From positions 5,684,874 through 5,748,873 of the forward strand of contig CM055901.1 in NCBI GenBank assembly GCA_029582155.1: a stretch of DNA of 64,000 nucleotides, given 5' to 3'. The translations under genes and the position numbers were made by a program. This stretch comes from Panopea generosa (Eukaryota > Mollusca > Bivalvia > Adapedonta > Hiatellidae). Positions 1-64,000 of this stretch are shown piece by piece (within the stretch, counting starts at the first letter, position 1; every line of letters begins with the position of its first letter). The notes under the pieces were generated by a model that did not search any database, was not told the DNA's origin, and saw nothing but the letters and a program-made list of their open reading frames with translations.

Positions 1-774
1 TCATTATGTTTGGGGGGGGGGGGGGGGGGCACATAAAATACGGCATATTCAGTTAATCGTCGAATAAAAGTGCAATTTACTGTATCGACAGGAGTCTTTC
101 GGAACGCAACGTTGATTATAGAAAATATATTCAAAATTGAATATGTATGCATCCATTATATGTCATTTCCACGGTAGGATCTTTCAGCTGGGTGGCTCAT
201 TTATGATTAACGTTGCAGATTCTTTAATTTGAATACAAATCAATTTGGAAGATGTTCATTAAAACATGGTGAATTTCTAAAAAAAAATTGTTAATATCGT
301 GACTAATTACGGAAGAGTGCCACAAAGTTGTAAAAGCTAAATATTTATATTAAACCTACTATAGTACATAACATTCAACTAGTATATTAACATGGAGTAT
401 GAACGTTGGTGAGAAAGTACGGTTGTTCCGCGAAATATAGACGAATTATTGTTCTTAATATATTTTATTGAAATATATTATTTTCATTTATTGACTATTA
501 ATAATAGTTCGTAAATATACAGTAGAATGGCTCATATTTATTTTTGTAACTATATCAGCTTATTATGTAATTGAAATAAGCCAAAACAAAAATGTTGAAA
601 AGGATACAGATTGGTTTGGCTCTGGTTTAAGGACTTTTTGAGATGTCGAACTCGCGGTTACGCATCCGTTAGGAATATTGGTAATTTGAATATGACGGAT
701 ATACCGCTCGACTCCATACAATAGTGTTACAAAAACGGTATTACATAGTGTATTGATCATGTAGCCACAGTGGT
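1..774. other. AT-rich sequence, no gene seen
   Basis: No splice-bounded coding segment or recognisable repeat was found here apart from an 18-base G run at 12-29. The short open frames have no protein-like composition. Confidence 0.5.
12..29 (+). repeat. Poly-G tract, 18 bases
   Basis: An uninterrupted run of 18 G. It could form a G-quadruplex; it could also mark a homopolymer length error in assembly. Confidence 0.9.
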
Positions 775-958
775 ATACAGTCACCCCTGTCTTAAGCAGT
801 CAGTCAAGAGAAAGAGCGAAGGTGACCTTTAAAGACAGGTTGTTGCTCAAAACAGGTTAATTTACTCTGAAAACATATAAATGGGAAATGGAAAACATTG
901 TTACTTAAGACAGGTGGCTGCTTAATAGAGGTGACCGCTTACACAGGTTTTACTGTAT
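775..958. mobile_element. MITE-like element, about 184 bp, copy 1
   Basis: The left end carries TACAGT..CCCTGTCTTAAGC and the right end carries the imperfect inverted form GCTTACACAGG..TTACTGTA. The interior matches a second copy at 1318-1501 and a truncated one at 63865-64000, sharing landmarks such as TTAAGACAGGTTGTTGCT and CTGCTTAATAG. Short length, terminal inverted repeats, no coding and several dispersed copies indicate a non-autonomous DNA transposon. The superfamily is not identified. Confidence 0.7.
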
Positions 959-1317
959 ATTAGATAACTCTTAACTGCTCAGTAATTCCTTTTTAACGTT
1001 TTTTAATATTTTTCAATACTTCATATGTTCGGTAGAGAAGACAAAGACTTAGTACACAATCAATCTAAAAGATGCATTTAGTGTCCTTAGTAATAGATGC
1101 AACTTTTAAATTACATTACAATGCGTTGATTAAAATATATTGGATACAAACTTATATATTAAACACATTTATAATGATGATCATGTATGACTAAATGTAA
1201 CTTAAATATATTTACTGAGTTATTTAAATAACAATGTGTTCATTCCATAATGTAGTTAATAATACATTTATCAACGTTTGGGCAGTCTATTCTGACGATG
1301 ATTTAAGTAAAGTACAT

Positions 1318-1501
1318 ATACAGCCAAACCTGTCTTAAGCAGCCAGTCAAGGGAAAGAGCGAATGTGGCATTTTAAGACAAGTTGTTGCTTAATACAGGT
1401 TAATTTATTCTAAAAGCATAAACATAAGAAATAGATAATATGGTTGCTTAAGACATGTGGCTGCTTAATAGTGGTGAACGCTTACACAGGTTTAACTGTA
1501 T
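1318..1501. mobile_element. MITE-like element, about 184 bp, copy 2
   Basis: Same family as 775-958. The terminal inverted repeats are clearest here: the left end reads TACAGCCAAACCTGTCTTAA and the reverse complement of the right end reads TACAGTTAAACCTGTGTAAG. No open frame of interest. Confidence 0.75.
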
Positions 1502-2387
1502 TTGAATGTGGCATTCATTTTTGATTCCTGGTGGAAATTGCTTCTTGGCATTGTCATTTCTTTTAGAATCAGATAACAAGATGCAAAATTGCAACATGAA
1601 ATGTGCCAACATAAATGAAGTCATTGGACCCAAAAAGTACTCTTCACTCAATATCTTTTTTTTCGGCCTTACCAAACCGAATGACAGACTAAATATAAAC
1701 CACGTATGTTTAAGATACTGGGCAATGACATTCATTGTGAGCAACGTGATTTTGTATCTCTAACAAAGTCGCAGATAAACTGCGCATACCTCTTCTAAAG
1801 GAAGACAAAAGTCCCATATCAAAAGTGTTACGATTCAAAATCTAAAAATGTACATGGACGTCTATTCACTGAAGAGGAGATTAACGCTAAAGGAATTTCA
1901 ATCAATATGGACACCAGCTTAGAGAATATATGTAACATCTAGCACTATTGATGAAATTAACGATCATTATGCGACTGATTTAGTAGGTGCGAACCACTTA
2001 CAAGAGATCATTATGCATCGACAGAGACTTCTAACATACATAACAGAACATTTAAAGACGATTACTACAGTTTTTCATGCTCACCAACTCGGCGCACAAA
2101 GGGAAACAACTTTGTCGAGTTGTCCCAAAGTTTTAACAGCTCGGTCTCGATAACGAAAAGACAATGAAAGACGAATAGGGCAGTTAAGAATATAGTCAGG
2201 TATTAACATGAAAACGTGTAAAGGTACGATCAGTATTTATCGGCGACAGAGGTCTCTTTCATCTGTCAATCCAGCCAGTGCCACTACGCAAAATTTTAAT
2301 GACACTATTCCGCATGTCACCTGAAATTGGTCTGTTGTATTTTGATCAATGTATGAAATATGCATACCGGTATAAATTCATTCTTTA
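1502..2387. other. No gene recognised
   Basis: Low-complexity AT-rich sequence. Two short overlapping frames on opposite strands at about 1448-1763 have no protein-like character. This is where a first exon of the downstream transporter gene could lie, but none could be identified. Confidence 0.4.
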
Positions 2388-2626
2388 TGAAATATTATAG
2401 TTTAGTTTAAACGTATTTATTTTTCTTCGATTGTGAAACAAGTTCTTACAACTTAGGCAAATCACGCTCGAAGTCTTCCTGGTTAGAACCAGTACTAAGC
2501 ATATGCGGAAAAGTGTCTTGCTCAAGGACACCACACATAGCCGTAGCGGAGAATCGAACCCACGACCCTCCGATCATGGGTTCGGTGCTCTACCACTGAA
2601 CCACGCGCTCCACTGAAATATTATAG
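2388..2626 (-). mobile_element. tRNA-derived SINE with perfect target-site duplication
   Basis: The element body is 2401-2613 on the minus strand. It begins with a tRNA-like head: an A-box-like TGGTTCAGTGGTAGAGC and a B-box-like GGGTTCGATTC. A family-specific body with TGTCCTTGAGCAAGACAC follows, ending in an AT-rich tail. It is flanked by an exact 13-bp direct repeat, TGAAATATTATAG, at 2388-2400 and 2614-2626, so the full insertion including target duplication is resolved. A second copy of the family lies at 25921-26130. Confidence 0.88.
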
Positions 2627-3101
2627 ACATTTTAATTAATATACAAATATTTTCATTTAGTATAAAATCGTTAATTTTGCAACTATATTTTACTTAACGA
2701 TGGCATACTTTAAGAGCTATTCTCAAATTTATTTTGATTGTCATTAGAATGGGTATCAGAGTATTTTGTGAGTTTTAAAGCAAAATTTATCTAGACCATA
2801 TCAAAATATTAAACAATTAAAAGGGAAATACTACTGTGTTTACAAAATTCGCAGTTTCATGAACCAGTAATATGGATCTGAATGCATAATTTCCCGTTGA
2901 AACGGAATATGCGTGCATGTAATATTTTGTAAGATTATCTAAATACGGATACCGCATGTAATTATAGATTGACATGTGAGCGTGTATTTCGTGAATTACC
3001 AGCTTATAAGCTATCCAGTTACACTTGGCAGTTCATAAAAAATGCATATAAAGTATTTACTATTTGTAAACACTACTTTAGATCATGTATAACAATTTCA
3101 G

Positions 3102-3265
3102 AGATATCCACAGACATTACGAGTATCGTGTTGTTGGCAATAGGCTGTGTATTAGTTGCTGTATGCGTAGCTCTGTTTGTGGAAGAAATCGTCTTTTTGC
3201 AGCAGGCGTACAGTGGTGATGATACCAAAGTTAGAAAACAGGCAACGCTTCTCGGACTGTTTCCG
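3102..3265 (+). CDS. SLC51A: Ostalpha copy 1, exon A (TM1)
   Basis: Acceptor AATTTCAG and donor CCG/GTAAGT bound 164 nt, starting at codon position 2 and ending on a codon boundary. It encodes the first helix, with IVLLAIGCVLVAVCVALFVE, and a basic loop ending LLGLFP. It shares 37 of 55 residues with copy 2 exon A. An open frame continues upstream to 2969, but those residues do not look like the family and are probably intronic. Confidence 0.92.
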
Positions 3266-6200
3266 GTAAGTCGCTTGCCATTTATATATACATGTATAAC
3301 CATAATGTGTTTTTTTATTGCAATCGTACAATAAAAGTGAGTATCTAAATTATTTAAACTTTTAAAGCATGAATAATATATATTTAATTATTAAAGCAAC
3401 ATGTGGCAAATTTTGATGATTTTTTGTGCCATCCCTTGTATGCTCATCGGTGTATCATTTAGTATGATGTGCATTGTTCATTATATAGGGTCCTCCGTGG
3501 CTGAGTGGTCTAAGACGTTGTCTCAAGATCAATGACATCTCATCGCTAAGGTTGTAGGTTCGAGTCCCGGTCGCTCAAAAAAAACTATATTTGAGAAAGT
3601 TTGCCAGTTACTTGCGGAAGGACGGTGGTTCTACCCAGTCGATGATAAGACTTCCTCCACCAGTAAAAGCGGATATGCCATATATAACCTGAAATGTGTT
3701 GAAAATGACGTTACACCTCATTAAAAATCATTATAACCGCAATCGCACTGGTGGTCTAGTAATAAAACATTCGTTTCATATACGGAAGATCATATGTTTG
3801 ATCCATATTTGATCTAGATCCAGTCAGCTTGTTGTCAGTATATGTGACCGGATCGGATATTATAGCATGTGTTTGCGGTATGTAACTACTCTAGTGTGAC
3901 ATCGTTTTGGATACTTTTTCAATCATATTACTTACATTTTTTTCGAAAGCAACGCTAATCAATAAACATTATGATACTTTTTCATGACACGCCTACACGC
4001 ATCGCATCCACGCAATGCTATATAATCATACACTAGTCTATATTCATTCATTACATTTTCATTACAAACCAATTTATGATAACATCGCACCTACCATACT
4101 AATTTGCTCAACAACAGTATACGGTAGCTATGGAGCTATTGTTTTCTAGTTAATTTGATCATATACACTCTCTTATTCTCAGTTAACTTAGTTCTCTTAG
4201 TTAACAGATTAAATGAACATTCAGCCTAAACAAAAGAAGTGTACATTACCCGATTCTTAATTAACGGATATAATATAGTGGGGCTAATCCACAACTTGAA
4301 TGTTTCTATTGCAGCTGATTGGCATCTTATCTTTGTTATCCATACTTGTGCCGACATGTACCATTCTTGTCGACCTCATCGCAGCATGGTAAGTGTTAAA
4401 ATAATTAACACCCTGGTGATTTATGTACGATTTAATTTTATATCGTTCGCTTTTACCGTCTTGCTGCAAGTAATTAGTGGTCGTTAGACAAGCGAAGCTC
4501 TAACCCAATACCCCGGCGGTGAGAGATAAGTGGTCGTTAGAGGAGCGAGGCTTTAACCCAATACCTCGGCGGCGGTGAGAGGTAAGTGGTCTTTATTAGA
4601 GCGAGGCTCTAACCCAATACCTCGGCGGTGAGAGGTAAGTGGTCGTTAGAGGAGCGAGGCACAAACCCAGTACCTCGGCAGCGGTGAGAGGTAAGTGGTC
4701 GTTAGAGGAGCGAGGCACTAACCCAATACCTCGGCGGCGGTGAGAGGTAAGTGGTCTTTATTAGAGCGAGGCTCTAACCCAATACCTCGGCGGTGAGAGG
4801 TAAGTGGTCGTTAGAGGAGCGAAGCACAAACCCAGTACCTCGGCGGCGGTGAGAGGTAAGTGGTCGTTAGAAGAGCGAGGCTCTAACCCAATACCTCGGC
4901 GGTGAGAGGTAAGTGGCCATTAGAGGAGAGAGGCACTAACCCAATACCTCAGCGGTAAAAGGTAAGTGGTCTTAGAAGAGAGAGAGGCTTTAACCCAGTA
5001 CCTCGGCGGCGGTGAGATGTAAGTGGTCGTTAGAGGAGCGAGGCACTAACCCAATACCTCGGCGGCGGTGAGAGGTAAGTGGTCTTTATTAGAGCGAGGC
5101 TCTAACCCAATACCTCGGCGGTGAGAGGTAAGTGGTCGTTAGAGGAGCGAGGCACAAACCCAGTACCTCGGCGGCGGTGAGAGGTAAGTGGTCGTTAGAA
5201 GAGCGAGGCTCTAACCCAATACCCCGGCGGTGAAAGATAAGTGGTCGTTAGAGGAGCGAGGCTTTAACCCAATACCTCGGCGGCGGTGAGAGGTAAGTGG
5301 TCTTTATTAGAGCGAGGCTCTAACCCAATACCTCGACGGTGAGAGGTAAGTGGTCGTTAAAGGAGCGAGGCACAAACCCAGTACCTCGGCAGCGGTGAGA
5401 GGTAAGTGGTCGTTAGAGGAGCGAGGCACTAACCCAATACCTCGGCGGCGGTGAGAGGTAAGTGGTCTTTATTAGAGCGAGGCTCTAACCCAATACCTCG
5501 GCGGTGAGAGGTGAGTGGTCGTTAGAGGAGCGAGGCACAAACCCAGTACCTCGGCGGCGGTGAGAGGTAAGTGGTCGTTAGAAGAGCGAGGCTCTAACCC
5601 AATACCTAGGCGGTAAGAGGTAAGTGGCCATTAGAGGAGCGAGGCACTAACCCAATACCTCAGCGGTAAAAGGTAAGTGGTCTTAGAAGAGAGAGAGGCT
5701 TTAACCCAGTACCTCGGCGGCGGTGAGAGGTAGGTGGTCGTTAGAGGAGCGAGGCTCTAACCCAATACCTCGGCGGCGAGAGGTAAGTGGTCTTAAGAAG
5801 AGCAAAGCTTTAGCCCAATACCTCGGCGGTGAGAGGTAAGTGGCCATTAGAGGAGCGAGCCACTAAACCAATACCTCGGCGGTGAAAGGTAAGTGGTCGT
5901 TAGAAGAGAGGAGCTTTAACCCAATACCTCGGCGGTGAGAGGTAAGTGGTCGTTAGACGAGCGAGGCTCTAACCCAATACCTCGGCGGTGAGAGGTAAGT
6001 TGTCGTTAGAAGAGCAAGGCTCTAACCCAATACCTCGGCGGTAAGAGGTAAGTTGTCGCTAGAAGAGCAAGGCTCTAACCCAATACCTCGGCGGTGAGAG
6101 GTAAGTGGTCGTTATAGGAGCAAGGCTCTAACCCAATACCTCGGCGGTGAGAGGTAAGTGGTCGTTAGACGAGCGAGGCACTAACCCAATACCTCGGCGG

Positions 6201-9200
6201 CGGTGAGAGGTAAGTGGTCTTTATTAGAGCGAGGCTCTAACCCAATACCTCGGCGGTGAGAGGTAAGTGGTCGTTAGAGGAGCGAGGCACAAACCCAGTA
6301 CCTCGGCGGCGGTGAGAGGTAAGTGGTCGTTAGAAGAGCGAGGCTCTAACCCAATACCTCGGCGGTGAGAGGTAAGTGGCCATTAGAGGAGCGAGGCACT
6401 AACCCAATACCTCAGCGGTAAAAGGTAAGTGGTCTTAGAAGAGAGAGAGGCTTTAACCCAGTACCTCGGCGGCGGTGAGAGGTAGGTGGTCGTTAGAGGA
6501 GCGAGGCTCTAACCCAATACCTCGGCGGCGAGAGGTAAGTGGTCTTAAGAAGAGCAAGGCTTTAGCCCAATACCACGGCGGTGAGAGGTAAGTGGCCATT
6601 AGAGGAGCGAGCCACTAAACCAATACCTCGGCGGTGAAAGGTAAGTGGTCGTTAGAAGAGAGGGGCTTTAACCCAATACCTCGGCGGTGAGAGGTAAGTG
6701 GTCGTTATAGGAGCGAGGCTCTAACCCAATACCTCGGCGGTGAGAGGTAAGTGGTCGTTAGACGAGCGAGGCTCTAACCCAATACCTCGGCGGTGAGAGG
6801 TAAGTTGTCGTTAGAAGAGCAAGGCTCTAACCCAATATCTCGGCGGTAAGATGTAAGTGGTCGTTAGAGGAGCGAGGCACAAACCCAATACCTCAGCGGC
6901 GGTGAGAGGTAAGTGGCCGTTAGAAGAGAGAGGCTCTAACCCAATACCTCGACGTTGAGAGGTAAGTGGTCTTTAGAGGAGCAAGGCACAAACCCAATAC
7001 TTATGCGGCGGTGAGAGGTAAGTGATCGTTAGAAGAACGAGGCTTTAACCTGATACCTCGGCATTGAGAGGTAAGTGGTCGTTAAAGGAGCGAGGCACAA
7101 ACCCAATACCTCGGCGGTGAGAGGTAAGTGGTCGTTAGAAAAGCAAGGCTTTAACCCAATACCTCGGCGTTGAGAGGTACGTGGTCGTTAGAGGAGCGAG
7201 GCACAAACCAAATACCTCGGCGGCGGTGAGAGGTAAGTGGTCGTTAGAGGAGCGAGGCTTTAACCCAATACCTCGGCGGTGAGAGGTAAGTGATCGTTAG
7301 AAGAGCGAGGCACAAACCCAATACCTCGGTGTTGAGAGCTAAGTGGTCGCTAGAAGAGCGAGGCACAAACCCAATACCTCGGCGGTGAGAGATAAGATGT
7401 CGCTAGAGAAGCGAGGCACAAACCCAATACCTCGGCGGCGGTTAGAGGTAAGTGGTCGTTAGAGGAGCGAGGCACAAACCCAATACCTCGGCGGCGGTGA
7501 GAGATAAGTGGTCGTTAGAAGAGCGAGGCTCTTACCCAAAACCTCGGCGGTGAGAGGTAAGTCGTCGTTAGAAGAGCAAGGCTCTAACCCAATACCTCGG
7601 CGGTGAGAGATAAGTGGTCGTTAGAAGAGCGAGACACTGACCCAATACATCGGCGGCGTTGAGAGGTAAGTGGTCGTTAGAAGAGCGAATCAATGACCCA
7701 ATACCTCGGCGGCGGTGAGAGGTAAGTGGTCGTTAGAAGAGCGAGGCTCTAACCCAATACCTCGGCGGTGAGAGGTAAGTGGTCGTAAGAAGAGCAAGGC
7801 TCTAACCCAATACCTCGGCGGTGAGAGGTAAGTGGTCGTTAGAAGAGCGAGGCTCTAATCCAATACCTCGGCGGTGAGAGGTAAGTGGTCGTTAGAAGAG
7901 CGAGGCTCTAACCCAATACCTCGGCGGCGGTTAGAGGTAAGTGGTCGTAAGAAGAGCGAGGCTCTAACCCAATACCTCGGCGGTGAGAGGTAAGTGGTCG
8001 TTAGAAGAGTGAGGCTCTAATCCAATACCTCGGCGGTGAGAGGTAAGTGGTCGTTAGAAGAGCGAGGCTCTAATCCAATACCTCGGCGGTGAGAAGTAAG
8101 TGGTCGTTAGAAGAGCGAGGCTCTAACCCAATACCTCGGCGGTGAGAGGTAAGTGGTCGTAAGAAGAGCGAGGCTCTAACCCAATACCTCGGCGGTGAGA
8201 GGTAAGTGGTCGTTAGAAGAGCGAGGCTCTAATCTAATCCAATACCTCGGCGGTGAGAGGTAAGTGGTCGTTAGAAGAGCGAGCTCTTACCCAATACCTC
8301 AGCGGTGAGAGGTAAGTGGTCGTTAGAAGAGCGAGGCTCTAATCCAATACCTCGGCAGTGAGAGGTAAGTGGAACAACGGAGGTCCCCTGTATTTATTAA
8401 GACTTTGTTATTACTTGGCATATTATACGAGCTGGTGTAACTTTATATTAAGAAATCAATCTATTTTTTACTCTATAAACAAAATATTAACTAAACTATT
8501 TCTTGCTGATACATATTTTCCCTTTCTATTGTGATATTCCTGTGATCAGTTTCCTTGAATGTTTTAATGACTTAATTGCTATAGAATATATTTATGTTGC
8601 AGTTATCTGTCGGTGTGCATTTACACATTCGTTACCATGACGATCGATTATTTCGGTGGAGATGCCAAAATTATTGAAGCAATGAAAGATGATAAATTCA
8701 ACCTGAGTACCCCTCCATGTTGCTGCTGTTGTTGTTGTCTACTCAAACCTATAACACTTTCAGAGTACGTTTTAAATGTTAGGTATTGTTTACCAAAAAT
8801 ATCATTTGATGTAATGACCTTCTTACATAGAGGATATGGTTGCATGTGACATAATACTTACTGTAGCTAACCTTTATTTCCATCTCTCATCATTATTGTT
8901 CAATTTTATTAGGTTTATCCTCATATTCAACACAGTGCAGGTTTTATAATATAATGAAATCCCTTTTTATTGGCGTAAAATATCTTGCATTTTTTTATAT
9001 GAAATATTTGGACCAAGCTGAGCTCCATCTCACGAGCTCCGCGGTAAGCGGTAAGTGATCTTGAGAAAGCATTTTATTCAAAACGTCCACGAAAACACCT
9101 GCCTCATTGTTAAACTTGACCATCAGCCGAAATTTCATCTTGATAAAAATGTGATTTAAATATGACATATGAATACCCCACTGTGTTTGCTGACCTTCTA

Positions 9201-12200
9201 TTTCTTTTATTCTTTGGAACAATGCATAACTCTGGTATATACTTGACTAGCATGCTCTTTTCTTTTACCCGTTAATTAAAACTGCTATATGTGGATAGGT
9301 GTAAATGTTGATACGTGAACATAAACACAGTCTATTTCAACATTCGTATGTGTCCCTTTGAACTGAAACTTTTGAAATTATTGAAACATAGAAATACGCA
9401 ATAATTCAAAACTATGATTACTCTATTACGATTACATTTATTCGTATAATGAGATAGCTTGTACACGATGTTGTTTAGGCTTTTTTTCATTATCACAAGA
9501 ATTGGCTTATTGCAAATATACTTGTTTTATCACACGTGATTGTTCGTAATGTCTCTGTTGTATTACGTAATATTGTTTCGTAATATGTAATTCTATTTTG
9601 ACTCAAAAAGTTGTTTCATTATGTATTTCTATTATAATAGACGATTGCTAGAGTAATACGTATCTATGTTACCACAGACGATTGCTAGAGTAATACGTAT
9701 CTATGTTACCACAGACGATTGCTAGAGTAATACGTTTCTATGAGACGATTGCTAGAGTAATACGTATCTATGAGACGATTGCTAGAGTAATACGTATCTA
9801 TGAGACGATTGCTAGAGTAATAAGTATCTATGAGACGATTGCTAAAGTAATAAATATCTATGTTACCACAGATGATTGCTATAGTAATACGTATCTATGA
9901 GACGATTGCTAGAGTAATACGTATCTATGAGACGATTGCTAAAGTAATAAGTATCTATGTTACCACAGACGATTGCTAGAGTAATACGTATCTATGTTAC
10001 CACAGACGATTGCTAGAGTAATACGTATCTATGTTACCACAGACGATTGTTTCCTTTACATCTATACTTATTTTTACAGGAGATCTTTATTGTATATAAA
10101 GTTGTGTGCACTGCAAGTGGCCGTGGTACGTCCCGTGGTATTATTTATTGCAGCAGTGTTGTGGACGGACGGAAAGTATGAGGCTGACGTGGTATGTGAT
10201 CAAATAATATTTTAATGTGTAACGGTTTAAAACTTCAGGTTGTCTTATGACTCAGTATCGATCTTAAGTGAAAATTTCAAGTTTCAAAATAGCAATTACT
10301 TTTTAAATATAGAGAACCCATATACAAACGTTGAAATGAACGTCTCGGCTATATAAAAACAAGAACAATCCACTTTAAAATATAATTCGTATTGGTTATG
10401 ATTAATAACCACGTAAGCATGTTTTATTAAAATATCAGTTCATAAAACAGAACAGAACTACTTCTACTTTTACTACTACAACGACTACGACGACGACGAC
10501 TACTTATACATGTATACTCATACATGTATTAATACTTCTACCACCACCACCACCACATATATATATACTACCACAACTACTGCTGGTGAATAATAGCTTA
10601 TAATTTATTTTTTCTGTGTTAACGTGCTTATAACTATTTAAATAAATAATGCTAAGTATTCGTTTGATACTCACCCAAGTTTGATCGTTTTCAGGGTTCG
10701 GCATCGTCGGCGTATTTATACATATCTGTTATATCTGGGATCAGCACAGTGGTGTCCATGTATGGACTGATTGTTATGTTTAGAGGAACCCGACTACGAC
10801 TCCAACACTATCTTATCAATTACAAGTTTTTACCTCTGCAAATCACCATTATTTTGCTCAATCTACAAAACATTATTTTTAATCTTCTCGGACGTAATGG
10901 TATCCCGGAATGCATCGGCTCCAGGGGTCCCAAGGTCAGGACGAATGGTAATTGTTTTCTTTTACTTTAGATCAAACTTGAAATATCCCGATATAATACT
11001 ATAGATATGTGTTGAGATGGCATTATTGTGAAATTGAAATAAGTATCGTGTAGTAGCTCTAGTCTTTTCTGGCGAAGGAAACACTCTTTACGCAGAAGGT
11101 TCCTAAAACAAGAGAAAATAAGAGAAATTAAAAATACCAAACGCATAGCATAAGTGAATAAAATTTATTTTGACCCTGATGATTATAAGTAACATAACTC
11201 GTAACAAAACACCTAACCAGGTTCAGTATGTAGTTTTTATATACTTACGTAATATGTTAATACATGTACAGGTGTAAACACATCATTGATTTTTGTTCTT
11301 TACTCTGTAGGAAATAATAAAATTTTGAAGGCTTGGCATTCATAGAGAGTACCAAATTAAAGAAGTGAAACTTACATTTTACTGTTTGTCAACCTCTGCA
11401 CTATCAAGATATGATGAGAAAAGTAGAGGTCATGTGTCATATAAGAGATTTTTTCTGCTCAGTGTGCACACTGGTACCAAATTGAAAGTAGACTTCCGAA
11501 ATCATGTATTCATACCTCAATTTCCAAGCATCAATTTGTTTTTTCTAACTTCACAATTCAAACATGACAATGCTTTCAAAATGTTCAAACTACATCAATA
11601 ATGCTATTCAAATAAAAAAAGGAGCATTAAAATAAGGCAAATGCATTTTTAAAGAAGAAGAAACGAGGATTATTTATAACCACCATAATGCGACTACCCC
11701 ACGGAAGCACTTCCTTTTTGCAATGGTGGTGCTATGCCTACAATGTTCATGTTAATATGCTGTATATTTTAAATGAAGTGCTTAGTCTGTTTAACCAATA
11801 GATTGTGAAATATTGGGTCATTCTTAATCGCCGACTTTTGTGGCCGACGTCAGCTATGAGTAAATCAAATTATGTAAGCAAAACGCTGACAAGTTAGAAA
11901 ACGCGATTCAAGTTGATCAAATACTTCCCGTTACTAAGCATGTATTATAAAGCTGCGTATAACCATTTATTAAGATGTATTTTATTATATTTTCTGGTTA
12001 CAATGAAATAAAAACTGATCCCATTCCTGCAATCGTTTCCCGTCTTTCTAAATTCATAATTCTGTTATATACTGATATAGTGACCACCTTTGATTTTATC
12101 TAGAAAATACACATTAAAAACACTGTATCTATTAATTTAAAGGAGACTCGAGCTAATTTCTGAAGTCACTATCAATATAAAACAATAAGAAAATGTTTCC

Positions 12201-14177
12201 CTGTTACAGAAGACTGAATATAAATTTCATATATACTGTATCAGAAGAAATGTTTCGGTAAATCTGATGAACACAGTGTGTATGTTATTATATCCGTTAA
12301 CCTAAGTGAACTGGCAAACTTTCAACATCCGCTAAATCATTATCGTTAGTTCCAAACTTCATTTTTAAAATAGACCACAAAGACATAATATATTAACCAT
12401 AAATGTATATATCTTACAGCGATGAACCACGCGATACTTGTTATAGAAATGTTCCTTCTGTCTCTCCTTGCGAGAAAGGGCTACCGCGTGGAGGAAACCC
12501 ACTCTCCAGAAATCGACAAAGAGGAGGGGGGTTTCGAGAACGTCGTCACCACACAAGATGAAAATAATCTTGGAATGAAAGTAAGACATGTTGATAAAGG
12601 TGTATAACCACCATTGATATTCTTTTAATCTTTCTTTTTCTACAAAGAAAAATTCATATTTACATAGTTGCTATTCAGATAAAATATCAATTGAAGAAAG
12701 GAAAGGAAACTTTGTTGTTGGTGAACATTTACAGTGCCAAGATATCGTAAAAATAGACATCAATATCAATTGTATTACCGAATTCTGATTATGCTCATTG
12801 TGTGTACACAAGTGACCCAAATGGAATTAGATTTCTAAAATAATGTATGCATACTCACCCCATCACCATTTTTCTTTTATTTGCTTGATTTCTTTTCTAT
12901 GTTCATAATTGGAACATGACTTTGCTTTTAAAATGTATTGATTTTACTAATTATGCCAATCAAGCAAAAACAAAACTGCTCATAACAACGAACAAAATTT
13001 ATTTTTAGTTAAAAAGAAACAATGTTTATTTATGGATGCAATAATGCGGTATTATGTTTGGTTGTTTTAAACATCTAACCAAATGCTCAAGGTGCCGTCT
13101 GGGTCTGCAGCTTTACTGTATACTTATTTTATCTGTTTATACGGTTTATTAATCTGACAATGAAACTTTCCGTACTTTTAGAACTTTTTGTATAGTCTAC
13201 CCCAGAACCTGATATCTCCCGAATCACGTCTACCCCAGAACCTGATATCTCCCGAATCACGTCTACCCCAGAACCTGATATCTCCTGAATCACGTCTACC
13301 CCAGAACCTGATATCTCCTGAATCACGTCTACCCCAGAACCTGATTTCTCCTGAATCACGTCTACCCCAGAACCTGATATCTCCTGAATCACGTCTACCC
13401 CAGAACCTGATATCTCCCGAATCAAGTCTACCCCAGAACCTGATATCTCCTGAATCACGTCTACCCCAGAACCTGATTTCTCCCAAATCACGTCTACCCC
13501 AGAACCTGATTTCTCCTGAATCACGTCTACCCCAGAACCTGATATCTCCTGAATCACGTCTACCCCAGAACCTGATTTCTCCCAAATCACGTCTACCCCA
13601 GAACCTGATATCTCCTGAATCACGTCTACCCCAGAACCTGATTTCTCCCAAATCATGTCTACCCCAGAACCTGATATCTCCCAAATCATGTCTACCCCAG
13701 AACCTGATATCTCCCGAATCAAGTCTATCCCCAGAACCTGATATCTCCCGAATCACGCCTATCCTAGAACCTGATATCTCCCGAATCACGTCTATCCCAG
13801 AACCTGATATCTCCTGAATCACGTCTACCCCAGAACCTGATATCTCCCGAATCAGGTCTCTTACCCCCCAATGAAACATCAGAGAAGTATATGATGGTCC
13901 CCCAATTCATAGCAATTGAACGCTTACTAAACTGTGACATCATTCAAACTTTCATTTGCAGCAACTGACCAATCAATGTACTCAAATGTGGCTTCTCAAA
14001 CATTGCTTTTTAACGGACCCAGATTACATTGTGTGTTTAGTGTACATCTATATTCCTATATTGAAGCGTAGTTTATAAAACCAGCATGTAAAGTAACATA
14101 TATTCATGGGAACATTGTACGATTGGTTTGTTAAAAAACATCTACCTGTGAATATTTTTACATATTTATTTCAGTGA
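3102..14177 (+). CDS. SLC51A: Organic solute transporter alpha-like gene, copy 1 (first exon not found)
   Basis: Spliced coding segments: 3102-3265, 4315-4388, 8603-8764, 10080-10191, 10695-10947, 12420-12580, then stop TGA at 14175-14177. All junctions are AG/GT and phases 0, 2, 2, 0, 1, 0 keep the frame open. The product is a polytopic membrane protein with seven predicted helices: one each in exons A, B, C, D and F, and two in exon E. A run of seven cysteines after PP in exon C and MNHAILVIEMFLLSLLARKG in exon F match the Ostalpha family. In vertebrates Ostalpha pairs with Ostbeta to export bile acids and steroid conjugates by facilitated diffusion; the ligand here is unknown. The expected extracellular N-terminus is missing: exon A starts in phase 1 and no matching upstream exon was seen. 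The introns are loaded with tandem arrays (53-bp, 30-bp, 33-bp) and transposons. A TMEM184-like protein is a less likely alternative, because the Cys motif and C-terminal length fit Ostalpha better. Confidence 0.9.
3489..3735 (+). mobile_element. tRNA-Leu-headed SINE in intron A-B of copy 1
   Basis: The head contains GGCTGAGTGGTCTAAGACG (A-box region) and GTAGGTTCGAGTCCCGGTCG (B-box region), spaced as in a long-variable-arm tRNA such as tRNA-Leu. The body then runs past an A-run into non-tRNA sequence shared with 63004-63240 and 63353-63595, for example GATATGCCATAT. The acceptor stem does not pair well and the sequence continues into a body, so this is a SINE rather than a tRNA gene. Confidence 0.75.
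4315..4388 (+). CDS. SLC51A: Ostalpha copy 1, exon B (TM2)
   Basis: A 74-nt exon between TATTGCAG and CATG/GTAAGT. It enters in phase 0 and leaves two bases of a split codon (TG+T, Cys). It encodes helix 2, LIGILSLLSILVPTCTILVD and following residues. 22 of its 24 complete codons match copy 2, making it the most conserved exon of the pair. Confidence 0.93.
4472..8375 (+). repeat. 53-bp satellite array filling intron B-C of copy 1, about 70 units
   Basis: About 3.9 kb of head-to-tail units, mostly 53 bp, with 56-bp variants where GGCGGTGA becomes GGCGGCGGTGA. Unit landmarks in order are GAGGTAAGTGGTCGTTAG, GAGCGAGGCTCTAACCC and AATACCTCGGCGGTGA. Variant units (CTTTATTAGAGCG, CACAAACCCAGTA, CAGCGGTAAAAGG) recur in a fixed order, giving a higher-order period of 711-752 bp in the left two thirds; the right end is more uniform. 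Most units carry GAG/GTAAGT, an excellent 5' splice-site consensus, in the sense orientation of the host gene. It starts about 84 bp after the exon B donor and ends about 230 bp before exon C. Confidence 0.95.
8603..8764 (+). CDS. SLC51A: Ostalpha copy 1, exon C (TM3 and poly-Cys motif)
   Basis: A 162-nt exon between ATGTTGCAG and CAGA/GTACGT, entering and leaving in phase 2. It encodes helix 3, then IDYFGGDAKIIEAMKDD, then PP followed by seven consecutive Cys. The FGG and PP-poly-Cys signatures are diagnostic of Ostalpha, where this cysteine cluster is reported to be lipid-modified. Confidence 0.94.
9645..10046 (+). repeat. 30/37-bp minisatellite in intron C-D of copy 1
   Basis: About 12 units of AGACGATTGCTAGAGTAATA followed by CGTATCTATG. 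Some units add TTACCAC to make 37 bp. The core CACAGACGATT..TACGT is shared with the much larger 23-bp array at the same intron position in copy 2. The 30-bp unit is divisible by three, which produces a spurious repetitive open frame at 9703-9900. Confidence 0.9.
10080..10191 (+). CDS. SLC51A: Ostalpha copy 1, exon D (TM4)
   Basis: A 112-nt exon between TTTTTACAG and GACGTG/GTATGT. Its first base completes a Glu codon started in exon C and it ends in phase 0. It encodes RSLLYIKLCALQVAVVRPVV, then LFIAAVLWTDGKYEADV. The aromatic-DG-Y motif at the helix end matches the equivalent position in vertebrate Ostalpha. Confidence 0.92.
10695..10947 (+). CDS. SLC51A: Ostalpha copy 1, exon E (TM5-TM6)
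   Basis: A 253-nt exon between GTTTTCAG and GAATG/GTAATT, phase 0 in and phase 1 out. It encodes helix 5 (SAYLYISVISGISTVVSMYG..), a basic loop with RGTRLRLQHY, helix 6 (LQITIILLNLQNIIFNLLG) and a loop IPECIGSRGPKVRTN. Reading frame, exon length and loop sequence are closely conserved with copy 2. Confidence 0.93.
11270..11745 (-). mobile_element. MITE-like dispersed repeat, about 465 bp, in intron E-F of copy 1
   Basis: The reverse complement of the repeat seen at 26410-26875 and, with an internal deletion, at 32115-32500. Landmarks are CCACCATTGCAAAAAGG at one end, the palindromic GGAAGTGCTTCC beside it, and AAAAATCAATGGTGG at the other end. CCACCATTG and CAATGGTGG form short terminal inverted repeats. 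Any open frame inside, such as 11365-11601, is incidental. Confidence 0.82.
12420..12580 (+). CDS. SLC51A: Ostalpha copy 1, exon F (TM7 and cytoplasmic tail)
   Basis: A 161-nt exon between ATCTTACAG and ATGAAA/GTAAGA. It encodes MNHAILVIEMFLLSLLARKG (helix 7 and the following basic turn) and a tail ending QDENNLGMK. Reading through the donor would add nine codons to a stop at 12605-12607. The donor, the matching donor in copy 2 and a conserved downstream acceptor argue for splicing here, giving a tail the same length as copy 2. Confidence 0.88.
13195..13862 (+). repeat. 33-bp minisatellite in the last intron of copy 1, about 20 units
   Basis: Units read CACGTCTACCCCAGAACCTG then ATATCTCCTGAAT, with a few point variants (ATTTCTCC, CCCGAAT, CCCAAAT). 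Because 33 is a multiple of three and units rarely change length, open frames of 197-233 codons exist on both strands. These are artefacts of the array. Copy 2 has no array in the corresponding intron. Confidence 0.93.
13904..14020 (-). repeat. Intronic segment inverted relative to copy 2
   Basis: The plus strand here (AATTCATAGCAATTGAACGC .. CAACTGACCAATCAA .. TTTAACGGACCCAG) matches the reverse complement of 45941-46046 over about 115 bp with scattered substitutions. Both lie in the last intron of their gene copy. Either a short transposon inserted in opposite orientations or a local inversion happened after duplication. It carries a CCAAT-box-like ACCAATCA and, in copy 2, TGACGTCA. Confidence 0.75.
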
Positions 14178-14345
14178 CAAAATGAATAGATGAAGAAGGC
14201 ATACCATGACTGTTAGAATATCAATTTGCTGTAGCATAACATCATCTTAACGTTGTCTTCCGTCGCTTCTTTCTCCCATTGGCACTGTTAGAACAAAATC
14301 GAATCACATCGCTTGACTTTAACAATAATTGTGGCAACACTAAGA
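14175..14345 (+). other. SLC51A: Ostalpha copy 1, terminal exon: stop codon plus 3' UTR
   Basis: The acceptor TTTATTTCAG is followed directly by TGA in the frame left by exon F. The next 170 bp align with 46737-46910 in copy 2 (shared CCATGACT, TGTGGCAA/TGTGCGGCAA, CTAAGAA), whereas the intron between does not. The 3' boundary is approximate. Where copy 2 has AATAAA, this copy has AACAAA at about 14292. Confidence 0.75.
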
Positions 14346-14544
14346 AACATGTTGGTAGACGCAGTTTGGAGATCGTGAGAACATTAGATGCTTTGAGTAA
14401 TGTTATTGTACAAACTGAAACAATGGGATAGTGTAAAGCATAACTAGTGATATTATTATACGTTCACGTGTTTATATCGTCAAGTTCAAATATAGGTATT
14501 ATGTAAGATAAATATGCCAATATTATACTTTAAGTGTAAAACAA

Positions 14545-15125
14545 ACGAGTAACACACACGATACTATGATACAAACGTGTAAGCTATATGACAGCATTAT
14601 ACTTGTATGTCAACACGATACTTTGATACAAACGTGTAAGCTATATGACATCATTATACTTGTAAGTTGTATGTCAACACGATACTTTTATACAAACGTG
14701 TAAGCTATATGACAACATTATACTTGTCAGTTGTATGTCAACACCATACTTTTATACAAACGTGTAAGCTATATGACAACATTATACTTGTCAGTTGTAT
14801 GTCAACACGATACTTTTATACAAACGTGTAAGCTGTATGACAACATTATACTTGTCAGTTGTATGTCAACACGATACTTTTATACAAACGTGTAAGCTGT
14901 ATGACAACATTATACTTGTCAGTTGTATGTCAACACGATACTTTTATACAAACGTGTAAGCTGTATGACAACATTATACTTGTCAGTTGTATGTCAACAC
15001 GATACTTTTATACAAACGTGTAAGCTATATGACAACATTATACTTGTCAGTTGTATGTCAACACGATACTTTTATACAAACGTGTAAGCTATATGACAAA
15101 ATTATATTTGTCAGTTAAATGTCAA
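14545..15125 (+). repeat. 64-bp minisatellite downstream of copy 1, about 9 units
   Basis: The unit carries GTCAACACGATACTTTTATA, CAAACGTGTAAGCTATATGA and CAACATTATACTTGTCAGTT. Each 64-bp unit looks like a dimer of two diverged roughly 32-bp halves. The flank at 15120-15230 (GTCAACATGATACTG, AATGCAAACTT) matches the 38-bp family downstream of copy 2, so the two arrays are positional homologues. Confidence 0.9.
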
Positions 15126-15630
15126 CATGACATTGTAGTTCAAACCTGAAACATGTGTATCAACATGATACTGTAATACTAACAAAAGGCTGTATATCAA
15201 AATAATACTGTAATGCAAACTTATTTTGTTACTTAACCTTTTGATATTCAATAAATAACAAGTATAGTGTTTTAATTATGTTCTGAACATTTATAAGGAC
15301 AATGTCAGGGTAAATGGACAACTAAATAACAAGGATATACAACAACTGCGAGGTTTAAATTGTTATTTGTAATTATATACAAAATGTATAAATATTGTAA
15401 TAATTTCAGAAATGATACCACCTGTACCAAAATTGTATTCACCACGGAATGTTTAGCTGTGATAAGATTGATTTTGTTTGTTGTAGTTAACATATCGGTA
15501 ATAAAGATATAACTTACAATTATGTTGCTCCTCTTTTATCCAATTATATTTTTGTTAGCGTTTCTGGGAACTATATGTGTTTATTTAAGATTTATTTCTA
15601 TCGTAGATCATGCCTGCAATAAAATTAACA
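15126..15630. other. AT-rich spacer between two arrays
   Basis: Degenerate remnants of the upstream array run to about 15230, followed by AT-rich sequence with an AATAAA at about 15250. No gene recognised. Confidence 0.5.
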
Positions 15631-15639
15631 AATGCATAC

Positions 15640-17325
15640 ATCTGTAACATGCCCATTTTGAAATACATCAACATACCAATCGTGCAATACTTCAACATAA
15701 CAATCGTGCAATACCTCAATATAACAATCGTGCAATACTTCAACATAACAATCGTGCAATACTTCAACATAACAATCGTGCAATACTTCAACATAAGAAA
15801 TGTGCAATACTTCAACATAACACATGTACTGTACTTCAACATAACAAATGTACAATACTTCAACATAATAACAGGGCAATATTTCAACATAACAAATGTG
15901 TTGTAATTCAACATAACAAATGTGCTGTAAATCAGCATAACAATCGTGCAATACTTCAACATAACAAATGTGCTGTACATCAACATAACAAATGTGCAAT
16001 ACTTCAACATAATAACAGGGAAATACTTCAACATAACAAATGTGCTGTACATCAACATAACAACCGTGCAATACTTCAACATAATAACAGGGCAATACAT
16101 TAACATAACAAATGTGCTGTACTTCAACATAATAACCGGGCAATACTTCAACATAACAAACGTGCAATACTTCAACATAATAACAGGGAAATACTTCAAC
16201 ATAACAAATGTGCTGTACATCAACATAATAACCGTGCAATACTTCAACATAATAACAGGGCAATACATCAGCATAACAAATGTGCTGTACTTCAACATAA
16301 AATATGTGCTGTACTTCAACATAAGAAATGTGCAATACTTCAACATAAGAAATGTGCAATACCTCAACATAACAAATGTGCAATACTTCAACATTACAAA
16401 TGTGCAATACCTGAACATAACAAATGTGCAGTACTTCATCATAACAAATGTGCTGTACTTCATCATAACAAATGTGCAATATTTCAACAAAACACATGTG
16501 GAATACTTCAACATAACTAATGTGCATTACTTCAACATAACAAATGTGCTGTACTTCAACATAACAAATGTGCTGTACTTCAACATAACAAATGTGCAAT
16601 ACTTCAACATAACAAATGTGCTGTACTTCAACATAACAAATGTGCTGTACTTCAACATAACAAATGTGCAATTCTTCAACATAACAAATATGCAGTACTT
16701 CAACATAACAAAAGTGCTGTACTTCAACATAACAAATGTGCAATACTTCAACATAACAAATGTGCAATACTTCAACATAACAAATGTGCTGTACTTCAAC
16801 ATAACAAATGTGCAATACCTCAACATAACAAATGTGCAGTACTTCAACATAACAAATGTGCTGTACTTCATCATAACAAATGTGCAATACTTCAACATAA
16901 CAAATGTGCTGTATTTCAACATAACAAATGTGCTGTACTTCAACATAACAACCGTGCAATACTTCAACATAACAAATGTGCTGTACTTCAACATAACAAA
17001 TGTGCAATACTTCAACATAACAAATGTGCTCTACTTCGACATAACAAATGTGCTGTACTTCAACATAACAAATGTGCAGTACTTCAACATAACAAATGTG
17101 CAATACTTTAACATAACAAATGTGCTGTACTTCAACATAACAAATGTGCAATACTTCAACATAACAAATGTGCTCTACTTCAACATAACAACCGTGCAAT
17201 ACTTCAACATAACAAATGTGCTGTACTTCAACATAACAAATGTGCAATACTTTAACATAACAAATGTGCTGTACTTCAACATAACAAATGTGCTGTACTT
17301 CAACATAACAAATGTGCAGTTTGAA
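15640..17325 (+). repeat. 24-bp satellite downstream of copy 1, about 70 units
   Basis: Unit AATACTTCAACATAACAAAT then GTGC, with ACCG, TCGT and CAGG variants. The unit is 8 codons long, so a 527-codon plus frame and a 569-codon minus frame stay open through the array; their peptides simply repeat YFNITNVQ or VEVLHICY. I treat both as non-coding. A related array with CAACGTAACAACCGTGC units follows copy 2 in the same relative place. Confidence 0.95.
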
Positions 17326-17329
17326 TTTT

Positions 17330-17570
17330 GTCAATCAATATGTTTTCATCATATTGATCATTTCAACATAATTTGGCAAAACAAAAAAAGTATCCTAAAC
17401 AGTACATTTATTTTCTTTATTTTTTTTATTTTTCAATTTTGTTTTCCAATCGTTCGATCTATATTTAAAAAAAAAATTCTGTTGTTCGTCCATGTATTTA
17501 TATATGATTATAAGTCACCTGTATGTTAGGTATACATTATACGACCATGTGTTTAATTAATGTTTACAAA
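17330..17570 (+). other. End of duplicated segment, copy 1 side
   Basis: The sequence after the 24-bp array (TCGTTCGATCT.. TGTTCGTCCATGTATTTA.. TGTTAGGTATACATTATA) matches 54755-54930 after the corresponding array of copy 2. Similarity fades beyond, placing the right edge of the duplicated unit near 17570. Confidence 0.65.
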
Positions 17571-17639
17571 GATTATGATATGCTGAACCCATAACAAGGA
17601 AAATATTTTGAGTACTTTTCTATACCCCTAATAACCTTT

Positions 17640-19290
17640 TGCAAAAGCTTAGATGTGATCTTACCACGTAAGTGCCTTTAGTTAACCCCTCAACCTCGCT
17701 AGAACAAATAAATATTTGCGTAATAAGTTTATCATATAATTCCAATGTGTATTTTAGAGCTTTAAGCGCTTGGCGTTTGACAGCATTTTATCCGTGTATT
17801 AATCGAACCACCTGTTGTAAAAACAATACCTAAATACTTGAACATATTTATAATTTCGAATTCTGTATCATTGTAATAAAATCTAAGACTGTTTACTATC
17901 CTCTCGCCTTTTTCTAATATCACAATTTTTGTGTTCTTGTTGTTTACAGTTAACTTCCATCTTTGGCAATATTCGGCTAAAATGTTTAATGATTACTGAA
18001 TTACTTCAGGTGATTTTGCAAACACAATTATATCGTCTGCATATAAAAGCAAACAAATATAAATCATGACCAAATGTATACCTTTAACCACATTTATATT
18101 TAATTCCTCCCTCAGGTCATTGAGATAATGCTAAATAAAAACGGAGATGGACACTCTCCCTGTCGTACACCAAGAAAGCAAGTAAAATCGTTGCTTAACG
18201 TATTAAATTAACTTACTTTAGACTTAACACAAGCATACACAGATTCAATTACATTTAACAAATCCCCCCTTCCCTCTTACCCCAAATTTAATTAATTTAC
18301 ACCAAATCGAACGCCTTCGTGAACTCGATAAAAGCACAGTACAATTTGTTTTTTTCTGGTTTAAAGTATGTGGAATAACGCAAAGATGTTATCAACGGTA
18401 CTCATTCCTGAAACCAGCCTGCGTCTCGATATAAACATAACGTTTAGCCCAGCATATTAGACGGTTGTTTAAAATTCTAGAAAATAATGAACCCAATGTA
18501 CTGAGAACTGTTATTCGTCTATAATTGCCTGGCTCAGCTGTATCCCCGCTTTTAAATATTGGCACTAAGTGACACTCAATCCAACTTTTTGGGAAGTAAA
18601 CCCCGTGATAAACAAGCATTAAGTAGATTATATACTTGAATTCGGTTGTAAAGCATTTGATCCATGTTTGAAAAATTATTTTATATAAAAATCTGGTCCC
18701 CCGCTGCAATTATTACGGAGTTTTTAAATTGAGTTGGAGAGTTCATCATGCGTGATTTCAACGTCCAACTCTTGAAACATTATTTGTGTTTCGCTGTTAA
18801 GGTTCCTTTCATCGAACAAAATAGCATCTTCGTCGGCTTGATAAAAAACACTCGGGTTTGTTAATAGACTTAAAATATTTGGCAAATTTCTCAGCTGACA
18901 CATTATTTGAGTTGGCGCTTTTGTTAAACCTTTAAGCATTTTCCAGTATTCTTTAGCATTTGATAATCTTGTGTTTAACGGTTTATAGGTTTTATCTTTA
19001 CGCTGTTCATAGCGCTTTTTCCTTTATATATGATTATAATTAGATAGTGATTGGCTCATATTTATTCTATTTATATCTGATATGTTTTTGCGATAAAGGT
19101 TTAAATGACTAAGAAAGTATTCCTTGAATCTCTGTATTCCTCATCAAACCACAGTTTGCGGCAATCAAAATTGTTTTCTCGTACTCCATTTTTTTAAGTT
19201 CGTTTGAAAAGAGGTGAGCACACGTCCTCCATAATATTTCCGAATTTTTTTATGTCATGTGGGACTATTTCAGACATCCCACTGGCTTAT
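17640..19290 (-). mobile_element. LINE fragment with reverse transcriptase (L1-like or Jockey-like), decayed
   Basis: Read on the minus strand, the pieces appear in order. They are a linker with LWFDEEY and AKEYWKMLKG (about 19150-18900), the RT fingers with PKSWIECHLVPIFKSGD and GNYRRITVLS (18600-18480), ETQAGFR (about 18420), CFLGVRQGEC (about 18175), the catalytic LLYADDI (codons 18032-18043) and a thumb region with FKYLGIVFTTGGS (about 17790). Several stops and frameshifts separate the pieces, for example a stop between ORF segments at about 18390 and 18720. The 5' endonuclease and 3' end are absent. It may be the RT half of the element whose ORF1 and endonuclease lie at 26960-29400. Confidence 0.88.
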
Positions 19291-19299
19291 CGAGAGCAG

Positions 19300-20570
19300 T
19301 TATCCCCCTTGATATCGGCGGTTTTTATTACTTACCTGGCTAAACCGTGATATTTGGTTAACATAGAAACATATAGGAGCAATTTAATTTTATCGTTATA
19401 ACTTTTTCATTATTAAATTGCCGGCCTATTACATGGTTTAGCCATTAAGTTAAAAATGTAACCTTTATTATGATAGGATAAAAAATTAAAATAAGTTTAT
19501 GTCTTCTTGCTTCCTTTTTTAATTTTATAACAGCATATATGCTCCTTATATGCTCTATATAAAAATTACTCTAAACACGTGTTCGGCCACTTTTTATGTC
19601 TTATAAACCTTAGTTGTATTTTTTTGCTAACCTATTACAACGTATACATTTATTGCAAATGGAATTCTCTTTACGATGATATTTAGATATAGAAAATATA
19701 ATAATTGCATCTTGCTTCCATTTTGATTTAAAAATGAGACAAAATGTAATTCTGATTTATTTTCTGTATGTTCAATACAGCGTACTATTGTACCCAATAC
19801 AGCATATCACTGTACCCAATTAAATACAGCACGTATGTCGCTATATCAGCCGGTAGATGTTGGTCAGTCCCGACATGTTTATATACACATGGTGATATTG
19901 CAAGTTATGTGTAGTTTTAAAGGTACTGAGATGACTTCATTTAGTTTAGTTATCCGTTCTGAAATAGATATTTTAACTGCAAACCAATATCAAATGTTTA
20001 TAAATATTACACTATATTGAACTTAAACGTTTTCTTAAGATCAGTAAAGTAATATGTAAATCTAATAGTCATTTACAACAACAAAAACAGAGCCCTTTCC
20101 CCCCGCCTGTCTGTATTTTCAAATCTCAAACAATGGAATAAGCCAGTGTTTATTTATGATATTAATTTACGACTACCCCTGCCCAGAGGCAAAACTTTTA
20201 TTGGTGGTAATAATATAATTTGCTAGGATGTAGTTGAGTAATTATATTTCAACACAAGTTTGTTTGTTATTTTTTTAAAATTAGCTATTTGATTTAACAT
20301 AGATATTCAGATAAATTGATAACAAATTCAAATTTTATGAACAAATAATAGAACGGGAGGAAAAATGTTAGCGGTTTTCAAAATTGTGTATTTCTCAATT
20401 ATGCGATGGCTTTATTAATGAAATGTATCGGCGATAATTCTTTAAACAACTTAATATTTTTTTAACTTATGTGCAGTTTTAAGTTTAATTTTTTCAAAAA
20501 TAGATCCTCTCGTATATTGAAGTGGTATGCGAAAAATATTAATCTGTTGTAACAACATAACCTTATGATA
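19300..20570. other. AT-rich sequence, no gene recognised
   Basis: No protein-like frame and no tandem array seen. A degraded piece resembling the 465-bp repeat (GTTTATTTATGATATTAATT, CGACTACCCCTGCCC) may lie at 20150-20210. Confidence 0.45.
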
Positions 20571-20693
20571 TTATAATGACACCTGGAAAATCCGGCTTCA
20601 TTCCAAAACGCCTATGGAGAAAACGGCCCCAAGATTATCCGGCCCCTGGAGAATCCGGGTCCATTTAGCATGGTCCATCCGGCCCTACATTTT

Positions 20694-21923
20694 TATTTTT
20701 TATAGCATATAAGGGCTATTTATCATAAACAATATATACATAAAATGTATATGATTACATTAAAATATTTATGAAATACACATAAACACGGTAAACTTGA
20801 TAATTTGTGTTGCACATTGTACAAACAAATCAACAGTTTGTTCATACATCACAATTATTGAAACTGTGGAAATGTAACATTGGAAAGCAATTTGCTTTTG
20901 ATTTTGTAAGATATTATACAACAAAAACAACAACATTTACTTCAATTAATAACAGGCTACACAAAGGTAACAACGTGATTCATTTTGTTTAACATATATG
21001 TTGGTATTTATCAAGGGGATAAATATCCACCATTTTTAACATACTATAGATGATGGCAGATCAATACTTTTTTTAATTATGCATGTGTAAATAAAGAATA
21101 GTTGTATTAATCTACGTTGATAATGAATACAGTAATATATTTGCCTTTGACAAAAACACACATCATTTAAACATAAAACTACATTTTCATCAAGAGATAT
21201 TGCATACAAACTTTAAATACGAAGTTTAGGTACACTATCTAAACTGCACACCTTTAAAATACTCGTATCAAATATAATCTATTCTGTTCTTTGTGTCCAC
21301 GATCATCTCATCTTATCAAATAGCTAGTTATCAACATCACATTTTGAATTAGTTTTTCAACGTACAACACTTATTGAATAACGTATGCTCATACACACAC
21401 TACAAATATTTGCACAGTAGGGTTAAGTTGTGTCTCATGGCATTTTGAATCGTTAACATTACATACCCAAATCACGCGACTGTCTGCTGAACATTGAACT
21501 AAATGTCTATTAAACAGAGAGCTATTATGATACTACACGATATGGAAAAATACCCGATATTTTTTCTATCATATTGACAGAAAGACGAAATTCAAATACG
21601 ATTGACAATTTTGTATCAGATTACCACAAATATACAAAATAGAATGCACTTCAATCATTTAAAAATATCTTTCAAAACTAAAGACGCATTTAAAGGTTTG
21701 CATAAATACATGCTATTTTACAAACCAACCTAACTCAACTTAAACTATATACAGTTTCTCGTCATCATATACATATATATACATATATATTAACAAATAT
21801 TGACAGGTATGTTTTTAACTTTAAATTGATCTCTGTAATAAAAGATGTTACAGTAATTTCATAAAAATTATTAATATTGTGTCATCAACAAAAATCATGA
21901 GAATGATCATAATAAAGCACATT
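20694..21923. other. Interior of the inverted-repeat block, no gene recognised
   Basis: AT-rich sequence with a small TATATACATATATATACA run at about 21765-21790. The open frame at 20807-20992 lacks protein-like features. Confidence 0.45.
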
Positions 21924-24900
21924 TTAAGACATGATATTTGGAATTGATCGCCTTATTACAAAAGCTTCGGAAATAAATTTACTTAAATTTAGAAGTTCTC
22001 TTTTATTTGTAGATTGCAATAGTGTTACAAACTTAAACATATTTGGTCTTGTGTAATAAAACTTCTTGATATACTTCTTTCTTATTTCATTATAGTTAGA
22101 ACATAATAAAACAAAGTGATACTCATCTTCAATATCATTATTATTACAAATCTGGCATAGTCTTTCATTTCTTTCTATTCTTTCTATCCCATATCTCCCT
22201 GTTTCAATTCTTAATGAATGTGAAGATAATCTTAATTTAGTTAAAACACTGCGTAATTGTTTAGTACATAACAAATCTAAATATCTTTCATAACCATGTG
22301 TTAGTTTTATATTTCTATACAACAGGTTCAATACTCTATTCGACTCGACATCCACCGTCCAAGTTTGAATAAAACTATCAATCATTCTTTTACGAAAAAT
22401 CGAAAGAAAATATTTATTATTTATATTTGTTGTATTATCCCATACATACATAAAACCATAATTATTTAGGATGGACTTAACCTTTGAGACCCAGTTGATT
22501 AATCCCTTTTCACAATCAGCTAACGAGTTCTTATAAACACTGCTTAAAATAATATTATCAGTTGTTGATAATCTTAACCAGTATATATATTCTTTATTTC
22601 CTCCATTAGCGGAGAGCGACATATATGTTATTACATAAAGAACATATTAAACATGAACATGAGTAGCAAAAAAACATACAAAAGTTTATCAATATTAAAT
22701 AGAGTAAAGCATACAGGACACTTAACATTTGAATTGCAAAACGCTACACCCCTGTACTAACACTTGCAGATATACGCAATTACAGACATACATGAATCAA
22801 GCGTGATGAGGTACAAGCAGACACGCATACAGACTGAAAAGGAAACATGCACATATACTAACGCCTTCACAGACACATGAATATGAACACAAACATGAAT
22901 ACATACATCCACAGCTTTAGAGTCAACTCAATGCTATGTTTAATCACTATACAAAATAAAGTAAATAAACAGGCATATTACAATGGTTATTTCTTGTACA
23001 ATCTTTTCACCGAATAAACAGGGGGAAAACTGAAAAGAGTTTTAACAATATCTGTAAATATTAAATGAAAGTTACATCAGTATGACTATATAACACTTAA
23101 TATGCATTCACTGATGATATCCCGCTCGTTAGAAGATTAATTCATAAGCATATTGTGAAATGAATTTACGACTTTTTTCAGACATAAGTCTTGCTCAGTT
23201 TTCAGCTGAAGTATTTTGTTTAACCCATAGCAAAGATGAGTTATTTGGGGTTGCATATCGGTAGATCTGAATCGTAGAAATCACTCGGATCCAAATACTG
23301 AATGAATATTATTCCAAAGCATGTGTCTGTTAGTTTCATTAACCGCACTGTCAAACACTAAATGGAGAGATAGATCATTTGTACTAAGTCCGCACTTATG
23401 ACACGTTTGCCGGTAAGCATGAGAGTAGGTAAAACTTAATATTTTTATAGTGCTCCTACATTTTTCAAGTAAAAGAGGATATTCCTTGCTAAGGGACCAA
23501 ATCGGCGAGATAATGCCAAGCGATGAGTGATAAAAACTAAAACGATGGAGTTCCTTATCATCGCTCAATCTTAAGCTCAATGATAATTGCTCGGATGTAT
23601 CTACATATTGTCTTATGATATATTTCCAAACATGTTTTGAAGGAAACACACCCGATTCGATAAAACGTTCATAAATGTGAACTAAGTTGTAATGTCTTAA
23701 TAAGTTATATATATCAGGAATAAACCCTCTTTTATTATACGGGTTGTCATTATAACGTATAAGTCTATTTAAAAATATATCTTTTGCCAAGAAATGAGAT
23801 GGTAAATTACACAATTGGCCGAAAAAAGACAGCTTTCTGTAATCAATTTCGCTCTTAATTGTATTGGACCCAATAAGACTTAACGCTACATCCGTCCTTG
23901 TGTTTGAGGGAATGCCCTGTATATACCTTATACAAAATCTATGAGAACGTTCCAGTCTTATAAGTTGTGCATTAGAAAGATCGGACCAAAATTCACAACC
24001 AAATAAGGCTTTAGGAAGCACAACTGATTTAAATATTTTAATTGAAGTAATCGGGTTTAACCCTTTTTCATGTATACCACACCACTACTCATTAAGCTAA
24101 AGAACGCTCCACGCAGTTTAGAATTAGCTTCATTGATATTGGGCAGGCTACTCATATTTTTTTCACAAACAATACCCAGATGGACATAGGTATCTGTTTC
24201 TTTAACATGCTCAGATCCTAACTTCCAAACACGGTTACATACTTTAAAGTCACGATCAGATTCATTAAATACAATAACAGCACATTTATTAGCATTGTAT
24301 TCAAACCTCCATCGGCATGAGTACCTATAACAAATATCCATCATTTTGTCCAATGCATTTTTTGAAAATGAAATCAAACACATATCATCTGCGACAGTGG
24401 GACTTGATAAATTTAAATCATGTACTAATATCCCTAGACCAGAGTCGCGTAGTTCTTTTATTAAACCATTGATAAAAATTAAGTACAGTGTCGGGCTGCT
24501 GACCCCACCTTGTCTGGTACCCTGTTTAACAGGGAACCAGTCAGAAAAGTGTTCACGAAATTTAACACGACTCTCTACATCATTGTAAAGACTAAAGTAG
24601 TAGTTTCTTTTACGCCCAGTATAGCTTTGCAAAATTTTAAATGAATGCGCTCTAATTCTTTTGATTTCGTAAATCCCCATACTTCGCACGCATAATTAAG
24701 AATCGAACTTACAAATGCATCAAATAACTGTAGCGATGTCTTAGAATTCACTTCAAAATTTCTTATATTAACTGTTAAAAGATTCATCGCCTTTAGTGCT
24801 TTGCCACTAAGAGACTTCTGATTTAGAGTAAATGTACCTAAAATATAATTAAAAACAACGCCTACGTTATTATATGTCCATTGTTCAGAAACTGTTACTC

Positions 24901-24965
24901 TACCCCTCTTCCGAAAAACAACAACCTTAGTTTTTTCTGTTAACTTAAATATATATCAACAGGAT
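21924..24965 (-). mobile_element. LINE fragment: RT thumb and C-terminal domain, interrupted by another LINE
   Basis: The minus strand starts within the RT palm-thumb (TEKTKVVVFRKRGRV, about 24950-24905). It continues through LYALL-type sequence to SSILNYACEVWGF and HLKFCKAILGVKETT, where it breaks at about 24600. Coding of the same element resumes at 22622 (EYIYWLRLSTTDN) and runs to 21924. That part has the conserved tail FIQTW.., LTKLRLSSHSLRIETGRYG, a CQICNNND zinc-knuckle-like motif, EDEYHFVLLC and KKYIKKFYYTRP. These are features of the C-terminal region of mollusc L1-like or Jockey-like LINEs. It is 5' truncated. About 20-30 residues between the two halves are missing. Confidence 0.85.
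23100..24600 (-). mobile_element. Second LINE (different family) nested inside the first
   Basis: The minus strand enters a foreign frame at about 24600 (LYNDVESRVKFREHFSDWFP). It continues with the RT signature VKQGTRQGGVSSPTLY, the catalytic motif as VADD (PTVADDMCLISF), then LGIVCEKN and LPKALFGCEFW. A C-terminal region with HKCGLSTNDLSLHLVFDS follows. Only one junction lies between the two long frames (24057-24689 and 23281-24021): an in-frame stop or frameshift near 24040. It is 5' truncated, as expected for target-primed insertion. The VADD variant and GGVSSP loop separate it from the host LINE family. Confidence 0.85.
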
Positions 24966-25179
24966 ACAGTGGTGACATTATTTCCAATTACAATACAATT
25001 ATATTGAATGAACGCAAAATCCTTTATATCAGGAATATTTGATCCCGTTAAGATGTTGACGTTGCTATTTACTAAAATTAATTGCATACTACCATGTTAC
25101 TGTTTCCTGATAATAGGCGATCCATTTTTTTCTTGTCTTCTTTCAAGAGATTGTAATGATTAATGACAAACTTATAACC

Positions 25180-25185
<6 letters not shown>

Positions 25186-25238
<53 letters not shown>
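25186..25238 (+). repeat. (GA)n microsatellite
   Basis: About 26 GA dinucleotides in a row, inside the inverted-repeat block. Confidence 0.97.
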
Positions 25239-25241
<3 letters not shown>

Positions 25242-25857
25242 ATATAATATTTATTAATTTTAATATAGTTTTTGTGTTGATTTTTTTCTGTATTTATCTT
25301 TTTAAAAGTATCGTCTTGAGAGATAGAACGAGGGAGAGAGATGTATATAATGATATTCATTGTTTATGATTATATTAATTAAAAAATTATTAAATTGAAT
25401 TATAAATCATACATGTTTAATTCCCAAAAATAGCTACTTTTCATTAACAGTCATTGGTTATTGTATGCACTATATAATTTCCGTTATGAGTAATATTTCA
25501 ATAACAATCCCGCAGTAATTAATATGTGCGTGTCAAACTATCTAATAACTTTCCAATATTTCATTAGAAATACCAAATAATAAATAATATTATTTTTAAA
25601 ATTAATGTGGGACCGGATTTTCCATGCTAAATGGGGCCGGATATTCCAAGAACGTTTCATCCAGGGGCTGGATTAATAACGGGGCAGGATTTACATGGGG
25701 CCGGATATTCCATAACTCATTATAACACGTGGTTCTTAAAAGAAGTTTAAGTGTTAAAAAAGAATTATGGTAAAATACCGTTTTAAGCTTTATTGAAAAC
25801 ATATGCGCTAATATACAGATGTCTGTTTCAAACAAAAAAATTATATAACCGTAATAA

Positions 25858-25912
25858 TCTGACTATCAACCCTCGGGTCGTGAGTTCGAATCCCCGCCCG
25901 GCACCAGTCTCT
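25858..25912 (+). mobile_element. tRNA-like 3' half, probable SINE remnant
   Basis: GGTCGTGAGTTCGAATCCCC carries a good B-box followed by GCCCGGCACC, but no A-box partner precedes it. Probably the tail half of a tRNA-derived SINE head, directly next to the SINE at 25921. Confidence 0.5.
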
Positions 25913-25920
25913 TTGATTAG

Positions 25921-26130
25921 TGGAGCGCGTGGTCCAGTGATAGAGCACCGAACCATGATCGGAGGGTCGTGGATTCGATCTTCCGCTACGGCTATGTGTG
26001 GTGTCCTTGAGCAAGACATCTTTTCCGCATATGCTTAGTACTGGTCATACCCATGAAGACTTCGAACGTGATTTGCCTAAGTTGTAAGAACTTGTGAAAA
26101 TCGAAGAAAGATAAATAAGTTTAAAGATAA
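25921..26130 (+). mobile_element. tRNA-derived SINE, second copy of the family at 2388-2626
   Basis: Head with TGGTCCAGTGATAGAGCACC and GTGGATTCGATCTTCCGC, body with GTGTCCTTGAGCAAGACATC and CCGCATATGCTTAGTACTGG, and an AT-rich tail GATAAATAAG. No clear target-site duplication was found, so this copy is probably older. Confidence 0.83.
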
Positions 26131-26409
26131 AGCCTCTGTGATGGTTGATTTACGACATTATGTCTCATTGTTATCTGTCTAATTAACCGTAATGATTTTA
26201 TTTATATTATAGTAACACAAAATAATCAATCTTTATCTGTTGATTGATAATAAAATAAACTATATAAAATTATATTGAAATTTGTACTTAAAATCATTAA
26301 TCTATGTTATATTTTACACATTAAATTTAATCAAATGATTTTAGCGTTTAAGTCAAATTCAATAATTTCTTTTTTATACTACACATCAAAATCACCAAAA
26401 TGTGCTTAT

Positions 26410-26875
26410 CAAGGCATAGTGCCACCATTGCAAAAAGGAAGTGCTTCCGTGGGGTAGTCGCATAATGGCGGTTATAAATAATCCTCAATTCTTCTTCTTT
26501 AAAAATGCATTTTCCTTATTTTAATGCTCATTTTTTTATTTGAATGGCATTATTGATGTATTTTGAACATTTTGATAGCATTGTCATGTTTGAATTGTGA
26601 ATTTAGAAAAAAAAAATGATGCTTGGAAATTGGGGTATGAATCCATGATTTCGGAAGTCTACTTTCACTTTGTCACCAGTGTACACACTGAGCAGAAAAA
26701 ATATGACACATGACCCCTACTTTTCTCATCATATTTTGATAGTGCAGAGGTTGACAAACAGTAAAATGTAGGTTTCACTTCTTTCATTTGGGACCATCTA
26801 TGAATGACAAGCCTTCAAACTTTTATTATTTACTATAGAATAAAGAACAAAAATCAATGGTGGGGTTACACCTCA
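26410..26875 (+). mobile_element. MITE-like dispersed repeat, most complete copy
   Basis: Starts at GTGCCACCATTGCAAAAAGG and ends at AAAAATCAATGGTGGGG. Nearly collinear with the minus-strand copy at 11270-11745. The two ends form inverted repeats around CCACCATTG. No coding capacity. Confidence 0.83.
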
Positions 26876-28247
26876 AACAAGGACATATATAAGATCCTGT
26901 CAAATTGTACCCGAGGGCATATATAACACGTTACGCTTACTTAATTTTAGTGTCGGAGCGGAACGATACCTGTATGTTTTATCCCGGTCTAAGGGAAGTA
27001 ATTGGATTCATCTCCAATATCATCAAACTCAGCAGGGGCAGTTATCGGATAACTCTTGGGAAATGTCTGAAATAGTCCAGTATGTTTTCATTGACATCTT
27101 CATCTGTAAGTGACGTTGTTTAATTTAGTAATAAGGTCGTTTAACTGAAACTGTATATTGGCGCTATTTATTCTATCTTCATAGTAATTACTTGTATCAT
27201 CTTTCCATTTGTATTTGAATTCTAGTTTTTCAAAATAATTATCACCATTTTCATTATTTCCTCGAACCATTGAGCAACTAATTGAAAAATTGATAGCACA
27301 GTGATCTGATAATATATTTGGATCCTTTAGCTCAAAATCATTAACACGTTAAAAAACAGACGGACTTGCTAAAACGTAATCAACCACACTGTAATCGAGG
27401 CTGCTAACATATGTGTACTTCTCAATGTTATTATGCAGACCGACCCTACCATTCAAAATACGAAGACCCGACTCCTTACAAAAATCTAATAAAAAAAAAT
27501 GCCGTTTTGGTTTGTGAATTTGTCTTGTGGCATACGTGTCAGCGGACTGTAGGGTTCGTAATCTACTGGAAGTACATCTACACGAATATTAATATTGTCA
27601 TTTTAAATATAATCGTTTAATTGACCAATTTGGCTATTTAGAACCTTAAAACTACAGTGATCGTTTGTTGAGACGTTAATTATTGTCATTTCATTTAATA
27701 TTCAGTCATAAACATTTGTCTCGATAAAGGTTTGTATGGTTCTTTCCTGTGGCACCATATAACATAAACACAAATAAAGACCATTTTCAGTATCAGGTAA
27801 ACTTCCTTTATATTTTAGCCACAATATGTTATCACTTTCACTACTATATATCTCAATATCATCCGATAGTTTATTTTTTACTTAACATGCAATACCACCA
27901 GAATTCCTTTTTGAACCCTGTTTTTTATCAGTTTTCGGCAACAATAACTCTTTGAAACCTTTAACTGTCATGTCCGTTAAACTATCTGACCAAGTTTCTG
28001 TGAAAAACACTAAATCAGTTTGTTCAAATATGGACATAAATTCAGCGGATTCAAGTTAATTTACATTGTTTGATATTAAACCTTGCATATTTAATAAAAC
28101 GCAGTTTAATCTCTCCCTCCTGCCCTATTATGTCTGCTTGCCGCTTATCTCTTGATTAACTGAATCTGCCCGTCAACCGTTACTGTCTGTTGTCGGTGTA
28201 GATGTAATTATGTGCCTTACGGAACCGTTCTGATTTTGTCCATCAAA

Positions 28248-28265
28248 GGGGGGTGGGGGGGGGGG
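28248..28265 (+). repeat. G-rich tract
   Basis: Six G, one T, eleven G, within the LINE remnant between ORF1 and the endonuclease. Confidence 0.9.
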
Positions 28266-28702
28266 CTTCAACCCTTTTCAGCGCTGGGAGTTATAATCTT
28301 ACTTCTCGAATTGGTCCTTGTAATATACGAGGCTGTGCTACCCGGGCGTTAGTACTTTGCATGTCCATATTCTCAGTCGATGAATGATTTGATGTGACCT
28401 ATATATTATACTCGTGAACGCTGTTGAGTGTTGGTATATTTGGACTAGCAGGCTGCGAGCCCCGATACTCATTAATAGTGCTCACCGAATACACGCTTTG
28501 ATTGAAAGTCCTGCGGTCATTTAATGTCGTCTGCTGAATAATCTCGCACCTGTCAATTTGCATAATATCGTGCCAGTTGGGGAATTCGTCCGCTACAACT
28601 TGTCCGTTTACGTTCAGTTAGCCGGGTACAACAGTTACAGTTTAACGCATGATCCGTGGGTCCTCTTTTCAACTTTATAGCGTTCCCATAACCGCTTCCT
28701 GG

Positions 28703-29356
28703 CTATTGGTAATCACGTTCAATGCCAAGTGTGGACCCGTACAGTTTATATGAATAGCTAAATACAGTTTCTGTGACTCTGAAATCATGAAACGCTACTA
28801 TCAGCGGCCTACGGGGTGTTTGTGTGAGATTCCTGGCATAATGGGATGACCCAAGTTTATGGACTCTCTGTATACACATGGCCTCCAGGTCAATTCCGAG
28901 TTGAAAGTCGCAGAACTCACGAAGAATTTCATAACTGTCCTCATTCCTGCTTTCTGCCAGCCCATAGAACACTGGGTTGTGACGCCGGGATCTGGCTTCG
29001 ATATCTATGCTATGATAAGCCAGTTGTTTTATATAAATGTTGTGCATGTCTATTAGATTTTCTATCTTTTCGTCGGATGCATTTTGTCTGGCGGCCATGT
29101 GATCGGGGTTTTTTTCAAGGTGCTCAATTTTGGACAAGATTATTGATAACTGATCACCGATCGATAAACATGGTTGTTGTGAATTGTTTTGTATGCTATT
29201 TATGGTGTTAATCATACCTGTATAATCTGTCCAAGATGATTTGCCAATGGTGTCCCTTTGTCCGTACCCCTCCCACTTAAGAGGAGCATACCGGTTTGTT
29301 GTTGGCACATTAAAAGTCATGTTGTGTCCATTTAAAACACTAGATTCCAGGTTCAT
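28703..29356 (-). CDS. LINE ORF1 protein
   Basis: A 217-codon frame. The N-terminal half is polar; a coiled-coil-like stretch (ILSKIEHLEKN.., DEKIENLIDMHNIYIKQL) comes next, followed by an RNA-binding-like region. That region has the signature DIEARSRRHNPVFYGLAESR, an LGIDL..IQRVHKLG block and RPLIVAFHDFRVTE, typical of L1-type ORF1 (RRM-like) proteins in invertebrate LINEs. These proteins bind LINE RNA as trimers. The frame ends at GIERDYQ, short of the usual C-terminal domain, so it is probably truncated by a stop. Confidence 0.8.
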   Translation of the reverse strand: MNLESSVLNGHNMTFNVPTTNRYAPLKWEGYGQRDTIGKSSWTDYTGMINTINSIQNNSQQPCLSIGDQLSIILSKIEHLEKNPDHMAARQNASDEKIENLIDMHNIYIKQLAYHSIDIEARSRRHNPVFYGLAESRNEDSYEILREFCDFQLGIDLEAMCIQRVHKLGSSHYARNLTQTPRRPLIVAFHDFRVTETVFSYSYKLYGSTLGIERDYQ

Positions 29357-29400
29357 TCTGATATTGGAACTATTGATTACTACGAGATAAAAACACGTCC

Positions 29401-30716
29401 TTTAAAGGGTAAAATATCCACAAATATTTGTGAATTTCACTCCCGCTCAAATTCACATGTCCGCCATTAAACATATCACGTGACATATTATTAGAAAATT
29501 ACAGTCAATAAGTTATTACTATTAAACACATCGATTTGTCTTTTCTATGCAGCCGGAATTTGACCCGGTCAGCTGGGCCGGATCGGGGTTTGGTATCATC
29601 CATGTATTTAGTACCCGGTGCGCGGCTGTTTTTTATCTTTCCTACATTCACTTAAATATTGCATCTTACACCATCAAACAAGCATACTTCGTACAAACTT
29701 ACACTATCATTCACTCTAATTGCCACCTCCTAACCATTGGATGTTTTTAAAAAAGTAGCCAACTTGTTCTGTTATTGTATATAGTAAAAGAAGGTTTTTC
29801 TTATTTCTTACTTTTAAAATGGGCCCAGATGAGAAAATGAGCACACACAAATAAATGTAAGCATAATAAAAAATATATGTCTCATCATATTTAAAAAGTG
29901 ACATAAAACATAATGCTATATTTGACTTTAGCATATATGACAGCTGATTATCAACATATCAAAATAAATATCTCAAAATAAATAGATATCTCAATATATA
30001 GTGTTTATTCAACGTTTTATAATCCCGTGTGTGAGGTATAATAGTCTTAATCTGATATGTTTACATTTTATTAAATGACATATTAATATTTATGATAATT
30101 GTGCTGTCAGAATAAGAAAATTGAATTGATTTAAACCGAATATAAAGCAGTCATATTCATGTACATATAATAATTGTGATTTTTTCTTTAATATGTTTGT
30201 TTTGTTCATTTTTTGTAGATATGTAAACTTGTACTTGTTCATATGTTTCATCGTATGATTCATAATATATGCTCTCCTGAACATTGGAGGACATAAAATT
30301 ATCAATCAGGATGCCCTGAAAAACATAATAATGTAAAATTACAATGTAAACGTAGATTGGTACATGGTATACGGACACATTCACTCCCGGGCAAAATTAT
30401 TGATGTAAATATTAAAGTTATAAATGGTCTCGTTTAACGCCGCCCTACCATTTAGGATCTAAAATAACAAATAAGTGTCTTTGTTTTGAATAGTTTACTT
30501 ATCATTTATTGTGTATTTAGTTTTAAATGTAAACTATGGATAAGAAGTGTTGGATTAACATCGCTTTATCGACTATATGTGCTGGTCATTAGGTAAAGTG
30601 TACGTTTAGTTTTCTGGGGCAGATAAAAGTAGGCACAGCTTTTAAACTTATTTGAACAATATGCTTATACCAAGATAGTAACATCCCATATACTACACAA
30701 TAAACGGAACATGAGG
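29401..30716. other. AT-rich intergenic sequence, no gene recognised
   Basis: Several short AT-rich frames on both strands with no recognisable domains. The part just right of 29400 may include the LINE 5' UTR. Confidence 0.5.
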
Positions 30717-30885
30717 ATAAGTGGCAGGTATTACAACAGCCGCATGAGGTTGCGGGCTCCACTCGATGCCTCTCATAAAACAACATTCAGTACTGGTTCT
30801 ACCCAGGAAGCGGACTCGAGAGCGGTTCATATAAGCTCTGAGCTTTCATCGCAATCGATCTAAAATAAATTAGTATAAACTAATA
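30717..30885 (+). mobile_element. SINE copy with degraded head (family of 63600-63790)
   Basis: The body CAGTACTGGTTCTACCCAGG, AAGCGGACTCGAGAGCG and AAGCTCTGAGCTTTCATCGC is almost identical to the element at 63600-63790. The tRNA-like head is diverged (GAGGTTGCGGGCTCCACTCG in place of a clean B-box). It ends in ATAAATTAGTATAAAC, as the other copy does. Confidence 0.8.
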
Positions 30886-31044
30886 CACTAAGTATGTTCC
30901 TTTCAACAGCTTCTTAGTAACTGAAGTCGGTCGACATCAGCGTCCTGATGTTAGCATCAGGGTTACTTAGCTAATTACCGAAACTACGGCATGCGGAACG
31001 CTTTGGATATATCAATAGTAAATTAAGTCATTTGATTTATCTGC

Positions 31045-31361
31045 GATGTCGAAATCACTATGAGGATGTCAACATCAGTATTAGTATGTTGACATCAGTA
31101 TGTGTATGTCGACATCAGTATTAGTATGTCGACACCAGTATGAGTATGTCGACATCAGAATGAGTATGTCGACATCAGTATTATTATGTCGACATCAGTA
31201 TGAGTATGTCGACACCAGTATGAGGATGTCGACATCAGTATTAGTATGTCGATATCAGTATGAGTATGTCGACATCAGTATGAGTATGTCGACATCAGTA
31301 TTAGTATGTCGACATCAGTATGAGTATGTCGACATCAGTATGAGTATGTCGACATCAGTAT
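31045..31361 (+). repeat. 20-bp minisatellite, about 16 units
   Basis: Unit TATGTCGACATCAGTATGAG with a TTAG/TGAG alternation. ATGTCGACAT is a perfect 10-bp palindrome in most units. The period is not a multiple of three. Confidence 0.95.
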
Positions 31362-31379
31362 CTAGTAAGATAGTGGCAT

Positions 31380-32110
31380 GATAGGGCACTTAATTTTGTT
31401 TAAGCCAATTAGATAACCGATGTTGCCATAACTATTTGAATACAATACTTAATAAAGACGAGTATATCAACGTAATGCACAAGATTACGACGATGTCAAC
31501 AAAATGTAGAGGCTATCTGACTATCACACGGGCAGAGATATGTTGATCTAAACTAAGTAAATCATGAATTTGCTATCATCTTATATCGTTCGTATTCAAA
31601 CAAGTATGTCTTACTAAATAACGGGACACCGACACACGTGTATACGAAACTGTCAACTATCTCACATCTTACAACTGCACAGTATGTAGTGTTTGTTTTG
31701 ACAAAATTAATGTTCTTTCTAAATTTATAACAACTGGAGAGCAAATGTGAGATTTATGTTATTTCTTATTCACTGATCAGTGGATCAGTGCACTTTTTTG
31801 CGTTTGTGGGTCTTTGTATAAGATTGAAAATATCAGCCTCAGGGTATATTCTTATGTTTATCGTGACTATCTGAATACCCACTGACACAAGCGGAAAAAT
31901 AAGTTCGGATTACATCCAAAGGGGGTGAGTCGATAAAAACTGTTACTCTTTTTGTTGAATGCTTGCAAGTCTTTTGTAGAGCCGTTAGTTGATGTTAAAC
32001 ATTGTATTTTTGGCATACCGAAAAAGAATATTTACCATAGCATCACCACACCACCGTGATTCATTTGTCGCAATGTTGGAACTTATGAGTGTACTTACCT
32101 CCTTTAAGAG
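31380..32110. other. No gene recognised
   Basis: AT-rich sequence without protein-like frames or tandem arrays. Confidence 0.5.
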
Positions 32111-32114
32111 TGGA

Positions 32115-32500
32115 TAAGGCATAGCACCACCATTGCAAAAAGGAAGTGCTTCCGTGGGGTAGTCGCATAATGGCGGTTATAAATAATCCTCATTTCTTTT
32201 TCTTTAAAAATGCATTTTCCTTATTTTAATGCTCATTTTTTTATTTGAATGACATTATTGATGTATTTTGAACATTTTGATGGCATTGTCATGAATTGTG
32301 AATTTAGAAGAAAAAATTGATGCTTGGAAATTGGGGTATGAATACATGATTTCGGAAGTCTACTTTCACTTTGTCACCAGTGTACACACTGAGCAGAAAT
32401 TTTTTTTTCTTTCATTTGGATTTCTCTATGAATGACAAGCCTTCAAACTTTTATTATTTACTATAGAATAAAGAACAAAAATCAATGGTGGGTTTACAAC
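32115..32500 (+). mobile_element. MITE-like dispersed repeat with internal deletion
   Basis: Same ends as 26410-26875 (CACCACCATTGCAAAAAGG .. AAAAATCAATGGTGGG). It lacks about 80-90 bp, replaced by a T-run at about 32400. It lies about 480 bp upstream of the first coding exon of transporter copy 2. Confidence 0.82.
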
Positions 32501-32978
32501 TATAAAGATACTGAATTGAATTAAATAGTTTGAAAATAATTTGATTGGACAATATGGGATATTCAGTGTACAAGGAAATATATTCATAACCGTAAAGGTT
32601 CGAAATTGAACATTCCGTACCTCGGATATCCATTTTAGCGATAACGATACCAAATAACAGTTTTCTCAGAAGACATAAGTTTGTACGGTTTTCTATCCGA
32701 GCCTTGAACATAATTATGGACGAGCAGTATATTATACATATACTTTATATTATTACCTGTATATGCTGTCAGTAGAATATATAACCTCAATATATGACAA
32801 TACGCCTATATCAACGTCGACTATTTGTTTTGTGGTTGATTAAAGAAGGCGTATACGTATATTCAGGAATATTATCTGACATTATTCAGTTGTTTATCTT
32901 TTATGTGTATCTGGCCATTGGCAACCTGTTGCAAATTGCAGATACAGCGGAATTACCTTTTTTTTTAATTTCAGCAAT

Positions 32979-33027
32979 ATGGCGAACTGCTCGGACGAGT
33001 TCCCTAATACGGATGTGTATTATAGTG
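32979..33027 (+). CDS. SLC51A: Ostalpha copy 2, exon 1 (start codon, extracellular N-terminus)
   Basis: An acceptor after a T-run (TTTAATTTCAG) precedes CAAT-ATGGCG, and a donor AGTG/GTAACG leaves one base. The split codon G+AG makes Glu, joining to EISSD of exon A. It encodes 16 residues with NCS, and C..P-T spacing resembles the cysteine before helix 1 in vertebrate Ostalpha. The acceptor implies an untranslated exon farther upstream, which I did not find. This exon is chosen from phase, motif and total length; there is no paralogous match in copy 1. Confidence 0.68.
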
Positions 33028-36000
33028 GTAACGTAATTGTTTAGTTTACCTTATATAACTAGCATTGTATTCCGTATTAGCTCATTTAAAAAGTAATATA
33101 CCTCAACACGTGACTGATTGCATATATAATTATGGACTAAATATTGCGTATCGAAATCAGAGTAATTAAATTGAAATTGCTCAAAAGAACAGCTGTTCAT
33201 AATCATCATGTCATCCCATGTCTGGCGCTATACTTAATATTGATACTTAACATCACTACTATTGCATCCGTATCTGTATTTATCTCTCTTCTGTCCTACT
33301 TGAAAACTTTTGAGATCTGAACCTGTAATTACGTCGCCCCACAAACCATTGCGAATTTCCAAATAGTAAGCGATTTTTATGTGTCCCCCATCCCCACACA
33401 CCCTAGTTTTGAAATAAACTTTCAAAAAATCTTTCTAAATATGAGATCATGCGTACGTAGGTATTTTAGAATCTAATATGGTACTTATCTATATCGATTG
33501 TATTTTTGCAGAGGGACAATGTTACGACCGATTTATTCAAATCAATGTTTACACCTGTGCACGCTTATAACTACATCTAATATCCCGTGTCTAACCATTT
33601 CAGAGATATCCTCAGACACTTTGAGTGTCGTGTTATTGGTTACTTGCTGTATATTAGTGGCCATCTGTTTAGCTCTGTTTGTGGAAGAAATTGTCTTCTT
33701 GCATCGCGCGAACACTGGTGATGATGTTAAAATCAGAAAACATACAACGCTTCTGGGACTGTTTCCGGTAAGTCACGTGATATTTATATACAATCTAATA
33801 AAATGTGGGTTTGACAAGAGTCCTAGTATAGTAAACACATGCTTTTGTGTTAATAGGAAATACATATGTTAAAACTTTGATACGTTTAAAACAGCCTTTA
33901 CCAGATATATATAAAGGGAGATAATTAAATTCACAACAACGGAATCTACGATTTTTGGGATCTTTTCAGATGCTCATTCACAATGCATGATATATATATA
34001 TATGTAGATAATTATTTGTGAATAACCAGACATAAACGTACAAACCAGACTACGACGAGCTACAATGCAAACCATAGACACAATATCAATGCCTCTGCCA
34101 AAACAATATTTCGTGTCGACCATGACTTATATACTATGGATTTATATGCAACACATCTGGACTGGATGGATAATTTACATACATTAACTGATAACTTTAT
34201 TAGAGTAGGATCCAGTTAAGGATTTATGACTACCTTCATGCTATATAAAGGACATATTTATGAACCCGTAGGATCAAAGAGATACTGTGAATTCATATAT
34301 ATTTTATTTCATAAAGGGAGATAATTAAATTCACAACCACGGAGTTTACGTTATATAAATACCACTGCATACAATAACTTTGCACTAATAAATACACGTC
34401 TATGTATGTACAATATTCTTACGTGAATTCCTCTACGTGGCCGGGACAAAATGTTGCTGTCGAGGGTATATTGCGAATCAAAATTGAATTTTAAATAACT
34501 CTGAATGTTTTATTTTTAAATCGCTGCGACATTTTGAAAACGACAAATGATATCTGTCGGTTCACCATACCTTGTTCCTTAACAAACGATTTTTTATGGA
34601 TGTCAATAAACAAATACATTTTTTCTGAAAGAGAAATAGAGAGAGAGTAGCCATTATACTTTCCTATTCATGTATGTTTCGTCGTAATAGACAAAACAAG
34701 CGCAGAAAAAAACATTTATCTTTCCATCTAGGTTCTATCAATCGAATCGAAAATGCTTATGAAATGAAATTATACATGTTAGTCTATTAATCATTGATTG
34801 ATTCCCTTATGTATTTCCTATTTTTCAAAGGCAGTATTATATTTATACAGAAATTAAAAAATCTTACAATGAATGTAACAGCGGCTAATAGTAACACTTC
34901 CACTTAGCTACCGAGATAGCAGAAGCACTCCACTCTACCGTAGCATCAATCGAATAGTTCGTTTATCTTCCACTTGGCGACCGAAATAGAAGAACACTCC
35001 ACTCTACAGAAGCATCAATTGAATAGATCGATTATCTTCCACTTGGCGATCGAGATAGCAGAAGCACTCCACTCTACCGTAGCATCAATTGAATAGATCG
35101 ATTATCTTCCATTTGGCGATTGAGATAGCAGATGCACTCCACTCTACCGTAGCATCAATTGAATAGATCGATTATCTCCAACTTGGCGACCGAGATAGCA
35201 GAGGCACTCTACTCTACCGAAGTATCAATTTAATATATCGATTATCTTCCACTTGGCGATCGAGATAGCAGAAGCACTCTACTCTACCGTAGCATCAATT
35301 GAATATATCGATTATCTCCCACTTGGCGACCGAGATAGCAGAAGCACTCTACTCTACCGTAGCATCAATTGAATAGATCGATTATCTCCCACTTGGCGAT
35401 CGAGATAGCAGAAGCACTCTACTCTACCGTAGCATCAATTGAATAGATCGATTATCTCCCACTTGGCGACCGAGATAGCAGAAGCACTCTACTCTACCGT
35501 AGCATCAGTTTAATATATCGATTATCTTCCACTTGGCGATTGAGATAGCAGAAGCACTCCACTCTACCGTAGCATCAATAGAGTAGATCGATTATATTCC
35601 ACTTGGCGATCGAGATAGCAGAAGCACTCCACTCTACCGTAGCATCAATAGAGTAGATCGATTATCTCCCACTTGGCGATCGAGATAGCAGAAGCACTCC
35701 ACTCTACAGTAGCATCAATTGAATAGATCGATTATATTCCACTTGGCGATCGAGATAGCAGAAGCACTCCACTCTTCCACTTGGCGATCGAGATAGCAGA
35801 AGCACTCTACTCTACCGTAGTATTAATTGAATAGATCGATTATCTTCCACTTGGCGACCGAGATAGCAGAAACACTCTACTCTACCGTAGTATTAATTGA
35901 ATAGATCGATTATCTTCCACTTGGCGACCGAGATAGAAGAATCATTCCACTCTACAGTAGCTTCAATTGAATAGATCGATTATCTTCCACTTGGCGACCG

Positions 36001-39000
36001 AGATAGCATTCCATTCTACTGTGGCATCAATTGAATAGTTCAATTATCTTCCATATCGTGAGACGAGCGTAATGTTGAGTATGACACTAGTGTTTTGAGC
36101 ACACAAGAGCTGATTCTGTTCAACACTTTTTATCTGTACATGTTTGCGATCTGACGTCATTATAGTTGAATATGTGTTTCTGCGGGTGCGCTACACAAAT
36201 CAATAAATCACACAATAGGAACGCGTGTAAAATAATGTAAAGTCTGTTCTCAATCAAGTTTATTTTGTAAGAAATGTCAAAATTAAATATGTATATGTCG
36301 TAAGACTTCTGCAGTATGACTGATATAATTAAACTTTAATCATATTTCATTTATTCGACCAAAGTACTAATTGATGCTATCTTTGTAGAATAACAAAAAT
36401 GATACCTCGCGAATACCCCAAAAGTACATATAATTACGCGATTTCATCCGATTGAGACAAAAACAACGTCAGCAAAATAGGACCGTTTTAACAAGCACCT
36501 GATTCTAAAGATGTTTCGCCATGTTATCCAGAATAAACTTGACATTTTGAGCTTAATTGGACATTTACAATCATTCTGTGTGATAACCTTTTTGCGCTTA
36601 TTTAATCGTACTTATCTGATTGAGGCATTTTTCGAATTGAAATGCTTAAATAAAACATTTCCCCCAATAATTCATTTTTCCATGTTGTTGATTAGATTTA
36701 AACTAATATTCCTTTTACTTGGTTGCGTTTTCTTCGGTTAAACATGCTTAATGTGTTAGCAAATTGAACGTTACACAACTGAACAAAAAGTAAAAGGAAA
36801 TCGGATCAGATCGATACTGCCTCTCTCTCACATGATTAATTAATAGAAAACGATTCTAAACGGTGTTTGCTTTGATAGCAATCAAGTCGTTCAGTTGTGT
36901 GGTTATCAAACGTTTACAGCACGCATGTCGTTCAGTTGACTTGTGTTATCAAACGTTTACAGCAAGCATGTCGTCCAGTTGACTTGTGTTATCAAACGTT
37001 TACAGTACACATGTCGTTCAGTTAACTTGTGTAATCAAACGTTAGCAAACATGCTGTTCAGCGAACTTGTGTTATCAAACGTTAGCAAACAAATTAAACG
37101 TTTAACTGAACACAGCCCAGGCAAAACCGTAGGATAAAATTTTCCTAACCCATGTACAGTATACTGATACAATGCAATGGTGCTAGTTTATATTTTGAAT
37201 ATCTTTATTACAGCTGATTGGCATCTTATCTTTGCTGTCCATACTTGTGCCGACATGTACCACACTTGTCGACCTCACCGCAGCATGGTAAGTGTAAAGT
37301 ATGTAGTCCGTGTTGTGTCAATATTAAGCACGAATATTAAGCACTTCTAATTGGCTGATGCATAAAACCTTTTTTATGAGCTGTTGACGCATATAAAATA
37401 CAGAAATCTCAGAGTGAACAAGTATACGGTCTGTACTGGAGCCTGTGCTCTTTGCATTCTGATTCAACTATCATTTCAACATTTTGATGAAATTTATTTG
37501 AAAATTGTTTTTCAGTCTTTAACGTTTGAGAAACAACATATACAATTATGATACTTCCTATTTGAACAGGTCCCCAGGAAATGACGACCTGTATTTGTTA
37601 AAATTCCTTTATTATTAAAGTCATTATTCCGCTAAACAATCCCCAACCTCTCCATCCCCTCGTACCATCACATTCTCATCCTGCTAATCTGTTTATCCAT
37701 TAATTTCAATATTTAACTTTCGCTTTGATTTTATTTTAACTCACATATATTACCACCAACAAACTATTCTTTTTTCTAAATAACATTAGTTTGTTCCATC
37801 TCTAGTATCATAGTACGATATTCCAGTATCCATATCACCGGGCAATGTATATTTTGTTCAGACAATGGTCAGTTTGAGCGGGATACACGAATTCTTATCA
37901 AAACTGTTATAAGCTTGCATATTATTGGAACTGGTGTGTCTTTAAGGTTAATAGGTAGTGTTGTAATGCCCCGTATTTTGACAGTTCATAATTTATCGGA
38001 CCTCTTTTCAAAGAATTAATCTGCGCTATTTTAAATGTTTTGTCTTGTTTTACATTTCAAGTCAAGTTGCAATCATTTACTTAATAGTGAATCTTTTAAC
38101 AGCGTCAGTGTTGACCTAGTAACACGGTTAGATAAATTGTGTTATCCGTAAACACTTCGTTGTTATTGTTGGACCATGCTTTGATCTGCAATTTTTTATG
38201 TTGGCAGTAGCGCATGATGGGAATTGTTGTCATAGTGACCAGAATGTTGTACGAGACACGTTACCCGAGAGCGTAACAGTATCAACATATGTCACTCTGC
38301 TTCTATAAAAACAAATTATCATTAATTAATTGATCTTATTTATGTTCATTAAAAGAAAATTATTTATGCATAAAACGTATTACGTATATTCCAATACTCA
38401 GTTTCATGAAACGTTTTACTGACTTAAATATTTCACATGATATATTTTGCAGTTATCTGTCGTTGTCGATTTACACATTCTCTACGATGATAATAGATTA
38501 TTTCGGCGGAGAAGCTAAAATGATTGAAACAATGAAAGATGAAACATTCCGCCTGGCTACACCTCCATGCTGCTGCTTCTGTTTTTGTATACTCAAACCA
38601 ATAACACTTTCAGAGTAAGTCCCGAATGCAATTTTTACAAACAGATCTTTTTAAAGAAGTGACCTTCTCATTTAAAGAGATATCTATTGTATCTTTCATC
38701 TTCATCTTTCAGTTGAGTGTTCAATTGTTAATGAATTTATTGCCATGTTCAACACAATGCCGTTTATATTGATCATCATCATCCAAATCATCATTATCAT
38801 AATCATCATCATCATCATCATCTCTACTAATCGCATTCCTCTGGAAGAGTACTCTCGCAATGTGGTTAAATACGTATTATTACGTTACATTGTAGACGAG
38901 TATTATATTCCATCACATACTATTATTTTGCTGCATCACAGACTGTCATTACGTTACATTACAGATGATTATAAAATTATATCACAGACAATTTTTACGT

Positions 39001-42000
39001 TACACCACATACTTTTATAACGTTACATCAAATACTATTATTACGTTACATCACTGACGATTATTACGTTCCATTACAAACTAGTATTACGTTACATCTT
39101 ACATCACTGACGATTGTTCCGTTACATTACATACGACTATTTCGTTGCATCAAAGACGAATATAACGTTATATCACAGACGATTATTACGTTACATCACA
39201 GAGGAGTATTACGTAACATGACCTACTATTATTTTGCTGCATCACAGACTGTAATTACGTTACATTACAGACGATTATTACGTTTCATCACAGACTGTTA
39301 TTACAATACATCACAGACGATTAAAACGTAACATCACAGACGAATAGTACGTTACATCACAAACTAGTATTGCGTTATATCACAGACGGTTATTACGTTA
39401 CATCACAGAGTATTATTACGTTATATCACCGACTATTATTACGTTATATCCGGACTATTTTTACATTACATCACATACTATTATTACGTTACACCACTGA
39501 CGATTATTACGTTGAATCACAGACTAGTATTACGTTACATCACATACTATTATAACGTGACACCATTGACGATTATTACGTTGAATCACATACTAGTATT
39601 ACGTTACATCTCTGACGATTATAACGTTACATCATATACTATTATTACGTTACATCACTGACGATTATTACGTTACATCACAGACAATTATTACATTACA
39701 TCACAGAGGAATATTACGTTACATCACCGACTAATATTACGCTACATCACAGACGATTTTTACGTTACACCACAGACGATTTTACGTTACATCACAAACT
39801 ATTATTAAGTTACATCACAGACGATTATTACGTTACATCACAGAGTATTATTACGTTATATCACCGACTATTATAACGTTACATCACAGACTATCTTTAC
39901 GTTACATCACATACTATTATAACGTTACACCACTGACGATTATTACGTTGAATCACAAACTATTATTACGTGACATCACAGAAGATTATTACGTTACATC
40001 ACAGAGTATTATTACGTTATATCACCGACTATTATAACATTACATCACAGACTATTATTACGTTATATTACCGACTATTATTACGTTACATCACAGACTA
40101 TTTTTACGTTACATCTCATACTATTATTACGTTACACCACTGACGATTATTACGTTGAATCACAGACTAGTATTACGTTACATCACATACTTTTATTACG
40201 TTACACCACTGACTATTTTTACGTTGAATCACAGACTAGTATTACGTTACATCACAGACGATTATAACGTTACATCACTGACGATTATTACTCAACATCA
40301 CAGACGATTATTACGTTACATCACAAACAATTATTACGTTACATCACAGAGGAATATTACATTACATCACCGACTAATATTACGTTACATCACAGACAAT
40401 TTTTACGTTACATCACAGACGATTATTACGTTAGATCACAGATTATTATAACGTTACATCACATACTATTACAACGTTACATAGCATACTATTATTACGA
40501 TACATCACAGACGGATATTACGTAACAACACATACTATTAATACGTTATATCACACACGATTATTACGTTATATCACATACTAGTATTACGTTACATCAC
40601 CTACTATTATTACGTTACATCACAGACGATTATTACGTTACACACAGACTATTATTACGTTACATCACAGACAATTATTACGTTACATCACAGACTATTA
40701 TTACGTTACATCACAGCCAATTATTACGAAACATCAAAGACTAATATAACGTTACATCACATACTATTATTACGTAACATCACAGACGATTATTACGTTA
40801 CATCATTGCCTATTATTACATGACATCCCATACTATTATTACGTTAGATAATATATTACTATTACGTTACATCACAGATGATTATTACGTTACAACATAT
40901 ACTATTATTACGTTATATCACAGACGATTATTACGTTACTTCACATACTATTATTACGTTATATCAAAGACAACTATTACGTTACAACACATACCATTAT
41001 TACGTTATATCACGGACGATTATTACGTTACAACACATACTATTATTATGTTACATCACAGACGATTATTACGTTACATCACATGCTATTATTACGTTAT
41101 ATCACCGACTATTATTACGTTACATCACAGACGATTATTACGTGACATCACTGACGATTGTTCCGTTACATCACACACGATTGTTTCGTTGCATCAAGGA
41201 CGAATATTTCATTGCCTCACAGACAATTATTATGTTACATCAAAGACGAATGTTTTATTACATCACAGAATATTGTTCTTACTGTATAAACAGTCAAACT
41301 TGCTTTAAGCAGCCACAGTGGCTGATTTTGAGGCATGTTTGGATGTATGTATATATATTATCACATATGATTGTTCTCATTGTTACATTACACGTTTATT
41401 TACTTTTTTTCACAGAACATTGTTTTACATAACATTTATATTTATCATTTCAACAGACGATCCTTACTGTATATAAAGCTGTGTGCATTGCAAGTGACCG
41501 TTGTGCGTCCCGTGGTGTTATTTATTGCAGCAGTATTGTGGACGGACGGAAAATATAAAAAAGACTTGGTATAACATCAACTTCTGTCATAAAATAATAC
41601 TTTTGATGCTTGATGGTTTTATTAATCAGGTTATCTTGTGATTCAGTATCAATAATAAGCGTAATTATCAAGTTTTTATTATCAATTGTTTATCGAATAT
41701 ACAAAATACATACACCAACTTTGTAATGTACTTTACAAATATAGAAAACACCTGCACACACTTTGTAATTTATTTCTACAGCATTGAAAACACCTGCTTC
41801 TATTTCAAAATGAACCTCTCAAATATTGAAATATCTGTACCTACTTTGATATGTACTTCTCAAATAAAAAAACACATGCACACACTTTGTAATGCATTTC
41901 TCAAATTTGGAAAACACCTGCACCCACTTTGAAATGTAAGTCTCGAATATTGTAAATATTTGCACTTACTTTGTAATGTACTTCTAACATATAATAATCA

Positions 42001-45000
42001 CAAGCACACACTTTGAAATAGACTTCTTAAATATAAATGCACACGCTTGTCCTTTGTTAAACACGTAAATACACTTTTAATGTAATTCTCAAATATGGAA
42101 ACCACCTGCACCCACTTTGAAATGTACTTCTCATATATTGAAAATATCTACACCTACTTTGTATTGTATTTCTCAAATATAGGAACAACTGTAAACACTT
42201 TTTAATGCACTTTTTAAATATAGAAAACACCTGCACACACTTTGTATTTTTTTCTCTAATACATGGAAAACACCCGCTTCCAATTTGAAATGAACAAACA
42301 CATGCACACACTTTGTAATGTATTTCTCAAATTAGAAAAAGCACCTGCACCCACTTTGAAATGTTTCTCCCAAATATAGAAAACACCTGTACGAATTTTG
42401 TAATGTTATTCTCGAATATTGAAAACATCTGCATCTTCTTTGACTTGTACTTCTCAAATAAAGAAAACGTCTGCACACACTTTGTAATGCATTTCTCAAA
42501 CAAGGAAAACTCCAGCGCCCATTTTGTTATGTACTTCTCAAACATTGGAAACACCTGAACCCACATTGAATTGTACTTCAAAAAATTTGGATACAATCTG
42601 CATCTTCTTTGAAATGTACTTCTCAAATAAAGAAAACACCTGCACACACTTTATAATGTACTTCTCAAACAAAGAAAACACCTGCACACACTTAATAATG
42701 TACTTCTCAAATAAAGGAAACACCTGCACACACTTAATAATGTATTCTTAGATAAGGAAAACACATGCACACACTTTATAATGTATTCTTAAATAAGGAA
42801 AACATCTGCACACACTTTATAATGTATTCTTAAATACGGAAAACACCTGCACACACTTTATAATGTATTCTTAAAAAAGGAAAACACTTGCGCCTACTTG
42901 GTCATTTACTTTTCAAGTAAAGAGAACGCCTGCACCACTGTATAATTTATTTCGTTTAGATTTTAATTAATACGTACAGAAACTTGTTTAATAAAAATAT
43001 GGAACAGAACAAAAATGTGTTGATTTCATCATAATACAACTTTTCATCATACAATACACAACACAAGCTTCTATATTTTATCATTTTCAGGGTTCGGTTT
43101 CGTCGGCGTATTTATACATATCTGTTATATCTGGCATCAGCACATTGGTGTCCGTGTATGGACTGGTTGTTATGTTTAGAGGAACCCGACTACGACTCCA
43201 ACACCATCGAATCAACTATAAGTTTTTATCTTTACAACTCGCCATTATCATACTCAACCTACAAAACATGATCTTCAATTTTCTCGGAAGCAAAGGTATC
43301 CCGGAATGCATCGGTTCCAGGGGTCCCAAGGTCAGGGCAAACGGTATAAAGTTTTTACTTTATTATGGATAATGACGAAATTCACGAAATGACATTGTTG
43401 CAAAATACAGTTTTGCGATCGCTCTTTGGTCTGTACAATATCAAGAATTTATTATTGTCAACTGTTACTCCATCCTAAAGTTGATGACAAATTTAGCGCA
43501 AAACTATAGGATTAATGAACGGCAACACATCTTAGTTACATGCATATATTCAGATCTTCTTGTGTTTCTTTTCTAGTGGAGGAAGCCATTTCGGAGGTGG
43601 TCGTCTTTATCTGAAGAATATAAAATAAAAACAAAAGTAAAAAAAAAAACAGAATTAAAATTGACAACAATTTATAAATGCAACATGTTAATTCGGTTTA
43701 CAAGGCTATCATTTTAACCCGACACCATTGCTTATAAGTACATAAAACCTAACCCCTTTTAAGTATGTACTTTTGTTAATATATCTAAGCCATAAGTACA
43801 TGCACATCACTATACTGTATTTCGGTTAGGTCGCGTGGGCGGTTATTTAGATATTACTATGGACGCTGCAATAATGAAACTTCATGTTCGTCATTTCTGT
43901 TCGTGCTTAACTTTAATGCATATCAATATAAAACAAATGATACTGTTATACTGTAATATTAGACTGAATCTATATAGTGTTTCATTAACTGCATCAAATA
44001 TGTTTTCGTACATCTAATAAACAAAGTGTGTCTCTTATTGTAATTAATACAGAATACAGAAAAGTTTCATTTGGATTTTTAGCATATTACATACATGTAG
44101 TTTATCATCACAAATAATAACATGTGCATGCATAAAAAACAAAACATGCAAATTCAAATACAGGTTATATAAAGGAGAGAAATCTATATTTGTGTATCGT
44201 TATGATTATTTCTATAGCATTATTTTCATATCGTTCATGCATCATGTTGTTGGCATATTTTGTATGTACATTTATTACCAAAGTAAATATTGTTGCAAGT
44301 CAGCTATTTCTCAGGTGGTTGAAGATCGAGGTAGTAATTTAAACAATTAAATCACAAGATGAGGTATTAACTAAGGCACACTCCGCTTTAAATATCTCAA
44401 TTAAATAAAGTTGGAAAGCAAAAGAGTAAACAAGATTATGCTCAATTTTCTATACTTTAATTGTCATTCATGTAATTATTGGTAATCTACAAGTGTGCGT
44501 GACATGAATAATAATGCTACAAAATGTCAACTTAATTCACTTAAAACATACCTAAATAAATCAGTTTCCCAAGAATGCCTATAAAACATACCTAAATAAA
44601 TCAGTTTCCCAAGAATGCCTATAAAACACAATTAAATAAATCAGTTTCCCAAGAACGCCTATAAAACACACTTCAATAAATCAGTTTCCCAAGAATGCCT
44701 ATAAGTCTGTTTTATTGCTCTTTATTTATTACACTATCTAATTTATAAAATGTGTTAAATTATAAGCTTTAGAAATTAAAAAAATATTTAATACTAACTA
44801 AGACTTACAAAGAAAGAGATAAGAAACTTCAGGTGTATTTATAAAGAAAATGTACGGGGTCCAGAATTCAGTTTGCATTGACTATTTATACATAAACTGA
44901 TCACGCAAATAAAAGTGCTAGAATCCCACAACATATTAGTAAGGACTCCCGAAAAATGACGTCGTGAACGTCGTAACGTATAAAATATGTGGGACATCCC

Positions 45001-46739
45001 GCATAAAAAAAAAACTGTGGGGACGTCTTCTAGCAAATGCCGGGAACTTGCAATAAATTCCACTATTCACAAATGCACAGTACCATCACCTTTAAAACAG
45101 TGATTTAACGCTATAAATGTATTAAAGTATGGCAATAAACTTTATAAATTAAAATTACAAACATTAAACTACAATTTCATACCTTTGTACTTATTTTGCA
45201 TACATTATAAAGTATTAATTTTAGCGATAAAACTTTATCAGTAATGAATTCTTTAGATGTTATGTATCTGGTAACCTAGTAACAGGGTCCCATAATACTT
45301 TACTACAACAACAACAACAATATGGCTGCCTTAACAATGACTGGTGGACAGGTGCTCTTTTGAAAGTGATAAATCGATTTAAACAAAATACATGTATTTA
45401 TGACTATGACATAGATGATTACTGGCTAGAAAAGGTAAATAAACTATGTGAAATGATGATAGTAAAGATTTAACTTACTTAAGTAGAATAAGCTTGTAGC
45501 AATGTCTATAATCTGCACCACCTGCGTATACAAAAATGTAAACAACAGCACATTTTACCAGAGAATTCCGGGCATACCAATACATCTATATATCTTTTAG
45601 TGCCCTGGATTATTTTAGAAATTCGATAAATCATTGTGCTTAGTTCAAATCTTCATTTCAACTGTTAAAGATATGAATATTAACCATAAATGTGTATTGT
45701 CTTACAGCCATGAACCATGCACTACTCGTTATAGAAATGTTCCTTCTGTCCCTCCTAGCAAGAAGGGGCTACCGCATAGAGGAACCGAACTATCCAGCAA
45801 TCGACAAAGACAAAACCGGATTCGAGAACGTCGTCACTCTGCAAGATGAAAAGAATCATCGATTGAACGTAAGATTTGTTGACAGAGGTGTCAAACTTTA
45901 GTAAATGCATTCTTTGTAGAACGGAACCAACTCTCCCGATTGGATCCGTTAAATAGCAGTACATTTGAGCACGTTGATTGGTCAGTTGCTTCAGGGAAAG
46001 TTTGAATGACGTCATAGTTTATTAAGCGTTCAATTGCTATGAATTGTGCGACAGGCATAGAATTCCTTGCTTTTTTTCATAGGGGTTAATAGACCCTGGG
46101 ATTGCATTTCACAAAACAACTAACGATAAAATTAGGTCGTAAACTTAAAGTATATATTGTTCATTAAATTTTAAATATTAATCCAAATGAATCCAACTTC
46201 TTGATGAAAGATTCAGAAAATGATGTGTTTTCTGAAGATACAATATTAAATTCATGCGGATGGCTATGCAAAATATTATGGATATTTCTTATTTTACGTT
46301 TACGACTGTTTTTTCCGGGAGATTTCAGGTTTTATAAATATTCATTGAAAGTCCCAAATTAAAAGAAGGTTTCACTCAAAACCAATTGTTCTGTTCTATG
46401 CGGTATTATCGTTAGGTTGTTGTTTATAAGAACTATACAATCTCTTGTTGGATGGGAAAGGTGCCGTTTCGGTCTATCGATATACTTCTGTTAATATAGT
46501 TCATCAAATCTGAAAACATTATTATTATTGCTTCTAAGCCATCGGATTTTGTACAAACATTGCACGTTTAATGAGACAGATGGTATTTCTTTTGTCTGAT
46601 AATAAATGCTGTTTCTTCTTTTATTGGACAGAGTTGAAATATATAAGAAGAAGATTAGTTTTATGTTTATATTCGGGATATTGTACATTTTGCTTGAGTA
46701 ATAAATAACGCGCACATTTCTGTTTGTTTATTTCAGTGA
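32979..46739 (+). CDS. SLC51A: Organic solute transporter alpha-like gene, copy 2 (complete frame)
   Basis: Coding segments: 32979-33027, 33604-33767, 37214-37287, 38453-38614, 41457-41568, 43091-43343, 45708-45868, stop TGA at 46737-46739. They sum to 975 nt, exactly 325 codons with no internal stop, close to the roughly 340 residues of vertebrate Ostalpha. The extracellular N-terminus starts MANCSDEFPNTDVYYS and contains an N-C-S glycosylation sequon. Seven helices follow in the same exon layout as copy 1. The Cys motif reads PP-CCC-F-C-F-C, so two cysteines are replaced by Phe compared with copy 1. Ostalpha works at the plasma membrane with Ostbeta as a facilitated transporter of steroid-like organic anions; the substrate here cannot be inferred. 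Introns carry 70-bp, 43-bp, 23-bp, 42-bp and 40-bp arrays that differ from those in copy 1. All junctions are AG/GT, with phases 1, 0, 2, 2, 0, 1, 0. Confidence 0.92.
33604..33767 (+). CDS. SLC51A: Ostalpha copy 2, exon A (TM1)
   Basis: A 164-nt exon between CCATTTCAG and CCG/GTAAGT. It encodes helix 1 (VVLLVTCCILVAICLALFVE) followed by EIVFLHRANTGDDVKIRK. It ends LLGLFP as in copy 1. An open frame extends back to 33498 but is not family-like. Confidence 0.93.
34892..36055 (+). repeat. 70-bp minisatellite in intron A-B of copy 2, about 16 units
   Basis: Unit landmarks are CTTCCACTTGGCGACCGAGA, TAGCAGAAGCACTCCACTCT, ACCGTAGCATCAATTGAATA and GATCGATTAT. One unit near 35775 is internally shortened. 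Copy 1 has no array in this intron. Confidence 0.94.
36890..37090 (+). repeat. 43-bp minisatellite in intron A-B of copy 2, about 4.5 units
   Basis: Unit GTTATCAAACGTTTACAGCA then AGCATGTCGTTCAGTTGACTTGT. The last two units are shortened. It ends about 120 bp before exon B. Confidence 0.9.
37214..37287 (+). CDS. SLC51A: Ostalpha copy 2, exon B (TM2)
   Basis: A 74-nt exon between TATTACAG and CATG/GTAAGT. It encodes helix 2 and differs from copy 1 at only two residues (Ile to Thr twice). Confidence 0.93.
37288..38452 (+). other. Intron B-C of copy 2, array-free
   Basis: This 1165-bp intron has no tandem array. The corresponding intron in copy 1 is 4214 bp because of the 53-bp satellite. No other element recognised. 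Confidence 0.7.
38453..38614 (+). CDS. SLC51A: Ostalpha copy 2, exon C (TM3 and Cys motif)
   Basis: A 162-nt exon between TATTTTGCAG and CAGA/GTAAGT. It encodes YLSLSIYTFSTMIIDYFGGE and, after PP, CCCFCFC then LKPITLSE. The seven-residue cysteine cluster keeps five Cys. Confidence 0.94.
38870..41285 (+). repeat. 23-bp satellite in intron C-D of copy 2, about 100 units
   Basis: Unit TTACGTTACATCACAGACGA followed by TTA, with many point variants and CATACTA, CACTGAC and ATCACCGAC versions. Three units make 69 bp, so some frames repeat every 23 residues; none is a real gene. The CACAGACGATT core is shared with the copy 1 array in the same intron. Confidence 0.94.
41285..41335 (+). mobile_element. 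Short fragment of the 184-bp MITE-like family
   Basis: TAAACAGTCAAACTTGCTTT-AAGCAGCC matches the left end of the elements at 775 and 1318, then similarity stops. Probably a solo end or truncated copy, located at the edge of the 23-bp array. Confidence 0.5.
41457..41568 (+). CDS. SLC51A: Ostalpha copy 2, exon D (TM4)
   Basis: A 112-nt exon between TTCAACAG and GACTTG/GTATAA. It encodes RSLLYIKLCALQVTVVRPVV, then LFIAAVLWTDGKYKKDL. The first base completes a Glu codon from exon C. Confidence 0.92.
41725..42930 (+). repeat. 42-bp minisatellite in intron D-E of copy 2, about 28 units
   Basis: Unit AATGTACTTCTCAAATAAAG then AAAACACCTGCACACACTTTGT, with ATATTG and ATATAG variants and more divergence on the left. 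The unit is 14 codons, so repetitive frames (MYFSNKENTCTHFI) appear on both strands without being genes. Confidence 0.92.
43091..43343 (+). CDS. SLC51A: Ostalpha copy 2, exon E (TM5-TM6)
   Basis: A 253-nt exon between CATTTTCAG and AACG/GTATAA. It encodes GSVSSAYLYISVISGISTLV, helix 5, RGTRLRLQHHRINYKF, helix 6 and IPECIGSRGPKVRAN. Same phases as copy 1. Confidence 0.93.
43344..45707 (+). other. Intron E-F of copy 2
   Basis: 2364 bp. It contains a four-unit 40-bp repeat at 44543-44703 and a CAACAACAACAACAA run at about 45305. A short minus-strand frame (44839-45063) has no recognisable domain. No other element recognised. Confidence 0.6.
44543..44703 (+). repeat. 40-bp tandem repeat, 4 units
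   Basis: Unit AAAACATACCTAAATAAATC then AGTTTCCCAAGAATGCCTAT. The units are nearly identical, suggesting recent expansion. Confidence 0.95.
45708..45868 (+). CDS. SLC51A: Ostalpha copy 2, exon F (TM7 and cytoplasmic tail)
   Basis: A 161-nt exon between GTCTTACAG and TTGAAC/GTAAGA. It encodes MNHALLVIEMFLLSLLARRG and a tail ending QDEKNHRLN. Unspliced, the frame would run on ten codons to a stop at 45899-45901. The same donor position is kept in copy 1. Confidence 0.88.
45941..46046 (+). repeat. Intronic segment inverted relative to copy 1
   Basis: Reverse complement of 13904-14020 (see there). It contains GTTGATTGGTCAGTTGC (inverted CCAAT) and TGACGTCA, both promoter-type motifs. No transcript evidence can be drawn from sequence. 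Confidence 0.75.
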
Positions 46740-46910
46740 TAAAATTAACAGAAAAATGCACACCATGACTAATGGAAAGTTGAGATGCTCTTATAACCTC
46801 ATCTGGATGTTTTTTACGTCGTCCCCTAATAGGAATTGTTTAATAAAATTGAGTTGCATTGCTTAATCATTGTGCGGCAATTCTAAGAAGCTTACAAATG
46901 ATGAGCTAAT
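46737..46910 (+). other. SLC51A: Ostalpha copy 2, terminal exon: stop codon plus 3' UTR
   Basis: TTTATTTCAG is followed by TGA-TAA in frame with exon F. The sequence aligns with the terminal exon of copy 1. A canonical AATAAA lies about 105 bp downstream of the stop. The right boundary is approximate. Confidence 0.77.
46842..46847 (+). promoter_or_regulatory. Polyadenylation signal AATAAA, copy 2
   Basis: AATAAA in the conserved 3' UTR block. The aligned hexamer in copy 1 is AACAAA. Confidence 0.6.
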
Positions 46911-46969
46911 GGAGTTTGTCATGAATTAGTGCTTTTATAAAGTAGTTATTTATAAACCGTATGTTGATG

Positions 46970-49900
46970 TCAACATGGCAATGATATACAGGCTCGTATT
47001 ATATATCGCAAAACTAAACTGTAATACAAACTTGTATACCCTATCGTAAAACAAAACTGTAATACAAACTTTTATTATATATCGCAAAACTAAACTGTAA
47101 TACAAACGTGTACTATGTATGTCAACATGATACTGTAATACAATATTATTAGTTTTTATGTTAACATGACAATGTAATAAAATCTTGTACTATATATGGC
47201 AGCATGACTCTGTTATACAAACTTGTTTTATATATAACCACATTATACTGTACTTGTACGATGTGTGACAACATGACATTGTTATACAAATTTGTTTTGC
47301 ATAAAACAACACTATACTGAAATATAAACTTGTACAATGTATGTTAACATGACAATGTAGTAAAATCTTGTACTATATATGGCAACATGACGTTGTTATA
47401 CAAACCTGTTTTATATTCATGTATAACCTCACTATACTGTTATACAAACTTGTTCAATGTATGTTAACATGACAATGTAATAAAATCTTCTACTATATAA
47501 AGCAACATGACGTTGTTATACAAACTTGTTTTATATATAACAACACTATACTGTAATACAAACTTGTACTATATATGGCAACATGACGTTGTTATACAAA
47601 CTTGTTTTATATATAACAACACTATACTGTAATGCAACTTGTACTATAAATGACAACATTACTCTCTAATACAAACTTGTACTTTACACGGCAACATTAC
47701 TCTCTAATACAAACGTGTACTATACTTGACAACGTTACTCTTTAATACAAACGTGTACTATACTTGACAACGTTACTCTTTAATACAAACGTGTACTATA
47801 ATTGACAACGTCATTCTCTTATACAAATTTGTACTATACATGACAACGTTACCCTCTGATACAAACTTGTACTATACATGACAACGTTACTCTCTAATAC
47901 AAACTTGTACTATACATGACAACATTACTCTCTAATACAAAGTTGAACTATACATGACAACATTACTCTCTAATACAAAGTTGAACTATATATGGACTCA
48001 GTACTCACTAATACAACCATGTACTATACATGACAATGTTACTCTCTAATACAACCCTGTACTTTACACGACAACGTTACTCTCAAATACAAACTTGTAC
48101 TATACATGACAACATTACCTCTCTAAAACAAAGTTGAACTATACATGACAACATTACTCTCTAATACAAACTTGTACTATTCTTGACATCATTTCTCTCT
48201 AATCCAAACTTGTACTATACATGGCAACATTACTCTCTACTACTAACTTGTACTATACATGACATCATGACTCTTTAATACAAATTTGTACTTTTCACGG
48301 CAACATTACTCTCTAATCCAAACGTGTACTATACATGACAACATTACTCTCTAATCCTAACGTGTACTATACTTGACAACGTTGCTCTTTAATACAAACT
48401 TGTACTATACATGACAACGTTACTCTCTAATACAAACTTATATTATACATGACAACATTACTCTCTTATACAAACTTGAACTATATATGACAACATTACT
48501 CTCTAATACAAACTTGTACTTTACACGGCAACATTTCTCTCTAATACAAATTTGTACTTTTCACGGCAACATTACTCTCTAATCCAAACGTGTACTATAC
48601 ATGACAACATTACTCTCTACTACTAACTTGTACTATACATGACATCATGACTCTTTAACACAAATTTGTACTTTTCACGGCAACATTACTCTCTAATCCA
48701 AACGTGTACTATACATGACAACATTACTCTCTAATCCAAACGTGTACTATACTTGACAAAGTTGCTCTTTAATACAAACTTGTACTATACATGACATCGT
48801 TACTCTCTAATCCAAACGTGTACTATACATGACAACATTACTCTCTAATCCAAACGTGTACTATACATGACAACATTACTCTCTAATCCAAACGTGTACT
48901 ATACTTGACAACGTTGCTCTTTAATACAAACTTGTACTATACATGACAATGTTACTCTCTAATACAAACTTATATTATACATGACAACATTACTCTCTTA
49001 TACAAACTTGAACTATATATGACAACATTACTCTCTAATACAAACTTGTACTTTACACGGCAACATTTCTCTCTAATGCAAACTTGTACTTTTCACGGCA
49101 ACATTACTCTCTAATCCAAACGTGTACTATACATGACAACATTACTCTCTAATCCAAACGTGTACTATACTTGACAACGTTGCTCTTTAATACAAACTTG
49201 TACTATACATGACAACGTTACTCTCTAAAACGAACTTATATTATACATGACAACATTACTCTCTTATACAAACTTGAACTATATATGACAACATTACTCT
49301 CTAATACAAACTTGTACTTTACACGACAACATTTCTCTCTAATACAAATTTGTACTTTTCACGGCAACATTACTCTCTAATCCAAACGTGTACTATACAT
49401 GACAACATTACTCTCTAATCCAAACGTGTACTATACTTGACAACGTTGCTCTTTAATACAAACTTGTACTATACATGACAACGTTACTCTCTAATACAAA
49501 CTTATTTTATACATTACAACATTACTCTCTTATACAAACTTGAACTATACATGACAACGTTACTCTCTAATACAAATTACAACATTACTTTCTTATACAA
49601 ACTTGTACTATACATGACAACGTTACTCTCTAATACAAATTTATATTATACATTACAACATTACTCTCTTATACAAACTTGTACTATACATGACAACGTT
49701 ACTCTCTAATACAAACTTATATTATACATTACAACATTACTCTCTTATACAAACTTGAACTATATATGACAACATTACTCTCTAATACAAACTTGTAATT
49801 TACACGGCAACATTTCTCTCTAATGCAAACTTGTACTTTTCATGATATCATTACTCTCAAATACAAACTCGTCCTATACATGACAACATTACTCTCTAAT

Positions 49901-52900
49901 ACAAACTTGTACTATAAATGACAACATTACTCTCTACTACTAACTTGTACCATACATGGCATCACGACTCTCTAATACAAACTTGTACTTTACACGGCAA
50001 CATTACTCTCTAATCCAAACGTGTACTATACTTGACAACGTTGCTGTTTAATACAAACTTGTACTATACATGACATCGTTACTCTCTAATACAACCTTGT
50101 GCAAAACATGACAACGTTACTCTCTAATACAAACTTGTACTTTACATGACATCGTTACTCTCTAATACAAACTTGTACTTTACACGGCAACATTACTCTA
50201 TAATCCAAACGTGCACTAAACTTGACAACGTTGCTCTTTAATACAACCTTGTGCAATACATGACAACGTTACTCTCTTATACAAACGTGTACTTTACACG
50301 ACAACATTACTCTCTAATACAAACGTGTACTATACTTGACAACGTTACTCTTTAATACAAACTTGTACTTTACATGACATCATCACTCTTTAATACAAAC
50401 TTGCACTATGCACGACAACATTACTCTCTACTACTAACTTGTACTATACATGACATCATGACTCTTTAATACAAACTTGTACTTTACACGGCAACATTAC
50501 TCTCTAATCCAAACGTGTACTATACTTGACAACGTTGCTCTTTAATACAAACTTGTATTATACATGACAACATTACTCTCTACTACTAACTTGTACTATA
50601 CATGACATCATGACTCTCTAATACAAATTTGTACTTTTCACGGCAACATTACTCTCTAATCCAAACGTGTACTATACTTGACAACGTTGCTCTTTAATAC
50701 AAACTTGTATTATACATGACAACATTACTCTCTTATACAAACTTGAACTATAAATGACAACATTACTCTCTAATACAAACTTGTACTTTACACGGCAACA
50801 TTTCTCTCTAATGCAAACTTGTACTTTTCATGATATCATTTCTCTCTAATACAAACTTGTACTATACATGACAACATTACTCTCTAATACAAACTTGTAC
50901 TATAAATGACAACATTACTCTCTACTACTAACTTGTACCATACATGACATCATGACTCTCTAATACAAACTTGTACTTTACACGGCAACATTACTCTCTA
51001 ATCCAAACGTGTACTATACTTGACAACGTTGCTGTTTAATACAAATTTGTACTTTACATGACATCGTTACTCTCTAATACAAACTTGTACTTTACACGGC
51101 AACATTACTCTCTAATCCAAACGTGTACTATACTTGACAACGTTGCTCTTTATTACAAACTTGTACAAAACATGACATCGTTACTCTCTAATACAACCTT
51201 GTGCAATACATGACAACGTTACTCTCTTATACAAACGTGTACTTTACACGACAACATTACTCTCTAATACAAACTTGTACTATACTTGACAACGTTACTC
51301 TTCAATACAAACTTGTACTATACATGACAACGTTACTCTCTAATACAAACTTGTGCAATACATGACAATGTTACTCTCTAATACAAACTTGTACTTTACA
51401 TAACATCATTACTCACTAATACAAACTTGAACTATACATGACAACATTACTCTTTAATACGAACGTGTACTATACTTGACAATGTTACTCTTTAATACAA
51501 ACTTGTACTATACTTGACAACGTTACTCTCTAATACAAACTTGTACTATACATGACAACGTTACTCTCTAATACAATGTTGTACTATACATGACAACATT
51601 ACTTTTAATACAAACGTGTACTATACTTGACAACGTTACTCTCTAATACAAACTTGTACTATACATGACAACATTACTCTCTGATACAAACGTGTACTAT
51701 ACATGGCAACATTACTCTCTAATACAAACTTGTACTATACACGACAAAATTACTCTCTACTACTAACTTGTATTATACATGACATCATGACCCTTTAGTA
51801 CACACTTGTACTTTACACGGCAACATTACTCTCTAATCCAAACGTGTACTATACTTGACAACGTTGCTCTTTAATACAAACTTGTACTATACATGACATC
51901 GTTACTGTCTAATACAAACTTGTGCAATACATGACAACGTAACTCTCTTATACAAACGTGTACTTTACACGACAACATTGCTCTCTAATACAAACGTGTA
52001 CTATACTTGACAGCGTTACTCTTTAATACAAACTTGTACTATACATGACAACGTTACTCTCTAATAAAACTTGTACTATTCATGACAACGTTACTCTCTA
52101 ATACAAACTTGTACTATACATGACATCATTACTCACTAATACAAACTTGTACTGTTCATGACAACGTTACTCTCCAATACAAACTTGTACTATACATGAC
52201 ATCATTACTCTTTAATACAAACTTGCACTATACACGACAACATTACTCACTAATACAAACGTGTACTATAATTGACAACGTTACTCTTTAATACAAACTT
52301 GTATTATACATGACATCGTTTCTCTCTTATACAACATTGTGCAATATATGACAACATTACTCTCTAATACAACCTTGAACTATACATGACAACGTTACTC
52401 TCTAATACAATCTTGAGCTATACATGACAACGTTGCTCTCTAATACAACCTTGAACTTTATATGACAACGTTACTCTCTGATAAAAACTTGTACTATACA
52501 TGGCAACATTACTCTCTAATACAAAATTGAAATATACATGACAACATAACTCTGTAATACAAACGTGTACTATACATGACAACATAACTCTGTAATACAA
52601 ACTTTTACTATACATGGCAACATTACTCTCTAATACAAACTTGAACTATACATGGCAACATTACTCTCTAATACAAACTTGTACTTTACATGACAACATT
52701 ACTCTATACTACAAGCTTGTACTATACATGGCAACATTACTCTCTAATACAAAGTTGAACTATCTATGGTATCATTACTCACTAATACAAACGTGTACTA
52801 TACATGACAATCATACTCTGTAACACAACCATTTACTATACATGAAAATGTTACTCTCTAATACAACCATGTACTATACATGACAACGTTGCTCTCAAAT

Positions 52901-53010
52901 ACAAACTTGTACTAACCATGTACTATACATGACAACGTTACTTTCAAATACAAACTTGCACTATACATGACATCATAACCTCTCTAAAACAAAGTTGAAC
53001 TATAGATGAC
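46970..53010 (+). repeat. 38-bp satellite downstream of copy 2, about 155 units (6 kb)
   Basis: Unit TACAAACTTGTACTATACAT then GACAACATTACTCTCTAA. The first 650 bp are diverged, with roughly 75-bp dimers (ACATGACGTTGTTATACAAA, ATATAACAACACTATACTG) resembling the 64-bp array of copy 1. Later units form higher-order blocks: a variant pair with CTTTTCATGATATCATT recurs about 988 bp apart (near 49831 and 50819). The largest array in the window. Confidence 0.95.
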
Positions 53011-54650
53011 AATAACCGTGCAATATTTCAATATAACAACCGTGAAATTCTTCATCAAACAAATATGCAGTAGTTCTTCAACGTTACAACCGTGCGATAC
53101 TTCAATATAACAATCGTGCAACACTTCAACGTAACAAACGTGCGATACTTCAACGTAACAAACGTGCGATACTTCAACGTAACAACTGTGCAATATTTCA
53201 TTATAACAACCGTGCAAACCTTCAACAAATCAAATATATAGTACTTCAACGCTACAACCGTACAATACGTCAACGCAACAACCGAGCAATACTTCAACGT
53301 AACAACCGTGTAATAACTCATAGTAACAACTATGCAACATTTAAATGTAACAACCGTGCATTAATTCAATATAACAACTGTGCAATACTTCAACAAAACA
53401 CATTTGCAGTACGTTAACGAAACAGCAGTGCAATACATTTACGTAACAACCGTGCAATACTATAACGTTACAACCGTGCAATACTTCAACAAAACAAATA
53501 TGCAGTACATTAACGTTACAATCGTGCATACTTTAATTAACAACTGTACAATACTTCAACGTTACAACCGTGCAATAATTCAATATAGCAACCGTGAAAT
53601 ACTTCAATATAATAACCGTGCAATACTTTAACGTAACAACCATGCAATATTTCATCAAAACAAATATGCAGTACTTTAACGTAACTACAGTGCATTTTGT
53701 CAACATAACAACCGTGCAATACTTCATCGTAACAATAGTGCAATACTTCAACGTAACAATCGTGCAATAATTCAATGTAACAACCGTGCAACATTTCAAC
53801 GTAACAACCGTGCAATACATTAACGTAACAACCGTGCAATACTATAATGTAACAACCGTGCAATCTTTCAACAAAACAAATAAGTAGTACTTTAACGTTA
53901 CAACCGTGCATACTTTAACTGACAACCGTGCAATACTTCAACGTAACAACCGTGCAATAATTCAATATAACAACCGTGCAATACTTCAATATAATAACCG
54001 TGCAATACTTAAATGTAACAACCGTGCAATATTTCATCAAAACAAATATGCAGTACTTTAACGTAACTACAGTGCAATACGTCAACATAACAACCTTGCA
54101 ATACTTCAACGTAACAATAGTGCAATACTTTAACGTAACAATCGTGCAATAATTCAATGTAACAACCGCGCAACACTTCAACGTAACAACCGTGCAATAC
54201 TGCAACGTAACAACCGTGCGATACTTTAACATACATGTAACAACTGTACAATACTTAAACAACCATGCAATAGCTCAACATATTATTATCATAATTCTTC
54301 AACATAACAAATGTGCAGTATTTCAACAGAACAACTGTTCAATATTTCAACATAATAACCGTACAATCTATCAGCATAACAACTGTTCAATAGTTCAACA
54401 TAACAACCGTACAATACTTCAGCATAACAACTGTTCAATACTTCAACATAACAACCGTACAATATATCAGCATAACAACTGTTAATTGTTCGACATAACA
54501 ACCGTACAATACTTCAGCATAACAACTGTTCAATACTTCAACATAACAACCGTACAATATATCAGCATAACAACTGTTAATTGTTCGACATAACAACCGT
54601 ACAATACTTCAGCATAACAACTGTGAAACACTTCAACATAAAACACCGCA
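53011..54650 (+). repeat. 24-bp satellite downstream of copy 2, about 68 units
   Basis: Unit AATACTTCAACGTAACAACC then GTGC, with CAACATAACAACTGTTC variants at the right end, where 48- and 96-bp higher-order units recur (54290-54640). Homologous to the array at 15640-17325. Open frames on both strands are by-products of the 8-codon period. Confidence 0.95.
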
Positions 54651-54754
54651 ATTCTTCAATCACAATTAGCACTTATTTATAGAATTTGGGCAAAAATAAA
54701 CATTTACATGTTATATTACTGCATTAGATTGAAACGTTCACGAGTTATAACAAA

Positions 54755-54930
54755 CGTAAAGCATATTGTTATTGCTTTGTTTTTCTTCAGCTTTTTATTT
54801 TTTCTAATATTTTTTCTTCGTTCGTTCGATCTGAATTTTTATATAAACTCGATTTTTTTGTCGTTCGGGCATGTATTTTTACAATACTTGTTTGTTAGGT
54901 ATACACTATAGTAACTATAATTGTTAATTC
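54755..54930 (+). other. End of duplicated segment, copy 2 side
   Basis: CGTTCGTTCGATCT.. TTGTCGTTCGGGCATGTATT.. TGTTAGGTATACACTATA matches 17440-17560. Similarity was not traced beyond about 54930. Confidence 0.65.
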
Positions 54931-55560
54931 CGTTATGTATTTGACATCTTGTATACTTATGTGAATCAACAATACTAATTAGAGGAACATCATAAGCTGG
55001 GTTTGAATTTCAAAGCTTTTTCTGTTACTGTATATACTTATCATAGTGTAAAAATGAGATGAGAATCAAATCTGTTTAACAAATTCAACACTATTATATC
55101 AACAACAATGGCGGCTCAGATATATTTAGGCTGCTGCAAAGTATTCGTGTGGCCGTGTCACCTTCCGTGTTATATTTCTGTTTTACACAGCGATAGTATA
55201 ACGTTGTAAGGAATGTTAACAAAGGTACATACGGATGTCGGTATGATTGTATAACTTACAATAGCAAGAACAATACTAATATGTAAGCTGTTACACTATT
55301 TTATATATAACTATATGCACTTTACCAGAGTTACGTCGTTGTCGAGGGGAGGTAAGTAGTGTTGATATCATAATAATTAAATGAATTGGGTCAAACAGAG
55401 TTGTGTTTCGTAGACTTTGCTGCGATATACTTAAAATAAATTCGTTGATTTAGTGATGTTTAGTGATGGAATAACAGTTTTAATTGTCAGCATCAATTGC
55501 GAACATCTAATTTCGTACAAATAATTGAATGGTAGCTAGGTTTTCCATATGTCTTATTTT
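54931..55560. other. No gene recognised
   Basis: AT-rich sequence. An ATGGCGGCTCAG start-like context at about 55108 opens only a short frame. Confidence 0.5.
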
Positions 55561-55569
55561 TTTATAAAT

Positions 55570-58500
55570 CTTCAGCCTGTCCTTCAACCCTTAGAAATGC
55601 TATCTCCTGTGAACAACCAGGAACTTAGAGGAACCTTATCATCGCAAACTACCAACACCATGGACACAACTTAGTGGTAGCCAACACTGGAAGCTGCATG
55701 TCGAGTCAACTACCAACACCATGGACACAACTTAGTGGTAGCCAACACTGGAAGCTGCATGTCGAGTCAACTACCAACACCATGGACACAACTTAGTGGT
55801 AGCCAACACTGGAAGCTGCATGTCGAGTCAACTACCAACTCCATGGACACAACTAAGTGGTAGCCAACACTGGAAGCTGCATGTCGAGTCAACTACCAAA
55901 TCCATGGACACAACTTAGTGGTAGCCAACACTGGAAGCTGCATGTCGAGTCAACTACCAACACCATGGACACAACTTAGTGGTAGCCAACACTGGAAGCT
56001 GCATGTCGAGTCAACTACCAACTCCATGGACACAACTTAGTGGTAGCCAACACTGGAAGTTGCATGTCGAGTCAACTACCAACTCCATGGACACAACTTA
56101 GTGGTAGCCAACACTGGAAGCAGCATGTCGAGTCAACTACCAACTCCATGGACACAACTTAGTGGTAGCCAACACTGGAAGCTGCATGTCGAGTCAACCA
56201 CCAACTCCATGGACACAACCTAGTCGTAGTCAACACTGGAAGTTGCATGTCGAATCAACTACCAACTCCATGGACACAACTTAGTGGTAGCCAACACTGG
56301 AAGCTGCATGTCGAGTCAACTACCAACACCATGGACACAACTTAGTGGTAGCCAACACTGGAAGCTGCATGTCGAGTAAACTACCAACACCATGGACACA
56401 ACTTAGTGGTAGCTAACACTGGAAGCTGCATGTCGAGTCAACTACCAACACCATGGACACAACTTAGTGGTAGCCAACACTGGAAGCTGCATGTCGAGTC
56501 AACTACCAACACCATGGACACAACTTAGTGGTAGCCAACACTGGAAGCTGCATGTCGAGTCAACTACCAACTCCATGGACACAACTTAGTGGTAGCCAAC
56601 ACTGGAAGCTGCATGTCGAGTCAACTACCAACTCCATGGACACAACTTAGTGGTAGCCAACACTGGAAGCTGCATGTCGAGTCAACTACCAACTCCATGG
56701 ACACAACCTAGTCGTAGTCAACACTGGAAGCTGCATGTCGAATCAACTACCAACTCCATGGACACAACCTAGTCGTAACCAACACTGGAAGCTGCATGTC
56801 GAGTCAACTACCAACACCATGGATACAACTTTGTGGTAGCAAACACTGGAAGCTGCATGTCGAGTAAACTACCAACACCATGGACACAACGTAGTGGTAG
56901 CCAACACTGGAAGCTGCATGTCGAGTCAACTACCAACACTATGGACACAACTTAGTGGTAGCCAACACTGGAAGCTGCATGTCGAGTCAACTACCAACTC
57001 CATGGACACAACTTAGTGGTAGCCAACACTGGAAGCTGCATGTCGAGTCAACTACCAACTCCATGGACACAACTTAGTGGTAGCCAACACTGGAAGCTGC
57101 ATGTCGAGTCAACTACCAACACCATGGACACAACTTAGTGGTAGCCAACACTGGAAGCTGCATGTCGAGTCAACTACCAACTCCATGGACACAACTTAGT
57201 GGTAGCCAACACTGGAAGCTGCATGTCGAGTCAACTACCAACTCCATGGACACAACTTAGTGGTAGCCAACACTGGAAGCTGCATGTCGAGTCAACTACC
57301 AACTCCATGGACACAACCTAGTCGTAGTCAACACTGGAAGCTGCATGTCGAATCAACTACCAACTCCATGGACACAACCTAGTCGTAACCAACACTGGAA
57401 GCTGCATGTCAAGTCAACTACCAACTCCATGGACACAATCTAGTCGTAGTCAACACTGGAAGCTGCATGGCGAGTCAACTTACAACTCCATGGACACAAC
57501 CTAGTCGTAGTCAACACTGGAAGCTGCATGTCGAGTCAACTACCAACTCAATGGACACAATCTAGTCGTTACCAACACTGGAAGCTGTATGTCGAGTCAA
57601 CTACCAACTCCATGGACACAGCCTAGTCGTAGCCAACACTGGAAGCTGCATGTCGAGTCAACTACCAACTCCATGGACACAACCTAGTCGTAGTCAACAC
57701 TGGAAGCTGCATGTCGAGCCAACTACCAACTCCATGGACACAACCTAGTCGTAGTCAACACTGGAAGCTGCATGTCGAGTCAACTACCAACTCCATGGAC
57801 ACAACCTAGTCGTAGTCAACACTGGAAGCTGCATATCGAGTCAACTACCAACTCCATGGACACAACCTAGTCGTAGTCAACACTGGAAGCTGCATGTCGA
57901 GTCAACTACCAACTCCATGGACACAACCTAGTCGTAGTCAACACTGGAAGCTGCATATCGAGTCAACTACCAACTCCATGGACACAACCTAGTCGTAGCC
58001 AACACTGGAAGCTGCATGTCGAAACTCCATGGACACAATCTAGTCGTACCCAACACTGGAAGCTGCATGTCGAGTCAACTACCAACTCCATGGACACAAC
58101 CTAGTCGTAGTCAACACTGGAAGCTGCATGTCGAGTCAACTACCAACTCCATGGACACAACCTAGTCGTAGTCAACACTGGAAGCTGTATGTCGAGTCAA
58201 CTACCAACTCCATGGACACAACCTAGTCGTAGTCAACACTGGAAGCTGCATATCGAGTCAACTACCAACTCCATGGACACAACCTAGTCGTAGCCAACAC
58301 TGGAAGCTGCATGTCGAGTCAACTACCAACTCAATGGACACAACATAGTCGTAGCCAACACTGGAAGCTGCATATCGAGTCATCTACCAACTCCATGGAC
58401 ACAACCTAGTCGTAGCCAACACTGGGAGCTGCATGTCGAGTCAACTACCAACTCCATGGACACAACCTAGTCGTAGTCAACACTGGAAGCTGCATGTCGA

Positions 58501-58575
58501 GTCAACTACCATCTCCATGGACACAGCCTAGTCGTAGTCAACACTGGAAGCTGCATGTCGAGTCAACTACCAAGA
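55570..58575 (+). repeat. 61-bp satellite inside a LINE RT region, about 48 units
   Basis: Unit CTACCAACTCCATGGACACA, ACTTAGTGGTAGCCAACACT, GGAAGCTGCATGTCGAGTCA, A. In one frame a unit reads HWKLHVESTTN, which runs straight into the LINE coding frame at the right edge (HVESTTKRAINSPVFIRRNLSS). The left edge (about 55620-55655) resembles the preceding RT segment (L-G-TLSS). Two unit types segregate: CTTAGTGGTAGCC on the left and CCTAGTCGTAGTC on the right. Confidence 0.93.
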
Positions 58576-59011
58576 GAGCCATCAACAGCCCAGTATTTAT
58601 AAGGAGAAATCTGTCTAGCTGACCACAGGACACAAAGGCACAAGCATACAAGACTATCGTTCGACAAACGCTCGAGTACGCCTCCACAGTATGGAATCCA
58701 TACACACAAGTTTACGTACAGCAATTAGTGGCAGTCCAATGTAGGGCAGCATGCTTCGTCAAGGGAGACCACCGCACAACTAGCAGCACATTTCAGATGA
58801 TGACTAACCTTAGTTGGCCATCTCTCCAACATAGACGGCAGCAGGCCAAGCTGATCATGATGTATAGGATATCGTGCAACACCGCCACTCTAGCGACAAG
58901 AGGTCACACAATCAGATACGTTGAACCCTTCTGCAGAATGGACTGTATTTGCCTCATTCCCCTCGGCTACACAGCTGTGTACCTGGCACATGGCAACGTC
59001 GTCCAATATTG
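58560..59011 (+). mobile_element. CR1-like LINE, 3' end of the RT open frame
   Basis: Plus strand: after the satellite the frame reads FIRRNLSS (stop) PQDTKAQAYKTIVRQTLEYA, STVWNPYTQVYVQQL, VQCRAACFVKGDHRTTSS, then LSWPSLQHRRQQAKLIMMYR. These blocks are highly characteristic of the C-terminal region of CR1/Jockey-type RTs of marine invertebrates. The last part (RGHTIRYVEPFCRMDC) is more diverged and ends in a stop at 59010-59012. 5' truncated and inactive. Confidence 0.88.
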
Positions 59012-59158
59012 AGGCATTGATGGGGATGAGGATGGGGGCTGGTGCAGTATTAATACCAACTTACTTTTTAAACCTGCACTACTAGTTTGCGCCTCACATC
59101 ATTCTTGTGCAGTCACTAATATACGACAATACATCAGAGCGGGTCCTATACGCTATTG

Positions 59159-59258
59159 AAAGAAGAAGCAGAAGAAGAAAAAGAAGAAGAAGAAGAAGAA
59201 GAAGAAGAACGAAGAAGAAGAAGAAGAAGAAGAAGAAGAAGAAGAAGAAGAAGCAGAA
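59159..59258 (+). repeat. (GAA)n microsatellite at the LINE 3' end
   Basis: About 100 bp of GAA with a few AAG/CAG interruptions, about 150 bp after the RT stop codon. The position fits a simple-repeat tail of the LINE. The arginine/lysine-rich frame across it (59107-59310) is not a gene. Confidence 0.93.
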
Positions 59259-59639
59259 GCTCGATGCGCTTTACCAAGTAATACTAAATACATGTTTTGC
59301 TTCTTGTTAACGCATAGTATGTCACATAGAGATATAGAAATACAAGACTGAAAGAGAAATAAGTAGACACATGGATGAAATGATGAACGAAAGGATGAAC
59401 GGGCGGATGGGTGGAAAGAAAGAGAGGCTTACAAGACAATAACGGACAAATGAGGGATAGCGAGATATGCTGAGGAAAAATAATGAGGGAAATATGGAAA
59501 AAGAAAGACAAAAACATCGAGTGAGAATGATTGAGAGGGCGAGAAAGGGAAATAATATAATGTAGAGAGATGTGAGAATATAGAGGGAAGAAACATGCAA
59601 AATAAAGGGGGAGAAAACAAACAAAGAAGATAGAGTTGG

Positions 59640-62105
59640 GAGAGTAGGACAGGTAGAGACAGGGTAGAATATGATAGGTAGAGACGGGATATAATATGAA
59701 AGGAAGAGACGGGATATAATATGATAGGTAGAGACGGGATAGAATATGATAGGTAGAGACGGGATATAATATGATAGGTAGATACGGATATAATATGATA
59801 GGTAGGAACGGGATATGACATGATAAGTAAAGACGGGATATAATATGATAGGTAGAGACGGGATAGAATATGATAGGTAAGGGACCGGATATAATATGAA
59901 AGGAAGAGACGGGATATAATATGATAGGTAGAGACGGGATAGAATATGATAGGTAGAGACGGGATATAATATGATAAGTAGATACGGATATAATATGATA
60001 GGTAGGAACGGGATATGACATGATAGATAGAGACGGGATATAATATGATAGATAGAGACGGGATAGAATATGATAGGTAAGGGACCGGATATAATATGAT
60101 AGATAAAGACGGGATATAATATGATAGGTAGGCACGGTATATGATATGATAGGTAGAGACGGGATATAATATAATAGGTAGAAACGGTATATAATATGAT
60201 AGGTATGGACGGGATATAATAGGATAGGTAAAGACTGGATAGAATATGATAGGTAAAGACGGGATAGAATATTATAGGTAGAGATGGGATAGAATATGAT
60301 AGGTAAAGACGGGATATAATATGGGAGGTCAGAACGGGATAGAATATTATAGTTAAAGACGGGATAGAATATGATAGGTAAAGACGGGATATAATTTAAT
60401 AAGTAGTGACGGGATATAATATGATAGGTAGAGACTGGATATAATATGAAATGTAGAGACGGGATATAATATGATAGGTAGAGACGGGATAGAATATGAT
60501 AGGTAGAGACGGGATATAATATGATAGGTAGAGAAGGGATATAATATGATAGGTAGGAACGAGATATGATATGATTAGTAGAGACGGGATATAATATGAT
60601 AGAGTTGGGATAGAGTAAGACAGGTAGAGACAGGGTAGAATATGATAGGAAGAGACGGGCTATAATATAAAAGTAGAGACGGGATATAATATGAAAGGAA
60701 GAGACGGGATAGAATATGATAGGTAGAGACGGGATATAATATGATAGGTAGATACGGGATATAATATGATAGGTAGGAACGAGATATGATATGATTAGTA
60801 GAGACGGGATATAATATGATAGAGTTGGGATAGAGTAAGACAGGTAGAGACAGGGTAGAATATGATAGGAAGAGACGGGCTATAATATAAAAGTAGAGAC
60901 GGGATATAATATGATAGGTAGATACGGGATATAATATGTTAGGTTTTAACGTGATATGATATGATAGGTAGAGACGGGATATAATTTGATAGGTACAGAC
61001 GGGATAGAATATGATAGGTAGGGACCGGATATAATATGATAGATAAAGACGGGATATAATATGATAGGTAGGTACGGGATATGATATGATAGGTAGAGAC
61101 GGGATATAATATGATAGGTAGAGACGGGATATAATATGATAGGTAGGGACGGGATATGAAATGATAGGTAGAGACGGGATATATTATGATAGGTAGAGAC
61201 GGGATAGAATATGATAGGTAGAGACGGGATATAATATGATAGGTAGATACGGATATAATATGATAGGTAGGGACGGGATATGACATGATAGGTAGAGACG
61301 GGATATAATATGATAGGTAGAGACGGGATAGAATATGATAGGTAAGGGACCGGATATAATATGATAGATAAAGACGGGATATAATATGATAGGTAGACAT
61401 GGTATATGATATGATAGGTAGAGACGGGATATAATATGTTAGGTAGAGACGGGATATAATATGATAGGTAGAAACGGGATATAATATTATAGGTATGGGC
61501 GGGATATAATAGGATAGGTAAAGACTGGATAGAATAGGATAGGTAAAGACGGGATAGAATATTATAGGTAGAGATGGGATAGAATATGATAGGTAAAGAC
61601 GGGCTATAATATAATAGGTAGTGACGGGAAAGAATATGATAGGTAGATACGGGATATAATATGATAGGTAGGGACGGGATAATATATGATAGGTAGAGAC
61701 GGGATATGATATGATAGGTAGATACGGGATATAATATGATAGGTAGGGACGGGATAATATATGATAGGTAGAGACGGGATATAATATGATAGGTAAAGAC
61801 GGTATAGAATATGATAGGTAGAGAAGGGATATAATATGATATAGGATGGATGGGATATGATATGATAGGTAGAGAAGGGATATAATATGATAGGTAGAGA
61901 CGGAATATCATATGATAGGTAGTGACGGGATATGATATGATATGATATGATATGATAGATAGAGATGGGATATAATATGATAGGTAAAGACGGAATAAAA
62001 TATGATAGGTATAGACGGGATAGAATAGTATAGGTAGATACGGGATAGAATATGATAGGTAGTGACGGGATAGAATATGATAAGTAGAGACTGAATAGAA
62101 AGTGC
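59640..62105 (+). repeat. 25-bp satellite, about 98 units
   Basis: Unit GGGATATAATATGATAGGTA then GAGAC, with variants (AGAATATG, GGAAC, TACGG). Blocks of several hundred bases recur, for example 60581-60680 and 60785-60900, and stretches near 59890-60140 resembling 61200-61400. Minus-strand frames of up to 399 codons, repeating every 25 residues, are artefacts of the array. Confidence 0.95.
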
Positions 62106-63000
62106 AAACAAAATATATGTGTTTAAGATAAGGCTTGAAACACAAACGCCCTGTCTTTTATACCAGTGGGCGCGTAAACAAAGCAAAAAGATACAATAGG
62201 AATTTTTGGAACTTATAACGTTTTAGTTGTAATCATCTGTCCGCTTACAGCGGACCAATCATTGTATAAAAAAACTACACTTGATGAATGAATCAGTTTG
62301 AATTATTTGCTATTTACATGAATGTTTCTTGGGAGCAGACTAAATCTAACGTCCGTATGGGAAATCATCCCATTGGCGTCATCACTGAACGCTGTCCAAC
62401 AACTGGAATTGAATTCCTCAGTGATATAACTTTTCTTGTGAAAACATTTTTTTTTTCATTTGCATCTAGAGCCAAGATGTATTCCTGACCATAGACAAAT
62501 AGTTTATTATGGTGTGTGGAATCTAAACCGTCAGACGATATAGCTTGACGCCGGGTGCGTAAGGATTTAAAGCCGTATTGAATATGTAAAGGCCTTATAC
62601 GGATGTAATGGAGGCGGCCAGGTTTTTGCCTTTCACGATTGAAATTAAGATGACCTTTTCAGCCAAACGATAGAGGGATGCTCTTTATTAATAACTAAGT
62701 GAGTATAAGTATCTGTTTAAGTAAGGTTTAGTAAGATGACATTACGATATAAACTGTGTATATTGGAAAATTTAAGAATGTAATAAAATGTTGATTTGTT
62801 TTCTAAAATTATAGTGTATTCCTTTTCTTATATACCTACGAGTTTAATTTTAAATGATTTACAATTTACATTGATGTACAGGGATGCTGTCATAAAATTT
62901 GCACAATCATATAGATAAATATGACTGTGTACCAAGTGAGCTCCATTTTTGGTGAATTCATGTCATTAATGAATTCCATTTCTTTACATCATGTATTTGT
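62106..63000. other. No gene recognised
   Basis: Mixed sequence with one short plus frame (62288-62488). GGACCAATCATTGTATAAAA at about 62252 looks promoter-like, but nothing downstream supports a gene. Confidence 0.45.
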
Positions 63001-63003
63001 TTA

Positions 63004-63240
63004 AGGGTCCTCTGTGGCCGAGTGGTCTAAGGTGCTGTTTCAAGATCTCTCACATGCTAAGGTCGTAGGTTCCAGTCCCGCTCTCTCCAAAAATTTTATG
63101 TGAGAAAATTTCCAGAAGTATTTGTTTAGGCGCGTCAAATACACAGTGAACACTATGACATGTAAGTACAAAATATAAGAATACTAAGCTGGCATGTGAT
63201 ACAATGTTTGTTAATGCCTTGCATTTTAAGAAAAAAAACA
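63004..63240 (+). mobile_element. tRNA-Leu-headed SINE
   Basis: GGCCGAGTGGTCTAAGGTGC and GGTCGTAGGTTCCAGTCCCG form a tRNA-Leu-like head. The acceptor ends do not pair, and a body (GTGAGAAAATTTCCAG) shared with 3489-3735 follows. The right boundary is uncertain. Confidence 0.72.
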
Positions 63241-63352
63241 TATTTTAATGTACCCTTATATAATAACTTACTCATAATGAAGTCAAAACATCACCAACTC
63301 GATTTCCGTAAATACCGTATCAAACCCTACTGTCATTAAAGTGAACATGTGT

Positions 63353-63595
63353 CTTCCACGGCCGAGTGGTCTAAGGTGCCGTCTCAAGATCTTCCACTCT
63401 TAGGTCGTAGGTTCGAGTCCCGCTCGCTCCTATATTCATAACAAATTAACTCTGAGGTTGTCCTTTACCAAAAATACTGGATATGCCATATTTAATTTGC
63501 AAACGGCATTACGTACCCACCACCACCCATCTACATCCACCCGAAGGCGGGGGTCATCATGTAAAGATGATTGGAAATAAAGTATAGTTTTAGTC
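63353..63595 (+). mobile_element. tRNA-Leu-headed SINE, another copy
   Basis: Head CGGCCGAGTGGTCTAAGGTG, then TAGGTCGTAGGTTCGAGTCC. The body includes GGATATGCCATATTTAATTT and CGGCATTACG, matching the copy at 3489. Confidence 0.75.
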
Positions 63596-63599
63596 AAAG

Positions 63600-63790
63600 C
63601 GGGGCGATAGTGTAATGGATAGAGTGTTAGCCGCTCACGCCAGAGGTTGTGGGTTCGATCCGCTGATCGACCCGATGCCTATCATAAGACAACACTCAGT
63701 ACTGGTTCTACCCAGGAAGCGGACTCGAGAGCGTTTCATATAAGCTCTGAGCTTTCATCGCAATCAAACTAAAATAAATTAGTATAAACT
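63600..63790 (+). mobile_element. tRNA-derived SINE of a third family
   Basis: The head starts GGGGCGATAGTGTAATGGAT and has GTGGGTTCGATCCGC. The acceptor arms GGGGCGA and TCGACCC pair at six of seven positions, so the source tRNA is recent, but a base is missing in the T-arm. The body CAGTACTGGTTCTACCCAGG.. is shared with 30717-30885 and ends in ATAAATTAGTATAAAC. Confidence 0.8.
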
Positions 63791-63864
63791 GAACTATTAA
63801 TATAACAAAAAGGCATGCAGACTTACATATTATATATTGATATACATGGGTTTTTTTAGATGCA

Positions 63865-64000
63865 TATACAGTAAAATCTTTCTTAAGCAGCCAGTAATGG
63901 GAAGTAGCAAAAGTGACCTCTTAAGGCAGGTTGTTACTTAATACAGGTCAGTTTGCTCTGAAAGTATGGTAATAGGAAATAGCCAATGTGGTTGCTTAAG
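63865..64000. mobile_element. MITE-like element of the 184-bp family, cut by the window edge
   Basis: Begins TATACAGTAAAATC..TTCTTAAGCAGCC and follows the copies at 775 and 1318 through TTGCTTAAG at the last base. The right terminal repeat lies beyond the window. Confidence 0.72.

What the first reader, a model, noticed from the sequence alone, without database searches (positions are those of the whole stretch)
4472..8375. Intronic satellite carrying about 70 copies of a 5' splice-site consensus in sense orientation
Nearly every 53-bp unit contains GAG/GTAAGTGG, which is a better donor than several real donors of the host gene. The array sits 84 bp after the true exon B donor. It could act as a large U1 snRNP decoy or platform, suppress premature polyadenylation, or create array-derived cryptic exons. 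The orientation matters: on the opposite strand the motif would be silent.
Basis: partly seen in the sequence, partly recalled or inferred. Interest (0 to 1): 0.8.

Follow-up and report, generated by a model that had tools for sequence, protein, structure and literature searches.

The report
SINE-derived satellite carrying splice-donor look-alikes
An intron of an animal transporter-like gene holds about 72 tandem copies of a piece of a mobile element lying backwards, and most copies happen to resemble a strong splice donor; it is most likely a passenger, although it could be tested as a natural array of sites for the splicing machinery.

Summary
An array of 71 full and 2 partial units (53 bp, with 56-bp variants) fills 4476-8372, inside an intron of an Ostalpha-like gene. 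It carries GTAAGT 62 times on the gene's sense strand and never on the other. The consensus site GAG|GTAAGTGG is predicted to pair with U1 better than the five donors placed in this gene; 58 of 72 unit sites equal or beat exon B's donor.

The origin is the new point. The unit is part of the head of a dispersed repeat family in this window, in antisense; I judge it a tRNA-type SINE. A search with the copy at 3487-3729 gives 41 hits at E<=1: itself, three other copies, and 37 in the array, all minus strand; two control queries gave none. One antisense single copy in the next intron has GTAAGT at the same place.

No clear sign that the donor is maintained: GT is lost in 6 of 72 units and ranks 23rd of 53 dinucleotides. 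A tandem paralogue has no array in this intron. The intron has no AATAAA or ATTAAA to suppress, and the acceptor side is poor. Most likely it holds mostly silent pseudo-donors. No RNA was available.

The parts
4476..8372 (+). Array of 71 full and 2 partial units of 53/56 bp; antisense derivative of a SINE-like head; donor-like GAG|GTAAGTGG in most units
   Evidence: TRF; unit alignment; motif counts; U1 energies
4315..4388 (+). Exon B of the Ostalpha-like gene, copy 1 (donor ATG|GTAAGTGT at 4389, U1 -11.0)
8603..8764 (+). Exon C of copy 1
4389..8602 (+). Intron B-C of copy 1 that holds the array; no AATAAA or ATTAAA found in it
   Evidence: scanned to 8601
3102..12607 (+). Copy 1 of the Ostalpha-like gene, exons A-F (3102-3265, 4315-4388, 8603-8764, 10080-10191, 10695-10947, 12420-12607); the 5' part was not found
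   Evidence: Pfam PF03619 E 3.7e-47 on the joined exons
33604..45901 (+). Copy 2, tandem paralogue with exons A-F (246 of 319 alignment columns identical)
37288..38452 (+). Paralogous intron B-C, about 1.16 kb, no array
3487..3729 (+). Repeat copy S1 with tRNA-like head, in sense, intron A-B; the query that detects the array
8906..9094 (-). Repeat copy S4, single, antisense, in intron C-D; carries GCG|GTAAGTGA at 9051 at the position aligned to the array donor
4455..4473 (-). Left flank resembling the body of S1 (16 of 19 bases)
   Evidence: 9 of 2000 shuffles as good
8377..8387 (-). Right flank possibly the 5' end of the repeat (GGGACCTCCGT against GGGTCCTCCGT); not significant
   Evidence: 226 of 2000 shuffles as good
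63004..63113 (+). Repeat copy S2, same family
63350..63502 (+). Repeat copy S3, same family

Best explanation
A SINE with a tRNA-like head inserted in antisense into the B-C intron of one copy of a duplicated Ostalpha-like gene. About 53 bp of its head (3521-3573 in copy S1) then expanded by unequal exchange into some 72 tandem units. On the gene's sense strand the antisense head spells GAG|GTAAGTGG, so the array became a row of U1-matching pseudo 5' splice sites. They are copied by homogenisation, not kept by selection. U1 may bind some of them in nascent RNA, but without good acceptors next to them they mostly stay silent and leave with the intron; rare use would add a premature stop. Shown here: the array, its antisense relation to a dispersed repeat family, the predicted U1 pairing, the stops, the array-free paralogue. 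Inferred: that the family is a tRNA-type SINE, the expansion mechanism, neutrality, and silence in the cell.
For: S1 as nhmmer query gives 41 hits at E<=1: itself, S2, S3, S4, and 37 in the array, all minus; reversed and complemented S1 give none at E<=1. In the reverse test a two-unit array model finds S4 at E 2e-4 and S1 at E 7e-4; its three further hits below E 5 (E 0.49, 1.8, 4.2) are weak but all fall on tRNA-like heads. S4, a single antisense copy, has GTAAGT aligned to the unit's donor. GT is lost in 6 of 72 units; column 1 is 91.5% conserved against 93.6% for the mean column; among 51 distinct units GT ranks 23rd of 53 dinucleotides. In the first 44 units, 3 and 5 unit pairs at 13 and 14 units distance are identical, which points to segmental copying. 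The paralogue intron lacks the array. Read-through past exon B gives W then stop. Array acceptor context has 3 T in 17 bases against 7-10 in the six real acceptors, and ends in GAG where all six end in CAG.
Against: Among distinct units AG|GTAAGT is the best conserved of 53 8-mers and GTAAGT 2nd of 53 6-mers, which mild constraint could give; the 9-mer ranks 6th (9th on all units). Single matches between the repeat and the array are weak (best E 0.003 from the S1 side). In a simple alignment test 2, 22 and 55 of 1000 shuffles did as well as the unit against S1, S2 and S3, and a recalled tRNA-Glu scored as high as S1 with 0 of 1000, so the tRNA source is unsure. Neither Rfam (E up to 10) nor ARAGORN calls a tRNA in S1 or in the array; 'tRNA-like' rests on a B-box-like GGTTCGAGTCC and likeness to a recalled tRNA-Leu. 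S1, S2 and S3 do not have GTAAGT at the place. By count of pyrimidines the array acceptor (8 of 17) equals the weakest real one (exon C, 8 of 17). The right flank match is not significant.
Confidence: 0.72

Rival explanations
1. The array is a functional U1 platform: many U1 particles bind the intron and suppress premature polyadenylation or hold the pre-mRNA, so that the motif is maintained.
For: GTAAGT 62 times in sense; consensus U1 energy beats the five placed donors of the gene; 64 of 66 intact sites equal or beat exon B's donor after opening cost; AG|GTAAGT is the top-ranked 8-mer for conservation.
Against: No AATAAA or ATTAAA in the B-C intron of copy 1; in the scanned stretch 8766-10080 the first are at 9275 and 9849, beyond exon C. 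The paralogue does without the array. GT itself is not specially conserved. The array RNA is predicted about ten times less accessible than the rest of the gene (median 0.003 against 0.033).
Confidence: 0.08
2. The array donors are used at a measurable level as alternative donors, pseudo-exons or dual-specific AG|GT sites, giving a ladder of unstable transcripts whose amount depends on array length.
For: AG directly precedes GTAAGT and CTAAC lies about 20 bases upstream in the consensus unit (seen); donors are strong; UBC shows such a ladder in human (PMC10809524, sections seen).
Against: Acceptor context with GAG and 3 T in 17; many units lack CTAAC, and unit length 53 or 56 is not a multiple of three; the three sense frames of the array hold 84-99 stops each; stop directly after exon B when reading starts at AG|GT.
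Confidence: 0.15
3. The array is an unrelated satellite, and its likeness to the repeat head is coincidence or comes from another tRNA-derived element.
For: Rfam finds no tRNA in the array or in S1; a recalled human tRNA-Glu matches 14 of 15 bases and 0 of 1000 shuffles did as well.
Against: 37 of 41 S1 hits lie in the array, on one strand, controls empty; the likeness is collinear over a whole unit in S1 and S4; the left flank continues into the body of S1. Another tRNA-derived source would still be an origin of the same type.
Confidence: 0.05

Closest known systems
SINE-derived satellites (sSats) of squamate reptiles, Vassetzky et al. 2023, PMC10702118 (abstract and Discussion read)
   Same: Tandem repeats made of a portion of a SINE of the same genome; most are reported with a longer terminal unit that runs on to the SINE end.
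   Different: Here one known locus, intronic, with 53-bp units, in an unnamed animal; the unit carries a splice-donor motif; number of loci in the genome unknown.
PcH-sat of the limpet Patella caerulea, related to a Nin-SINE, PMC11121367 (abstract read)
   Same: Satellite that contains a SINE segment.
   Different: 179-bp monomers, pericentromeric, about 10% of that genome.
IFI6 (6-16) minisatellite that provides multiple splice donors, Turri et al. 1995 (title seen in reference lists; use described in one passage of PMC4526556; paper itself not held)
   Same: Tandem repeat whose unit matches a splice donor.
   Different: There repeat units are described as used donors; here the array starts 87 bases inside the intron behind a separate predicted donor, and use is untested.
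Dual-specific splice-site array of polyubiquitin UBC, PMC10809524 (abstract, part 1 of Results and the UBC section read)
   Same: AG|GT at regular intervals in a tandem repeat.
   Different: UBC repeats are coding, 228 nt, frame-neutral and shown to splice; here noncoding, 53/56 nt, full of stops.

Membership tests
SINE-derived satellite | Repeat unit matches part of a SINE, collinear and on one strand | tested here: met
   37 of 41 S1 hits in the array, all minus; alignment over a whole unit. That S1 is a SINE is my judgement; no repeat library was at hand.
SINE-derived satellite | Source family present as single copies in the same DNA | tested here: met
   S1-S4 in the window
SINE-derived satellite | Source is a SINE with a recognisable tRNA head | tested here: inconclusive
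   B-box-like motif and likeness to a recalled tRNA-Leu; no Rfam or ARAGORN tRNA at S1
SINE-derived satellite | Terminal units run on into the SINE | tested here: inconclusive
   Left flank 16 of 19 bases, 9 of 2000 shuffles; right flank 226 of 2000
SINE-derived satellite | Several loci in the genome | not testable with these tools
   The genome search did not complete
Splice-donor minisatellite (IFI6 type) | Unit contains a strong donor in sense inside a gene | tested here: met
Splice-donor minisatellite (IFI6 type) | Units are used as donors of an exon | not testable with these tools
   No RNA data; the predicted exon B has its own donor 87 bases upstream
Dual-specific splice-site array (UBC type) | AG|GT at most units | tested here: met
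   GAGGTAAGT 54 times
Dual-specific splice-site array (UBC type) | Unit length keeps the reading frame | tested here: not met
   53 and 56 nt; stops in the three frames
U1 telescripting platform | Polyadenylation signals in the protected intron | tested here: not met
   No AATAAA or ATTAAA in the B-C intron of copy 1; variant signals not searched

The most novel reading that the evidence does not exclude
Antisense tRNA-SINE heads are a seed for tandem arrays of U1-binding sites: amplification inside an intron turns one pseudo-donor into a long U1 platform of some 60 sites that changes splicing or 3'-end choice of its host gene in proportion to array length.
Probability: 0.07. Interest if true: 0.75.

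Novelty: new member of a known kind. Interest (0 to 1): 0.35.

Why it matters
If the sites are silent, some 60 donors predicted stronger than the real one, starting within 200 bases behind exon B, are a severe natural test of how the splicing machinery ignores pseudo-sites. The array-free paralogue in the same genome is a built-in comparison. If they bind U1, the locus is a natural dose series for U1 tethering to one intron. It also adds a case where the strand of a mobile-element insertion decides what its satellite looks like to the RNA machinery.

Tried and rejected
Rfam at gathering score found nothing in the window; for 1-9500 at E up to 10 it gave five matches, among them a tRNA-like one at 3745-3816 just under the cut-off, none in the array and none at S1. 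ARAGORN, bacterial code, found no tRNA.

A tRNA-Glu origin was my first idea, from a 15-base match to a recalled human tRNA-Glu; the S1 family replaced it because it covers the whole unit.

RNA structure hiding the donors: a hairpin exists in the consensus unit but is not unusual on the sense strand (z -1.5 for one unit, -1.0 for the 120-base stretch, -1.0 for a 56-bp variant; minus strand z -3.2). Donor 9-mers are about as accessible as other array 9-mers and more so than exon B's donor, but less than donors C, D and E and than the rest of the gene. Not an explanation for silence at exon B.

Aligning the two B-C introns to place the insertion failed; they are too diverged outside the exon edges.

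Minus-strand Pol III transcription was considered and set aside by inspection only: the unit keeps a B-box-like GGTTAGAGCC (consensus recalled) and lacks the 5' part of the head where an A box would lie.

Pattern scans for the unit or a SINE-like version of it in viral contigs and genome contigs gave 0; these are viral and prokaryote collections, so this says little.

Paper searches.
Full report
WHAT IS THERE. The array lies at 4476-8372. Alignment to its consensus gives 71 full units and a partial one at each end, 53 bp long with 56-bp variants that carry three extra bases, mostly CGG. Within the first 44 units, 3 unit pairs at 13 units distance and 5 at 14 are identical; other distances up to 19 give 0-2. 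GTAAGT occurs 62 times on +, none on -; GAGGTAAGTGG 48 times on + and nowhere else in the window.

HOST GENE. Exons A-F were placed by homology between two copies and by splice consensus. The joined proteins match Pfam Ostalpha (PF03619) with E 3.7e-47 and 7.9e-47. Copy 1 is 3102-12607, copy 2 33604-45901; 246 of 319 alignment columns are identical. The 5' part of the gene was not found. The array is in intron B-C of copy 1. The matching intron of copy 2 is about 1.16 kb and has one GTAAGT, its own donor; no 53-bp array is listed there and no unit was detected there. There is no RNA support for either model.

DONOR STRENGTH. Duplex energy with the U1 5' end (recalled sequence) is -11.8 kcal/mol for the consensus site. 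Real donors: A -9.3, B -11.0, C -3.4, D -6.1, E -5.1. Of 72 unit positions (the truncated first unit was dropped), 58 are at or below exon B's value and 6 have lost GT. The unit next to exon B is truncated and the second has lost GT, so the first intact donor is at 4582. With the cost of opening local structure, 64 of 66 sites with intact GT are at or below exon B's value; the array as a whole is predicted less accessible than the rest of the gene (median probability 0.003 against 0.033), and donors C, D and E are more accessible than the array median. Outside the array, 5 of 8096 GTs on both strands reach -11.8. A shuffled unit reaches it in 35 of 3000 cases. Among 15 array consensi that I took, only this one passes -7 on either strand, though individual units of the array at 59651-62100 reach -11.6 (14 sites at or below -9).

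ORIGIN. An nhmmer model of two units, run on the window with the array masked, found 9017-9067 (+, E 2e-4), inside the copy here called S4, and 3573-3521 (-, E 7e-4), inside S1. Three weaker hits below E 5 (0.49, 1.8, 4.2, all minus) fall in tRNA-like heads, judged by eye, at 63402-63453, 63047-63084 and 63634-63661. A further hit at 19361-19330, E 11, is not on a head that I recognised. In the other direction, S1 (3487-3729) as single query gives 41 hits at E<=1: itself, S2, S3, S4 and 37 in the array, all minus; reversed or complemented S1 gives none. The array hits are weak one by one, best E 0.003. One, 4559-4455, runs out of the array into the left flank, where 16 of 19 bases match the body of S1 (9 of 2000 shuffles as good; 139 of 16689 window stretches as good, the best of them overlapping S1 or S4). 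The right flank resembles the 5' end of S1 but not significantly (226 of 2000). In a plain alignment test of the unit against S1, S2, S3, shuffles did as well in 2, 22 and 55 of 1000 cases, and a recalled tRNA-Glu scored as high as S1 with 0 of 1000. S4 is a single antisense copy in intron C-D and has GTAAGT aligned to the unit's donor, U1 energy -10.1. So the motif is most simply a property of some antisense copies of this head; S1, S2 and S3 do not have it.

WHAT KIND OF REPEAT. I call the family a tRNA-type SINE from its dispersed copies, a B-box-like GGTTCGAGTCC and likeness of S1 to a recalled human tRNA-Leu. Rfam with E up to 10 and ARAGORN find no tRNA at S1. The family name and the tRNA source are therefore inference.

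IS THE DONOR KEPT? Mean column identity is 0.936. Column 1 (the G of GT) is 0.915, column 2 is 1.0. Among 51 distinct units AG|GTAAGT is the best of 53 8-mers, GTAAGT 2nd, the 9-mer 6th, GT 23rd; on all 71 units the 9-mer is 9th. These ranks are mixed, the spread is narrow, and units are not independent; I read them as no clear selection, but mild constraint is not excluded.

WHAT COULD IT DO? Polyadenylation protection: no AATAAA or ATTAAA in this intron; in the scanned stretch behind exon C the first ones are at 9275 and 9849; intron A-B, upstream of the array, has six. Exon formation: acceptor context is GAG with 3 T in 17, real acceptors are CAG with 7-10 T, although by pyrimidines the array (8) equals exon C's acceptor (8). 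The three sense frames hold 84-99 stops. Reading past exon B gives tryptophan then stop, as in copy 2, and so does adding 1 to 3 consensus units from AG|GT onwards; other entry points were not tested. So most use would be destructive. The commitment is: U1 can probably bind, the sites are mostly silent, and the array is a passenger.

KNOWN RELATIVES. SINE-derived satellites are described in squamates (PMC10702118: abstract, Discussion) and a SINE-related satellite in a limpet (PMC11121367: abstract). A minisatellite with splice donors is known from human IFI6 (Turri et al. 1995, seen only through citing papers), and tandem AG|GT sites that splice are known from UBC (PMC10809524: abstract, part of Results). 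The combination, an antisense SINE satellite whose unit is a strong donor, was not seen in the listings, which cover open-licence papers only and show only the top of each list.

LIMITS. The species is not identified. The genome search tool did not complete, so genome-wide copy number, other arrays and the intact source element are unknown. U1 energies are a proxy; no trained splice model was run.

Noticed in passing
3102-12607 and 33604-45901: Old tandem duplication of an Ostalpha-like gene; exons A-F and some satellites downstream are shared between the copies.
   Followed up: partly
15662-17318 and 53014-54659: A 24-bp satellite behind both gene copies, mostly 73-79% alike between the copies, so it seems older than the duplication or was exchanged.
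   Followed up: no
59651-62100: A 25-bp array with AGGTAGAG on +; 14 sites with U1 energy at or below -9, best -11.6; a second, weaker donor-like array, outside the gene.
   Followed up: partly
about 780-950, 1315-1500 and 63863-64000: Related repeats with the core CTGTCTTAAGCAG, perhaps a small mobile element; 1315-1452 matches 63863-64000 at 78%; the first by eye.
   Followed up: no
17765-19023, minus strand: Broken open frames that may be a non-LTR retrotransposon; of four tested, one had a weak Pfam RVT_1 match below the cut-off (E 0.0078).
   Followed up: partly
13195-13859: 33-bp satellite with long open frames on both strands, unlikely to be a gene.
   Followed up: no
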